In this document: positions 1 through 37,258 of the stretch, piece after piece
Layout of the letters: every line of letters starts with the position of its first letter
Numbering within the stretch: the first letter of the stretch is position 1
Source: a virus
Virus record (IMG/VR): IMGVR_UViG_3300012920_000107
Location: 1 to 37,258 of that record
DNA: 37,258 bases
Direction: 5' to 3' (one strand)
Notes under the pieces: generated by a model
The model's input: the letters and a program-made list of their open reading frames with translations, nothing else
Told to the model about the DNA's origin: nothing
Databases searched by the model: none
Made by a program: the position numbers and the translations under genes

Positions 1-1
1 G

Positions 2-475
2 TTTAGACCAGATGTTATCTTTATTGATTACCTGAACATATGTGCTTCAAGTAGATTTAAAGGTGGCAATATTTCATCATACTTTTATGTTAAAGCAATT
101 GCTGAAGAGCTAAGAGGTTTGGCAGTAGAATTTAATGTACCAATCTTTAGTGCAACACAAACAACCAGAACTGGTTTCGTGTCAACTGATATTGGTCTTG
201 AAGATACCTCTGAATCTTTTGGTCTTCCAGCAACTGCTGATTTCATGTTTGCTTTAATATCAAATGAGGAGTTAGAGGCATTAGGTCAGATGAAAGTAAA
301 ACAATTAAAGAATAGATATAATGACCCTAGTATTAATCGTGCATTTATTATTGGTGTTGATAGGTCTAAAATGAGATTATATGATGTACAACAAAAGGCT
401 GGCGAAATTGTTGACGCTAATCAAGTAGATGAAAAAGAGGACGCTTACAACAAGTTTAGTGATTTTAAATTATGA
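2..475 (+). CDS. 41: Replicative DNA helicase, T4 gp41/DnaB family (C-terminal part)
   Basis: The reading frame is open from base 2 and stops at 473-475, so only the C-terminal part of the gene is in the window. It shows the Walker B strand VIFIDYLN, followed by the RecA-fold core of DnaB-type hexameric helicases. The stretches TSESFGLPATADFMFAL and LKNRYNDP match T4 gp41 as I remember it, as does the closing DRSKMRLYDV. In T4 this protein unwinds the replication fork together with primase gp61, whose homologue lies at 20128 in this window. The stop overlaps the next start (ATGA). Family assignment is strong; the N-terminal half and Walker A are outside the window. Confidence 0.93.
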   Translation, partial: FRPDVIFIDYLNICASSRFKGGNISSYFYVKAIAEELRGLAVEFNVPIFSATQTTRTGFVSTDIGLEDTSESFGLPATADFMFALISNEELEALGQMKVKQLKNRYNDPSINRAFIIGVDRSKMRLYDVQQKAGEIVDANQVDEKEDAYNKFSDFKL

Positions 476-1041
476 ACACACAACACGAATTAATGCATTA
501 TGCAAAGTTATATAGAGGTGTGGTTTCAGATGAGATATGTGCCAAAACCGTGTCAGAAATGGACACATTAGAATTTAAAGAACATACATTTTACAATGCT
601 AATACAGGCGAATATAAACCTAGAAGTGGCTCACAAGAATTATCTATGAGTTGGGGTAATGTATCTACTAAAAAAACTTTAAACGATATTGTTGATGACA
701 CAGCATATAAGTATGTACAAGATTTAAATATGCCTTGGTTTGACAAGTATCAAGGTTACTCTCATGTAAGATTTAATAAGTATGCCGAAAATAAAAAGAT
801 GGCCTTACATGCTGACCATATTCATTCAATGTTTGATGGTGAAAGAAAAGGTATTCCTATATTAAGTGTATTAGGAGTTTTAAATGATGATTATGAGGGT
901 GGTGAGTTTTATCTAGTAGATGAAAAAACAAACTTATCAAAAGGAGATATAATAGTATTTCCTAGTAACTTTATGTATCCTCATAAAGTCGAACCAGTAA
1001 CGAAAGGTACTCGTTACTCTTATATAAGTTGGATATGGTAA
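472..1041 (+). CDS. 2-oxoglutarate/Fe(II)-dependent oxygenase, prolyl-4-hydroxylase type
   Basis: A 189-residue protein of the size of a minimal double-stranded beta-helix dioxygenase. The iron ligands are visible: H113-A-D115 in the segment LHADHIH, and H171 in YPHKVEPV. R181 lies ten residues after the distal histidine, where the 2-oxoglutarate-binding residue is expected. GGEFYLV and KGDIIVFPS are the usual core strands between them. Such enzymes hydroxylate proteins or other substrates and are frequent in marine T4-like phages, where targets are unknown. It overlaps the helicase stop by 4 bases and the next gene by 7, so it is probably co-transcribed with replication genes. It looks like the P4H group rather than TET/JBP base oxidases. 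Confidence 0.88.
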   Translation: MNTQHELMHYAKLYRGVVSDEICAKTVSEMDTLEFKEHTFYNANTGEYKPRSGSQELSMSWGNVSTKKTLNDIVDDTAYKYVQDLNMPWFDKYQGYSHVRFNKYAENKKMALHADHIHSMFDGERKGIPILSVLGVLNDDYEGGEFYLVDEKTNLSKGDIIVFPSNFMYPHKVEPVTKGTRYSYISWIW

Positions 1042-1295
1042 AGAAGAAAAAACAAAAAGTTAGATTTCATAAGGGCGATAGGAGACCAGGTAAATTGGAC
1101 GGAAAACTTAGTTATACAACAGAAATGGAAAAAGTAGGTAGAAAGATAATGTGGAATGTCATTGAACATCCTACAGAAAATGTTGTTGCTAAGTATTTCT
1201 TTGAAGAAGACGCTGAAGACCTTGCTAAGTTTCAAAATAAAGAGAAAGTTTGGCAAGAAAATGGCGGTATTCCTAGATTTCTCTGGAATTACTAG
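1035..1295 (+). CDS. Small conserved phage protein, function unknown
   Basis: An 86-residue basic-then-acidic protein beginning MVKKKKQKVRFHKGDRRPG. I chose the ATG at 1035, which overlaps the oxygenase stop, over the in-frame TTG at 1029, which would only add two residues. The middle (KIMWNVIEHPTENVV, then a helix with FFEEDAEDLAKFQ) and the tryptophan-rich end (VWQENGGIPRFLWNY) look like a compact folded domain. I recognise similar small proteins next to replication genes in marine myoviruses but know no function. It is followed by the hairpin and late-promoter element at 1300-1332. Confidence 0.75.
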   Translation: MVKKKKQKVRFHKGDRRPGKLDGKLSYTTEMEKVGRKIMWNVIEHPTENVVAKYFFEEDAEDLAKFQNKEKVWQENGGIPRFLWNY

Positions 1296-1299
1296 TTGC

Positions 1300-1332
1300 C
1301 ATTCCCTCATAAATATGTAATAAGAGGGAATG
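1300..1332 (+). promoter_or_regulatory. Hairpin covering ribosome-binding site, with T4-type late promoter in its loop
   Basis: CATTCCCTC (1300-1308) and GAGGGAATG (1324-1332) are perfectly complementary, giving a 9-bp stem. The right arm contains the Shine-Dalgarno GAGGG and the first ATG of the next gene. The 15-base loop starts with ATAAATA, so CATAAATA (1308-1315) is a one-mismatch T4-type late promoter. Initiation 6-7 bases downstream, near 1321-1322, would give an RNA lacking the left arm. Read-through RNA would instead fold and hide the start. T4 lysozyme gene e is controlled in this way. Confidence 0.6.
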
Positions 1333-2601
1333 ATGAACTTAGATAAACAACAATTTACAATCGTAGAACAAGCGGCTAAGAAGGCTGGTGCTATGTTGAG
1401 TTTCGAAGAAAAGAAATCAACAAAGAGTGCTGATGTTTTCTTTGCAAGAGCAGCTGATAGAGCGACTGCTCGTAAGCATGTAAATAATCATTTCAAATCT
1501 AAAAAATTAAGTGTAACAGTTAAGAAAACTTCCTTATCTAGTGAAGATATAACTGAAACAGAAATTGGTGGTAAGACAGTTAGAATAGTTTACAAACCAA
1601 TGTCTGGTGGCATGACAGAAACCACATTAAATTCTACTATTACAGAGCTAATACCTTGTATTGCTTTTATGAATAATCTTACAGAAACTAAAATAGAAAG
1701 ACTTTACAATGATGTTTTAGCATTAGATAGCTCAAAGCATGGTTGTTATGTAACACCTAGTGATATAAAAGCTGGTGTGGATTTTATAGAACAAATGCCA
1801 CAATCTTCTTTGTATAGTACAAAAATGAACAATGCTATTGCTATACGAAAATATTTGTTTGATACAGATAGAAAGAAAAAAATTAGTAAAGTTTTTTGGA
1901 CATACAGAGCAAAACCTGCCGGTGTTCCTGCTAATTCGCCTGCTGATATTGTAATATTTTTTCAAGACAATACCATGTTAGGTGTATCACTGAAGGCTGG
2001 TGGTGAATCCACAAAAGAACCACTTTTAAACACATATGTAAAACCTGTTTATGAATATTTTGATACAGGTAATACTATGTCTATAAAACTTAGAAAAAAA
2101 TTATTGAATGAAGTTTATAAAAATGTTGGTATTACTAGAAGTGATTATGATGAGCCAACTCAAAGAACACCCACATTAGAGGTCTTAGAAAAATTTGAAA
2201 GAGATAATCTAAAGAAATATGATGAGATGTATGATAAAGGTCTTGATATAATCAGAGAAGATTTGATGAAGGTTATGACCAAAGATTATAAAACATTTGT
2301 AGCATATTGTCGTAAACAAATTCTAAAACAATCTGAAGTGCCTGTAACAATTATCAAGGCTGTAAACGACACATATAAAGAGGTAAAAGATAGTAACAGA
2401 TTAAATGTTTTACTAACACAGGCTAACAAAGTTGTAGGCATTAAGTCTCAGACTTCAAAACAAAATTTTGAGTTATGCCTATACAATGGTAATAATAAAA
2501 TAGCATCTATGAACATGTCGGTTCGTAGTAATCAGGTTGGTGTCAGACACAAACTTGGCCAATTCTTTAACCTCGCTGTGAAATACAACGGTTTAAACTA
2601 A
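1333..2601 (+). CDS. Conserved phage protein with PD-(D/E)XK nuclease-like core
   Basis: A 422-residue protein. Two tandem ATGs exist (1330 and 1333); the second is better spaced from GAGGG at 1324-1328, so I use it. The segment around residues 104-112 (TITELIPCIAF) carries a candidate helix glutamate. Residues 204-224 carry SPADIVIFF followed by GVSLKAGG, a D-(x)n-S-x-K pattern typical of the PD-(D/E)XK restriction-endonuclease fold with Ser in place of the second acid. RAKPAGV just before is also well conserved in relatives I remember from marine T4-like phages. The C-terminal 200 residues are helical and charged with no motif I know. Nuclease activity is inference; the family has no known role. 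It sits between replication genes and the packaged-enzyme block. Confidence 0.7.
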   Translation: MNLDKQQFTIVEQAAKKAGAMLSFEEKKSTKSADVFFARAADRATARKHVNNHFKSKKLSVTVKKTSLSSEDITETEIGGKTVRIVYKPMSGGMTETTLNSTITELIPCIAFMNNLTETKIERLYNDVLALDSSKHGCYVTPSDIKAGVDFIEQMPQSSLYSTKMNNAIAIRKYLFDTDRKKKISKVFWTYRAKPAGVPANSPADIVIFFQDNTMLGVSLKAGGESTKEPLLNTYVKPVYEYFDTGNTMSIKLRKKLLNEVYKNVGITRSDYDEPTQRTPTLEVLEKFERDNLKKYDEMYDKGLDIIREDLMKVMTKDYKTFVAYCRKQILKQSEVPVTIIKAVNDTYKEVKDSNRLNVLLTQANKVVGIKSQTSKQNFELCLYNGNNKIASMNMSVRSNQVGVRHKLGQFFNLAVKYNGLN

Positions 2602-2607
2602 AAATCA

Positions 2608-2615
2608 TATAAATA
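2608..2615 (+). promoter_or_regulatory. T4-type late promoter (TATAAATA)
   Basis: A perfect TATAAATA lies seven bases after the stop of the nuclease-like gene, in a 121-base gap. In T4 this octamer is the whole late promoter, read by gp55-containing RNA polymerase. It would drive the KxDG nucleotidyltransferase gene and the leader-bearing genes behind it. A sigma70-like promoter follows at 2673-2701, so the block can be read at two stages. Confidence 0.7.
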
Positions 2616-2672
2616 GTAGAGTAAATTGTTGATTTTAACCATGGATTTTATGAAAAAAAAGCAAAAAAGTGC

Positions 2673-2701
2673 TTGCCAAATGAATGGAAACTTTGTATAA
2701 T
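2673..2701 (+). promoter_or_regulatory. sigma70-like early promoter with A-tract upstream
   Basis: TTGCCA (2673-2678), a 17-base spacer and a perfect TATAAT (2696-2701). An A-rich tract (2653-2669, AAAAAAAAGCAAAAAAG) sits just upstream like an UP element. The predicted start near 2708 is 15 bases before the ATG at 2723. The same A-tract plus GCTTG arrangement recurs at 11417-11471, 33550-33608 and 33657-33703. Confidence 0.75.
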
Positions 2702-2722
2702 GGATGAAAATGAGAGAGAAAT

Positions 2723-3937
2723 ATGTTCAGTTTTAAAGGGTTTCAGACCCAAGACACAAATACACACTTGGAACACCTTGAAGATGATATCATCAATCGA
2801 GGGTCAAAAGGTGGCGATAACGCAATAAACTTTTTGAAGTCAGTAAGAAACATGCTGGCTGGTTCATCTCGTGGTAAGGCCAATGTAACTGTCAAATGGG
2901 ACGGTGCGCCTGCTATTATTTGTGGTATCAATCCAGAAAACGGCAAATTCTTTGTCGGCACAAAATCAGTATTCAATGTAACTCCTAAAATCAATTACAC
3001 TAATAGAGATATTGACAAAAACCATGGTGGTGAAGTTAATAAAAAACTAAAAGTGTGCCTTGCTTATCTTTCTAAACTAAACATTAAAGGTATTTTACAA
3101 GGCGATTTGTTATTTACAAATGACAAAAAGAACATAGCAATTGATGGTGAAAAGATGATTTCTTTTACACCTAATACAATCACATATGCAATGCCAGCTG
3201 ATAGTGCTATTGGTAAAAAGATTGCAGCTGCAAAAATGGGTATTGTATTTCACACACAATATAATGGTAAAGATATGAAATCTTTGACCGCTAGTTTTGG
3301 TACTGTAACAGGTTCATCAAACAGAAATGTATTTTTAGCATCTGCTCAATATAAAGATACAACAGGTTCTTCTACATTCAATCAAGGTGAACTGGCAAAA
3401 TTTGATGCACAACTAAGAATGGCTGAAGGTTCTTTATCAAAGGCAAAACCAATTTTAGATTTAATGTCAGCAAATGTATCAGACCAAATGTCAGTTGGTT
3501 TTCGTTTAAAGACATACTTTAATTATTATATCAAGAATTCAAATGCCAATATGGGCAAAGTAAAAGTTATGCAAGACCAGTTTAGAGACTACTTTGATAA
3601 CTTTATGAAAATGGAAATAGATAATAGAAAAACTGAAAAAGGTAAAGCACCTTATATTCAAAAAAGAAAAGAAGGTCTACAATTTATAGACAGAAATAGA
3701 AGCGCTTTATATTTTGCGATTGCAAGTCACATTACATTAGCAAATGCTAAAGACACACTATTAAAGAAAATGAACCAGATACAAAGTATTGGTCATTTCT
3801 TACGAACATCAAACGGGTACAAAGTGACAGCACCTGAAGGTTATGTTGCAGTTGATAAAGTTGCAGGTGCAATTAAATTTGTAGATAGACTAGAGTTTAG
3901 TAGAGCAAACTTTACAATGCCAAAAGGGTGGAATTGA
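2723..3937 (+). CDS. KxDG covalent nucleotidyltransferase (RNA/DNA-ligase-like superfamily)
   Basis: A 404-residue protein with the ligase/capping-enzyme signature. Motif I is VKWDGAPAI with the candidate nucleotidyl-acceptor lysine K58. GILQGDLLF (123-131) fits motif III and KMGIVFHTQY (171-180) fits motif IV. These match a cyanophage/pelagiphage family that I recall as DUF6267. No OB-fold or RNA-binding extension is obvious; the C-terminal half is helical. Homologues that I remember begin with a capsid-targeting-like leader followed by NTHMTHIED; here the same point reads NTHLEHLEDD after the short leader MFSFKGFQTQD, which lacks the terminal Glu. GAGAG at 2712-2716 is the ribosome-binding site. 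The true substrate (RNA, DNA or protein) is unknown. Confidence 0.72.
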   Translation: MFSFKGFQTQDTNTHLEHLEDDIINRGSKGGDNAINFLKSVRNMLAGSSRGKANVTVKWDGAPAIICGINPENGKFFVGTKSVFNVTPKINYTNRDIDKNHGGEVNKKLKVCLAYLSKLNIKGILQGDLLFTNDKKNIAIDGEKMISFTPNTITYAMPADSAIGKKIAAAKMGIVFHTQYNGKDMKSLTASFGTVTGSSNRNVFLASAQYKDTTGSSTFNQGELAKFDAQLRMAEGSLSKAKPILDLMSANVSDQMSVGFRLKTYFNYYIKNSNANMGKVKVMQDQFRDYFDNFMKMEIDNRKTEKGKAPYIQKRKEGLQFIDRNRSALYFAIASHITLANAKDTLLKKMNQIQSIGHFLRTSNGYKVTAPEGYVAVDKVAGAIKFVDRLEFSRANFTMPKGWN

Positions 3938-4512
3938 TGAAAACATTTAAACAATATTTCTTTGAGGCAATTAATAAACCAAAAATTATTATGATTGGTG
4001 GTCCAGGTTCTGGTAAGTCAACTTATTCTGAGATTATGTCTAAGAGACTAAACATACCACATATTTACACTGGTGATATGATGAGAAATTTAGCAAAACA
4101 AAATACACCAGAGGGCAGAAAAGTAAAAGATTTATTAGCACAAGGTAAATTTGCACCATTAGATATTGTTATAAATGCAGTAAAAGAAAGAACATCTAAA
4201 CCAGATGCTCAGAAAGGTTATATCTTTGATGGTTTTCCTAGAGATGTAGAACAAGCTGAGAAAATGGAAGATGAAAATATTGAATATGACTATGTGGTAA
4301 ATTTAGAAGTTAGTGAAAATGAGATTATACGAAGATTAACTTCAAGAGGTAGAGAAGATGACAAACCAGAAATCATTAAGAAAAGACTAGAGGTTTATCA
4401 TAAGAAGACAGCACCTTTACTAGATTATTATAAGAATGAGATAATAAATATTAAGGCAGAGGGTAGTACACCTGAAGTCATAGCAAATAAAATAATAGAG
4501 AAAGTAAAATGA
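3937..4512 (+). CDS. adk: Adenylate kinase-like NMP kinase with capsid-targeting-like leader
   Basis: A 191-residue nucleoside monophosphate kinase: Walker A GGPGSGKST (21-29), AMP-site TGDMMR (45-50), FDGFPRD (97-103), and a short LID around RGREDDKPE (137-145), as in short-LID adenylate and UMP/CMP kinases. It would convert NMP plus ATP to NDP. I chose the ATG at 3937, which overlaps the preceding stop (TGATG), over the upstream GTG at 3928. The first ten residues, MKTFKQYFFE, precede the kinase fold and resemble the T4 internal-protein leader MKTYQEFIAE, with Glu at the position where the prohead protease cuts. So the enzyme may be packaged in the capsid. Kinase call is strong; packaging is inference. 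Confidence 0.88.
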   Translation: MKTFKQYFFEAINKPKIIMIGGPGSGKSTYSEIMSKRLNIPHIYTGDMMRNLAKQNTPEGRKVKDLLAQGKFAPLDIVINAVKERTSKPDAQKGYIFDGFPRDVEQAEKMEDENIEYDYVVNLEVSENEIIRRLTSRGREDDKPEIIKKRLEVYHKKTAPLLDYYKNEIINIKAEGSTPEVIANKIIEKVK

Positions 4513-5204
4513 AGACTTTTGATGACATAAGATTTCAAGATTTAAAAGAGGGACTATATGACCCTAACATCTTTAAGGCATTTTTTCTTGCAGGTGGTCC
4601 AGGTTCCGGTAAAACATTTGTAACCAGAAATGCATTTGGTGGCACAGGTCTTAGAATGATTAATTCAGACAATGCCTTTGAAAGAGGATTAAAGAAAGCA
4701 GGTCTATCTCTTAAAATGCCAGATAGTGAAGAAGAAGCAAGAGATATGGTTCGTGCTAGAGCAAAAGCAACAACAAGTAATATGCAAGACCTATCAATTC
4801 AAGGTAGATTAGGTCTTGTTATTGATGGCACAGGTAGAGATTACGATAAAATATCTTATCAGATGAGACTATTAAAAGAACTAGGTTACGACACATACAT
4901 GATATTTGTAAATACCAGTTTAAATGTTGCATTAGAAAGAAACTCTAAAAGAGAAAGAAGTGTACCAGAATATATTACTAAAAAATCTTGGACAGATGTA
5001 CAAGCTAATATTGGTAAGTTTCAAAACCTATTTGGCATGTCAAACATGGTCATCATTGACAACAGTAAAGACGATAAAGAATTAACTACTCAAATTATGA
5101 ATAGAGTTTCAAAAGCAGTTAGAGGATTATTAGGTAAACCTATTAAGTCATACACAGCAAAAAGATGGATGGCTTCAGAAAGAAGAGCAAAAAGAAGAAA
5201 ATGA
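4509..5204 (+). CDS. Zeta-toxin-like P-loop kinase with capsid-targeting-like leader
   Basis: A 231-residue P-loop protein: Walker A AGGPGSGKT near residues 28-36, then a Walker-B-like LVIDGTGRD near 108-116, the pattern of zeta-toxin/AAA-type small-molecule kinases. Zeta toxins phosphorylate UDP-N-acetylglucosamine; phage homologues have unknown substrates. The first 14 residues, MKTFDDIRFQDLKE followed by G, form a leader ending in LKE/G, a perfect fit to the T4 gp21 cleavage rule (L/I)xE/(A/G/S). The C-terminus is strongly basic (RWMASERRAKRRK), which could bind DNA. It overlaps the adenylate kinase stop by 4 bases and the next start by 4. Confidence 0.75.
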   Translation: MKTFDDIRFQDLKEGLYDPNIFKAFFLAGGPGSGKTFVTRNAFGGTGLRMINSDNAFERGLKKAGLSLKMPDSEEEARDMVRARAKATTSNMQDLSIQGRLGLVIDGTGRDYDKISYQMRLLKELGYDTYMIFVNTSLNVALERNSKRERSVPEYITKKSWTDVQANIGKFQNLFGMSNMVIIDNSKDDKELTTQIMNRVSKAVRGLLGKPIKSYTAKRWMASERRAKRRK

Positions 5205-7519
5205 AAAAGTTTAGAGAGGTCATAGAAAGTATTATTGATATACCTAGAAGGACTTATGCGCCTAAGGTATTTGATGATGCTGAAACTAATGACCCTAAAA
5301 TTAAACCAAGTGTGAAAGCACAAATTGAGAAACAATTAAAGGAGTTTGAAACAGAATATCCTGTAATTAAGTATTCTCTAATAGGTTCTATTTTAACTAA
5401 ACGATATAGAAATGATGCAGATTTAGATATTAATGTATTGTTTGATGTACCAGTGGGTAAAAGGGAAGATGAAAGAGTTAGACTTTCTAAAAAGTATTTG
5501 TCTGCTAGTAATCCAGACAACATTCAAGGTAAGTTAATACCAGGTTCTGAACATCCTATTAACTATTATTTTATTACAGACGAAGCTACTTACGATAGTC
5601 AAAATCAAAAAGCAGATGCTGTATTTGACATTGAGCGTAATGTTTTTGTTAAGAGACCTGAAGAATTTGTTTTTGATATTGACATGTACATAAACGATTT
5701 TAATAGAAAAGTACAAGAGATTGATGTAGCAAAAGGCGAATTAAAAAGAGATATTATTGATTATAATGAGTTGACAGAATTATCTCCAAATGATATACTT
5801 AACCTACAAGATAAAATTAAGGATAAGTTAGAAGAGATAGAGGACGATTTGAAAGTGATAGTAAGAGTTGGTGATAATGTTGATGCAGAAAGAAGAGCTG
5901 CATTTGATAAAAACATGTCGCCAGATGAAATACAAACATACGGTGTTAAGAATAGATTACCTAAAAATGTTATCTATAAAATGTTAGAGAAGTACCACTA
6001 TATGAAGTTTTACAAAAAATGTAAAAAGATTTTAGAGGACGGTATCGTGACAGATAAAGAGATAGACGATTTAGAAATGCATGAAGCAAAAGGTAAATCA
6101 GTTTCTTTTGCATTTGGTAGATTTAATCCACCAACAATCGGCCATGAAAAACTAATTAAGAAAGTTAAATCATTACCTACAAATGATTACAAAGTTTATT
6201 TAAGTAGAAGTGAGGATCCTAAAAAGAATCCATTGTCACCAAGAGACAAACTTTCTATTATGAAAAAGATGTTTCCTCAACATGCAAGAAACATTGAGAT
6301 TAATCCTACAAACATGGTATTAGATATTGCTACAATGTTGTACAAGAAAGGTTACACAGATGTAACTATGGTTGCAGGTTCAGATAGAGTAAGAGAATTT
6401 GAAACTATACTAAAGAAGTATAACGGCGTATCATCAAGACATGGTATGTATGACTTTGATACTATAAAAGTTGTATCTGCTGGCGAAAGAGACCCGGATG
6501 CTGAAGGCGCTACAGGCATGAGTGCAAGTAAAATGAGAGCTGCGGCTGCCAAAGGAGATTTAAATAGTTTCAAAAAAGGATTACCTGCTGGTGCAGATGC
6601 AGAGGGTATTATGAAACAAGTAAGAAAAGGTATGAAATTGGCTGCTTCATATGGCAGTGTAGGTCATCATATCGGTACAAGAGAAAAACCAATTGCAAGT
6701 TTAGAACAATTTGAACAACAACAAATTAGAGACTTGTATATTCGTGAAATGATTTTTAATTTAGGTGATGAGGTTGATTATGTAAAAGAAGATATACAAG
6801 GTAAAGTCGTTAGACGAAGCACTAACTACATTGTTGTTGAAGATAAAAATAACAATTTACACAAAGCGTGGATTTGGGATTGTGTCCCAATAGCCGCAGA
6901 TAGAGAGGTAGAAGTGCGAGAATATAACTTAGATGTTGATTATGGCTTTGAAGCCGTATCACAAAAGACTGAGGACCTTGATGCTCAACCACAAGATAGA
7001 GATGTGAAAAAGAAAAAAGGTACTCAACCTAAAAAATATTATAAGAGTTTAAGTAAAGATGTTAAGAACAAGAGAGCTGACTACTTTAAGTCCAAAGATA
7101 CAACCAAGAATGACAACAAGCCAGCTCCTGGCGACAAGGATGCTAAGACAAAACCTAGTATTCACACAAAGAAATACAAGAAAATGTTTGGAGAGTTATC
7201 GCAAGAACTCAAAGACGCTTGTTGGTCAGGTTATAAACAAGTCGGACTCAAAAAGAAAAACGGAAAAATGGTACCAAACTGTGTTCCGGAATCTTATGAG
7301 ATAGGTGCTGACTATGCGAACCACGCCAAAGACATAACACCAGGCGAAAAACCAGATGCACCACCAGTTGATGCAAAAGATAGAGGTAAACCTACTAAAA
7401 ATGATGTAAAAGAATGGGCTGCTTTAGATACCACAATAGATAAATATAAGCAACGATATAAAGAAGAGTGGAAACACAAACTTGATGAAGTGGTATCGAA
7501 GATGATGGAGAAATTATAA
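5201..7519 (+). CDS. Multidomain protein: DNA-pol-beta-like NTase, cytidylyltransferase/NMNAT-like domain and phage modules
   Basis: A 772-residue protein; the ATG at 5201 overlaps the previous stop (ATGA). Leader MKKFREVIE/S (1-10) is capsid-targeting-like. Residues 60-82 carry LIGSILTKRYRNDADLDI, the GS plus DxD signature of pol-beta-type nucleotidyltransferases (D74, D76). Residues 301-320 carry FAFGRFNPPTIGHEKLI, the TxGH form of the HxGH motif, and 439-446 carry GMSASKMR, replacing ISSTxxR, as in cytidylyl/nicotinamide-nucleotide adenylyltransferases. LEMHE/A (291-296) separates the two enzymes like a cleavage site. Later come an SH3-like segment (520-565), a Lys-rich linker, KKMFGE/L (660-666) and the phage motif CWSGYKQVGLKKKNGKMV (674-691). 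Enzyme folds are clear; substrates are unknown. Confidence 0.8.
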   Translation: MKKFREVIESIIDIPRRTYAPKVFDDAETNDPKIKPSVKAQIEKQLKEFETEYPVIKYSLIGSILTKRYRNDADLDINVLFDVPVGKREDERVRLSKKYLSASNPDNIQGKLIPGSEHPINYYFITDEATYDSQNQKADAVFDIERNVFVKRPEEFVFDIDMYINDFNRKVQEIDVAKGELKRDIIDYNELTELSPNDILNLQDKIKDKLEEIEDDLKVIVRVGDNVDAERRAAFDKNMSPDEIQTYGVKNRLPKNVIYKMLEKYHYMKFYKKCKKILEDGIVTDKEIDDLEMHEAKGKSVSFAFGRFNPPTIGHEKLIKKVKSLPTNDYKVYLSRSEDPKKNPLSPRDKLSIMKKMFPQHARNIEINPTNMVLDIATMLYKKGYTDVTMVAGSDRVREFETILKKYNGVSSRHGMYDFDTIKVVSAGERDPDAEGATGMSASKMRAAAAKGDLNSFKKGLPAGADAEGIMKQVRKGMKLAASYGSVGHHIGTREKPIASLEQFEQQQIRDLYIREMIFNLGDEVDYVKEDIQGKVVRRSTNYIVVEDKNNNLHKAWIWDCVPIAADREVEVREYNLDVDYGFEAVSQKTEDLDAQPQDRDVKKKKGTQPKKYYKSLSKDVKNKRADYFKSKDTTKNDNKPAPGDKDAKTKPSIHTKKYKKMFGELSQELKDACWSGYKQVGLKKKNGKMVPNCVPESYEIGADYANHAKDITPGEKPDAPPVDAKDRGKPTKNDVKEWAALDTTIDKYKQRYKEEWKHKLDEVVSKMMEKL

Positions 7520-8064
7520 TGTTGAGTTTTGCAGATTATAAAGACAGAATGAGTAAGTCTATTCACTATCACATAGAGAATAACATACCGTTCGCAGAAA
7601 ACATTTATAGAGTACACAGTGAAGAGTTTTATAATTTGTTTAAAGAAGCTAGAAACCTATGGCAAGAAGGTTTATTGACCGAATTGACAGAGTGGGACGA
7701 GCATTTATTAAAAACTGATATCGGAGAATTTGCAACTTATGAGGGTCAAAAAGTCCCTCTGGATTGTCCGATACAAGAGGAAGATAAAAAAGATGTGGAA
7801 CTTAATAAGCCAAAAAAAGGCGGACCTAAAAAGTTTTATGTTTTCGTTAAAGACCCGAGTACAGGCAACATTAAAAAAGTTACTTGGGGCGATACGACAG
7901 GCCTTAGGATTAAACTAAGTAATAAGAAGGCCAGAAAAAGTTTTGCTGCTAGGCATAGATGTGACCAGCAGAAAGATAGAACAAAAGCTGCATATTGGGC
8001 TTGTAATATGCCAAGATATGCAAAAAGTTTAGGTCTATCAGGTGGCGGAAATTTTTATTGGTAG
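7519..8064 (+). CDS. Conserved T4-like phage protein with C-terminal Cys/His/Arg-rich domain
   Basis: A 181-residue protein that starts one base before the preceding frame ends. It begins MLSFADYKDRMSKS, then an acidic helical part with the conserved-looking DIGEFATYEGQKVPLDCP (68-84). The second half (104-181) is a distinct domain: KKFYVFVKDPSTGNIKKV, then KKARKSFAARHRCD (136-149), YWACNMPRYAKSLGL (159-173) and a closing GGGNFYW. I remember this domain from many marine phage proteins, attached to different N-termini, but not a function. Two cysteines (C148, C162) and H146 could bind metal. Its position suggests a virion-associated role. Confidence 0.65.
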   Translation: MLSFADYKDRMSKSIHYHIENNIPFAENIYRVHSEEFYNLFKEARNLWQEGLLTELTEWDEHLLKTDIGEFATYEGQKVPLDCPIQEEDKKDVELNKPKKGGPKKFYVFVKDPSTGNIKKVTWGDTTGLRIKLSNKKARKSFAARHRCDQQKDRTKAAYWACNMPRYAKSLGLSGGGNFYW

Positions 8065-8367
8065 ATGATGAATGGATTTGTGGAGGCAATGGCGATGGCA
8101 AATGTACCATATATACAATTTGGCAAAGGCAAAGCCATTGTTAGACAGTTTCAAAATGATGTTGATGAACAAGAATTAGTATGGCATAAAGACAAAAAAG
8201 ATAGAACATTTAAAGTTATATCTGGTGTGAATTGGAAGTTTCAGCATGATAATGAGTTACCATTTGTTATGAAGATAGGTGATGTTATAAAAGTTAAAAA
8301 GGAAAAATTTCACCGTGTTCACAAAGGGCAAGGTAAACTAATTATAGAGATAGAGGAACATGACTAG
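8065..8367 (+). CDS. Small cupin-like phage protein
   Basis: A 100-residue protein starting directly after the preceding stop. The pattern LVWHKDKKDRTFKV (38-51), W57-x-FQHD, LPFVMKIGDVIKV and KFHRVHKG (81-88) resembles a one-domain cupin: H41 and D43 on one strand, H83 and H86 on the partner strand, with G72 in the turn. Similar small proteins occur in cyanophage T4-like genomes with unknown ligand. Metal binding and fold are inferred from spacing only. It sits inside the leader-bearing gene block, without a leader of its own. Confidence 0.6.
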   Translation: MMNGFVEAMAMANVPYIQFGKGKAIVRQFQNDVDEQELVWHKDKKDRTFKVISGVNWKFQHDNELPFVMKIGDVIKVKKEKFHRVHKGQGKLIIEIEEHD

Positions 8368-9916
8368 ATACAGACAAACATTTACAGATGCATACGCCAA
8401 AGTCAAAGAACTTGGCGAAGCAAAGTACAGATATGACGGCAAAGTTGTCTTCATTTCAAAAGCAGAATTTAAAAAGATTGCGAAAGATTATAAGAACGCA
8501 ACACCAGGACAAGAGAGAATGGTGGTACTTGACCCTAAAACACAGGCAACAGTATCAGCACCTGTTAAGTTTGAAGAGTTTGAACTTAAAGAAGGTGACC
8601 ATGAAATATCTATGGCTCGTGGTGAATTAGAAGCGATATCTGATAAAGCCTTAAAACTTTCCTCTATGTTACAAGGTAAGACAGATGACGCTCAATTAGA
8701 AGCGTGGGTACAATCTAAAATTACAAAAGCAAAAGACTACATCAACTCTGTTACTGATTACATGGAATATAATCCTGACATGAACGAAGCAAAAACAGTA
8801 TGTCCTAAATGTAACGGTGAGGGTTGTGACCACTGTAATAATAAAGGTTACCACATCACCGAAGATGTTAATGCCGATATCAAAAAGGCAATGAGTAAAT
8901 TTGGTGGTATTGCACACAGAGTTACTAAACAAGGTAATAAAGTTGTTGTAAAAGTTGATAGTAATGATGAAGAAGATGCTCAAAAGGCACTTAAAATGCA
9001 TCCACTTTACATTTCTGGTAAATTAAGAGTAATGCCAGAAAGTTTAGAAGAAAGTTTTAATGATGCTCAGATTGCAAAACTAAAAAAAGAATATGAGCCA
9101 TTAAGAAATAAAAAGATTTCAGTTGACAATGCAAATAAACTTGGTGCTATGTTTACTAAGTTTGACAAAGATAAGAACGCATTAGAAAAGTTATATGGTG
9201 GTGATATACCTTTTATCTCTACTATGGCAATGACTAGACTTATGACTAAACATAATTATAAGGCTGCCGACTTAAAGAAAATTAGAAAAGAGAGTGTTGA
9301 ACTAGCAGATGAATTAGAAATGTTAGATGAGGCACAAATGTTGAATGAAGCTGAAGCAACTATTCATGTTTCAGATAAAAAGAAACAAGATAACTTAGTA
9401 CACTTATGTAAACAAGTTGGTATCAAAACAACTGTAAGTGGTAATAAAGTACATTTAAAAGGTATCTTTAGAAGAGTTATGGATATTTCTCTTGCTATGC
9501 AAAGAAATGGTCTTAAAGTAGAAGAAAAAGGAAAAGATGATGCATATGCCATTGGTATGGCACAAGCAAAGAAAATGACAGGTGATGAAAAACCATTGAA
9601 AAAATCTACTATCAAAAAAGGCCATGAGATTGCAAAGTCTATTATGAAAGACGAAGAAGTAGAACATCCAGCAAAAATGAAGTATGAACAAATTAAAGGT
9701 TTAAAAAATAAGGCTGAGAAATCAGGAATGCCTTATTCAATTTTGAAAAAAGTATATGATAGAGGTATGGCCGCTTGGAGAGGTGGTCACAGACCTGGCG
9801 CAAGTCAACAGCAATGGGCTTTTGCTAGAGTAAATTCATTTGTAACAAAATCCTCAGGCACATGGGGAGGCGCTGACAAAGATTTGGCTGCCAAAGTTAG
9901 AGGGAGTAAAAAATGA
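8360..9916 (+). CDS. Modular virion protein or polyprotein with candidate prohead-protease sites
   Basis: A 518-residue mosaic. Leader 1-20 (MTRYRQTFTDAYAKVKELGE) ends in LGE/A. Modules follow: 21-78; 79-143, starting GDHEISMARGELEAIS; a DnaJ-type half zinc finger with C148, C151, C156, C159 (CPKCNGEGCDHC); 165-231; 232-330; and a C-terminal domain around 447-497 (SGMPYSILKKVYDRGMAAW, then HRPG and ARVNSFVT) that I recall as DUF5824. Junctions carry LKE/G (76-79), MNE/A (141-144), LEE/S (229-232), LDE/A (322-325) and LNE/A (328-331), all like T4 gp21 sites. I infer a precursor cut during prohead maturation. No enzymatic motif is seen. It overlaps the cupin-like gene by 8 bases. Confidence 0.7.
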   Translation: MTRYRQTFTDAYAKVKELGEAKYRYDGKVVFISKAEFKKIAKDYKNATPGQERMVVLDPKTQATVSAPVKFEEFELKEGDHEISMARGELEAISDKALKLSSMLQGKTDDAQLEAWVQSKITKAKDYINSVTDYMEYNPDMNEAKTVCPKCNGEGCDHCNNKGYHITEDVNADIKKAMSKFGGIAHRVTKQGNKVVVKVDSNDEEDAQKALKMHPLYISGKLRVMPESLEESFNDAQIAKLKKEYEPLRNKKISVDNANKLGAMFTKFDKDKNALEKLYGGDIPFISTMAMTRLMTKHNYKAADLKKIRKESVELADELEMLDEAQMLNEAEATIHVSDKKKQDNLVHLCKQVGIKTTVSGNKVHLKGIFRRVMDISLAMQRNGLKVEEKGKDDAYAIGMAQAKKMTGDEKPLKKSTIKKGHEIAKSIMKDEEVEHPAKMKYEQIKGLKNKAEKSGMPYSILKKVYDRGMAAWRGGHRPGASQQQWAFARVNSFVTKSSGTWGGADKDLAAKVRGSKK

Positions 9917-11385
9917 GAAACAATTTTGAAACAAAACCTGGCAGCTTAGAAGAAGCAATCGCCGGTATAACAATTAAAGACGAACACAAATACCAACAGT
10001 TATTCAAAAAAGAATTAGAGAAAGCTGGTAAAGGTATCGGTGCAATGACACCTGCCGAAAAGAAAGCATTTTTCAATAAGATTGATAAAATGTACAAAGG
10101 CAAAAACGAAGACTTGGATTCTAAAGATGTACCTAAAGTTAAAGATGTCGCAAAACAATTAAAGAAAGCTGTACAAGCACACGGCCAACAAGCAAAAGAT
10201 TTAGAAAAAGCAATTAAGACGGAAGGCACATGGGCTATTCCTGATACACCACAAAAAAAGATGCAGTTGAAAAAACTATTACAAAGTCCTATCAAACTTG
10301 GTAAAGAAGGTGATGACGCTTCAGATAAGTTATATGGTTTAGTTGGTGACGATAGTTTGTTTGATGACTTATATGTGGCTGGTAAGAAAAATCCTAATGG
10401 TGATGCAAGACCTCTTGTTAGAAAACACATGAAGAGATTAGGTATCAAAGAAGAAGTTGAAGAGAGTGTCGAGTATGTTGAATACATGGCAAAGAACTCA
10501 GGCCAAGCAGGCACAATTGCTAACATGTTTAAAGGTAAAACAGGTGGTGGAGAAATTCATAAATCTGGTTCAGAGGTTAGAATTGACGCTGCTAAGAATA
10601 TTGAGGCTATACACAAACAAGTTATGGCAAAATTTCCAGACACAAATGTTATGACTGCTGAAGCATATCTTGACGAAATGTTTGGTAACAAAGTAGTTGA
10701 CCCTACTACAGCAGCTGCATTAAGATTGTATCTAAAAGGCAAAGCAGGCGGAGCACCTTTTCCACCAGTTGTAGAAGGTATGATGAGTAAGATTGACCAA
10801 ATGGAAAAAGAAGGTAAGTCTGCCGCTGAGATTGCAAAGGCTTTAAAACTAGATGTTAAAACAGTAAAAGGCATTTTAGGTGAAACTCATATGGGGCAAA
10901 CTGCTAAGGCAAATGCACAACAGAAAAATGCTAAAGGTGAAAAAGAAATAATTAAATCAATCACTGAAACAATTGTTGATATGTGGAAAGAAGCTGCTGA
11001 GAAAAAAGAAAAGAAAAAAGATATAGCTCCTGACGCAGATAACATTGACGAGAAAGAAACTGAAGAAGAAGAAAAGAAACCTGAAAAGGAATCTTCAGAT
11101 AAATTAAAGGCTGATGTAGCGAAAAAAGATGACGAGATTGCTATTCTAAAACAAAAAATTGAACAAGAAAAGAATAAAGCTATTCAACAAGACACTTCTA
11201 AGATGGTAAATCCTGAAACTGGTGAACCATTATTACAGGTCGGTGTCGCATATAAACACCTTAGAGATAAGATGAAAAAGGAAGCAGTTGATAAAAAAGA
11301 ACAAATAAAGAACAAGAAAACAACTGATACAGACAAATCTGCCTCTAAAGTGGATGTAAATCCAGAGATAGAATACGATAAATAA
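9913..11385 (+). CDS. Second modular, highly charged virion-type protein
   Basis: A 490-residue Lys/Glu-rich protein whose ATG overlaps the preceding stop. It lacks the MKTF form but has GSLEE/A at 11-15, a good prohead-protease site. Other candidates are IKE/E (178-181), VEE/S (182-185), LGE/T (322-325) and ITE/T (350-353). A recognisable module, DDSLFDDLYVAGKKNPNGDA (146-165) with RPLVRKHMKRLGIKE behind it, occurs in other marine phage proteins. Residues 300-321 (EGKSAAEIAKALKLDVKTVKG) read as a helix-turn-helix. The last 130 residues are an acidic then basic coiled coil. Its role could be a scaffold-like internal protein or a DNA-binding passenger; neither is shown. Confidence 0.65.
   Translation: MRNNFETKPGSLEEAIAGITIKDEHKYQQLFKKELEKAGKGIGAMTPAEKKAFFNKIDKMYKGKNEDLDSKDVPKVKDVAKQLKKAVQAHGQQAKDLEKAIKTEGTWAIPDTPQKKMQLKKLLQSPIKLGKEGDDASDKLYGLVGDDSLFDDLYVAGKKNPNGDARPLVRKHMKRLGIKEEVEESVEYVEYMAKNSGQAGTIANMFKGKTGGGEIHKSGSEVRIDAAKNIEAIHKQVMAKFPDTNVMTAEAYLDEMFGNKVVDPTTAAALRLYLKGKAGGAPFPPVVEGMMSKIDQMEKEGKSAAEIAKALKLDVKTVKGILGETHMGQTAKANAQQKNAKGEKEIIKSITETIVDMWKEAAEKKEKKKDIAPDADNIDEKETEEEEKKPEKESSDKLKADVAKKDDEIAILKQKIEQEKNKAIQQDTSKMVNPETGEPLLQVGVAYKHLRDKMKKEAVDKKEQIKNKKTTDTDKSASKVDVNPEIEYDK
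11377..11384 (+). promoter_or_regulatory. Degenerate late-promoter-like element (GATAAATA)
   Basis: GATAAATA overlaps the stop of the modular protein. It is one base from TATAAATA and lies 95 bases upstream of the -10 end of the next promoter, the same distance as at 2608-2701. Both copies share TTGATTTTA (2629-2637 and 11390-11398) in between. Since GAT AAA TAA also encodes the last two residues and the stop, function is doubtful. Confidence 0.3.
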
Positions 11386-11443
11386 ATCGTTGATTTTAGT
11401 ACAAAAAAAGCGCCATTTTTTTCAAAAAAAGTGAAAAAAGTGC

Positions 11444-11471
11444 TTGCCTTTTACTGTGGATATGTTATAGT
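11444..11471 (+). promoter_or_regulatory. sigma70-like extended -10 promoter with A-tracts
   Basis: TTGCCT (11444-11449), a 16-base spacer and TATAGT (11466-11471) preceded by TGT, an extended -10. Upstream A-tracts (AAAAAAAGTGAAAAAAG, 11424-11440) mirror those at 2653. Start would fall near 11478, which rules out the ATG at 11477 for the following gene. Confidence 0.7.
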
Positions 11472-11497
11472 TAGGTATGATTAAAAAGGATAACACT

Positions 11498-11986
11498 ATG
11501 AAAAATTTACCTAGAATATACCTAGATATGGACGGTGTTCTATTCGACTTTGAGAAACAGTTGGTAGACACTGTTAAGATGCCAATTTCCCAATGGATGA
11601 AACTTGATAGACGAAAAAGGTGGGATCCTGTAATCGCTAGAAAAGATTTCTGGTCTAGTGGACCTTGGCTAAACGAGGGTAAGAAACTTTACAATTTCGT
11701 AAAGAAATATAATCCACATATACTAAGTGCATATGTAGAACATGCCCATGACCCTAATTGCATTCCAGGCAAAATGAAATGGGCTATGAGAAACACTAAT
11801 ATAACTAGAGATAAGATTAACCTAGTTATGAGAAGTGAAAAAAAGAACTATGCAAGTCCTGGTTCAATTCTAATTGATGACTATGACAAGAATACTAAAG
11901 AGTTTAACCAAAGAGGTGGAACTGGTATTACTTTCAAGTCAGCTAGTCAAACAATCGCAGAGTTGAAAAAACTCGGTTTCAAATAA
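11498..11986 (+). CDS. HAD-superfamily phosphatase, 5'(3')-deoxyribonucleotidase-like
   Basis: A 162-residue HAD hydrolase. Motif I is YLDMDGVLFDF with D10 nucleophile and D12 acid/base; ILSAY fits motif II; the acidic motif IV is LIDDYDKN. The DMDGVLxDF form and small size match deoxyribonucleotidases and similar phage phosphatases. The start at 11498 has AAAAAGGA 8 bases upstream; an upstream in-frame ATG at 11477 would coincide with the predicted transcription start, so I reject it. It is a one-gene unit: own sigma70-like promoter in front and a hairpin-plus-T-run directly behind. A role in nucleotide pool control with the ribonucleotide reductase is plausible, not shown. Confidence 0.8.
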   Translation: MKNLPRIYLDMDGVLFDFEKQLVDTVKMPISQWMKLDRRKRWDPVIARKDFWSSGPWLNEGKKLYNFVKKYNPHILSAYVEHAHDPNCIPGKMKWAMRNTNITRDKINLVMRSEKKNYASPGSILIDDYDKNTKEFNQRGGTGITFKSASQTIAELKKLGFK

Positions 11987-11993
11987 TATCCCT

Positions 11994-12001
11994 TATAAAT
12001 A
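11994..12001 (+). promoter_or_regulatory. T4-type late promoter inside terminator region
   Basis: A perfect TATAAATA between the HAD gene and the structural gene at 12057. Its last A is the first base of the terminator hairpin. Initiation 6-7 bases downstream (about 12007-12008) would fall near the end of the left arm, so RNA from this promoter could not form the terminator. Confidence 0.75.
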
Positions 12002-12037
12002 TAGGTACTATATAACAAATTGAGTACCTATTTTTTT
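12001..12037 (+). terminator. Rho-independent terminator after HAD gene
   Basis: ATAGGTACT (12001-12009) and AGTACCTAT (12023-12031) form a perfect 9-bp stem with a 13-base loop, followed by a run of seven T (12031-12037). It lies 15 bases after the HAD stop and would end the early transcript there. Confidence 0.75.
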
Positions 12038-12056
12038 AACTAAGGGAGAGAATAAT

Positions 12057-12338
12057 ATGTCAAGTTGGGGAAAAGCAGATGCAGCCGCTAGCGCACCGCT
12101 ATGGGCTCTTATGCAATTAGCAACAGAACAAACAGACGGTAATCGTACTACTTTGTTCGAAGATACTACAGCAGACGCTTTCATTTCAGGTCAAACTATT
12201 GGGTTATTCAACTATGCAGATGGCGAAGTCGCAGACGGAGCTGCTCATGCAGGTTGGAACTTAAAAATAACTGGTTCTGGTGGAAGAGCAGGTAGAATAC
12301 AACATCAAACTTTAGTGGCATTAACAGACGCCGCTTAA
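12057..12338 (+). CDS. Small conserved structural-type protein
   Basis: A 93-residue Ala/Gly/Thr-rich protein beginning MSSWGKADAAASAPLWAL. The segments TLFEDTTADAFISGQTIGLF and HAGWNLKITGSGGRAGRIQ resemble short virion proteins that I remember from T4-like cyanophages, usually encoded beside fibre or neck genes. AAGGGAGAG at 12042-12050 is a strong ribosome-binding site, and the gene lies right behind a late promoter, fitting an abundant late product. No catalytic motif is seen. A decoration or fibre-associated role is a guess. Confidence 0.7.
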   Translation: MSSWGKADAAASAPLWALMQLATEQTDGNRTTLFEDTTADAFISGQTIGLFNYADGEVADGAAHAGWNLKITGSGGRAGRIQHQTLVALTDAA

Positions 12339-12346
12339 TAAAAACC

Positions 12347-12378
12347 TTATACGAGGGGGCTTCGGTCTCCTCGTATAA
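12347..12378 (+). other. UUCG-capped 14-bp hairpin overlapping late promoter
   Basis: Bases 12347-12360 pair with 12365-12378 (12 Watson-Crick plus 2 G-U pairs), closed by C(TTCG)G, an exceptionally stable RNA loop. No T-run follows on this strand, so it is more likely an RNA 3'-end stabiliser or processing stop for the preceding late gene than a classical terminator. On the other strand the stem is followed by GGTTTTTATT. The right arm shares GTATAAA with the late promoter at 12374. Confidence 0.7.
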
Positions 12379-12381
12379 ATA
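12374..12381 (+). promoter_or_regulatory. T4-type late promoter (TATAAATA)
   Basis: Perfect TATAAATA that begins inside the right arm of the UUCG hairpin. Start would be near 12388, leaving a leader of about 60 bases before the gene at 12450. That leader contains a short CCCC-ACAAA-GGGG stem (12422-12434) just ahead of the ribosome-binding site AGGAG. Confidence 0.75.
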
Positions 12382-12449
12382 TATTAACAAAGTGATTGTG
12401 TCAACTGGCACAAGTAGCATTCCCCACAAAGGGGGTTTAGGAGATAAAA

Positions 12450-12908
12450 ATGGCAGATAAAAAAATCACACAGCTGACCGATTTAGGTCAAGCTTTAGCC
12501 GCAGTAGATTTATTTCATGTGGTAGATGACCCAAGTGGTACACCTATTAACAAGAAAGTATCGGCTGCAAATATATTTAATAACATTCCAACATGGTTAG
12601 GCTTAGGAGCGGATTCACAGCAAATCACTGCTGATGGTTCATCAACAACGGCACCTAATTTAACAACAGCAATTACTGAAATTAATGCAACTTCAGCAAC
12701 ACACTCATGTACACTTGCTGACGGTACAGATGGTCAAATTAAAACTATCTTAAATACATCAACTGGTGGTACAAATGCTATCACAATTACAGTTACTAGT
12801 TTTGATAATTCAACAATTACACTTGACGCTCCAGGCGAAACAGTTACTTGTTTGTTTAAAAATTCAAAATGGTATGTAATAGGTGGTAATAACCCGACAA
12901 TCGCTTAA
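12450..12908 (+). CDS. Fibre-like structural protein
   Basis: A 152-residue Thr/Ala/Asn-rich protein. The N-terminal module MADKKITQLTDLGQALAAV followed by DLFHVVDDPSGTP and NKKVSA is a recurrent base of head or tail fibre proteins in marine phages. The rest (residues 60-150) is a beta-rich segment with TITVTSFDNSTITLD and a tryptophan near the end, typical of pectin-lyase-like or fibre tip folds. Strong AGGAG ribosome-binding site; own late promoter at 12374. Structural role is likely; which fibre it belongs to cannot be told. Confidence 0.72.
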   Translation: MADKKITQLTDLGQALAAVDLFHVVDDPSGTPINKKVSAANIFNNIPTWLGLGADSQQITADGSSTTAPNLTTAITEINATSATHSCTLADGTDGQIKTILNTSTGGTNAITITVTSFDNSTITLDAPGETVTCLFKNSKWYVIGGNNPTIA

Positions 12909-12923
12909 CATTGAGGAATAATT

Positions 12924-13124
12924 ATGGCTATATCAAAAGAAAAATTGATTGAAGAACGAGACAATTTACAAGCTCAATTTGATACTGTTAGACAAGAAAT
13001 TGTAAAAGCAGAAAAACAAGTTGAACAAATGAAAGGTAATTTGAACGCTCTCAACGGAGCTATTCAACAAACCAATAAATTAATTGGTATGTTCGAAGAG
13101 GTAAAAGAAGATGAAAAAGTTTAA
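12924..13124 (+). CDS. Small coiled-coil protein
   Basis: A 66-residue protein that is almost entirely one alpha-helical hairpin. Heptad-like spacing runs through EERDNLQAQFDTVRQEI and KQVEQMKGNLNALNGAIQQ, with a short Asn-Ala turn near residue 40. It resembles short prefoldin-like or fibre-chaperone proteins placed next to fibre genes. It overlaps the next gene by 14 bases. No specific function is recognised. Confidence 0.65.
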   Translation: MAISKEKLIEERDNLQAQFDTVRQEIVKAEKQVEQMKGNLNALNGAIQQTNKLIGMFEEVKEDEKV

Positions 13125-13317
13125 GTCTTTTATAAAAGAAAAACACTTTGACGATTTCGAAGAGGATTTGTTGCGTGAAGCACCACCTAACACTGCTGAT
13201 GCTATGAAAAGGTATAAAGCAGGTAAGGCAGGTTTCACCGACAAGGCTCATTTAAAAGCTAAAGGTCTGATAGCTCGCTCTGACGGAGAGAAGCGTAAAT
13301 CAGATAAGTATAAGTAA
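13111..13317 (+). CDS. Small protein with capsid-targeting-like leader and prohead-protease site
   Basis: A 68-residue protein in two parts. Residues 1-23, MKKFKSFIKEKHF to DLLRE, form an amphipathic leader; LRE/A at 21-24 is a perfect prohead-protease consensus, and a second possible site is IKE at 8-10. The remaining basic domain (APPNTADAMKRYKAGKAGF, then TDKAHLKAKGLI and RKSDKYK) occurs in other marine phage proteins as I remember them. After cleavage a roughly 45-residue Lys-rich peptide would remain, a size and charge like T4 internal peptides. Packaging is inferred. Confidence 0.7.
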   Translation: MKKFKSFIKEKHFDDFEEDLLREAPPNTADAMKRYKAGKAGFTDKAHLKAKGLIARSDGEKRKSDKYK

Positions 13318-13326
13318 GAGGAAAAA

Positions 13327-13764
13327 ATGAAAACATTTAAACAACATATAAAAGAAGTAATGTCACCATTAGGTATTGGCACTTCTGGTCTTGACGGCAC
13401 CCATGTTGGTGACGGGTCAGTAAGTCTAGCTAATATCGAAGATGCTGATGTTCTAAAAAAGGTAAACGCTTATGTTGGTAGTATTGCTGAAAGAGAATAT
13501 TTAAATCCTCAGGCAGCAGTTGACCAATTGAGAATGAATTTGAACAAAATAGGATTAACAGTATCACAAGTTGATTGCGAAGGTGATAAAGGTACAGTTA
13601 ATGCTGAAGTTACACAGTTTGGCGGAAGATTTGGTAAAGATGTGGACGGACAAGATATTAATGATGATGGTATTTCTCATAGAAAAGAGGGCGGCCTTAA
13701 ATTAGAAGTTAAATACGAAACATTACAATCTGGTACATCTAAAGTTTACGCTAAATTAGTTTAA
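13327..13764 (+). CDS. Conserved protein with capsid-targeting-like leader
   Basis: A 145-residue protein. Leader MKTFKQHIKE is near-identical in its first six residues to the adenylate kinase leader (MKTFKQ) and ends in IKE, a prohead-protease-like site, although V rather than A/G/S follows. The body contains DGSVSLANIEDADVLKKVNA, YVGSIAEREYLNPQ and FGGRFGKDVDG near 30-115, a pattern that I remember from T4-like cyanophages. It looks like a compact alpha/beta domain with no catalytic motif. GAGGAAAAA at 13318-13326 sits directly before the ATG. Virion association is inferred from the leader. Confidence 0.72.
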   Translation: MKTFKQHIKEVMSPLGIGTSGLDGTHVGDGSVSLANIEDADVLKKVNAYVGSIAEREYLNPQAAVDQLRMNLNKIGLTVSQVDCEGDKGTVNAEVTQFGGRFGKDVDGQDINDDGISHRKEGGLKLEVKYETLQSGTSKVYAKLV

Positions 13765-13779
13765 TTACTAGGAGCGTGA

Positions 13780-14142
13780 ATGTTTAAGGAAATTACCAAA
13801 GACAATTGGTTATTATTTGCACAAAATAGTTATGATAATCCAACACTGGATAAAGAAGTTGAGTTTTATGAAGATATTAAAAGATTAAAATATCTTAAAA
13901 GGTTATTTCGAAAGTATGAAATAACTGGTGACATAAAAGTAAGACTAGCAGTTAATCACATTATAGTTTTACAAAATGTCTTTGGTGCCGAAGCAGCTAT
14001 AACTTTAATGCTGTTTAGGATAGATAAGAAATATTGGAATATTTTGAAACCAATTTTAGATTATCTAAGTTATCTTTATCCTCACGAACTAAACGATATA
14101 CCACCAGATATAAAAATAGTAAAAGAGTTACAGAACCTATGA
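13780..14142 (+). CDS. Conserved T4-like marine phage protein (DUF7207-like)
   Basis: A 120-residue all-helical protein. The order of segments NWLLFAQNSYDNPTL, EFYEDIKRLKYLKRLFRKY, LAVNHIIVLQNVFGAEA and a closing DIPPDIKIVKELQNL matches a family that I recall as DUF7207, always in this neighbourhood of T4-like marine phages. Function unknown. TAGGAGCGTGA at 13769-13779 provides the ribosome-binding site. The stop overlaps the next start (ATGA). Confidence 0.7.
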   Translation: MFKEITKDNWLLFAQNSYDNPTLDKEVEFYEDIKRLKYLKRLFRKYEITGDIKVRLAVNHIIVLQNVFGAEAAITLMLFRIDKKYWNILKPILDYLSYLYPHELNDIPPDIKIVKELQNL

Positions 14143-14612
14143 GTAGAACGATTGATGCATTGATAACCTACAGAGTTGTAAAACTCATGGTTACGCCTTA
14201 TGAAAAAACTGAGGCGTTTAAGAAAGGTATTATTGATAAAGATGGTAAGAACTTAATACCATTTAGAAAAGTACCTTTTCAACATAAAAAACATTATACA
14301 ATACTTCATAGATTTGTTTTCAACATAAAGAAAATAATGAACAAAGTTGGTCTCGGTAGTAGGTTAGGAACATTTGGTGTCGCATTAGCATTATTAATTA
14401 AAGAAGATTCCTCTTACGCTTCTCATAAAGATGCTATTGAAGCAGGTGTTTTAACTTACTTAAAAGAACAAAATTTGTATGATGAAATATTAAACGAAAG
14501 TAAAGATATACCAGAGATAGATGCTGAACCATTAATGACATGTTTCGGTGTTGACATTTATGAACAGAATGGAGAACTGGTATCGGAGTACGATTATGCC
14601 AAAACATTATAA
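14139..14612 (+). CDS. Conserved T4-like marine phage protein, function unknown
   Basis: A 157-residue basic helical protein. I use the ATG at 14139 (MSRTIDALITYRVVKLM), which overlaps the previous stop, rather than an upstream in-frame start at 14034 that would lie deep in the neighbouring gene. Conserved-looking segments are TPYEKTEAFKKGIIDKDGK, HKKHYTILHRFVF and NKVGLGSRLGTFGVALAL. Homologues that I remember carry a capsid-targeting-like start and sit beside DUF7207-like genes; this one lacks an obvious leader. No function is known. Confidence 0.7.
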   Translation: MSRTIDALITYRVVKLMVTPYEKTEAFKKGIIDKDGKNLIPFRKVPFQHKKHYTILHRFVFNIKKIMNKVGLGSRLGTFGVALALLIKEDSSYASHKDAIEAGVLTYLKEQNLYDEILNESKDIPEIDAEPLMTCFGVDIYEQNGELVSEYDYAKTL

Positions 14613-14961
14613 AGAAATGATGGACGAAATCATCAATAAGATGGATGAAGATGCGCCAGCAAATTCAGTAGCAGGTGGTGGTGTTGATATGGCGCCTAAT
14701 GCCAAACACCCATTAACAAAGTCTCATAACAAATATAAAAAAGATAATGAGGCTGAAGATATGTTAAGAAGAACCATTATGAAAAAATTAGGCAAACAAG
14801 TAAAAGAAGAAAACGATAACAATAATGTCACACTAAGGGGTGTTTTAGACAATCTTAATAAAATTGAAAAGATATCAGACGAATATCTAGGTGTTAATGA
14901 AGAAGTTAAGATTGTAGAAGAAGAAAAATATGAAACCTTTAAAGACAAATACAATGCTTAA
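14596..14961 (+). CDS. Charged virion-type protein
   Basis: A 121-residue protein. The ATG at 14596 has GGAG at 14585-14588, giving MPKHYKEMMDEIINKMDEDA; earlier in-frame starts lie inside the previous gene. DEDAPANSVAGGGVDMAPNA near 17-36 is a motif that I associate with modular T4-like virion proteins, and MDE at 16-18 is a weak protease-like site. The rest is helical and acidic, ending in a Glu-rich stretch. It overlaps the preceding gene by 17 bases and the next by 8. Role unknown. Confidence 0.62.
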   Translation: MPKHYKEMMDEIINKMDEDAPANSVAGGGVDMAPNAKHPLTKSHNKYKKDNEAEDMLRRTIMKKLGKQVKEENDNNNVTLRGVLDNLNKIEKISDEYLGVNEEVKIVEEEKYETFKDKYNA

Positions 14962-15421
14962 AAAGTTTTCTGAATACCTAGGACTATCAACTATTAGAGT
15001 TGGTGGTTTAGATAGTATGCATCCTGTGGCAAGTTTAGGTCCTACAGACAGACCACCTAAAAAAGATAGAAGTAGAGACATGAGGGCGGTTGGTCTAAAC
15101 GCTGAGAAAAACCCTAGAATACCTAGAAAAAAAGGCCAAAAAGCTGGTTCGGACAAACACTCAGACTTATACACAGATGAAAACCCTAGAGGCACAATTC
15201 ATGGTCTAGGTTTCACAGATGCAGAAAAAGCTAGACAATCAGTGAGAAAAATTAAGGGGTCTGGTAAAACACACGCACATAAAATACAGGCTGCTATTGC
15301 AATGTCGCAGAGGGCAAAGGTGGCAAGTGAGAGGGCTAAGGATCCTGAGAAGAAAAAGGACTTAGGTGCAGCCCACAAAGTTTACCAGGCATATATAGAC
15401 CAGATTAAAAAGGATAAATAA
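14954..15421 (+). CDS. Basic modular phage protein
   Basis: A 155-residue Lys/Arg-rich protein. The ATG at 14954 gives MLKKFSEYLGLSTIRVGG, a leader-like start; an in-frame ATG at 14930 would add eight residues and cannot be excluded. Middle: GPTDRPPKKDRSRDMRAVG. The C-terminal domain (about 95-155: GFTDAEKARQSVRKIKGSG, KTHAHKIQAAIAMSQRAK and AAHKVYQAYIDQIKK) recurs in marine phage proteins and is predicted helical. It could bind DNA or pack in the head; neither is shown. It is the last member of the leader-bearing group. Confidence 0.65.
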   Translation: MLKKFSEYLGLSTIRVGGLDSMHPVASLGPTDRPPKKDRSRDMRAVGLNAEKNPRIPRKKGQKAGSDKHSDLYTDENPRGTIHGLGFTDAEKARQSVRKIKGSGKTHAHKIQAAIAMSQRAKVASERAKDPEKKKDLGAAHKVYQAYIDQIKKDK

Positions 15422-15425
15422 AGAT

Positions 15426-15887
15426 ATGATTAGTTTATTAGGCTCATTATTAGGATTTGGAACTTCATTTGCTCCAAAGGTACTTGACTTCTTCAAAGAT
15501 GGTCAAGAACATAAGCAAAAACTTGAAGTGATGAAGATGCAAATGGAAATGGCGGAAAAGGGCACCGCTTTAACACTTAAAGAATTAGACGCAGAGGCTG
15601 ATATCGCCGAAGCGAAAGGTATTTACGAACACGATAAACACCTAGATGGTGGTGGTTTTGTAAATGCATTGAGAGCTAGTGTAAGACCAGTTATTACATA
15701 TGCTTTCTTTTTATTATTTGTTGCAGTTGAGGTATCACTATTAATTGCAATGTTAAACAGTGGTCAGGACCTTGTTACAGCATTACCTGTACTATGGAAT
15801 GATGAAATCATGGCGATTTTTGCAGCTATTATCTCATTCTGGTTTGGTAACAGAGCTGTTTCAAAATACTACCCCAAGAAAAAGTAA
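15426..15887 (+). CDS. Holin-like membrane protein (3TM/GTA-holin type)
   Basis: A 153-residue protein. The N-terminus is amphipathic and Gly/Leu-rich (MISLLGSLLGFGTSFAPKVL), then a charged helix (30-70), then two clear membrane spans at about 88-109 and 127-142, ending GNRAVSKYYPKKK. The arrangement, the RPVITYAFF entry to the first span and the FWFGNRAVSK ending resemble the gene-transfer-agent type of 3TM holins. Holins open the inner membrane for endolysin. No endolysin is visible in the window, so the lysis role is inferred from family and topology. Confidence 0.62.
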   Translation: MISLLGSLLGFGTSFAPKVLDFFKDGQEHKQKLEVMKMQMEMAEKGTALTLKELDAEADIAEAKGIYEHDKHLDGGGFVNALRASVRPVITYAFFLLFVAVEVSLLIAMLNSGQDLVTALPVLWNDEIMAIFAAIISFWFGNRAVSKYYPKKK

Positions 15888-15893
15888 TTAAAC

Positions 15894-16382
15894 ATGACAA
15901 AAAGACCAGTTTCGGTAGATGACAACACTGCTGTTGCAATGCCAATCCGTAACATGCTGGCCATAATCGGAGCCGTGGCAGTCGGAGTGTGGAGTTATTT
16001 CGGTATAGTTGAGAGGTTGAATAAATTAGAGACCAATCATACATTATTAGAAAAAGATATAACACAAATGGACGAGCAACATAAACAGACAGTTGCTACC
16101 GTAGAAGAAAGATTAACTGCTGATTTAGATAAAAATACAGAGTTTAGAATTAAATGGCCTCGTGGCGAAATGGGTAGTTTACCTGCCGATTCCGAGCAAT
16201 TTATGTTGATTGAGGATTTATATAAAACTGTGGAGAAAATGGAAGAGACCATTGAGGGAATGATGAATAATAAAATCAACATTCAATTCTTGCAGGAACA
16301 GATGAAAAAGGCTAAAGAAGATATTGAAAAACTAAAGGATGCTGATAGAGATATAGTATATAAAAATGGTAACGGTTCATAA
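15894..16382 (+). CDS. Membrane-anchored coiled-coil protein, conserved in marine phages
   Basis: A 162-residue protein with one N-terminal membrane span (20-39, NMLAIIGAVAVGVWSYFGIV) and a long coiled coil outside it. Between two helical parts lies FRIKWPRGEMGSLPADSEQF (about 83-102), the most conserved-looking part compared with relatives I remember. It follows the holin-like gene by 6 bases, so a spanin-like or lysis-linked role is possible. No lipobox or partner typical of a two-component spanin is adjacent, so I leave function open. Confidence 0.65.
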   Translation: MTKRPVSVDDNTAVAMPIRNMLAIIGAVAVGVWSYFGIVERLNKLETNHTLLEKDITQMDEQHKQTVATVEERLTADLDKNTEFRIKWPRGEMGSLPADSEQFMLIEDLYKTVEKMEETIEGMMNNKINIQFLQEQMKKAKEDIEKLKDADRDIVYKNGNGS

Positions 16383-16403
16383 TCGTTAGAAAGGGCAACA
16401 CAA

Positions 16404-16634
16404 ATGATAGAGACAGTTATAGCACTACTTATGATTGTCAACAATGAGATAAAGGAGCATAGAATCCAGGATTCTATGAGTTTGTGTCTCAAAGGAAAAA
16501 GACACGCTGAGAGGCAGTTAACAGGTACAAATCGTAGTGTTCAGTACAGCTGTATTAAGTCTAAGGCAGAGCTGGAACAGAATATAGATGGTACATGGGG
16601 CATCAAAGCACTAATCCTAGAAAAAAATAATTAA
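16404..16634 (+). CDS. Small conserved protein with N-terminal hydrophobic helix
   Basis: A 76-residue protein starting MIETVIALLMIVNNEIKEHR. The hydrophobic start may be a membrane anchor or uncleaved signal. DSMSLCLKGKRHAER and VQYSCIKSKAELEQN, with two cysteines about 28 residues apart, are typical of a small family I have seen in marine phage and plankton sequences. AAAGGGCAACAC precedes the ATG. It ends the membrane-protein run; 183 bases without a gene follow. Function unknown. Confidence 0.62.
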   Translation: MIETVIALLMIVNNEIKEHRIQDSMSLCLKGKRHAERQLTGTNRSVQYSCIKSKAELEQNIDGTWGIKALILEKNN

Positions 16635-16817
16635 TTCGTCATTTAATTTACTATGTCAAATATCTGACTTTTGAATTTGTCAAATAAAAACAGTCACATA
16701 ATAAGCAAGTCTATATAAATAATAGTGAAGATTGTACTATTGAGTAACCGCCAATAAGCGTGACGATTACTTAATACTATGATATCTTGACTAACTTTTT
16801 AGGACTTGGAAACATAT
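16635..16817. other. Intergenic leader region with late promoter
   Basis: No coding frame or tRNA is seen in this 183-base gap. It holds two copies of GTCAAATA (near 16654 and 16678), the late promoter at 16714 and weak stems just downstream (AATAGT 16721-16726 with ACTATT 16736-16741). RNA from the late promoter would have a leader of about 90 bases before the gene at 16818, long for this genome. Confidence 0.45.
16714..16721 (+). promoter_or_regulatory. T4-type late promoter (TATAAATA)
   Basis: Perfect TATAAATA in a gene-free stretch, 97 bases ahead of the first secreted protein gene. It is the only promoter seen for the 16818-20086 group, so those genes are probably late. Confidence 0.72.
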
Positions 16818-17606
16818 ATGCAAAAGACTTTAATAGGTCTAATATTATGTTTCGTTATGGGATTTACACACTTGACACTTGCAGACACCACTAATAGTGG
16901 TGCTACGACCAACACACAAACTAACACATCTGGAAGTAATACTACCATATCTGGTGGTTATTCACAAGAATCCACAACTAATTTTCAGAGTGGGTCTTCT
17001 TCCAACACCACATCTACAACTAACAACACCACAAATGCATACTCTGGTGACACTAGAGTTGTATCTTCAGCAACATCTCCGTCAATGTCAGCAATGTCGC
17101 AAGACCTTTGCGTAGTTGGTATGTCAGGTGGCATATCAACATTTGGTTTAGGTGTATCTGGTGGTACATATAGAACAGATGAAAACTGTGAGAGAATTAA
17201 ATTAAGTAAAGTGTTGAACGACCTAGGAATGAAGGTAGCTGCCGTGTCAATTCTATGTCAGGATCCTAGAGTGTTCTTTGCAATGGAACAATCTGGTACA
17301 CCTTGCCCATTTGAAGGTAAGATTGGTGCAGATGCTAAGAAACAGTGGGGCAAGTATGACAAGTTAAGACCAGATTATGACATGTATGTTGAAAAACTAA
17401 AAGTCGTAGAGAAGGCTGATAAGGCAGAAAAAGCCAGACTTGAAAAAGAAAGATTAGAAGAATTAGCAAGAATAGAATTAAAGAAAAAAGAACTACAAAC
17501 CGAAATCGAAACAGATGCTTGGAATGAGGTCGATAAAGACTACAAACCTGAAGATGGTGAGCTAAAAAAAAAGCCAGTAAAGGTGGAGAATTCGGGAGGG
17601 AGATAA
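16818..17606 (+). CDS. Secreted Asn/Thr/Ser-rich protein with conserved Cys domain
   Basis: A 262-residue protein. I start at ATG 16818 rather than TTG 16806. A signal peptide is clear: MQKTLIGLILCFVMGFTHLTLA, with cleavage after LA at 22. Residues 23-75 are an Asn/Thr/Ser-rich repeat-like stretch. A folded domain follows (90-190) with C98, C124, C147 and C163, including GMSGGISTFGLGVSGGTYR, CERIKLSKVLNDLGMKVAAV and CQDPRVFFAMEQSGTPCPF. The end is a charged helix (195-232). Close relatives occur in pelagiphages and cyanophages as I remember. Secretion by a phage suggests action in the periplasm or outer membrane, perhaps with the next secreted protein. Function unknown. Confidence 0.72.
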   Translation: MQKTLIGLILCFVMGFTHLTLADTTNSGATTNTQTNTSGSNTTISGGYSQESTTNFQSGSSSNTTSTTNNTTNAYSGDTRVVSSATSPSMSAMSQDLCVVGMSGGISTFGLGVSGGTYRTDENCERIKLSKVLNDLGMKVAAVSILCQDPRVFFAMEQSGTPCPFEGKIGADAKKQWGKYDKLRPDYDMYVEKLKVVEKADKAEKARLEKERLEELARIELKKKELQTEIETDAWNEVDKDYKPEDGELKKKPVKVENSGGR

Positions 17607-17613
17607 ATAGTTT

Positions 17614-17730
17614 ATGGATTACGGTACCCTTAGTATTATTATTTGGAGTAGCATTGTAATATATGGCGCATACAAATTTTATAGTTTTATGCATGGTCTT
17701 AATCCTTACGACTTTTCAAAGCGTAAGTAA
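17614..17730 (+). CDS. 38-residue single-span membrane protein overlapping next gene
   Basis: An open frame starting MDYGTLSIIIWSSIVIYGAY and ending GLNPYDFSKRK. It has one membrane helix (about 5-20) and a short basic tail. Its last 68 bases overlap the start of the 527-residue secreted protein in another frame. GGGAGGG at 17594-17600 lies 13 bases ahead, slightly far for a ribosome-binding site. I remember similar tiny membrane proteins at this place in related phages, which supports it as real. Confidence 0.55.
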   Translation: MDYGTLSIIIWSSIVIYGAYKFYSFMHGLNPYDFSKRK

Positions 17731-19246
17731 GGCCGAAACAGCCACATCTGGCAACCTATTACCTAACGCAAGTGATGGTAGTATAAACTCGGCCACCGGT
17801 TTCACATTAAACAACATCACTGATTTTACAGGATGTTGTAACGAACTAGAAGCAAATGGTACTGGAACTGTATCTGCCTCTGGTTCTCTAGTAGATATCA
17901 CTACAACAACTCAATCAGGAAATACTCATACTACAACAACCACATCTTTAGATGGTGGTGTAACCTTAAATGCCACAACAGAGGTACAAAACTGTGAATG
18001 GCAAGGTTCTTCTTTTCGTTGTGGTCAAGCAGGTAGTAATAGAGATACCTTTTCTACAACTGTAAAAATTTTAGATGAAGACGGTTCTATACTTGCAACT
18101 GTAACTCAAAACAGAAATGATGATGCAGGTTATGGTGGTACTACTTTTACATATACTGATACTGTAACTCACACAGGTGAGGGTGCTAGAAATTGGGATT
18201 GGCAATGGCAAGGCATAGACGGAAACGACCCTAATTCTACCAGTCCATTAGGTCCTAATTTATTAGGTGCAACTCTAACCGCCACATTGTTAGATATTAA
18301 TTATACACCTATTAGTGAAGAAACACAAGACGAACTAGACAATGTAAAAGATAAGATTGAAGATATCAATACTATTATTGATGAACTACCACCTATCGAA
18401 GAAATACAATTAGAAGAAATTACATTTTTACCACAAGAAATAGAAATCAAAGAAATTAAATTAGAAGAATTTGAAACACAATTCGAAGAGAGTTTTAAAG
18501 AGATTTTAGTAAAAGAAAATCTTTTAGAAGAATTTGAAACGGCGCTAATTGAAGAAAATATTACAGAGGAGGAATTCTTTGAAGAGGCTGCCGGTGTTGC
18601 CATGGAAGAACTCAAACAAGAGTTTGAAGAAACTAAAAACGAAGAAGGAGAAATTAATGCTACTAATTCAACCACAAATGAAGAGATTGAAACAACGGAA
18701 ACTGTACAAGGTGATGAAACAGAGACAGAGACACGACCACAGGACGAAGATGTATCAACTAAATCAACAGTGGCTTCTAACGAGGAAACAGAAAGACCGG
18801 AGGAGGAGAAAGACGCTAACGAAGTTGTGGAAGATGAGACAGATGTATCTGTTGAAAACAAATCAGTTACCGTTGACGCTAAGGTCAGTGGCATAACAGA
18901 CAAAGTTGCTCGAGTAATTAAAAAACTTGAAGCAAAATTAAAAAGAGTAGATGATAAATTAAAGGCGACTTCATATGTCTTGGCTGTTGGACTACAATCT
19001 ACACAGCCAGACATATCATCATATACAAATAAAAGAATGTATGAGGGAAATAAATTATCTTATGCACCTAATACAGACTTCTTTGATACTATAAATAGAA
19101 TAGAACAGCAACAAATATATAAAGACGCAACCCTTACGGCGTACACAGATAATGACCCTATTGCTGTACAAAACCGTCTCTTAAACGAGATAGACATGAA
19201 ACGAACTAAACTAAAGGCTGAAATAGCCTCACTACGGAGTAACTAA
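17663..19246 (+). CDS. Large secreted acidic protein
   Basis: A 527-residue protein with a signal peptide (1-24; hydrophobic FIVLCMVLILTTF, cleavage after VSKA). The ATG at 17663 is chosen because it makes the signal complete, although no good ribosome-binding site precedes it. Residues 25-205 are a beta-rich Thr/Asn domain with GCCNEL, NCEWQGSSFRCG and WDWQWQGIDGNDP. Residues 210-405 are extremely Glu-rich, with repeated EEI and EEFE units and a low-complexity Thr/Glu part. Residues 405-527 are helical, with KVARVIKKLEAKLKRVDDKL. It may be a partner of the protein at 16818, whose stop is 56 bases upstream. No known function; not an enzyme by motif. Confidence 0.7.
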   Translation: MAHTNFIVLCMVLILTTFQSVSKAETATSGNLLPNASDGSINSATGFTLNNITDFTGCCNELEANGTGTVSASGSLVDITTTTQSGNTHTTTTTSLDGGVTLNATTEVQNCEWQGSSFRCGQAGSNRDTFSTTVKILDEDGSILATVTQNRNDDAGYGGTTFTYTDTVTHTGEGARNWDWQWQGIDGNDPNSTSPLGPNLLGATLTATLLDINYTPISEETQDELDNVKDKIEDINTIIDELPPIEEIQLEEITFLPQEIEIKEIKLEEFETQFEESFKEILVKENLLEEFETALIEENITEEEFFEEAAGVAMEELKQEFEETKNEEGEINATNSTTNEEIETTETVQGDETETETRPQDEDVSTKSTVASNEETERPEEEKDANEVVEDETDVSVENKSVTVDAKVSGITDKVARVIKKLEAKLKRVDDKLKATSYVLAVGLQSTQPDISSYTNKRMYEGNKLSYAPNTDFFDTINRIEQQQIYKDATLTAYTDNDPIAVQNRLLNEIDMKRTKLKAEIASLRSN

Positions 19247-19653
19247 TGAAGAATTTAATGGATAAACTATCCACATATGCTGCCCTTGTCGGTGTTATTG
19301 GCGCTATAGGTGGTGGTTTTTATGCATGGGGAGAATTCAACACTAGACTAAGTGCAGTTGAAGGTGTTGAACAAGCAACTTACGACCTATCAGGCATAGA
19401 AAAGAACGGCAAAAAAATTGCAGTTATAGAAGAAAAAATTGGTAAATTAGATTTATCAGGTATTGCAGTAGTAGACCAAAAAGTAAAAGATAGCATTGAA
19501 GCTATTGGTGAAAATGAAGAGTGGATTGAAGAGGTCGAAATTAAAGCAAACGAAACAGCAAAAGAAAACGCAGTATTAAAGAAAGAGTTAGAGTTACTAA
19601 AACTTGAAATAGAAGAACTTAAACTCAAAGCAAAGAATCCATTAGCAGGTTAG
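19246..19653 (+). CDS. Membrane-anchored coiled-coil protein
   Basis: A 135-residue protein with an N-terminal membrane span (about 11-28, YAALVGVIGAIGGGFYAWG). A periodic helical region follows, in which KLDLSGIAVVDQKV echoes an earlier YDLSGIEKNGKK, and then a strong coiled coil (KENAVLKKELELLKLEIEEL). Its ATG overlaps the preceding stop by one base. Together with the next gene it forms a pair with opposite anchors, one N-terminal and one C-terminal. Function unknown. Confidence 0.65.
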   Translation: MKNLMDKLSTYAALVGVIGAIGGGFYAWGEFNTRLSAVEGVEQATYDLSGIEKNGKKIAVIEEKIGKLDLSGIAVVDQKVKDSIEAIGENEEWIEEVEIKANETAKENAVLKKELELLKLEIEELKLKAKNPLAG

Positions 19654-19657
19654 TCTA

Positions 19658-20086
19658 ATGGCAGAGAACGGCACAACCGACATAAAGGTCCAATTAGAAG
19701 GTCTTAAAAAAGATATAGAGAATGTCAACAATATCAATGGTAGATTAGATACTGCTATTGATAAGTTGACAGATGTTTCTACATCTATTAAGTCAATGTT
19801 GGCCGTGCATGAAGAGAAAATCTCCAGACAAGAGCAAATTGATGAAATCATATTTGACAAGTTGAAAGAAAGGGCTGGGGAGATTGATACTGTCCATAGA
19901 GAATTATCTAAAGAAATCCAACAAGTAGAAAAACGATTACTTATTGAAATGAAGCAAATCAAGCTTGACATTGGGGCCAGAGTTGGTATACTAGAGAAAT
20001 ATAAGTGGTTGATTATGGGTGGCGCAGTTGTCGTAGGTTGGGTCTTATCTACTAATTTTATCCATATTTTAAAGATGTTCAATTAG
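19658..20086 (+). CDS. Tail-anchored coiled-coil membrane protein, conserved in marine T4-like phages
   Basis: A 142-residue protein. Residues 10-108 are a long coiled coil with NNINGRLDTAIDKLTDVSTS, SIKSMLAVHEEKISRQEQ and IDTVHRELSKEIQ; one C-terminal membrane span lies at about 116-136 (KWLIMGGAVVVGWVLSTNF). I recall close relatives in cyanophages. The layout resembles tethering or lysis-timing proteins but no role is known. It is the last gene before the sigma70-like promoter of primase, which begins three bases after its stop. Confidence 0.68.
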   Translation: MAENGTTDIKVQLEGLKKDIENVNNINGRLDTAIDKLTDVSTSIKSMLAVHEEKISRQEQIDEIIFDKLKERAGEIDTVHRELSKEIQQVEKRLLIEMKQIKLDIGARVGILEKYKWLIMGGAVVVGWVLSTNFIHILKMFN

Positions 20087-20088
20087 AC

Positions 20089-20117
20089 TTGCCATTTAGG
20101 TAAGTTTAGTGTATATT
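20089..20117 (+). promoter_or_regulatory. sigma70-like promoter of primase gene
   Basis: TTGCCA (20089-20094), 17-base spacer, TATATT (20112-20117). It lacks the A-tract seen at other early promoters. The expected start near 20124 is only about four bases ahead of the primase ATG at 20128, so this RNA would be almost leaderless. Confidence 0.55.
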
Positions 20118-20127
20118 ATGTGTTGCT

Positions 20128-21135
20128 ATGTCGAGTTATATTGATTTAAAATTTATTAATGATATGTCTGCCAGATTGTCGCAGTTTAAAAGAAAAAGCG
20201 ACTACTTGTACAACTTTAGGTGTCCTCATTGTGGCGATTCCAAAAAGAACAAGACAAAGGCCAGAGCATATTTTTACAGAGTTAAGAACGATATGTTCTT
20301 TAAATGCCATAACTGTGGTGAAGGCCAGAGTTTAGGTAATTTCATTAAGTTTATTGACCCTAAACTTTATGAAAGATATTTACTAGAGAGATATAAGGGC
20401 TCAGCTCCTTCCTCACCAAAACCTAAGTTTGATTTCAAACCAGCATTTGATGACAAACCGGTAAAAAACTTACTTGATGATTTGACAAAAGTAAGTAAGT
20501 TAAAATCAGGACATCCTGTCAAAAAATATATTGAAGACAGAAAAATACCTGATAAACATTTTGATAACTTATATCTCTGTGACAAATTTATGGCTTTTGT
20601 AAATAAGGTAAAACCTCAAACTTTTCCTTATATCAAACAAGACCATCCTAGGTTAATCATTCCGTTTTTCGATTATGACGGAAAGTTTTTTGCTTTCCAA
20701 GGTCGAGCATTTGGCAATGAGCAACCAAAATATTTAACAATTAAATTAAAAGAAAGTAAACAAAAAATTTATGGTCTTGAAAGAGTTAACTTACAAGAAC
20801 ATATTAATATCGTTGAAGGTCCTATTGATAGTTTGTTTTTGAAAAATTGTCTTGCAATGGGTGGTGCTGATATGTTATTTGATAGAGTGCCAGTTGACCA
20901 AGTGACATATATATTTGATAACGAACCAAGAAACAAAGAAATTATTAATAGAATGTACAAAGTAATTGAAAAGAATTACAATGTAGTGATTTGGCCAGAC
21001 AATATACACGCCAAAGATGTGAACGATATGATTAAAGATGGCATGAGTGTGAGTGAAGTAAATGATATTATAAGTACCAATACTTTTGCTAAATTAGAAG
21101 CGTTGACAAGATTAACCAATTACAAGAAATGTTAG
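20128..21135 (+). CDS. 61: DNA primase, T4 gp61 family
   Basis: A 335-residue primase, close to T4 gp61 in length (342). The N-terminal zinc site is C32-P-H-C35 with C60-H-N-C63, in RCPHCGDSKKN and FKCHNCGEG. The TOPRIM-like catalytic part shows NIVEGPIDSLFL with the metal glutamate, then an aspartate strand YIFDNEP. It makes RNA primers on the lagging strand with the gp41-type helicase at the window start. The start MSSYIDLKFIND matches how homologues begin, which fixes the ATG at 20128 despite the absence of a ribosome-binding site. Confidence 0.92.
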   Translation: MSSYIDLKFINDMSARLSQFKRKSDYLYNFRCPHCGDSKKNKTKARAYFYRVKNDMFFKCHNCGEGQSLGNFIKFIDPKLYERYLLERYKGSAPSSPKPKFDFKPAFDDKPVKNLLDDLTKVSKLKSGHPVKKYIEDRKIPDKHFDNLYLCDKFMAFVNKVKPQTFPYIKQDHPRLIIPFFDYDGKFFAFQGRAFGNEQPKYLTIKLKESKQKIYGLERVNLQEHINIVEGPIDSLFLKNCLAMGGADMLFDRVPVDQVTYIFDNEPRNKEIINRMYKVIEKNYNVVIWPDNIHAKDVNDMIKDGMSVSEVNDIISTNTFAKLEALTRLTNYKKC

Positions 21136-21145
21136 GAGGAATTAG

Positions 21146-23464
21146 ATGGTAGAAGAAATAATTAATGTGATAAAAAGAGGCAGTCGAGGTAAAGAACCTC
21201 TTAACATTGACAAGATACACGAAATGGTAGAATATGCAGTTGAAGATATTAATGGTGTTTCTGCTTCACAAGTTGAGATGAATTCAGGTTTACAATTTTA
21301 TGATGGTATTTCAACAGATGAAATTCAACAAATTTTAATCAAGTCAGCTTCAGATTTAATTTCATTAGAACACCCTAATTATCAGTATGTAGCCGCTAGA
21401 CTACTATTGTTTAGTTTAAGAAAACAAGTTATTAATAAATTATGGGACCACCCACACATCTATGACCATGTAAATCTAGGTGTAGAAAAAGGTGTGTATG
21501 ACCCCGAGATTTTAAAATGGTATGATAAAAAAGATTTTGATAGAATGGAAAATTGGCTTGACCACGAAAGAGATTATACTTTCACTTATGCTGGTCTAAG
21601 ACAAGTAATAGACAAATATCTTGTACAAGATAGAAGTAACGGTCAAGTTTTTGAAACACCTCAATTTATGTATATGTTAATCGCTGCTACTATTTTTAAA
21701 GATTATGATAACGGAAAGAGAATGACATATGTTAAAAAATATTATGACGCAATTTCAAAATTCAAAATCAACATTCCTACACCTGTTATGGCAGGCGTTA
21801 GAACACCTATTCGCCAGTATGCTAGTTGTGTGTTGGTTGATGTTGATGATACTTTACCTAGCATCTTCTCTAGTGATATGGCTATTGGCAATTATGTTGC
21901 ACAAAGGGCTGGTATTGGTATCAATGCTGGGAGAATTAGAGGAATTAATTCCAGAATTAGAGGCGGTGAAGTCCAGCACACAGGAGTTATCCCGTTCCTC
22001 AAAAAGTTTGAGGCAACAGTTAAGTGCTGTACTCAAAACGGTGTTCGTGGGGGTAGTGCAACGGTTCACTTCCCTATTTGGCACAAAGAAATAGAAGATA
22101 TTGTTGTTTTAAAAAACAATAAAGGTACAGAGGACAATAGAGTGAGAAAGTTAGATTACTCTATTCAATTATCTAAAATTTTTTACGAAAGGTTTATTCA
22201 AGATGCAGACATTACGCTCTTCTCACCACACGAGGTTCCTGAACTCTATGAAGCTTGGGGCACGGAGGCGTTCAACGATTTATATGAAGCCGCCGAAAGA
22301 AAAACCAGTATTGAAAAAAGAAAAATCAATGCTCAAGACCTCATCTTCAGCATCTTAAAAGAAAGAGCAGAAACAGGTCGTATCTACATTATGAATATTG
22401 ACCACTGTAACACACACTCTAGTTTTAAAGATAGAGTTTATATGTCTAACTTATGTCAAGAGATTACTTTACCTACTGACCCTATTCAACACATTGATGG
22501 CAGTGGTGAAATTGCGTTATGTATTTTAAGTGCAATTAATGTAGGTTTGATTAAAGATGTTGAAGAGTTAGAACCTTTGTGTGATTTAGCAGTTAGAGGT
22601 TTAGATGAGATTATTGACCATCAACTTTATCCTGTAAAGGCTGCCGAAGTATCTACAAAAGCAAGAAGAAGTCTTGGTATTGGTTATATTGGTCTTGCAC
22701 ACTACTTAGCAAAAAATAAAGTAGGTTATGGTGACAAGAAGGCTTTAAAATTAGTTGATGAATTAACAGAGGCATTTCAGTATTACTTACTATGTGCTTC
22801 TAATGAATTAGCTGAAGAAAAAGGAAAGTGTGAATACTTTGATAGAACAAAATATTCAGACGGCATTTTGCCTATCGACACTTACAAAAAAGAAGTTGAT
22901 GAACTGGTGAAACCAGACTTCAAGTTTGATTGGGAAGATTTGAGAAAGGCAATTAAAAAACATGGGCTGCGACATAGCACACTTACAGCTCAAATGCCGT
23001 CTGAGTCCTCTAGTGTGGTATCTAATGCAACAAATGGTATTGAACCACCTAGAGATTATTTAAGTGTTAAAAAGTCTAAAAAAGGTACTCTGAAACAGAT
23101 TGTACCTCAATATTCTACACTAAAAAATAATTATACTTTATTGTGGGATATGGCTGACAATAATGGATATATAAATATCGTTGCAGTAATGCAAAAGTAT
23201 TTCGACCAAGCGATTAGTGGTAATTGGTCTTACAATCCAGAAAATTATGAAGACAATCAGGTGCCTGTATCTGTGATGGCACAAGACCTGTTGTCAACTT
23301 ACAAATATGGTTGGAAGACTTCTTATTATCAAAATACTTATGATGCTAAGAAAGATATTGATGAACCATCACATCCTGTTGGTTGGACAGATAATGTAGA
23401 GGAAACTAAACCGACAACATTACAAGTAGAAGATGATGAAGCTTGTGATAGTTGTACAATATAA
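21146..23464 (+). CDS. nrdA: Class Ia ribonucleotide reductase, large (alpha) subunit
   Basis: A 772-residue reductase, about full family length. The N-terminal 90 residues form an ATP-cone regulatory domain (VIKRGSRGKEPLNIDKIHE). Catalytic residues are present: C228 in ASCVLVD, N435-L-C437-Q-E439 matching E. coli N437/C439/E441, and the radical-transfer tyrosines in TSYYQNTYD. The C-terminal redox pair is CDSC in the last residues. It reduces ribonucleoside diphosphates to deoxy forms for phage DNA synthesis, with the beta subunit at 24121. AGGAGG at 21135-21140 is a strong ribosome-binding site. Confidence 0.97.
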   Translation: MVEEIINVIKRGSRGKEPLNIDKIHEMVEYAVEDINGVSASQVEMNSGLQFYDGISTDEIQQILIKSASDLISLEHPNYQYVAARLLLFSLRKQVINKLWDHPHIYDHVNLGVEKGVYDPEILKWYDKKDFDRMENWLDHERDYTFTYAGLRQVIDKYLVQDRSNGQVFETPQFMYMLIAATIFKDYDNGKRMTYVKKYYDAISKFKINIPTPVMAGVRTPIRQYASCVLVDVDDTLPSIFSSDMAIGNYVAQRAGIGINAGRIRGINSRIRGGEVQHTGVIPFLKKFEATVKCCTQNGVRGGSATVHFPIWHKEIEDIVVLKNNKGTEDNRVRKLDYSIQLSKIFYERFIQDADITLFSPHEVPELYEAWGTEAFNDLYEAAERKTSIEKRKINAQDLIFSILKERAETGRIYIMNIDHCNTHSSFKDRVYMSNLCQEITLPTDPIQHIDGSGEIALCILSAINVGLIKDVEELEPLCDLAVRGLDEIIDHQLYPVKAAEVSTKARRSLGIGYIGLAHYLAKNKVGYGDKKALKLVDELTEAFQYYLLCASNELAEEKGKCEYFDRTKYSDGILPIDTYKKEVDELVKPDFKFDWEDLRKAIKKHGLRHSTLTAQMPSESSSVVSNATNGIEPPRDYLSVKKSKKGTLKQIVPQYSTLKNNYTLLWDMADNNGYINIVAVMQKYFDQAISGNWSYNPENYEDNQVPVSVMAQDLLSTYKYGWKTSYYQNTYDAKKDIDEPSHPVGWTDNVEETKPTTLQVEDDEACDSCTI

Positions 23465-23475
23465 AGGGAGATTAA

Positions 23476-24120
23476 ATGGCATATTTGTGTGTTAATGTTC
23501 CCCATGTAGATGTTTTTGTTAAAAAAGAATATCTTTATGACGGCCAAAAAGGTCATGGTGAATTTGTTGAGGGTACATGGGTTACTGCTAAGTCTATTCA
23601 AGGTAGAGCATTGTATTTTGAAACATACTTACCAGAGTATGGTGCTTTATACGATAAGTTACCTATTAGTGCATTTGTTTGGAAAAAAGATGTTAAAGAA
23701 GATGTACCTTTGACAGAGTTGCAGTTGTGGGATTGTTTTAGTTATGATATCACAATAGTAGAAAAACAAATGTTAAGTGGCAATCAAGTAAAATACTTAT
23801 CGCCACAAAAGAAATGGTACAAGGGTTGGTATATGTTTACAATTGATAATGCTAACTCAACGAACTTAGAAAGAAATGTAACTTACAGTGAAATACCATC
23901 ACAACATAAGTCATTTAATATTTTAAAACTAGAGAACGGTTATTTTGCCGCTCAACCAAATAACAGAGTAATCTTTTATGATAAGTCGTTGTCACCGGCT
24001 GACTTAAAGTTTCCAGATTTTAAGGTGTCCACGGAAGAATACTCAGTTGAAGGTCAATTAAAGTGGACAGCAGGAGACAGTGACGAATTTTTTTACGAGT
24101 TAAAAGAGGGTAAACAGTAA
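23476..24120 (+). CDS. Conserved protein between nrdA and nrdB, function unknown
   Basis: A 214-residue beta-rich, aromatic-rich protein with AAAGGGAG before its ATG. Features include WVTAKSIQGRALYFETYLP, LQLWDCFSYDITIVEKQM and KKWYKGWYMFTIDNAN. No cofactor-binding cysteine pair or catalytic motif is visible, so it is not a thioredoxin or glutaredoxin. It directly abuts nrdB (its stop is the base before the nrdB ATG). Its place suggests an expression link with the reductase, but nothing in the sequence shows a direct role. Confidence 0.7.
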   Translation: MAYLCVNVPHVDVFVKKEYLYDGQKGHGEFVEGTWVTAKSIQGRALYFETYLPEYGALYDKLPISAFVWKKDVKEDVPLTELQLWDCFSYDITIVEKQMLSGNQVKYLSPQKKWYKGWYMFTIDNANSTNLERNVTYSEIPSQHKSFNILKLENGYFAAQPNNRVIFYDKSLSPADLKFPDFKVSTEEYSVEGQLKWTAGDSDEFFYELKEGKQ

Positions 24121-25224
24121 ATGGCGAGAAGTGTATTAAATAAAGAACAAGGTGTAGATTTTACAAAACAACCAATGTTTTTTGGTCCTGAAATGCAGGT
24201 TCAAAGATATGATGATATGAAATATCCTATCTTTGATAAACTAAACCAACAACAATTAGGTTACTTTTGGAGACCTGAAGAAGTATCTTTGCAGAAAGAT
24301 AGAAATGATTATCTACAACTGAATGAACAACAAAAGTTTATCTTCACATCTAATCTAAAATATCAGACAATGTTAGATAGTGTACAAGGTAGAGGTCCAT
24401 GTTTGGCATTTTTACCTTTTGTTTCACTGCCTGAATTAGAAGGCTGTATTGTAACATGGGATTTTATTGAGACTATTCATAGTAGAAGTTATACTTACAT
24501 CATCAAAAACTTATATGCAAATCCTAATGAAGTGTTTGATACCATTATGGGTGATGACAAAATTCAAAAGAGGTCTAAGTCTATCACTAAGACTTATGAT
24601 GACCTTATTGAACACGGTTACAAGTGGTCACTAAAACCTGATAGTGTTGATATGTACGAACTTAAAAAGAAAATGTATCTTGCAATGGTAACTGTAAATA
24701 TCTTAGAGGGTCTAAGGTTTTATGTATCGTTTGCTTGTAGTTTTGCATTTGGTGAACTTAAACTACTTGAAGGTTCTGCTAAGATTATTTCTTTTATTGC
24801 AAGAGATGAAAGTCAACACTTAGCAATGTCGCAAACTATTATTAATAATTGGCATGACCGTAATGATGATAAAGATATGATTAAGATTGCCAAAGAAGTT
24901 AAAGATGAAGTTTACAAGATGTATGATGAAGCTGTAGAGGAGGAGAAGCGTTGGGCAACATATCTATTTTCCAAAGGAAGTATGATTGGTTTATCCGAAA
25001 AACTGTTACACCAGTTTGTAGAATACATGGCGAACAGACGAATGAAAAGTATCGGCCTAGAACCAAAATACGAACAAAGAACAAATCCATTACCATGGGT
25101 AGACCATTGGTTAAATAGTAAAGGTACACAAAACGCACCACAAGAAACAGAAATTGAGTCCTATGTTATTGGTGGCATCAAGCAAGATGTTAAAAAGGAC
25201 CAATTCAAAACATTTAAATTATAA
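24121..25224 (+). CDS. nrdB: Class Ia ribonucleotide reductase, small (beta) subunit
   Basis: A 367-residue R2 protein. The radical tyrosine region is IETIHSRSYTYIIKN, equal to E. coli SRSYTHI around Y122, and the iron ligands include the Glu in this helix, the EGLRFYVSF helix and RDESQHLAM. The C-terminal tail ends DQFKTFKL, an R1-binding peptide. It generates the stable tyrosyl radical used by the alpha subunit. It starts immediately after the preceding stop with no gap. Confidence 0.96.
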   Translation: MARSVLNKEQGVDFTKQPMFFGPEMQVQRYDDMKYPIFDKLNQQQLGYFWRPEEVSLQKDRNDYLQLNEQQKFIFTSNLKYQTMLDSVQGRGPCLAFLPFVSLPELEGCIVTWDFIETIHSRSYTYIIKNLYANPNEVFDTIMGDDKIQKRSKSITKTYDDLIEHGYKWSLKPDSVDMYELKKKMYLAMVTVNILEGLRFYVSFACSFAFGELKLLEGSAKIISFIARDESQHLAMSQTIINNWHDRNDDKDMIKIAKEVKDEVYKMYDEAVEEEKRWATYLFSKGSMIGLSEKLLHQFVEYMANRRMKSIGLEPKYEQRTNPLPWVDHWLNSKGTQNAPQETEIESYVIGGIKQDVKKDQFKTFKL

Positions 25225-25397
25225 TGGAAACTAGAAAAAAAGCGTGTTCTTCCTGCGAGACTAAATATACCATAAAGTGGGACATTGAAGAGCAAGATTT
25301 AGAACCTCTTACATGTCCTTTCTGTGGATATGAAGTTGATGACGAAGAATACGAAGAAGACAGGCACGATAGTAACGAAGACGATAGTTGGGATTGA
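25224..25397 (+). CDS. 57-residue zinc-ribbon protein
   Basis: The ATG overlaps the nrdB stop (TAATG). The frame encodes METRKKACSSCETKYTIKWD, then LTCPFCGYEV and a very acidic tail (DDEEYEEDRHD to SWD). C8-x2-C11 and C31-x2-C34 form a classic zinc ribbon. The acidic tail suggests protein contacts rather than DNA binding. It overlaps the following nuclease gene by up to 59 bases in another frame. Similar tiny zinc ribbons occur in pelagiphages; role unknown. Confidence 0.75.
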   Translation: METRKKACSSCETKYTIKWDIEEQDLEPLTCPFCGYEVDDEEYEEDRHDSNEDDSWD

Positions 25398-25923
25398 TTA
25401 TAGTTTAACAAGTCCAGCTATTTGTGTAAACATTGACGGTGAAGGTATATTAATGTTTTATTATTTAACTAACAAAAAGAAATACATTGGTCAAATGTCG
25501 GAGGATATTGTAGGCCATGAACATCAAGAATACACTACACCAATTCAAAGGTTCACTCAAATATCTGATTGGGCTATTAACATCATCTCCAATCTTATTA
25601 ATCCACAAGTATTCATTGAGGGTTATTCTTTTGGGTCTAAAGGTCAAGGTGTTTTTCAAATCGCTGAGAACTGTGGCATCCTTAAATATCGCCTTGAGGA
25701 GCAAAATATACCTTACTCTACGGTGGTACCGAGTGTCATTAAAAAAGGTGCTACAGGCAAAGGAAACGCCGACAAAGAAATGATGTATGAGGCGTTTGTG
25801 AAAGAAACTAATATTGATTTGAAGAAAATATTTGATACAGAAAAAGTTGGCAATCCTGTGTCTGATATTGCTGATAGTTATTTTATACAAAAGGTTGGTT
25901 ATGATAATTTATTGCGCTGCTGA
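25339..25923 (+). CDS. RuvC-like (RNase H fold) nuclease
   Basis: A 194-residue protein. The first strand IVGIDYSLTSPAIC carries the first catalytic Asp (D20), VFIEGYSFGSKG the Glu, and NPVSDIADSYFI the last Asp pair, in the order of RuvC-type Holliday-junction resolvases. VPSVIKKGATGKGNADKEMM is the typical loop before the last helix. The start is uncertain: I use ATG 25339, the last Met before the first strand, although it lies inside the zinc-ribbon gene; 25330 is an alternative. Probable role is branched-DNA processing in replication or packaging. Confidence 0.72.
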   Translation: MTKNTKKTGTIVTKTIVGIDYSLTSPAICVNIDGEGILMFYYLTNKKKYIGQMSEDIVGHEHQEYTTPIQRFTQISDWAINIISNLINPQVFIEGYSFGSKGQGVFQIAENCGILKYRLEEQNIPYSTVVPSVIKKGATGKGNADKEMMYEAFVKETNIDLKKIFDTEKVGNPVSDIADSYFIQKVGYDNLLRC

Positions 25924-26536
25924 CCCCATATATTTTAATCACTACTTTGATTTGTGGGCAGGTCAATTAAATAAATTTTATTCTGAACATTATAAACTAG
26001 TTGCGTTATACAAACCTAATAAAGAGATGTATGACAAGTGTAGTGATTATAATGTAAACAGTGTAGATGTTACAGATTTACTTCCAGAAAGCCCTACGAA
26101 AGAACATTTTTACTTATTGCGTTGGTTGGGGTTGCCATATTACAAAGGTGAAAATATACTAGCGACACAAATTAATTGTCTTGCAGTAAAAACACAAAAC
26201 TTTCCTAATACACAAGCTGAACAATGGCGAATACAAAGACCTAAAAGAGGCGATTTAGGTGGTGTATCTGCCTGTATTTTTAAACCAACAGCTGCCGAAA
26301 AAGTAGTTGACCAAGCAAAAACTATGGTTGATAATCCACCAGCATCTGACCACCCTATGAATTTATGGCAGATAGAAAATTTAACACAATTTAAGGATAA
26401 GAGTGAACATCAAATTAAAGATAATGATTTATTACCTGAGGCAGTTTTACCAGAACATACATATTGGATTACAGCAAGAACTTCTAATGTATGGTCACAT
26501 GAAAAAAAATTAGAAGCATTAAGGAAGTTTATATGA
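25901..26536 (+). CDS. Glycosyltransferase-like protein, first gene of glycan cluster
   Basis: A 211-residue protein. The ATG at 25901 has AAGG ten bases ahead and removes an improbable N-terminus that lies within the RuvC-like gene. It starts MIIYCAADPIYFNHYFDLW; later HFYLLRWLGLPYY and GGVSACIF resemble nucleotide-sugar transferase folds of the type used in neighbouring genes, but there is no clear DxD. The next gene is a sugar nucleotidyltransferase overlapping by 4 bases. I place it in the cluster by context; the enzyme call is weak. Confidence 0.5.
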   Translation: MIIYCAADPIYFNHYFDLWAGQLNKFYSEHYKLVALYKPNKEMYDKCSDYNVNSVDVTDLLPESPTKEHFYLLRWLGLPYYKGENILATQINCLAVKTQNFPNTQAEQWRIQRPKRGDLGGVSACIFKPTAAEKVVDQAKTMVDNPPASDHPMNLWQIENLTQFKDKSEHQIKDNDLLPEAVLPEHTYWITARTSNVWSHEKKLEALRKFI

Positions 26537-27264
26537 AATTAACAGTTATATTACCATCAGCAGGAAAAGGTACGAGATTAAATCTACCATATCCTAAAGA
26601 GATATTAAGATTAGATAATGACAATGCTTTAATTGATAATTGTTTTAATTTCTTCAAAGACTATGGTAGAAATCAAGTAGAGTTTGTTGTGGTCATTAAT
26701 GAAGATAAAACTGACCTTATTAAATATCTTGCAAAGTATAAAGACAGATATAACATATCATTTTGTTTTCAAAATCCTAGTGAGAAAGAATACACAGGTG
26801 CAATCAAAAGTGCCTATCATTTATTTGGTGAACATAATCTAGTGTTATTACCAGATACATTAATGAAGTTGCAACCAGGTAAAGACCTATTCACACTAGT
26901 TACAGAGGCACTAAACGAAACAGGTTTTACTTACTTATATAAAGAAGAAACAAATGCTGAAGTATTAAAAACAAAAGGTGCGTTACAAATTGAAGATGAT
27001 ATTGTCATAGATTACGAAGACAAACCTGAAGATGTTACAGATTTTAATGCCTTTTGGTGTGCCTTTGCATTTAGAAAAAGAAACTTTAGTGAGTGTATGT
27101 CATTTATGGAAAAATCAACACTAAATTTAAGAGTAGGTTTTGATGAGATTAGAAAAACACCGATATACAAATCAAAAGCAATTAAAGTTGAAGATTACAT
27201 TGACCTAGGCACATGGCCTGAAATTAGGAGATTATTGATAGATTATGAAAAAGATAGTAACTGA
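26533..27264 (+). CDS. Sugar-phosphate nucleotidyltransferase
   Basis: A 243-residue NTP-transferase. The N-terminal loop PSAGKGTRLNLPYPKEI carries the GxGTR and PKE signature that binds the nucleotide. VLLPDTLMK holds the metal-binding Asp in place of the usual GD, and DYIDLGTWPEI corresponds to the DxGTP-like sugar-site loop near the end. Such enzymes make NDP-sugars from sugar 1-phosphates, which would feed the glycosyltransferases downstream. Sugar specificity cannot be told. It overlaps the next gene by 20 bases. Confidence 0.85.
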   Translation: MKLTVILPSAGKGTRLNLPYPKEILRLDNDNALIDNCFNFFKDYGRNQVEFVVVINEDKTDLIKYLAKYKDRYNISFCFQNPSEKEYTGAIKSAYHLFGEHNLVLLPDTLMKLQPGKDLFTLVTEALNETGFTYLYKEETNAEVLKTKGALQIEDDIVIDYEDKPEDVTDFNAFWCAFAFRKRNFSECMSFMEKSTLNLRVGFDEIRKTPIYKSKAIKVEDYIDLGTWPEIRRLLIDYEKDSN

Positions 27265-27817
27265 TTGTGATGGTGTCCTGTTAGATTGGGCATTTGCCTT
27301 TGATGTATGGATGCGTGAACAAGGATATTTTAGATTACCAAACACTGACCATTTCTTTGAACAATCTAAAAGATATGGCATATCTGAAAAAGAAGCATTA
27401 GAACAAGTGCATATGTTTAATCAAACTGGTGCATTAGGTTTTATACCAGCATTTAAAGATAGTGTTGAGATTGTAACTAAACTTGCAAGAGAAGGCTGGC
27501 GATTTGATGTTATAACAATGATTGGTAAAGACAAGTATTCTCACAGACTAAGAGAAATTAATTTAAGACATTTATTTGGTGATGTATTCGATAACATATA
27601 TTGTTCAGGTGATTTTACAAAACCAAAAAAAGATATTTTAGAAGAACTATATAGTGGACAAAACTATATATGGATAGAAGATAGGGTCGATTACGCCAAA
27701 GATGGTGATGAAGTTGGCCTGACAACCTACATGATGGACTGGCCGTATAACAGAAATTATGAAGGTAGAAGAGTAAACAATTGGAGTGAATTATATGACC
27801 GTGCATTTAGAAGCTAA
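27245..27817 (+). CDS. HAD-superfamily phosphatase
   Basis: A 190-residue HAD hydrolase: motif I TDCDGVLLDW (nucleophile in the DCD pair), motif II in VITMIG, the conserved Lys before KDILEEL, and motif IV IEDRVDYAKDG. The cap is helical (residues 20-75). It resembles nucleotidase or sugar-phosphatase HADs in phage genomes; the neighbour order (sugar nucleotidyltransferase before, nucleoside phosphorylase after) fits either substrate type. It overlaps the following gene by 23 bases. Confidence 0.8.
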   Translation: MKKIVTDCDGVLLDWAFAFDVWMREQGYFRLPNTDHFFEQSKRYGISEKEALEQVHMFNQTGALGFIPAFKDSVEIVTKLAREGWRFDVITMIGKDKYSHRLREINLRHLFGDVFDNIYCSGDFTKPKKDILEELYSGQNYIWIEDRVDYAKDGDEVGLTTYMMDWPYNRNYEGRRVNNWSELYDRAFRS

Positions 27818-28499
27818 CGAAGGCGATTACTCAGATATCGTATTGTTGCCTGGTGACCCATTAAGAGCAAAATGGATTGCTGAAGAATACTTAGAAGAAG
27901 TCAAACAAGTTAATGGTGTTAGAAACTGTTTAGGTTTCACAGGTTACTTAACTTGGAACGACAAAAGAATTTTACTATCTGTACAAGGTGGTGGCATGGG
28001 CATGGCCTCTAACGCCATCTATATTCACGAACTCTATAATACCTATAATGTCAATACCATTATCAGAGTGGGTAGTTGTGGTGGAATCTCAGATGATGTT
28101 AATATTGGTGATATTGTTGCAGCCACAACAGCATCAACAGATAGTAATATGACAAAAGATTTAATTCCTGGTTACACATTTTGTCCTACTGTAACATATC
28201 GTTTACTAGAAAAATTTAAAAAGGCATGCCCTCAAGCTAAAGTAGGAGGCATAGTTTCTAGTGATTGGTTTTATAATCCTGTAAGTGATTGGTATAGAAA
28301 ACACAAAGACTATGGTGTTCTTGCAGTAGAAATGGAAGCACATATTCTTTATGCATTAGCAAATAAGTTTGATAAAGATGCGTTAGCAGTAAGCACAGTT
28401 GCAGACCATTTAGAAAAGGGTTATAGTAACATGACCTCAAAACAAAGAGAGACCAGTTTTAACACAATGATTGAAAGTGTATTTGATACAATATGTTAG
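27795..28499 (+). CDS. deoD: Purine nucleoside phosphorylase, DeoD (hexameric) type
   Basis: A 234-residue phosphorylase close to E. coli DeoD (239). The ATG at 27795 gives MTVHLEANEGDYSD, matching the family start and H4; GGAG is nearby. Motifs: LPGDPLRAKWIAEE (phosphate), GGGMGMASNAIYIHEL, IIRVGSCGGI, LAVEMEAHILYALA (ribose) and VADHLEKG with the Asp that protonates the base. It cleaves purine (deoxy)nucleosides with phosphate. In a phage this could salvage host purines or shape the dNTP pool with ribonucleotide reductase and adenylate kinase. Its place inside a glycan cluster is unexpected. Confidence 0.93.
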   Translation: MTVHLEANEGDYSDIVLLPGDPLRAKWIAEEYLEEVKQVNGVRNCLGFTGYLTWNDKRILLSVQGGGMGMASNAIYIHELYNTYNVNTIIRVGSCGGISDDVNIGDIVAATTASTDSNMTKDLIPGYTFCPTVTYRLLEKFKKACPQAKVGGIVSSDWFYNPVSDWYRKHKDYGVLAVEMEAHILYALANKFDKDALAVSTVADHLEKGYSNMTSKQRETSFNTMIESVFDTIC

Positions 28500-29458
28500 T
28501 ATATGTAACACCAAAATTAGAAGGCGAATTAATTCCTTATTCATATAGGGCAAGAGCTACTATTGTGGCACCACATATTGCAAACTGTAGAGTGACAGAT
28601 GATATAAAATCTCTTCAAGAAGGTGATGTTGCAGTTTTAGGTAAAAAACATACAAGAGAAGATGCTGAGTATTGTATCGGTAATGAAATTAAATATATCG
28701 TAGATGTTGCAGATGATAAGTTTGAAATGTTTAAACATTGGTACTTTACCATACCTAATGCTAACGCTGTATATACAACTTGTCATGCATTAAAAAAACT
28801 AATTGAAGAAGAGACACAAGTAAAAGCATATGTGATTGAAGACCCTACAGAAAGAAAAAAAGTACCACCTAGATTTAGAAAAAAAGACAAAATGGTTTTA
28901 GGTTATTATGGTGCTATTAGTAATTTTTCTAAATTAGATTTTTTGTATATCAGAGATACATTATCAAAGATACACCCTACAGAATTTAGAATACTTACTA
29001 ATAAACCTGAACATATGCCTAAACCATTTAAGGGTACTAAAGTCAACAGATATTGGATGCTTAGAGATGAAATGGTCGAATATGAGAAAAAATTTAAACA
29101 TCAATATGACAACATGCAAAACTGGTCTATGAAAGCACAAGATGAGTTTTATGATAATTGCGATATCATATTGTTACCAGTAACATCAGATAGAGAAAGT
29201 AGATGTAAAGGCAACAATAGACCTATTGATGCTATGTGGTCAGGTCGTTGGGTAATAAGTAATCCAGGAATACCTAGTTATGAAGAATTAAATGATTTTA
29301 TTTGGTGTGATAACTTAGCTGATGGTTATATCAAAGCATTAAAAAATCCAAAAGAGATAAAGAATAGAATTAAAAATGCTCAAGAATATATTGAAAGAGA
29401 GAGAACACCTGATAAAATAGCAATGAAATGGGAAAGTTTATATAGAGGTTTACTATGA
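28493..29458 (+). CDS. GT-B-type glycosyltransferase-like protein
   Basis: A 321-residue protein with the pattern of a GT-B glycosyltransferase. The second Rossmann domain begins VLGYYGAISNFSKLDFL, followed by FRILTNKP, the acidic CDIILLPV and the donor-binding region NNRPIDAMWSGRWVISN, ending with a typical C-terminal helix of short GT4-like proteins (AMKWESLYRGLL). The N-terminal domain is less typical. The last bases overlap the next start (ATGA). Acceptor and sugar are unknown. Confidence 0.72.
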   Translation: MLVYVTPKLEGELIPYSYRARATIVAPHIANCRVTDDIKSLQEGDVAVLGKKHTREDAEYCIGNEIKYIVDVADDKFEMFKHWYFTIPNANAVYTTCHALKKLIEEETQVKAYVIEDPTERKKVPPRFRKKDKMVLGYYGAISNFSKLDFLYIRDTLSKIHPTEFRILTNKPEHMPKPFKGTKVNRYWMLRDEMVEYEKKFKHQYDNMQNWSMKAQDEFYDNCDIILLPVTSDRESRCKGNNRPIDAMWSGRWVISNPGIPSYEELNDFIWCDNLADGYIKALKNPKEIKNRIKNAQEYIERERTPDKIAMKWESLYRGLL

Positions 29459-30147
29459 AGATATTAGTTGTAACAACTTGGAATGACAGATTGTATGAAG
29501 AATATGCTCATAGATTTGAGAAGACTTATAATTGGCCATTCGAATTAAAAGTGTACAATGAAGATGATAATTTGTTTGATTTAGTGCCTCAGTGTAAACT
29601 ATTTGTTGAGAGAAATAAAAGTAGATTTGATGGTAAAGATTTTGTAAATGATTTTAAAACTGATGGTGTCAGATTTTGTTACAAGGTTTATGCATACACA
29701 CATGCTTTACTTACATATAAAGAGTATGATTATATAATAGGCATAGATGCAGATAGTGTTTTTTATACACCAATAACTGAAGATTTTGTCAAGACAAGAC
29801 TTTACATTGATAATTGCATGATGACATATCTAGGTAGAGGTGACCATTATAGTGAATGTGGTTTTCTAGCATGGAATATGAAACATAATCATACTCACAA
29901 ATATGCGTTAGAAATGCAAAAGATGTATAATGAAGATTTAATTTATAACGAACAAGAACAACATGACAGTTTCATATGGGATTTAGTGAGAAAAAGATTT
30001 GAAACACAATATCAAGTTAAAAACTTGAATATAGGAGATGGCAAAGGTGGCCATGTTCAAGCAAGGTCAGTATTAGGAAAATACTATGACCACACAAAAG
30101 GACCAAAAAGAAAGGCGGCTGGTAAATCAGCTGAGTTTAGAGGATGA
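29455..30147 (+). CDS. GT-A-type glycosyltransferase
   Basis: A 230-residue protein. Start MKILVVTTWNDRLYEEYA, donor-binding strand and DxD motif in YIIGIDADSVFY (near residues 92-103), and conserved-looking YSECGFLAWNM and EQEQHDSFIW further on. This is the layout of small bacterial and phage GT-A enzymes that need Mn or Mg. The C-terminus is basic (KGPKRKAAGKSAEFRG). It overlaps its neighbours by 4 bases on both sides, so it is co-translated with them. Confidence 0.78.
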   Translation: MKILVVTTWNDRLYEEYAHRFEKTYNWPFELKVYNEDDNLFDLVPQCKLFVERNKSRFDGKDFVNDFKTDGVRFCYKVYAYTHALLTYKEYDYIIGIDADSVFYTPITEDFVKTRLYIDNCMMTYLGRGDHYSECGFLAWNMKHNHTHKYALEMQKMYNEDLIYNEQEQHDSFIWDLVRKRFETQYQVKNLNIGDGKGGHVQARSVLGKYYDHTKGPKRKAAGKSAEFRG

Positions 30148-30341
30148 AATATTTTACAATTACAATATTAGCACTTATACTAAGTGCATGTACAGGACCA
30201 ATTAAGCAACCAGGTATTGCTTTCGGTAAAAAATGTGCTGTACAAGAGAATGGCCAAGTAACTTATAGTTATGTTTGGTTTTATGATGCCCATGAAGGCT
30301 TAAATGCTAACAAGAAAGAGTGTGAGGAAATTGATGATTAA
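30144..30341 (+). CDS. Small lipoprotein
   Basis: A 65-residue protein with a lipoprotein signal: MKYFTITILALILSAC, lipobox LSAC with acylated Cys at 16. The mature part is about 50 residues with two further cysteines. No function is recognised. It is sandwiched between glycosyltransferases with 4- and 8-base overlaps. Surface lipoproteins encoded by phages are often superinfection-exclusion factors, which is only a possibility here. Confidence 0.72.
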   Translation: MKYFTITILALILSACTGPIKQPGIAFGKKCAVQENGQVTYSYVWFYDAHEGLNANKKECEEIDD

Positions 30342-30999
30342 TGTTTTTATAGGATATGACAATAAAGAGAGAGTGGCTTATAATGTATTGTCACATAGTA
30401 TTATTCAAAATAGTACGAAACCTGTAGCAATAACACCGATTGCTTTAAATAATCTAAAAGATGACTTTGTTAGAGAAAGAAATAGTTTGTCTAGTACAGA
30501 GTTTTCTTTTAGTAGATTTATGATACCTCACCTTATGAATTATCAAGGTTGGGCATTATTCATGGATTGCGATATGTTAATGTTTGAAGACATTGCCGAA
30601 CTCTGGCGAATGAGAGATGACAAATATGCTGTACAGGTTTGTAAACATGATTACACACCAAAAACAGATATAAAATTTTTAGGTCAAAAACAAACAAAAT
30701 ATCCTAAGAAAAACTGGTCAAGTTTCATGTTGATGAACTGTAAAAAGTGTACAACACTGACACCTGACTATGTAAACAAGGCTAGTGGTTTAGAACTTCA
30801 TCAATATAAATGGTTAGAAAGTGAAGACTTGATTGGTGAAATACCATTAGAGTGGAACTGGTTAGTAGGTGAATATGAACATAAAGATGATGTAAAAAAT
30901 GTTCATTACACTGAAGGCGGACCTTGGTTTAAAGAATATAAAGATTGTGATTATTCAAAAGATTGGTTTATAAACCATGACGAGTGTATGATAGTTTGA
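30334..30999 (+). CDS. GT8-like glycosyltransferase
   Basis: A 221-residue protein. The ATG at 30334 has GAGGAA at the right distance and begins MINVFIGYDNKERVAYNV. FSFSRFMIPHLM precedes the DxD motif FMDCDMLMFED (about residues 70-80). Further on, WSSFMLMNCKKC and LEWNWLVGEYEH are typical of GT8-like and stress-protein-like phage glycosyltransferases. VHYTEGGPWFKEY near the end gives the distal His-Gly site. Donor and acceptor unknown. Confidence 0.8.
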   Translation: MINVFIGYDNKERVAYNVLSHSIIQNSTKPVAITPIALNNLKDDFVRERNSLSSTEFSFSRFMIPHLMNYQGWALFMDCDMLMFEDIAELWRMRDDKYAVQVCKHDYTPKTDIKFLGQKQTKYPKKNWSSFMLMNCKKCTTLTPDYVNKASGLELHQYKWLESEDLIGEIPLEWNWLVGEYEHKDDVKNVHYTEGGPWFKEYKDCDYSKDWFINHDECMIV

Positions 31000-31817
31000 T
31001 GATACAAGGTTTTGAAACTAGAGACAATACAGATGTGCCTGTGAGAGCACTAGTAAATAGTGCTAAAGGTAAACTGTATAAGAGAAATGGTCCTAGTGTT
31101 GGTCAATATGAAAAGACACATTGGCCAGAATGGGAAGAAGACTACAACAATCCAATTCTTGTCTTTGGTATTCTTAGAGGTACGGCAGACTTAATTAAAA
31201 ACGCACATGCTTATGAACAAGATTGGTATTATTTTGACCATGCTTACATGTTTGGCAATAAACATAGTCCGTCTGAAATATTTAATGAAAGAATTTACAG
31301 ACTAACTAAAAATTGGTATCACGAAACAGGTTTAAGACAGTTAAAAAAAGCAGACTATGAGAGAATAGAAAAGTATAAACCTCATTATGAGTTAAAACCT
31401 TGGAAATATGAAGGCGATTATATTTTAGTCTGTCCGCCGTCTGACCATATTACAAAATATTTTAGAGAACCAAACTGGTTAGATGACACACTAAAAACAT
31501 TAAAGAAACATACAAGAAAAGAAATTAAAGTTAGAACTAAACAGGATACAAATCCACTACAAGAAGATATTGATGGTGCATATGCAGTAATATCATTTCA
31601 ATCTGCTGTATGTATAGATGCTATTATAAGTGGTGTACCAAGTTTTTGTGGTGTTGTATCAATGGGCAATCCTGTGTCTGAACATGACTTTAGTAAAATA
31701 AAAGAACCAATATACTCTGTAGATAGGCAGGCCTGGATTAATACTTTATTAGCAGGTCAATTTACAATGACAGAGATTGAAAACGGAACGGCGTGGAATT
31801 ATGTTAATAACACATGA
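30999..31817 (+). CDS. Glycan-cluster protein, first of tandem paralogues
   Basis: A 272-residue protein; the ATG at 30999 overlaps the preceding stop. Landmarks are NPILVFGILRGTADLIKNA, QDWYYFDHAYMFG, EGDYILVCPPSDHI, and AVISFQSAVCIDAIISGVP near the end. It shares length and landmarks with the next gene (DYILxCP, W-YxD/V-Y, D/AID-I, QFTxxEI-G-A). The C-terminal SFQSAVCIDAIISGVPSF is like the donor site of KpsS/KpsC-type capsule glycosyltransferases. A capsular-type transferase role is inference. Confidence 0.6.
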   Translation: MIQGFETRDNTDVPVRALVNSAKGKLYKRNGPSVGQYEKTHWPEWEEDYNNPILVFGILRGTADLIKNAHAYEQDWYYFDHAYMFGNKHSPSEIFNERIYRLTKNWYHETGLRQLKKADYERIEKYKPHYELKPWKYEGDYILVCPPSDHITKYFREPNWLDDTLKTLKKHTRKEIKVRTKQDTNPLQEDIDGAYAVISFQSAVCIDAIISGVPSFCGVVSMGNPVSEHDFSKIKEPIYSVDRQAWINTLLAGQFTMTEIENGTAWNYVNNT

Positions 31818-32619
31818 ATTAGCATGGGATAAATGTTTATCTCACCAAATATGGCCAGCAATTAAAAAAGGTTGGAAAGACGAAGATAGAAATATACATT
31901 TCTTTTGGGGTTTAGCAGGTAAAAATATCGCAGAAATTAATGAGTGTGATAGAAAAGGTGAAGAGTGGTGGTATGTTGATGTAGGTTATCTTACTGAACA
32001 AATTACTAGATATCCTGAACCTAGTATAAACAATTACGATAAAACTTACTTTAGAATTTGCAAAGGTAATATTCACACCATAAGAGGACATGCATCTACA
32101 CCAGACAGGTTTAATATTTTACAGAAACAAGGTATTGATGTAGAGTTTAAAGGTTGGCGTGATAGTGGAGATTATATCTTATTGTGTCCATCATCACCTA
32201 CTGTATGTCAGTTTATACATGGTATATCACAAGAAGAGTGGTTAGCTAGAGTACAATTACAATTAAGTGAAGTTACAGATAGACCATGTAAGATTAGAAA
32301 CAAACCAAGACCTAATAATGAATTTTGGGGTACAGATATTAAAGATGATTTAATTGGTGCTTGGTGTGTTGTCACAAATATGTCATTATCAGCAATTGAT
32401 GGCATCCTAAATATGACACCAGCGGTAACACACCAGAGAAATGTTGCCTCTTTTGTAACAAGTAGAAAAATAGAATTAGTTGATAAACCTTTTAAACCTG
32501 GAAGAAAGACGGTACAGGAATGGCTAAACATGATAGCAAATCACCAGTTTACTCTAAACGAAATCGAGGGTGGCTTGGCATACCAAACTTTAAGAGTACA
32601 GTATCAGTTAGATGGATAG
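31801..32619 (+). CDS. Glycan-cluster protein, second of tandem paralogues
   Basis: A 272-residue protein of exactly the same length as the preceding one, overlapping it by 17 bases. Shared landmarks are EEWWYVDVGYL against DWYYFDHAYMF, SGDYILLCPSSPT against EGDYILVCPPSDH, MSLSAIDGILNMTP against SAVCIDAIISGVP, and ANHQFTLNEIEGGLAY against AGQFTMTEIENGTAW. Similarity is low but ordered, indicating an old duplication. The same caution about capsule-type transferase function applies. The start MLITHELAWDKCL is the first Met after the upstream frame. Confidence 0.6.
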   Translation: MLITHELAWDKCLSHQIWPAIKKGWKDEDRNIHFFWGLAGKNIAEINECDRKGEEWWYVDVGYLTEQITRYPEPSINNYDKTYFRICKGNIHTIRGHASTPDRFNILQKQGIDVEFKGWRDSGDYILLCPSSPTVCQFIHGISQEEWLARVQLQLSEVTDRPCKIRNKPRPNNEFWGTDIKDDLIGAWCVVTNMSLSAIDGILNMTPAVTHQRNVASFVTSRKIELVDKPFKPGRKTVQEWLNMIANHQFTLNEIEGGLAYQTLRVQYQLDG

Positions 32620-32822
32620 GTTTCATACTTGCCATAACTGGTGTTTATGTGTTATCATCTGCTAATGTAAGTACACAATGGATTGGTTGGTTAATCACAG
32701 GCACATCATGTGCTATATGGGCAGTAATAGGTTGGAAAGATAAAGACACACCTAGAATGTTAATGGAGCTAGTGTATCTATCACTAGCAGTTAGAGCAAT
32801 ATTGAATTGGTTACAGATATGA
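32520..32822 (+). CDS. Small integral membrane protein
   Basis: A 100-residue protein with three hydrophobic stretches: 32-48, 54-72 and 82-98 (including WIGWLITGTSCAIWAVIGW and MELVYLSLAVRAILNWL). A charged loop KDKDTPRML precedes the last. It overlaps the preceding gene by 100 bases in another frame, which is long here. No later in-frame start keeps the first span, so I keep ATG 32520, with AGG close upstream. Function unknown; perhaps a membrane partner of the glycan genes. Confidence 0.6.
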   Translation: MAKHDSKSPVYSKRNRGWLGIPNFKSTVSVRWIGFILAITGVYVLSSANVSTQWIGWLITGTSCAIWAVIGWKDKDTPRMLMELVYLSLAVRAILNWLQI

Positions 32823-33496
32823 ATAATTTTGTTTGTGTATATTGGGGTAACAAATACCCTTATGAGTATGTTCAAAAACTTTATAATATGGTGCAAAGAA
32901 ACACCACAATTAAACACAACTTTATAGTATTGACCGAAGACTTAACATTAAAAAGAAAAGTCACAGGCGATATAGATGTTAGAAAACTACCACACCATGA
33001 TTATGAGGGTTGGTGGAACAAACTACAGATGTTTTGTCCTGAAGTACAAATAGAAGGCAATAACCTCTACATGGATTTAGATGTTGTCATATTAGATAAT
33101 ATTGATGATATGTTTACATTTGCTGAAGACGATACATTTGGTGTAATGAATAACTTTAATTTATCTGCTAAAGTATTTAACTCTAGTGTTCTAAAATTCA
33201 ATAATAAAACAGCTACAGATTTAGTTTGGTGGCCTTGGTTGAAAGATAGAAACCAATTAAAGAGATATGCTGGTGACCAAGATGTTATATCTAAACTAGT
33301 CGAAAGAACGCCTAATTTAAAGATAATGCCAGACCAATGGACTTTCTCGTATAAGTGGTTTTCCAGAGAGAAACCAAGATTTCATAAGTCAGACTGGACC
33401 TTTGAAAAAGACCCTAATGCCAAAGTTGCAGTGTTCCATGGTCAACCAAATCCACACGAAAGTGACCAGGAGTGGGTAAAATCTGCCTGGATATAG
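32819..33496 (+). CDS. GT-A-type glycosyltransferase
   Basis: A 225-residue protein; the ATG at 32819 overlaps the preceding stop. Start MNNFVCVYWGNKYPYEYVQK; DxD in NLYMDLDVVILDN (near residues 80-92); then VFNSSVLKFNN and a late His-Gly site in VAVFHGQPNPHE. HDYEGWWNKLQMF before the DxD is the usual position of the donor-base contact. This family is common in marine phages next to similar transferases. It is the last gene of the cluster, followed by a strong terminator. Confidence 0.8.
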   Translation: MNNFVCVYWGNKYPYEYVQKLYNMVQRNTTIKHNFIVLTEDLTLKRKVTGDIDVRKLPHHDYEGWWNKLQMFCPEVQIEGNNLYMDLDVVILDNIDDMFTFAEDDTFGVMNNFNLSAKVFNSSVLKFNNKTATDLVWWPWLKDRNQLKRYAGDQDVISKLVERTPNLKIMPDQWTFSYKWFSREKPRFHKSDWTFEKDPNAKVAVFHGQPNPHESDQEWVKSAWI

Positions 33497-33520
33497 ATGT
33501 GCCAGAATGTCGCACTTTAG

Positions 33521-33545
33521 AACCCTTGTTTTACAAGGGTTTTTT
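33521..33545 (+). terminator. Rho-independent terminator closing glycan cluster
   Basis: AACCCTTGT (33521-33529) pairs with ACAAGGGTT (33533-33541) around a three-base loop; T-run 33540-33545. It lies 24 bases after the stop of the last glycosyltransferase and before the next promoter, so it separates two transcription units. Confidence 0.88.
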
Positions 33546-33579
33546 CTTAAAAAAAAGCAAAAAAAAGTGAAAAAAGCTG

Positions 33580-33608
33580 TTGCCATGGTCTTCCGACTAT
33601 GATAGGAT
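33580..33608 (+). promoter_or_regulatory. sigma70-like promoter P1, extended -10, A-tract upstream
   Basis: TTGCCA (33580-33585), 17-base spacer, TAGGAT (33603-33608) preceded by TGA (extended -10). Upstream tract 33550-33575 is almost pure A broken by GC and GTG, as at 2653 and 11424. It drives the 40-residue frame at 33616 and genes beyond. Confidence 0.65.
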
Positions 33609-33615
33609 ACAGTAT

Positions 33616-33738
33616 ATGATGAAAAAAGACACTATGAAAAACATTGAAAAAAGGTTAAAAATAGCAAAAAAACGCTTGACATTGACCTGGATTGATGTAT
33701 TATTATATTATATTAACAAAGAAAGGACTACAATATGA
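33616..33738 (+). CDS. Possible 40-residue leader peptide
   Basis: An open frame MMKKDTMKNIEKRLKIAKKR followed by LTLTWIDVLLYYIN and KERTTI, whose stop overlaps the next ATG (ATATGA). It is basic then hydrophobic. It starts about one base from the predicted P1 start, so it would be nearly leaderless; an internal ATG at 33634 is possible. The second promoter P2 lies inside it. It may be a real short gene or just open sequence between promoters; I lean slightly to the latter. Confidence 0.3.
   Translation: MMKKDTMKNIEKRLKIAKKRLTLTWIDVLLYYINKERTTI
33676..33703 (+). promoter_or_regulatory. sigma70-like promoter P2 (consensus -35)
   Basis: TTGACA (33676-33681), 16-base spacer, TATTAT (33698-33703), with an A-tract (AGCAAAAAAACGC, 33663-33675) upstream. 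Start near 33710 leaves a 25-base leader carrying AAAGGA before the ATG at 33735. Strongest -35 match in the window. Confidence 0.75.
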
Positions 33739-33926
33739 GTAAAGTAAAATCATGGGCATGGGATATGGCCGAAGAACAAGTTGATGATATCATCAAATCT
33801 GTAAAACTTGGTAAGATTACCAAAGAACAGGCTGCTATTGATATCAGTAATGTTCAGAATGTTGAACTTTGTGGCATTGACGAATACAATGTTGATGAAG
33901 TAATCGAAGACGCTTTAGCTGCCTAA
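33735..33926 (+). CDS. Small acidic early-type protein
   Basis: A 63-residue acidic helical protein: SKVKSWAWDMAEEQVDDI, KLGKITKEQAAIDI, then an acidic end with Leu/Ile/Val spacing. GAAAGGA 33721-33727 precedes the start. It is the first gene after promoters P1 and P2, so probably an early host-takeover or regulatory protein. I recall similar small proteins in cyanophages with no function. The overall charge could suit DNA mimicry or binding a basic protein, but nothing shows it. Confidence 0.68.
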   Translation: MSKVKSWAWDMAEEQVDDIIKSVKLGKITKEQAAIDISNVQNVELCGIDEYNVDEVIEDALAA

Positions 33927-33936
33927 GGAGATAATT

Positions 33937-34440
33937 ATGACACTTAAAGAACACTTGCAAAATATTAACGCTAAGTCTAAAGCAGAGATGGCTAAAACGC
34001 CAGGTCTGTGGATTGGTATGATTACCGAAGACTTAGACCATTGGGCAAGTTATGGTGTCACAACACCTGCCGAACTTGACAGGTATTTCCTAGAAACAGA
34101 TGTGTATGAGATGCACAAAGAAGCCTTTGGTGTAAAAGGTCGTCATTATGATTTCAAGAATATGACCGACCAAGAACTCAAAGATGAGTTTAAATCTCTT
34201 GCTAAGATTGCAAAAGAAGAACAAGAACGAGAAGCAAAGCAAGAGGCAGAGAACTATAAGAATTTTGAGAAACGAATTTTTGATACAGCACAAATGGGTG
34301 CTGGTGACCGTGAAACGGCAATTAGGTGGATTTTAGAGGCTGAAGGCCTACAAGATGAAAAAGATGCAGGTTATATCTGTTACTCTCTTGGCCTAGGTTA
34401 TGATAAACAATTTATGTTTGAAGAAAGGACTATACAATGA
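33937..34440 (+). CDS. Conserved early-type phage protein, function unknown
   Basis: A 167-residue charged helical protein. Segments: MTLKEHLQNINAKSKAEM, GLWIGMITEDLDHWASYGV, a long coiled coil (LAKIAKEEQEREAKQEAENY) and TAIRWILEAEGLQDEKDAGY with YSLGL near the end. AAGGAGAT at 33926-33933 is a good ribosome-binding site. The final A overlaps the next gene (ATGA). No enzyme motif is seen; similar proteins occur in T4-like marine phages. Confidence 0.68.
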   Translation: MTLKEHLQNINAKSKAEMAKTPGLWIGMITEDLDHWASYGVTTPAELDRYFLETDVYEMHKEAFGVKGRHYDFKNMTDQELKDEFKSLAKIAKEEQEREAKQEAENYKNFEKRIFDTAQMGAGDRETAIRWILEAEGLQDEKDAGYICYSLGLGYDKQFMFEERTIQ

Positions 34441-34682
34441 TAATAAATGTAGGTGATTATGTTCACACAAATAATGGTAGAGAAGGCACTATCATAAACA
34501 TAGGTATTGCTACTGAAAAAAATGATGTAGCGGCCGAAAACGAAACAAGCCTTAACGCTAAGACTTACGATACCGATTTAAACTATGTTGGCGCTATTAC
34601 ATTTACAGGCGACACTGGTACACATTGGTGTTATTTTAACCAAATAGAAAAAGTAGAGGAGAGTGCTACAAATGAGATATAA
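34437..34682 (+). CDS. Small beta-rich protein, function unknown
   Basis: An 81-residue protein: IINVGDYVHTNNGREGTIINI at the start resembles an SH3/KOW-type barrel strand pair, and GDTGTHWCYFNQIEKVEE closes the barrel. The middle is acidic. Such domains bind RNA, DNA or proteins. It overlaps the preceding gene by 4 bases and the next by 11. No homologue is recalled with certainty. Confidence 0.6.
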   Translation: MIINVGDYVHTNNGREGTIINIGIATEKNDVAAENETSLNAKTYDTDLNYVGAITFTGDTGTHWCYFNQIEKVEESATNEI

Positions 34683-34968
34683 TGAAGATAAAATATTAAA
34701 TGAAATAGGTGACTATATTAAAGGCACTTATGGTCAACACTATGCTCAAGTGTCAAAAGGTACACAGGTTCAAGACTTGTTACGAGACATTGGTATAGAT
34801 AAAGATTTTTGCCAAGCTAATGCAATTAAGTATCTTTGCAGGTATGGTAAAAAAGATGGTCGAAATAGAAAAGACCTATTGAAAGCTGTTCATTACATTG
34901 TGCTTCTAATGAATAGTGAAGACCAATCTGAGGCACAACAGATTGACTTAGATTTAGGAGATAAATGA
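34672..34968 (+). CDS. DUF3310-like protein
   Basis: A 98-residue protein; ATG 34672 gives MRYNEDKILNEIGDYIKGT, and AGAGGAG lies upstream. The core DFCQANAIKYLCRYGKK followed by DGRNRKDLLKAVHYIVLLM is the signature of the DUF3310 family (phage nucleotide-kinase-annotated proteins of MazG-like helical fold). In many phages it is an early gene; its activity is not established. Family call is firm. Confidence 0.82.
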   Translation: MRYNEDKILNEIGDYIKGTYGQHYAQVSKGTQVQDLLRDIGIDKDFCQANAIKYLCRYGKKDGRNRKDLLKAVHYIVLLMNSEDQSEAQQIDLDLGDK

Positions 34969-35159
34969 TGGTCACAGAATTTGAAACCCTTGATGCAATC
35001 AAAAAGATTGGTAATGCTGTTGATACAGGTGACCTTAAATTGGCACGAGCAGAGATTTCGACACTAAAAAACAAGTATCAGCACATGTGTAACGAATTCG
35101 ATAAATGGGCAGATGAACAGGCGGAAATCGAAGAAAACCGCCTTTTAGTCGAAAGTTGA
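34965..35159 (+). CDS. Small helical early-type protein
   Basis: A 64-residue helical protein with two tandem ATGs (34965, 34968); TAGGAG at 34955-34960 suits the second slightly better. EFETLDAIKKIGNAVDTGDL, ARAEISTLKNKYQHM and WADEQAEIEENRLL form two amphipathic helices. It overlaps the DUF3310-like gene by 4 bases. No function recognised. Confidence 0.6.
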   Translation: MMVTEFETLDAIKKIGNAVDTGDLKLARAEISTLKNKYQHMCNEFDKWADEQAEIEENRLLVES

Positions 35160-35169
35160 CGAAAAACGA

Positions 35170-35229
35170 GGCGCCAGGATGCGCCAGGATTGGTTTAAAG
35201 AGCTGCTCGAAGGTCGGAGTATGGTCGGA
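35170..35229 (+). repeat. Short tandem repeats in GC-richer gap
   Basis: GCGCCAGGAT occurs twice with no gap (35171-35180, 35181-35190), and GGTCGGA occurs at 35212-35218 and 35223-35229. GGCGC (35170-35174) can pair with GCGCC (35181-35185). Local base composition is clearly richer in G and C than the flanks. Confidence 0.7.
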
Positions 35230-35256
35230 AAACCAGTAAAAATCAAGCTTTTTTAG
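35179..35256 (+). CDS. Possible 25-residue peptide
   Basis: Frame MRQDWFKELLEGRSMVGKPV followed by KIKLF and a stop, lying entirely in the repeat-bearing gap before the promoter at 35259. Composition looks protein-like (an amphipathic WFKELLEG helix, then a basic strand), but the ribosome-binding site is weak (CAGG). It may be a remnant of a longer gene. Upstream in the same frame a stop occurs at 35146. Confidence 0.35.
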   Translation: MRQDWFKELLEGRSMVGKPVKIKLF

Positions 35257-35258
35257 GC

Positions 35259-35287
35259 TTGCCAAGTATCCTAGATTGTGATATGAT
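35259..35287 (+). promoter_or_regulatory. sigma70-like extended -10 promoter
   Basis: TTGCCA (35259-35264), 17-base spacer, TATGAT (35282-35287) preceded by TGA (extended -10). Start near 35294 gives a 22-base leader carrying AAAGGA before ATG 35316. Confidence 0.72.
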
Positions 35288-35315
35288 ACTTGTAAATTTA
35301 ACTATGAAAGGATAT

Positions 35316-35627
35316 ATGAATACATTTAGATACGACAAAGAAGGCATTTACAAAGAGTTTAACTTAGCCAAAGAGAAAGATATTAAACTCGGCAAAGGTG
35401 ATGACAACAAAGTACACACCAACAGAATTAATTTTCTAAAAGATATGATTAAATTAGAGAAAGAGATGCCTGAAGTGTTAAGTAATGTTGACATAAATTT
35501 TAACAGACTATTGATTGCTTATCAATCTCAAAATCCAAGAGACCATTTTTATAGGTCAGTTTTCAACAAGTCTTATGAAGAGATGCAAGAAGATAGTCAA
35601 CCAAAAAGTGTGAGTGATTATTCGTAA
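35316..35627 (+). CDS. Small early-type protein, function unknown
   Basis: A 103-residue charged helical protein. The start is placed at ATG 35316, where AAAGGA precedes; ATG 35304 lacks a ribosome-binding site and starts further upstream overlap the promoter. MNTFRYDKEGIYKEFNLAKE at the start superficially recalls the packaged-protein leader but has no cleavage site. The middle is INFLKDMIKLEKEMPEVL and the end YQSQNPRDHFYRSVFNKSYE. TAATG overlap with the next gene. Function unknown. Confidence 0.65.
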   Translation: MNTFRYDKEGIYKEFNLAKEKDIKLGKGDDNKVHTNRINFLKDMIKLEKEMPEVLSNVDINFNRLLIAYQSQNPRDHFYRSVFNKSYEEMQEDSQPKSVSDYS

Positions 35628-36061
35628 TGGCAATATTATATACCAATAATAGTAGTGGTTATTTCAAAAAGAATAGAAAAAAGGCAAAGAACTTGTCTGC
35701 TAATCAACTTTCAAAATATGAAGTTGACCTTAAAGCACATAACAAACATATGAAAAAGTTAGGTCTTCACGATATGATGTTTGACCTAGAAACATATGTG
35801 AAGTACAGACATGGTCTTTTAAAAACCAAAATCAAATCAAGAGAATTTGTACCTCTTACAAGTGTTGAACCTTATAAGAGAGAAACACCTAATTATCCTA
35901 GTTTGAGTGATAACTTAGGTAATGGTGGTACAATCGACCACAAACAAAGGCAAGAGCGAATTGAAATCTCTAAACAGTTTTCAGTTGTGCCTGCCTATAA
36001 CAAAGGTCCTTATATGGTCGTAGGTAAAGAGGACTTAAAAACAGCGGGGAGAAAAGTATGA
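35627..36061 (+). CDS. Conserved basic phage protein
   Basis: A 144-residue basic protein. MAILYTNNSSGYFKKNRKK and KNLSANQLSKYEVDLKAHN are helical; the later part contains YKRETPNYPSLSDN and a closing VPAYNKGPYMVVGKEDLKTA. I remember this ending, with a small ESPKYTG-like element before it, from many marine phage proteins of unknown function. No catalytic motif. It overlaps the next gene by 4 bases. Confidence 0.65.
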   Translation: MAILYTNNSSGYFKKNRKKAKNLSANQLSKYEVDLKAHNKHMKKLGLHDMMFDLETYVKYRHGLLKTKIKSREFVPLTSVEPYKRETPNYPSLSDNLGNGGTIDHKQRQERIEISKQFSVVPAYNKGPYMVVGKEDLKTAGRKV

Positions 36062-36309
36062 AAACTTATAAGAAACTTTTAATTGGCGCTGGTCTAATAT
36101 CTATTATTAATATAGTTATTACTACAGGTGCTATAGCCGAAGAAATTGGTGTGCAAAATAAAATCACCAATTGGTTAAAAACTGAATGGTCTAAAACTGT
36201 TGAGTTTCAAAAAGAAAGTTGGTCAGACAGTAAAAAACAACTTAATAAAAACAAGTTGTATATTCAAGACTTGTTTACTAAGGTGAAAGACAATGTTACA
36301 CAAGATTAG
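36058..36309 (+). CDS. Small secreted (periplasmic) protein
   Basis: An 83-residue protein with a cleavable signal peptide: MKTYKKLLIGAGLISIIN then IVITTGAIA, cleavage before EE at about 27. The mature 56 residues are amphipathic and Lys/Trp-rich (NWLKTEWSKTVEFQKESW). It opens a run of four small exported proteins. Target unknown; a periplasmic or envelope-modifying role is inferred. Confidence 0.7.
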   Translation: MKTYKKLLIGAGLISIINIVITTGAIAEEIGVQNKITNWLKTEWSKTVEFQKESWSDSKKQLNKNKLYIQDLFTKVKDNVTQD

Positions 36310-36508
36310 TCAATTATGTGATAAAATTGATGGTATCAAAAAAGACGCTGACAGGTTGCGAGAGATGAAATACGGACCTGTCAAGTCTAATGAGAATGAA
36401 ATTAACAACCTTATAGAGACTATACAACATCAGTGTTTTATGGTTTCACAAGATAAAGAAAAATATGAAAAAATTGACGCTCTTAATATTACTGACGATA
36501 CTTGTTAG
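36293..36508 (+). CDS. Small helical protein
   Basis: A 71-residue protein: MLHKISQLCDKIDGIKKDAD is a heptad-like helix, followed by RLREMKYGPVKSNENEIN and a Cys-ending helix. It overlaps the previous gene by 17 bases and the lipoprotein at 36465 by 44 bases in another frame. No signal peptide. Function unknown; the frame looks real by composition, but I am unsure how translation is shared with its neighbours. Confidence 0.55.
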   Translation: MLHKISQLCDKIDGIKKDADRLREMKYGPVKSNENEINNLIETIQHQCFMVSQDKEKYEKIDALNITDDTC

Positions 36509-36620
36509 TGGTTGTAGTAGCGTTTGTCAATATGATTATGGAAAATGTGAAAAGAAAATTAAAACTAATAATCCTGCTTTCAGTATCTTACGGATTATTA
36601 ACGGCGTGTACGGCCAATAG
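36465..36620 (+). CDS. 51-residue lipoprotein overlapping both neighbours
   Basis: Frame MKKLTLLILLTILVSGCSSV with lipobox VSGC (acylated C17), then CQYDYGKCEKKIKTNNPA and a short end. The lipoprotein signal is unusually clear for such a short frame. It overlaps 36293-36508 by 44 bases and the next lipoprotein gene by 83 bases, so three frames are used in turn. Some of these overlaps may reflect sequence decay. Confidence 0.55.
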   Translation: MKKLTLLILLTILVSGCSSVCQYDYGKCEKKIKTNNPAFSILRIINGVYGQ

Positions 36621-37029
36621 GTCACAAGTCGGAGCAGTTATGGGTGGTGGTACGACAGCGGCTATGTGTGCTAGTTATACTGCCGAACCAGCTGCAATTG
36701 CAATTTGTACCTTAGGTGGTGCATTTTTAGGTGCTGAACTTATGCATAAATCAGATTATGATGTACACAACGCAGTATTTGTTGACCATTTAGATAATGG
36801 TCCTGCCGGCTCATCTTATACGAACTGGTTTAATTCTCAAACAGGCAATTCTGGTATTATCAAAACTACTAGGTCTTATACAGTAGGTCCTATTAAGTGT
36901 AAAGATTATGATGCTACGATTGATATTGAGAATAGATGGCCACTAGTAGGTATCGGTGGTTTAAAAAGAGAAGTTGTACACGGAACGGCATGTCAGATGC
37001 CAGATGGAAGGTGGGTAGAAAAACCATGA
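36538..37029 (+). CDS. 17 kDa surface-antigen-like lipoprotein with glycine zipper
   Basis: A 163-residue lipoprotein. I use ATG 36538 (36532 is possible), giving signal KRKLKLIILLSVSYGLLTAC with lipobox LTAC (C24). Mature part: a glycine-zipper-like membrane segment (VGAVMGGGTTAAMCAS then AICTLGGAFLGAEL), then the C-terminal domain YTNWFNSQTGNSGII, KCKDYDATIDI and HGTACQMPDGRWVEK. The CxxY then GTACxxPDGxW pattern is that of rickettsial 17 kDa antigen-type proteins in alphaproteobacteria. It may alter the host outer membrane. Lipoprotein call is strong; family call is moderately strong. Confidence 0.72.
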   Translation: MENVKRKLKLIILLSVSYGLLTACTANRSQVGAVMGGGTTAAMCASYTAEPAAIAICTLGGAFLGAELMHKSDYDVHNAVFVDHLDNGPAGSSYTNWFNSQTGNSGIIKTTRSYTVGPIKCKDYDATIDIENRWPLVGIGGLKREVVHGTACQMPDGRWVEKP

Positions 37030-37258
37030 TGGATCCTGATAGAGATTTTAGAAGATATATGGTATGGACATTTGTTCTTATTTTGTTCTTACTTGTTTCC
37101 AAGCTTGCCATTGCTAGCGAAAAGGTGTATTATAATGATATTAAGACTTTAAAACCTGGTGAAGTTGATGACCAGTATTGTTATGTTAAAGTAGTAATTA
37201 CAGAAAAAGATGATGTTGTTACTAAAGAAGAAATTTTGGAGTGTGCAGACGGCCGTAA
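37026..37258 (+). CDS. Secreted or membrane-anchored protein, cut by window end
   Basis: Frame open from ATG 37026 to the last base (77 codons plus 2 bases). Start MMDPDRDFRRYMVWTFVLIL, a hydrophobic core to SKLAIAS, then a likely cleavage site before EKVYYND. The mature part begins with DIKTLKPGEVDDQYCYVKVV and has a second Cys near the edge. The start overlaps the lipoprotein stop (ATGA). Type of export (cleaved or anchored) is uncertain; the C-terminus is missing. Confidence 0.65.
   Translation, partial: MMDPDRDFRRYMVWTFVLILFLLVSKLAIASEKVYYNDIKTLKPGEVDDQYCYVKVVITEKDDVVTKEEILECADGR

Follow-up and report, generated by a model that had tools for sequence, protein, structure and literature searches.

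The window analysed here, i.e. the whole 37,258-nucleotide stretch of viral DNA (IMG/VR record IMGVR_UViG_3300012920_000107), raises the question of why mutually unrelated proteins of one phage should begin alike. Among its 57 genes, five encode proteins that open with leaders of the form MK-x-F/Y...hydrophobic-x-Glu: an adenylate kinase, a zeta-like kinase, a double nucleotidyltransferase and two small proteins (genes starting at 13111 and 13327). The bodies behind these leaders belong to different Pfam families and are unrelated to one another. A previous, sequence-only reading had pointed out these five leaders, and all of them are indeed present at the genes it named.

Leaders in the window

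Whether such starts are commoner than chance was examined with the T4-derived pattern M[KR]x[FYL]x2-8[LIVFM]xE and a background of column-shuffled N-termini. This background yielded 0.0045 matches per gene, i.e. 0.25 expected in 57 genes against five observed (Poisson P ~7e-6), and for a stricter 10-residue form 0.009 expected against three found (P ~1e-7); both P values are optimistic, since the pattern was partly shaped by the finding. Three of the five leaders fit the 10-residue T4 form exactly, a form that in the T4 segment fits ipII and ipIII only. The sequence MKTYQEFIAEA, cited earlier as the T4 leader, does occur among the T4 internal proteins, but T4 IPI starts MKTFKEFTSTTTPVSTITE/A (the slash marks the junction behind the leader), which is closer still to the leaders of the window.

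All features given below with coordinate ranges lie on the + strand. The adenylate kinase (3937..4512) carries a 10-residue leader (3937-3966, MKTFKQYFFE/A). Its ADK domain match (Pfam PF00406, 1e-44) begins at residue 19, a match among solved structures is PDB 8pvw (4e-36), and the GGPGSGKST (P-loop) and FDGFPR motifs are intact; residue 16 aligns with residue 2 of PDB adenylate kinases, and the leader is therefore an N-terminal addition. The adjoining Zeta-toxin-like/AAA_33 kinase gene (4509..5204) specifies a 14-residue leader (4509-4550, MKTFDDIRFQDLKE/G) followed by a body matching Pfam Zeta_toxin (PF06414; 2e-11; 44 bits, above cut-off) and AAA_33 equally well (2e-11), as well as the PDB zeta toxin 1gvn (1.4e-4, from residue 20). 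A zeta-like homologue of jumbo phage Atu_ph07 was set aside, as it resides inside a 778-aa protein without a comparable leader context. The double nucleotidyltransferase (5201..7519) combines a pol-beta-type and an NMNAT/cytidylyltransferase-like part (Pfam NTP_transf_2 and CTP_transf_like, PF01467, the latter at 22.1 bits against a cut-off of 21; PHROG cytidyltransferase, 6e-69). Its true ATG at 5201, within the mechanical ORF 5165-7519, is the start of a 9-residue leader (5201-5227, MKKFREVIE/S).

The small basic protein (13111..13317) shows the leader MKKFKSFIKE and a second site, LLRE/A (13111-13179). Its orthologues retain MKKFK[ST][FY][IV]xE-type starts, and past the second site its body matches the C-terminus of HTVC008M gp128 with 75% identity; in gp128 the matching region comes after an internal leader-like GFKEFIMKYLE/Q. 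The neighbouring 145-aa protein, of unassigned function (13327..13764), begins with MKTFKQHIKE/V (13327-13356), a leader kept in orthologues from Melnitz (MKNFKNHIAE), HTVC008M (MKSFKDFQNVNE) and viral contigs.

These genes belong to a putative cargo/virion locus (1330..15421) situated between the gp41 helicase and gp61 primase genes and syntenic with gp126-143 of HTVC008M and 15-31 of Melnitz, relatives of the Pelagibacter type. In the corresponding interval of cultured S-SCSM1, seven genes (89, 90, 91, 92, 93, 95, 97) carry virion-protein annotations, which come from its MS virion proteome (PMC9602691). Enrichment of the strict pattern in the locus relative to the rest of the genome was found in Melnitz alone (P 0.008); in HTVC008M, S-CREM2 or S-SCSM1 individually it was not significant (P 0.08-0.18). 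The locus also encodes a DUF6267 protein (2723..3937; Pfam DUF6267, 1e-122) with a degenerate leader, MFSFKGFQTQ/D, whose Glu is lost in the clade of the window; relatives elsewhere have full leaders (MKTFKKFIAE/DKNLH, MKTFADFITE/Q), and the junctions are LLVE/D in HTVC008M and YITE/D in Melnitz. This protein and those starting at 7519 (MLSFADYKDRMSK/S), 8360, 9913 and 14930 were left out of the count, because the Glu is absent or the start is only loosely similar in the clade. Relatives of the 7519 protein and of the DUF6267 protein do have (L/I)xE junctions. Two pattern matches were spurious, namely that at the 14930 ORF (an upstream start of this ORF) and that at 29455 (a glycosyltransferase strand). 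The product of 14596..14961 (MPKHYKEMMDEIINKMDE/DAPANSVAGGG) is possibly a further cargo protein, with a weaker case than the others; its DAPAN...AGG motif after the Glu recurs in Melnitz_30 (KTE/DAPANASGS).

The junction and capsid maturation sites

Across marine relatives both the sequence and the length of the leaders vary (3-14 aa), and the junction Glu is constant. It is invariant in all 79 distinct leaders of two families: the zeta-like kinases, in which 52 of 52 orthologue leaders (6-14 aa) end in [LI]xE/G, hence with L or I at P3, and the nucleotidyltransferases, in which 27 of 27 (3-13 aa) end in E and P3 is mostly I or L. The HTVC008M cytidylyltransferase start, MKTLKELLRKK, lacks the junction Glu. 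Among 29 adenylate kinase orthologues, down to 44% identity, F4 and E10 are the sole invariant columns of the ten, and the leader ends in FFE in the clade of the window and in LSE, IKE or ITE in other clades. Judged from the sequences, the conserved leader ends follow the cleavage rule of T4 gp21. The strict (L/I)xE form put forward by the sequence-only reading holds for orthologues with L or I, but in the window the adenylate kinase (FFE) and the nucleotidyltransferase (VIE) depart from it at P3.

The leader ends agree with the maturation sites found on gp23 and gp21 within this phage group; the gp23 sites are FMSE/A in a close relative, FLSE/A in Melnitz and Mosig, and SFLTE/A (residue 65) in T4. 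Neither the gp21 prohead protease nor gp23 is encoded on the 37-kb contig of the window; a T4-type prohead protease and gp23 (FMSE/A) are found on an 86.7-kb contig whose adenylate kinase is 85% identical to that of the window. Genes for gp21 were present on 7 of 18 leader-bearing contigs versus 2 of 22 others (P=0.03), an association that is positive but weak because the contigs are fragments.

The leader on virion proteins of relatives and in IMG/VR

All three checked cytidylyltransferases among those that published MS places in virions carry the leader: S-SM1 (MKKFSAFLNE/A), S-SCSM1 (MKSFLQFLKE/A) and S-CREM2 (MKNFSSFLTE/A). The virion papers report detection in purified virions of S-SM1 (PMC3037559) and by MS in CsCl-purified virions of S-SCSM1 (PMC9602691) and S-CREM2 (PMC10665884); they list no neo-N-termini, and in the passages found they do not propose a targeting mechanism for the enzymes. 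The cytidylyltransferase part of the window protein is homologous to the virion proteins S-SCSM1_91 (41%) and S-CREM2 gp154 (32%). Further leaders of S-CREM2 virion proteins are those of a SAM lyase (MKDFDSFLEE), a kinase (VKRFDAFLTE) and a Cas9-annotated nuclease (...RFASFMAE/A). Six of the seven leader-like N-termini of this phage belong to MS-detected virion proteins (P=4e-4), and the four non-lytic enzymes detected in its virions all bear the leader. In S-SCSM1 alone, the core motif was not enriched among virion proteins (1/6, P=0.66), and the leader gene SSCSM1_30 was not detected in the virion proteome.

A search for the leader beyond the window, suggested by the earlier reading, was run as a pattern scan of IMG/VR. 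MKTFxxFIxE gave at least 131 matches, 125 of them at gene starts, in at least 66 unrelated clusters that include SAM lyase, ADP-ribosyltransferase, HicA, HD_4 and GNAT domains. Over the whole collection, replacing the Glu by Lys gave 58 matches (28 at gene starts) and by Asp 42, and many of the Asp variants have an LxE slightly downstream (MKTFQQFIDDIPELDE/SS). A co-chaperonin-like family (L247 and its siblings in the Lys control) fits the pattern by chance, with E or K, and represents false positives.

Probable packaging of enzymes and alternative explanations

We consider it highly probable that the leader, like that of the T4 internal proteins, targets its bearers to the capsid, and that this cargo is packaged, cut by gp21 and delivered with the DNA. 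Five independent lines support T4-type targeting: the junction Glu and the hydrophobic P3 are conserved despite drift in leader length and sequence, the leader ends match the maturation sites of gp23 and gp21, the leader is present on MS-proven virion enzymes of relatives and on at least 66 unrelated IMG/VR clusters, and the T4 peptide alone packages foreign proteins, being sufficient for GFP and a nuclease (PMC3012670). The packaged-enzyme interpretation offered earlier is well supported by analogy.

Other explanations of the leader are less attractive. It might serve solely for docking in the prohead core, its bearers being scaffold or core parts that do not survive maturation, through degradation or loss, in which case no active enzyme would be delivered. 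LxE sites are found also in the T4 core proteins gp22, gp67 and gp68, gp22 is according to its annotation broken down by gp21, and the locus encodes several small basic proteins. We nevertheless regard such a role as improbable, since orthologous enzymes are present in mature CsCl-purified cyanophage virions and in purified S-SM1 virions, the catalytic folds are intact (P-loop, ADK match), and injection and activity are established for the T4 internal proteins that have the leader (PMC12373910). Still less probable is a different localisation tag (e.g. for membrane or replication-site association), with the MS detections reflecting contamination by abundant late proteins: the leader is amphipathic, and the S-CREM2 authors themselves state that MS of CsCl preparations may include contaminants, but the four non-lytic virion enzymes of this phage are exactly those with the leader, a shared leader would not be expected of contaminants, and the gp23 sites match the leader ends. 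An origin in compositional bias, with AT-rich starts of phage genes favouring MK... because it initiates efficiently and with no role for the Glu, appears hardly credible. Even though MK starts are common and the co-chaperonin-like family fits by chance, the excess over column shuffling, the preponderance of Glu over Lys or Asp at position 10, the LxE near many Asp variants and the persistence of the junction E through indels all argue against it.

With capsid targeting as the preferred reading, the leader would dock otherwise unrelated cargo in the core of the prohead, and gp21 would cut behind the junction Glu during maturation; the mature enzymes, retained in the head alongside the DNA, would reach the host cell on infection. 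By analogy with T4, we infer packaging, cleavage and injection for the phage of the window, whose putative cargo set comprises the adenylate kinase, the zeta-like kinase, the pol-beta/NMNAT-like nucleotidyltransferase and the two small proteins. Speculatively, this cargo could supply nucleotides or NAD, or protect against first-line immunity. Since the leader is common to the enzymes of the window and virion enzymes of cultured relatives, T4-like marine phages probably bring finished enzymes into the host cell together with their DNA.

The T4 internal proteins IPI, IPII and IPIII share with the window proteins the start (MKTFKEF..., MKTYQEFIAE/A), the Glu junction, non-homologous bodies with the leader as sole common part, and a gp21-type protease (for the window, in relatives). 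They are small anti-restriction inhibitors (PMC12373910), whereas the window cargo consists of enzymes, and the phage of the window, unlike T4, is of the marine Kyanoviridae type with leaders of 3-14 aa. The virion NMNAT/cytidylyltransferases of T4-like cyanophages (T4-GC190; S-SM1, S-SCSM1, S-CREM2) have a domain homologous to that of the window and the same leader, and in S-SM1 and S-SCSM1 also the same locus; unlike them, the enzyme of the window's clade has a pol-beta-type nucleotidyltransferase fused to its N-terminus. The T4 Alt ADP-ribosyltransferase is a packaged and injected enzyme that travels in the head with an N-terminus cleavable by gp21, as proposed here, although it and the window enzymes are of unrelated classes and are likened by description, not sequence. 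Similarly, the ejection proteins of giant phages (SPN3US/phiKZ inner body) are head proteins that undergo processing by a prohead protease and are ejected; they come from a different phage lineage, have larger propeptides and are again likened by description rather than sequence.

The targeting mechanism is already known from T4; new are the wide range of enzymes serving as cargo and a mechanism that would account for hitherto unexplained virion enzymes. With somewhat less assurance, we favour the view that T4-like phages, marine ones and others, share one portable head-targeting leader as a general cargo code. The leader would have been shuffled among dozens of families of enzymes and effectors (SAM lyase, ADP-ribosyltransferase, HicA-like toxin, HD_4-domain protein, GNAT, kinases, NMNAT). 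Under such a shared code, individual phages would introduce their own tailored enzyme payloads at DNA entry, before any genes are expressed, and these payloads would be readable from genomes alone. This would provide a sequence-readable mechanism for enzymes repeatedly found in cyanophage virions and previously suspected to be contaminants, and would convert uncharacterised genes of abundant ocean viruses into a list of proteins predicted to be injected. Should this hold, ocean phages would act on their hosts at time zero of infection, altering nucleotide and NAD metabolism and disarming restriction; a SAM lyase with the leader is present in S-CREM2 virions.

Leader peptides in the gp41-gp61 gene run

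All five leaders that the sequence-only reading had claimed on unrelated window proteins are present. They precede an adenylate kinase (AK, 3937; MKTFKQYFFE/A, the slash marking the predicted cleavage junction; Pfam ADK, 1e-44), a zeta-like kinase (4509; MKTFDDIRFQDLKE/G; Zeta_toxin/AAA_33, 2e-11), a nucleotidyltransferase (ATG at 5201; MKKFREVIE/S; NTP_transf_2 and CTP_transf_like) and two orphans, at 13111 (MKKFKSFIKE...LLRE/A) and 13327 (MKTFKQHIKE/V). By domain search, the bodies (three enzyme types and two orphans) are mutually unrelated. In AK the leader is an N-terminal addition, since alignment with bacterial adenylate kinases of solved structure pairs residue 16 with their residue 2. 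A 5'-nucleotidase-like gene (11477-11986) lacks a leader, whereas its HTVC008M and Melnitz orthologues carry N-terminal extensions (about 12-18 residues) with Glu sites, which suggests leader gain or loss within one gene family. The body of the 13111-13317 protein corresponds to the C-terminal part of the 170-aa HTVC008M protein gp128, where an internal leader-like stretch (GFKEFIMKYLE) precedes the matching part.

The leader genes lie within one gene run flanked by gp41 helicase and gp61 primase. Its counterparts, in partly the same order, are gp126-143 of HTVC008M and genes 15-31 of Melnitz; S-SCSM1 has seven genes annotated as virion proteins between gp41 and gp61. Homologies, together with the gene order (gp61 primase, nrdA, nrdB, 2OG-oxygenase-type and glycan genes), group the window, whose IMG/VR record is one 37,258-base contig with no further contigs, with T4-like Kyanoviridae infecting SAR11 and methylotrophs; its relatives are the Pelagibacter phages HTVC008M and Mosig EXVC030M, plus Melnitz. 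At each end the Mosig "complete genome" (MT647606) breaks off within a gene, and uvsX, the gp41 helicase and the cargo locus are absent from its feature tables; it is therefore probably missing a genome segment. The sole near DNA match to Mosig within the first 20 kb (16818-19998, ~80% identity) encodes hypothetical proteins with signal-peptide-like starts. A purine-nucleoside-phosphorylase-family gene (27786-28499; PNP_UDP_1, 4e-31) lies inside the nucleotide/glycan region.

Junction conservation and spread of the leader

The leader comparison across related phages that had been proposed was carried out on the N-termini of IMG/VR orthologues, and the junction Glu is kept. The nucleotidyltransferase family has 27 different leaders, 3 to 13 residues long (e.g. 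MRLLE/S, MKTFKE/S, MRFKDFINE/S, MKQFKDYILE/S, MKTFLE/A), with Glu in 27/27 directly before the fixed body [SA][IV]IDIPR, length and sequence being otherwise free. All 52 distinct zeta leaders (6-14 residues) have the junction Glu and, two residues ahead of it, L/I; G[LV]YD follows. Among 29 AK orthologues, the most distant at 44% identity, F4 and E10 are the sole invariant residues of the 10-residue leader. Changing length and residues with a constant terminal (L/I/F/V)-x-Glu is what would be predicted for a docking peptide with a protease site at its end, rather than for a functional part of the enzyme.

The leader pattern is commoner in the window than chance would predict: five were found against 0.25 expected from column-shuffled N-termini of five genomes and the window, and three against 0.009 for the strict 10-mer, the P values being optimistic because the finding itself partly suggested the pattern. 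Searched at the DNA level for exact matches to MKTFxxFIxE, IMG/VR gave at least 120 stretches with at least 131 matches; among the matches listed, at least 125 are at gene starts and the bodies form at least 66 clusters. The complete Lys-for-Glu control scan gave 58 stretches (28 gene-start-like) and the Asp-for-Glu scan 42. Many Asp variants have (L/I)xE a few residues downstream (e.g. MKTFQQFIDDIPELDE/SSMSR versus MKTFKEFINE/SSLSR), so that here too the junction, and not the length, is kept. Pfam matches of leader-bearing bodies, among the matches listed, include CTP_transf_like, DUF6267, adenylate kinase, AAA_33/Zeta, S-AdoMet_lyase, ART-PolyVal ADP-ribosyltransferase, HicA_toxin, HD_4, GNAT, glucosaminidase and HNH. 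One co-chaperonin-like family turns up with E as well as with K and was rejected as a false positive on that ground.

Capsid maturation sites and virion proteins

Neither gp21, the T4-type prohead protease, nor gp23, the major capsid protein, is encoded on the window contig. Both are encoded on a contig of 86.7 kb, the AK of which shares 85% identity with that of the window (gp23 site AFMSE/AAPTNSTG; gp21 site AEYLIE/E). Protease specificity, another proposed check, was addressed by comparing gp23 and gp21 sites of relatives, which show the same motif as the leader ends. The gp23 sites (FLSE/A in Melnitz and Mosig, LLTE/A in S-CREM2, SFLAE/A in S-SCSM1, LTE/T in S-SM1; T4, SFLTE/A, Glu being residue 65) thus have one motif in common with the leader ends. 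Cutting at these sites is established in T4 and, by analogy, would also occur here. The start MKTYQEFIAEA attributed to T4 internal proteins holds for ipII and ipIII (MKTYQEFIAE/A) and not for ipI (MKTFKEFTSTTTPVSTITE/A). The gp21 gene is present on 7/18 long leader contigs versus 2/22 controls (P=0.03).

A cytidylyltransferase/NMNAT homologue has been detected by MS in purified virions of the cyanophages S-SM1 (T4-GC190; PMC3037559), S-SCSM1 (PMC9602691) and S-CREM2 (PMC10665884). All three carry the leader (MKKFSAFLNE/A, MKSFLQFLKE/A and MKNFSSFLTE/A, respectively), as do those of P-TIM68 (MKSFTSFFTE/A) and ACG-2014f (MRSFLTFLTE/A). Six non-structural virion proteins are listed for S-CREM2, two of them tail-region endolysins (PMC10665884); the other four all bear the leader: a SAM lyase (MKDFDSFLEE), a kinase (VKRFDAFLTE, GTG start), a Cas9-annotated nuclease (...LRFASFMAE/A) and the cytidylyltransferase. 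The authors of that paper left contamination possible (PMC10665884), and the paper does not refer to any leader or targeting sequence; the leader on virion enzymes argues against contamination. Seven S-CREM2 ORFs have the core motif close to their start, and six of these encode virion proteins (P=4e-4); S-SCSM1 taken by itself shows no enrichment (1/6), and pooling the two phages gives P=0.004. In S-CREM2 gp12 (L013:7704-10313), the Cas9-annotated protein, the leader lies behind an 18-residue extension; the label is doubtful, since Pfam finds no family in gp12.

A possible enzymatic payload

In T4, the capsid-targeting sequence places internal proteins in the prohead core and alone suffices to encapsidate GFP or a nuclease (PMC3012670); these proteins have only the leader in common and, once injected, inhibit distinct type IV restriction enzymes (PMC12373910; PMC9391042). 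The simplest reading of the window phage, by analogy, is a T4 internal-protein system with enzymatic cargo: the leader would dock the enzymes in the prohead, cleavage would follow the junction Glu, and the cut enzymes would be retained in the head and then injected. The mechanism is thus already known, but the predicted cargo in ocean T4-like phages, unlike T4 internal proteins, consists of metabolic and nucleotide enzymes; it is new in kind, and its repertoire is apparently large and shuffled. A full-text search of the non-subscription literature on capsid targeting in cyanophages found only a general T4 review, and earlier notice elsewhere is possible. In a further search that extended to marine myoviruses, the titles and abstract openings of the papers listed did not touch on the subject.

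AK and the NMNAT-like transferase could supply nucleotide or NAD pools ahead of phage transcription, or could offset NAD- or nucleotide-depleting defences. For the zeta-like kinase, a host sugar-nucleotide or RNA is a possible substrate. A plausible anti-restriction enzyme is carried by at least one relative, as the leader-bearing SAM lyase in S-CREM2 virions shows. Leader-bearing SAM lyases (PF23780) occur on the IMG/VR contigs L230, L270 and L278 and in S-CREM2 (L013:3837-5081), one having been detected by MS in virions, and are candidate injected anti-restriction enzymes. The leader also precedes HicA-toxin, HD_4 and ART-PolyVal ADP-ribosyltransferase domains (IMG/VR contigs L229:12007-12630, L241:1226-1783, L267:6037-6813), which are possible injected effectors.
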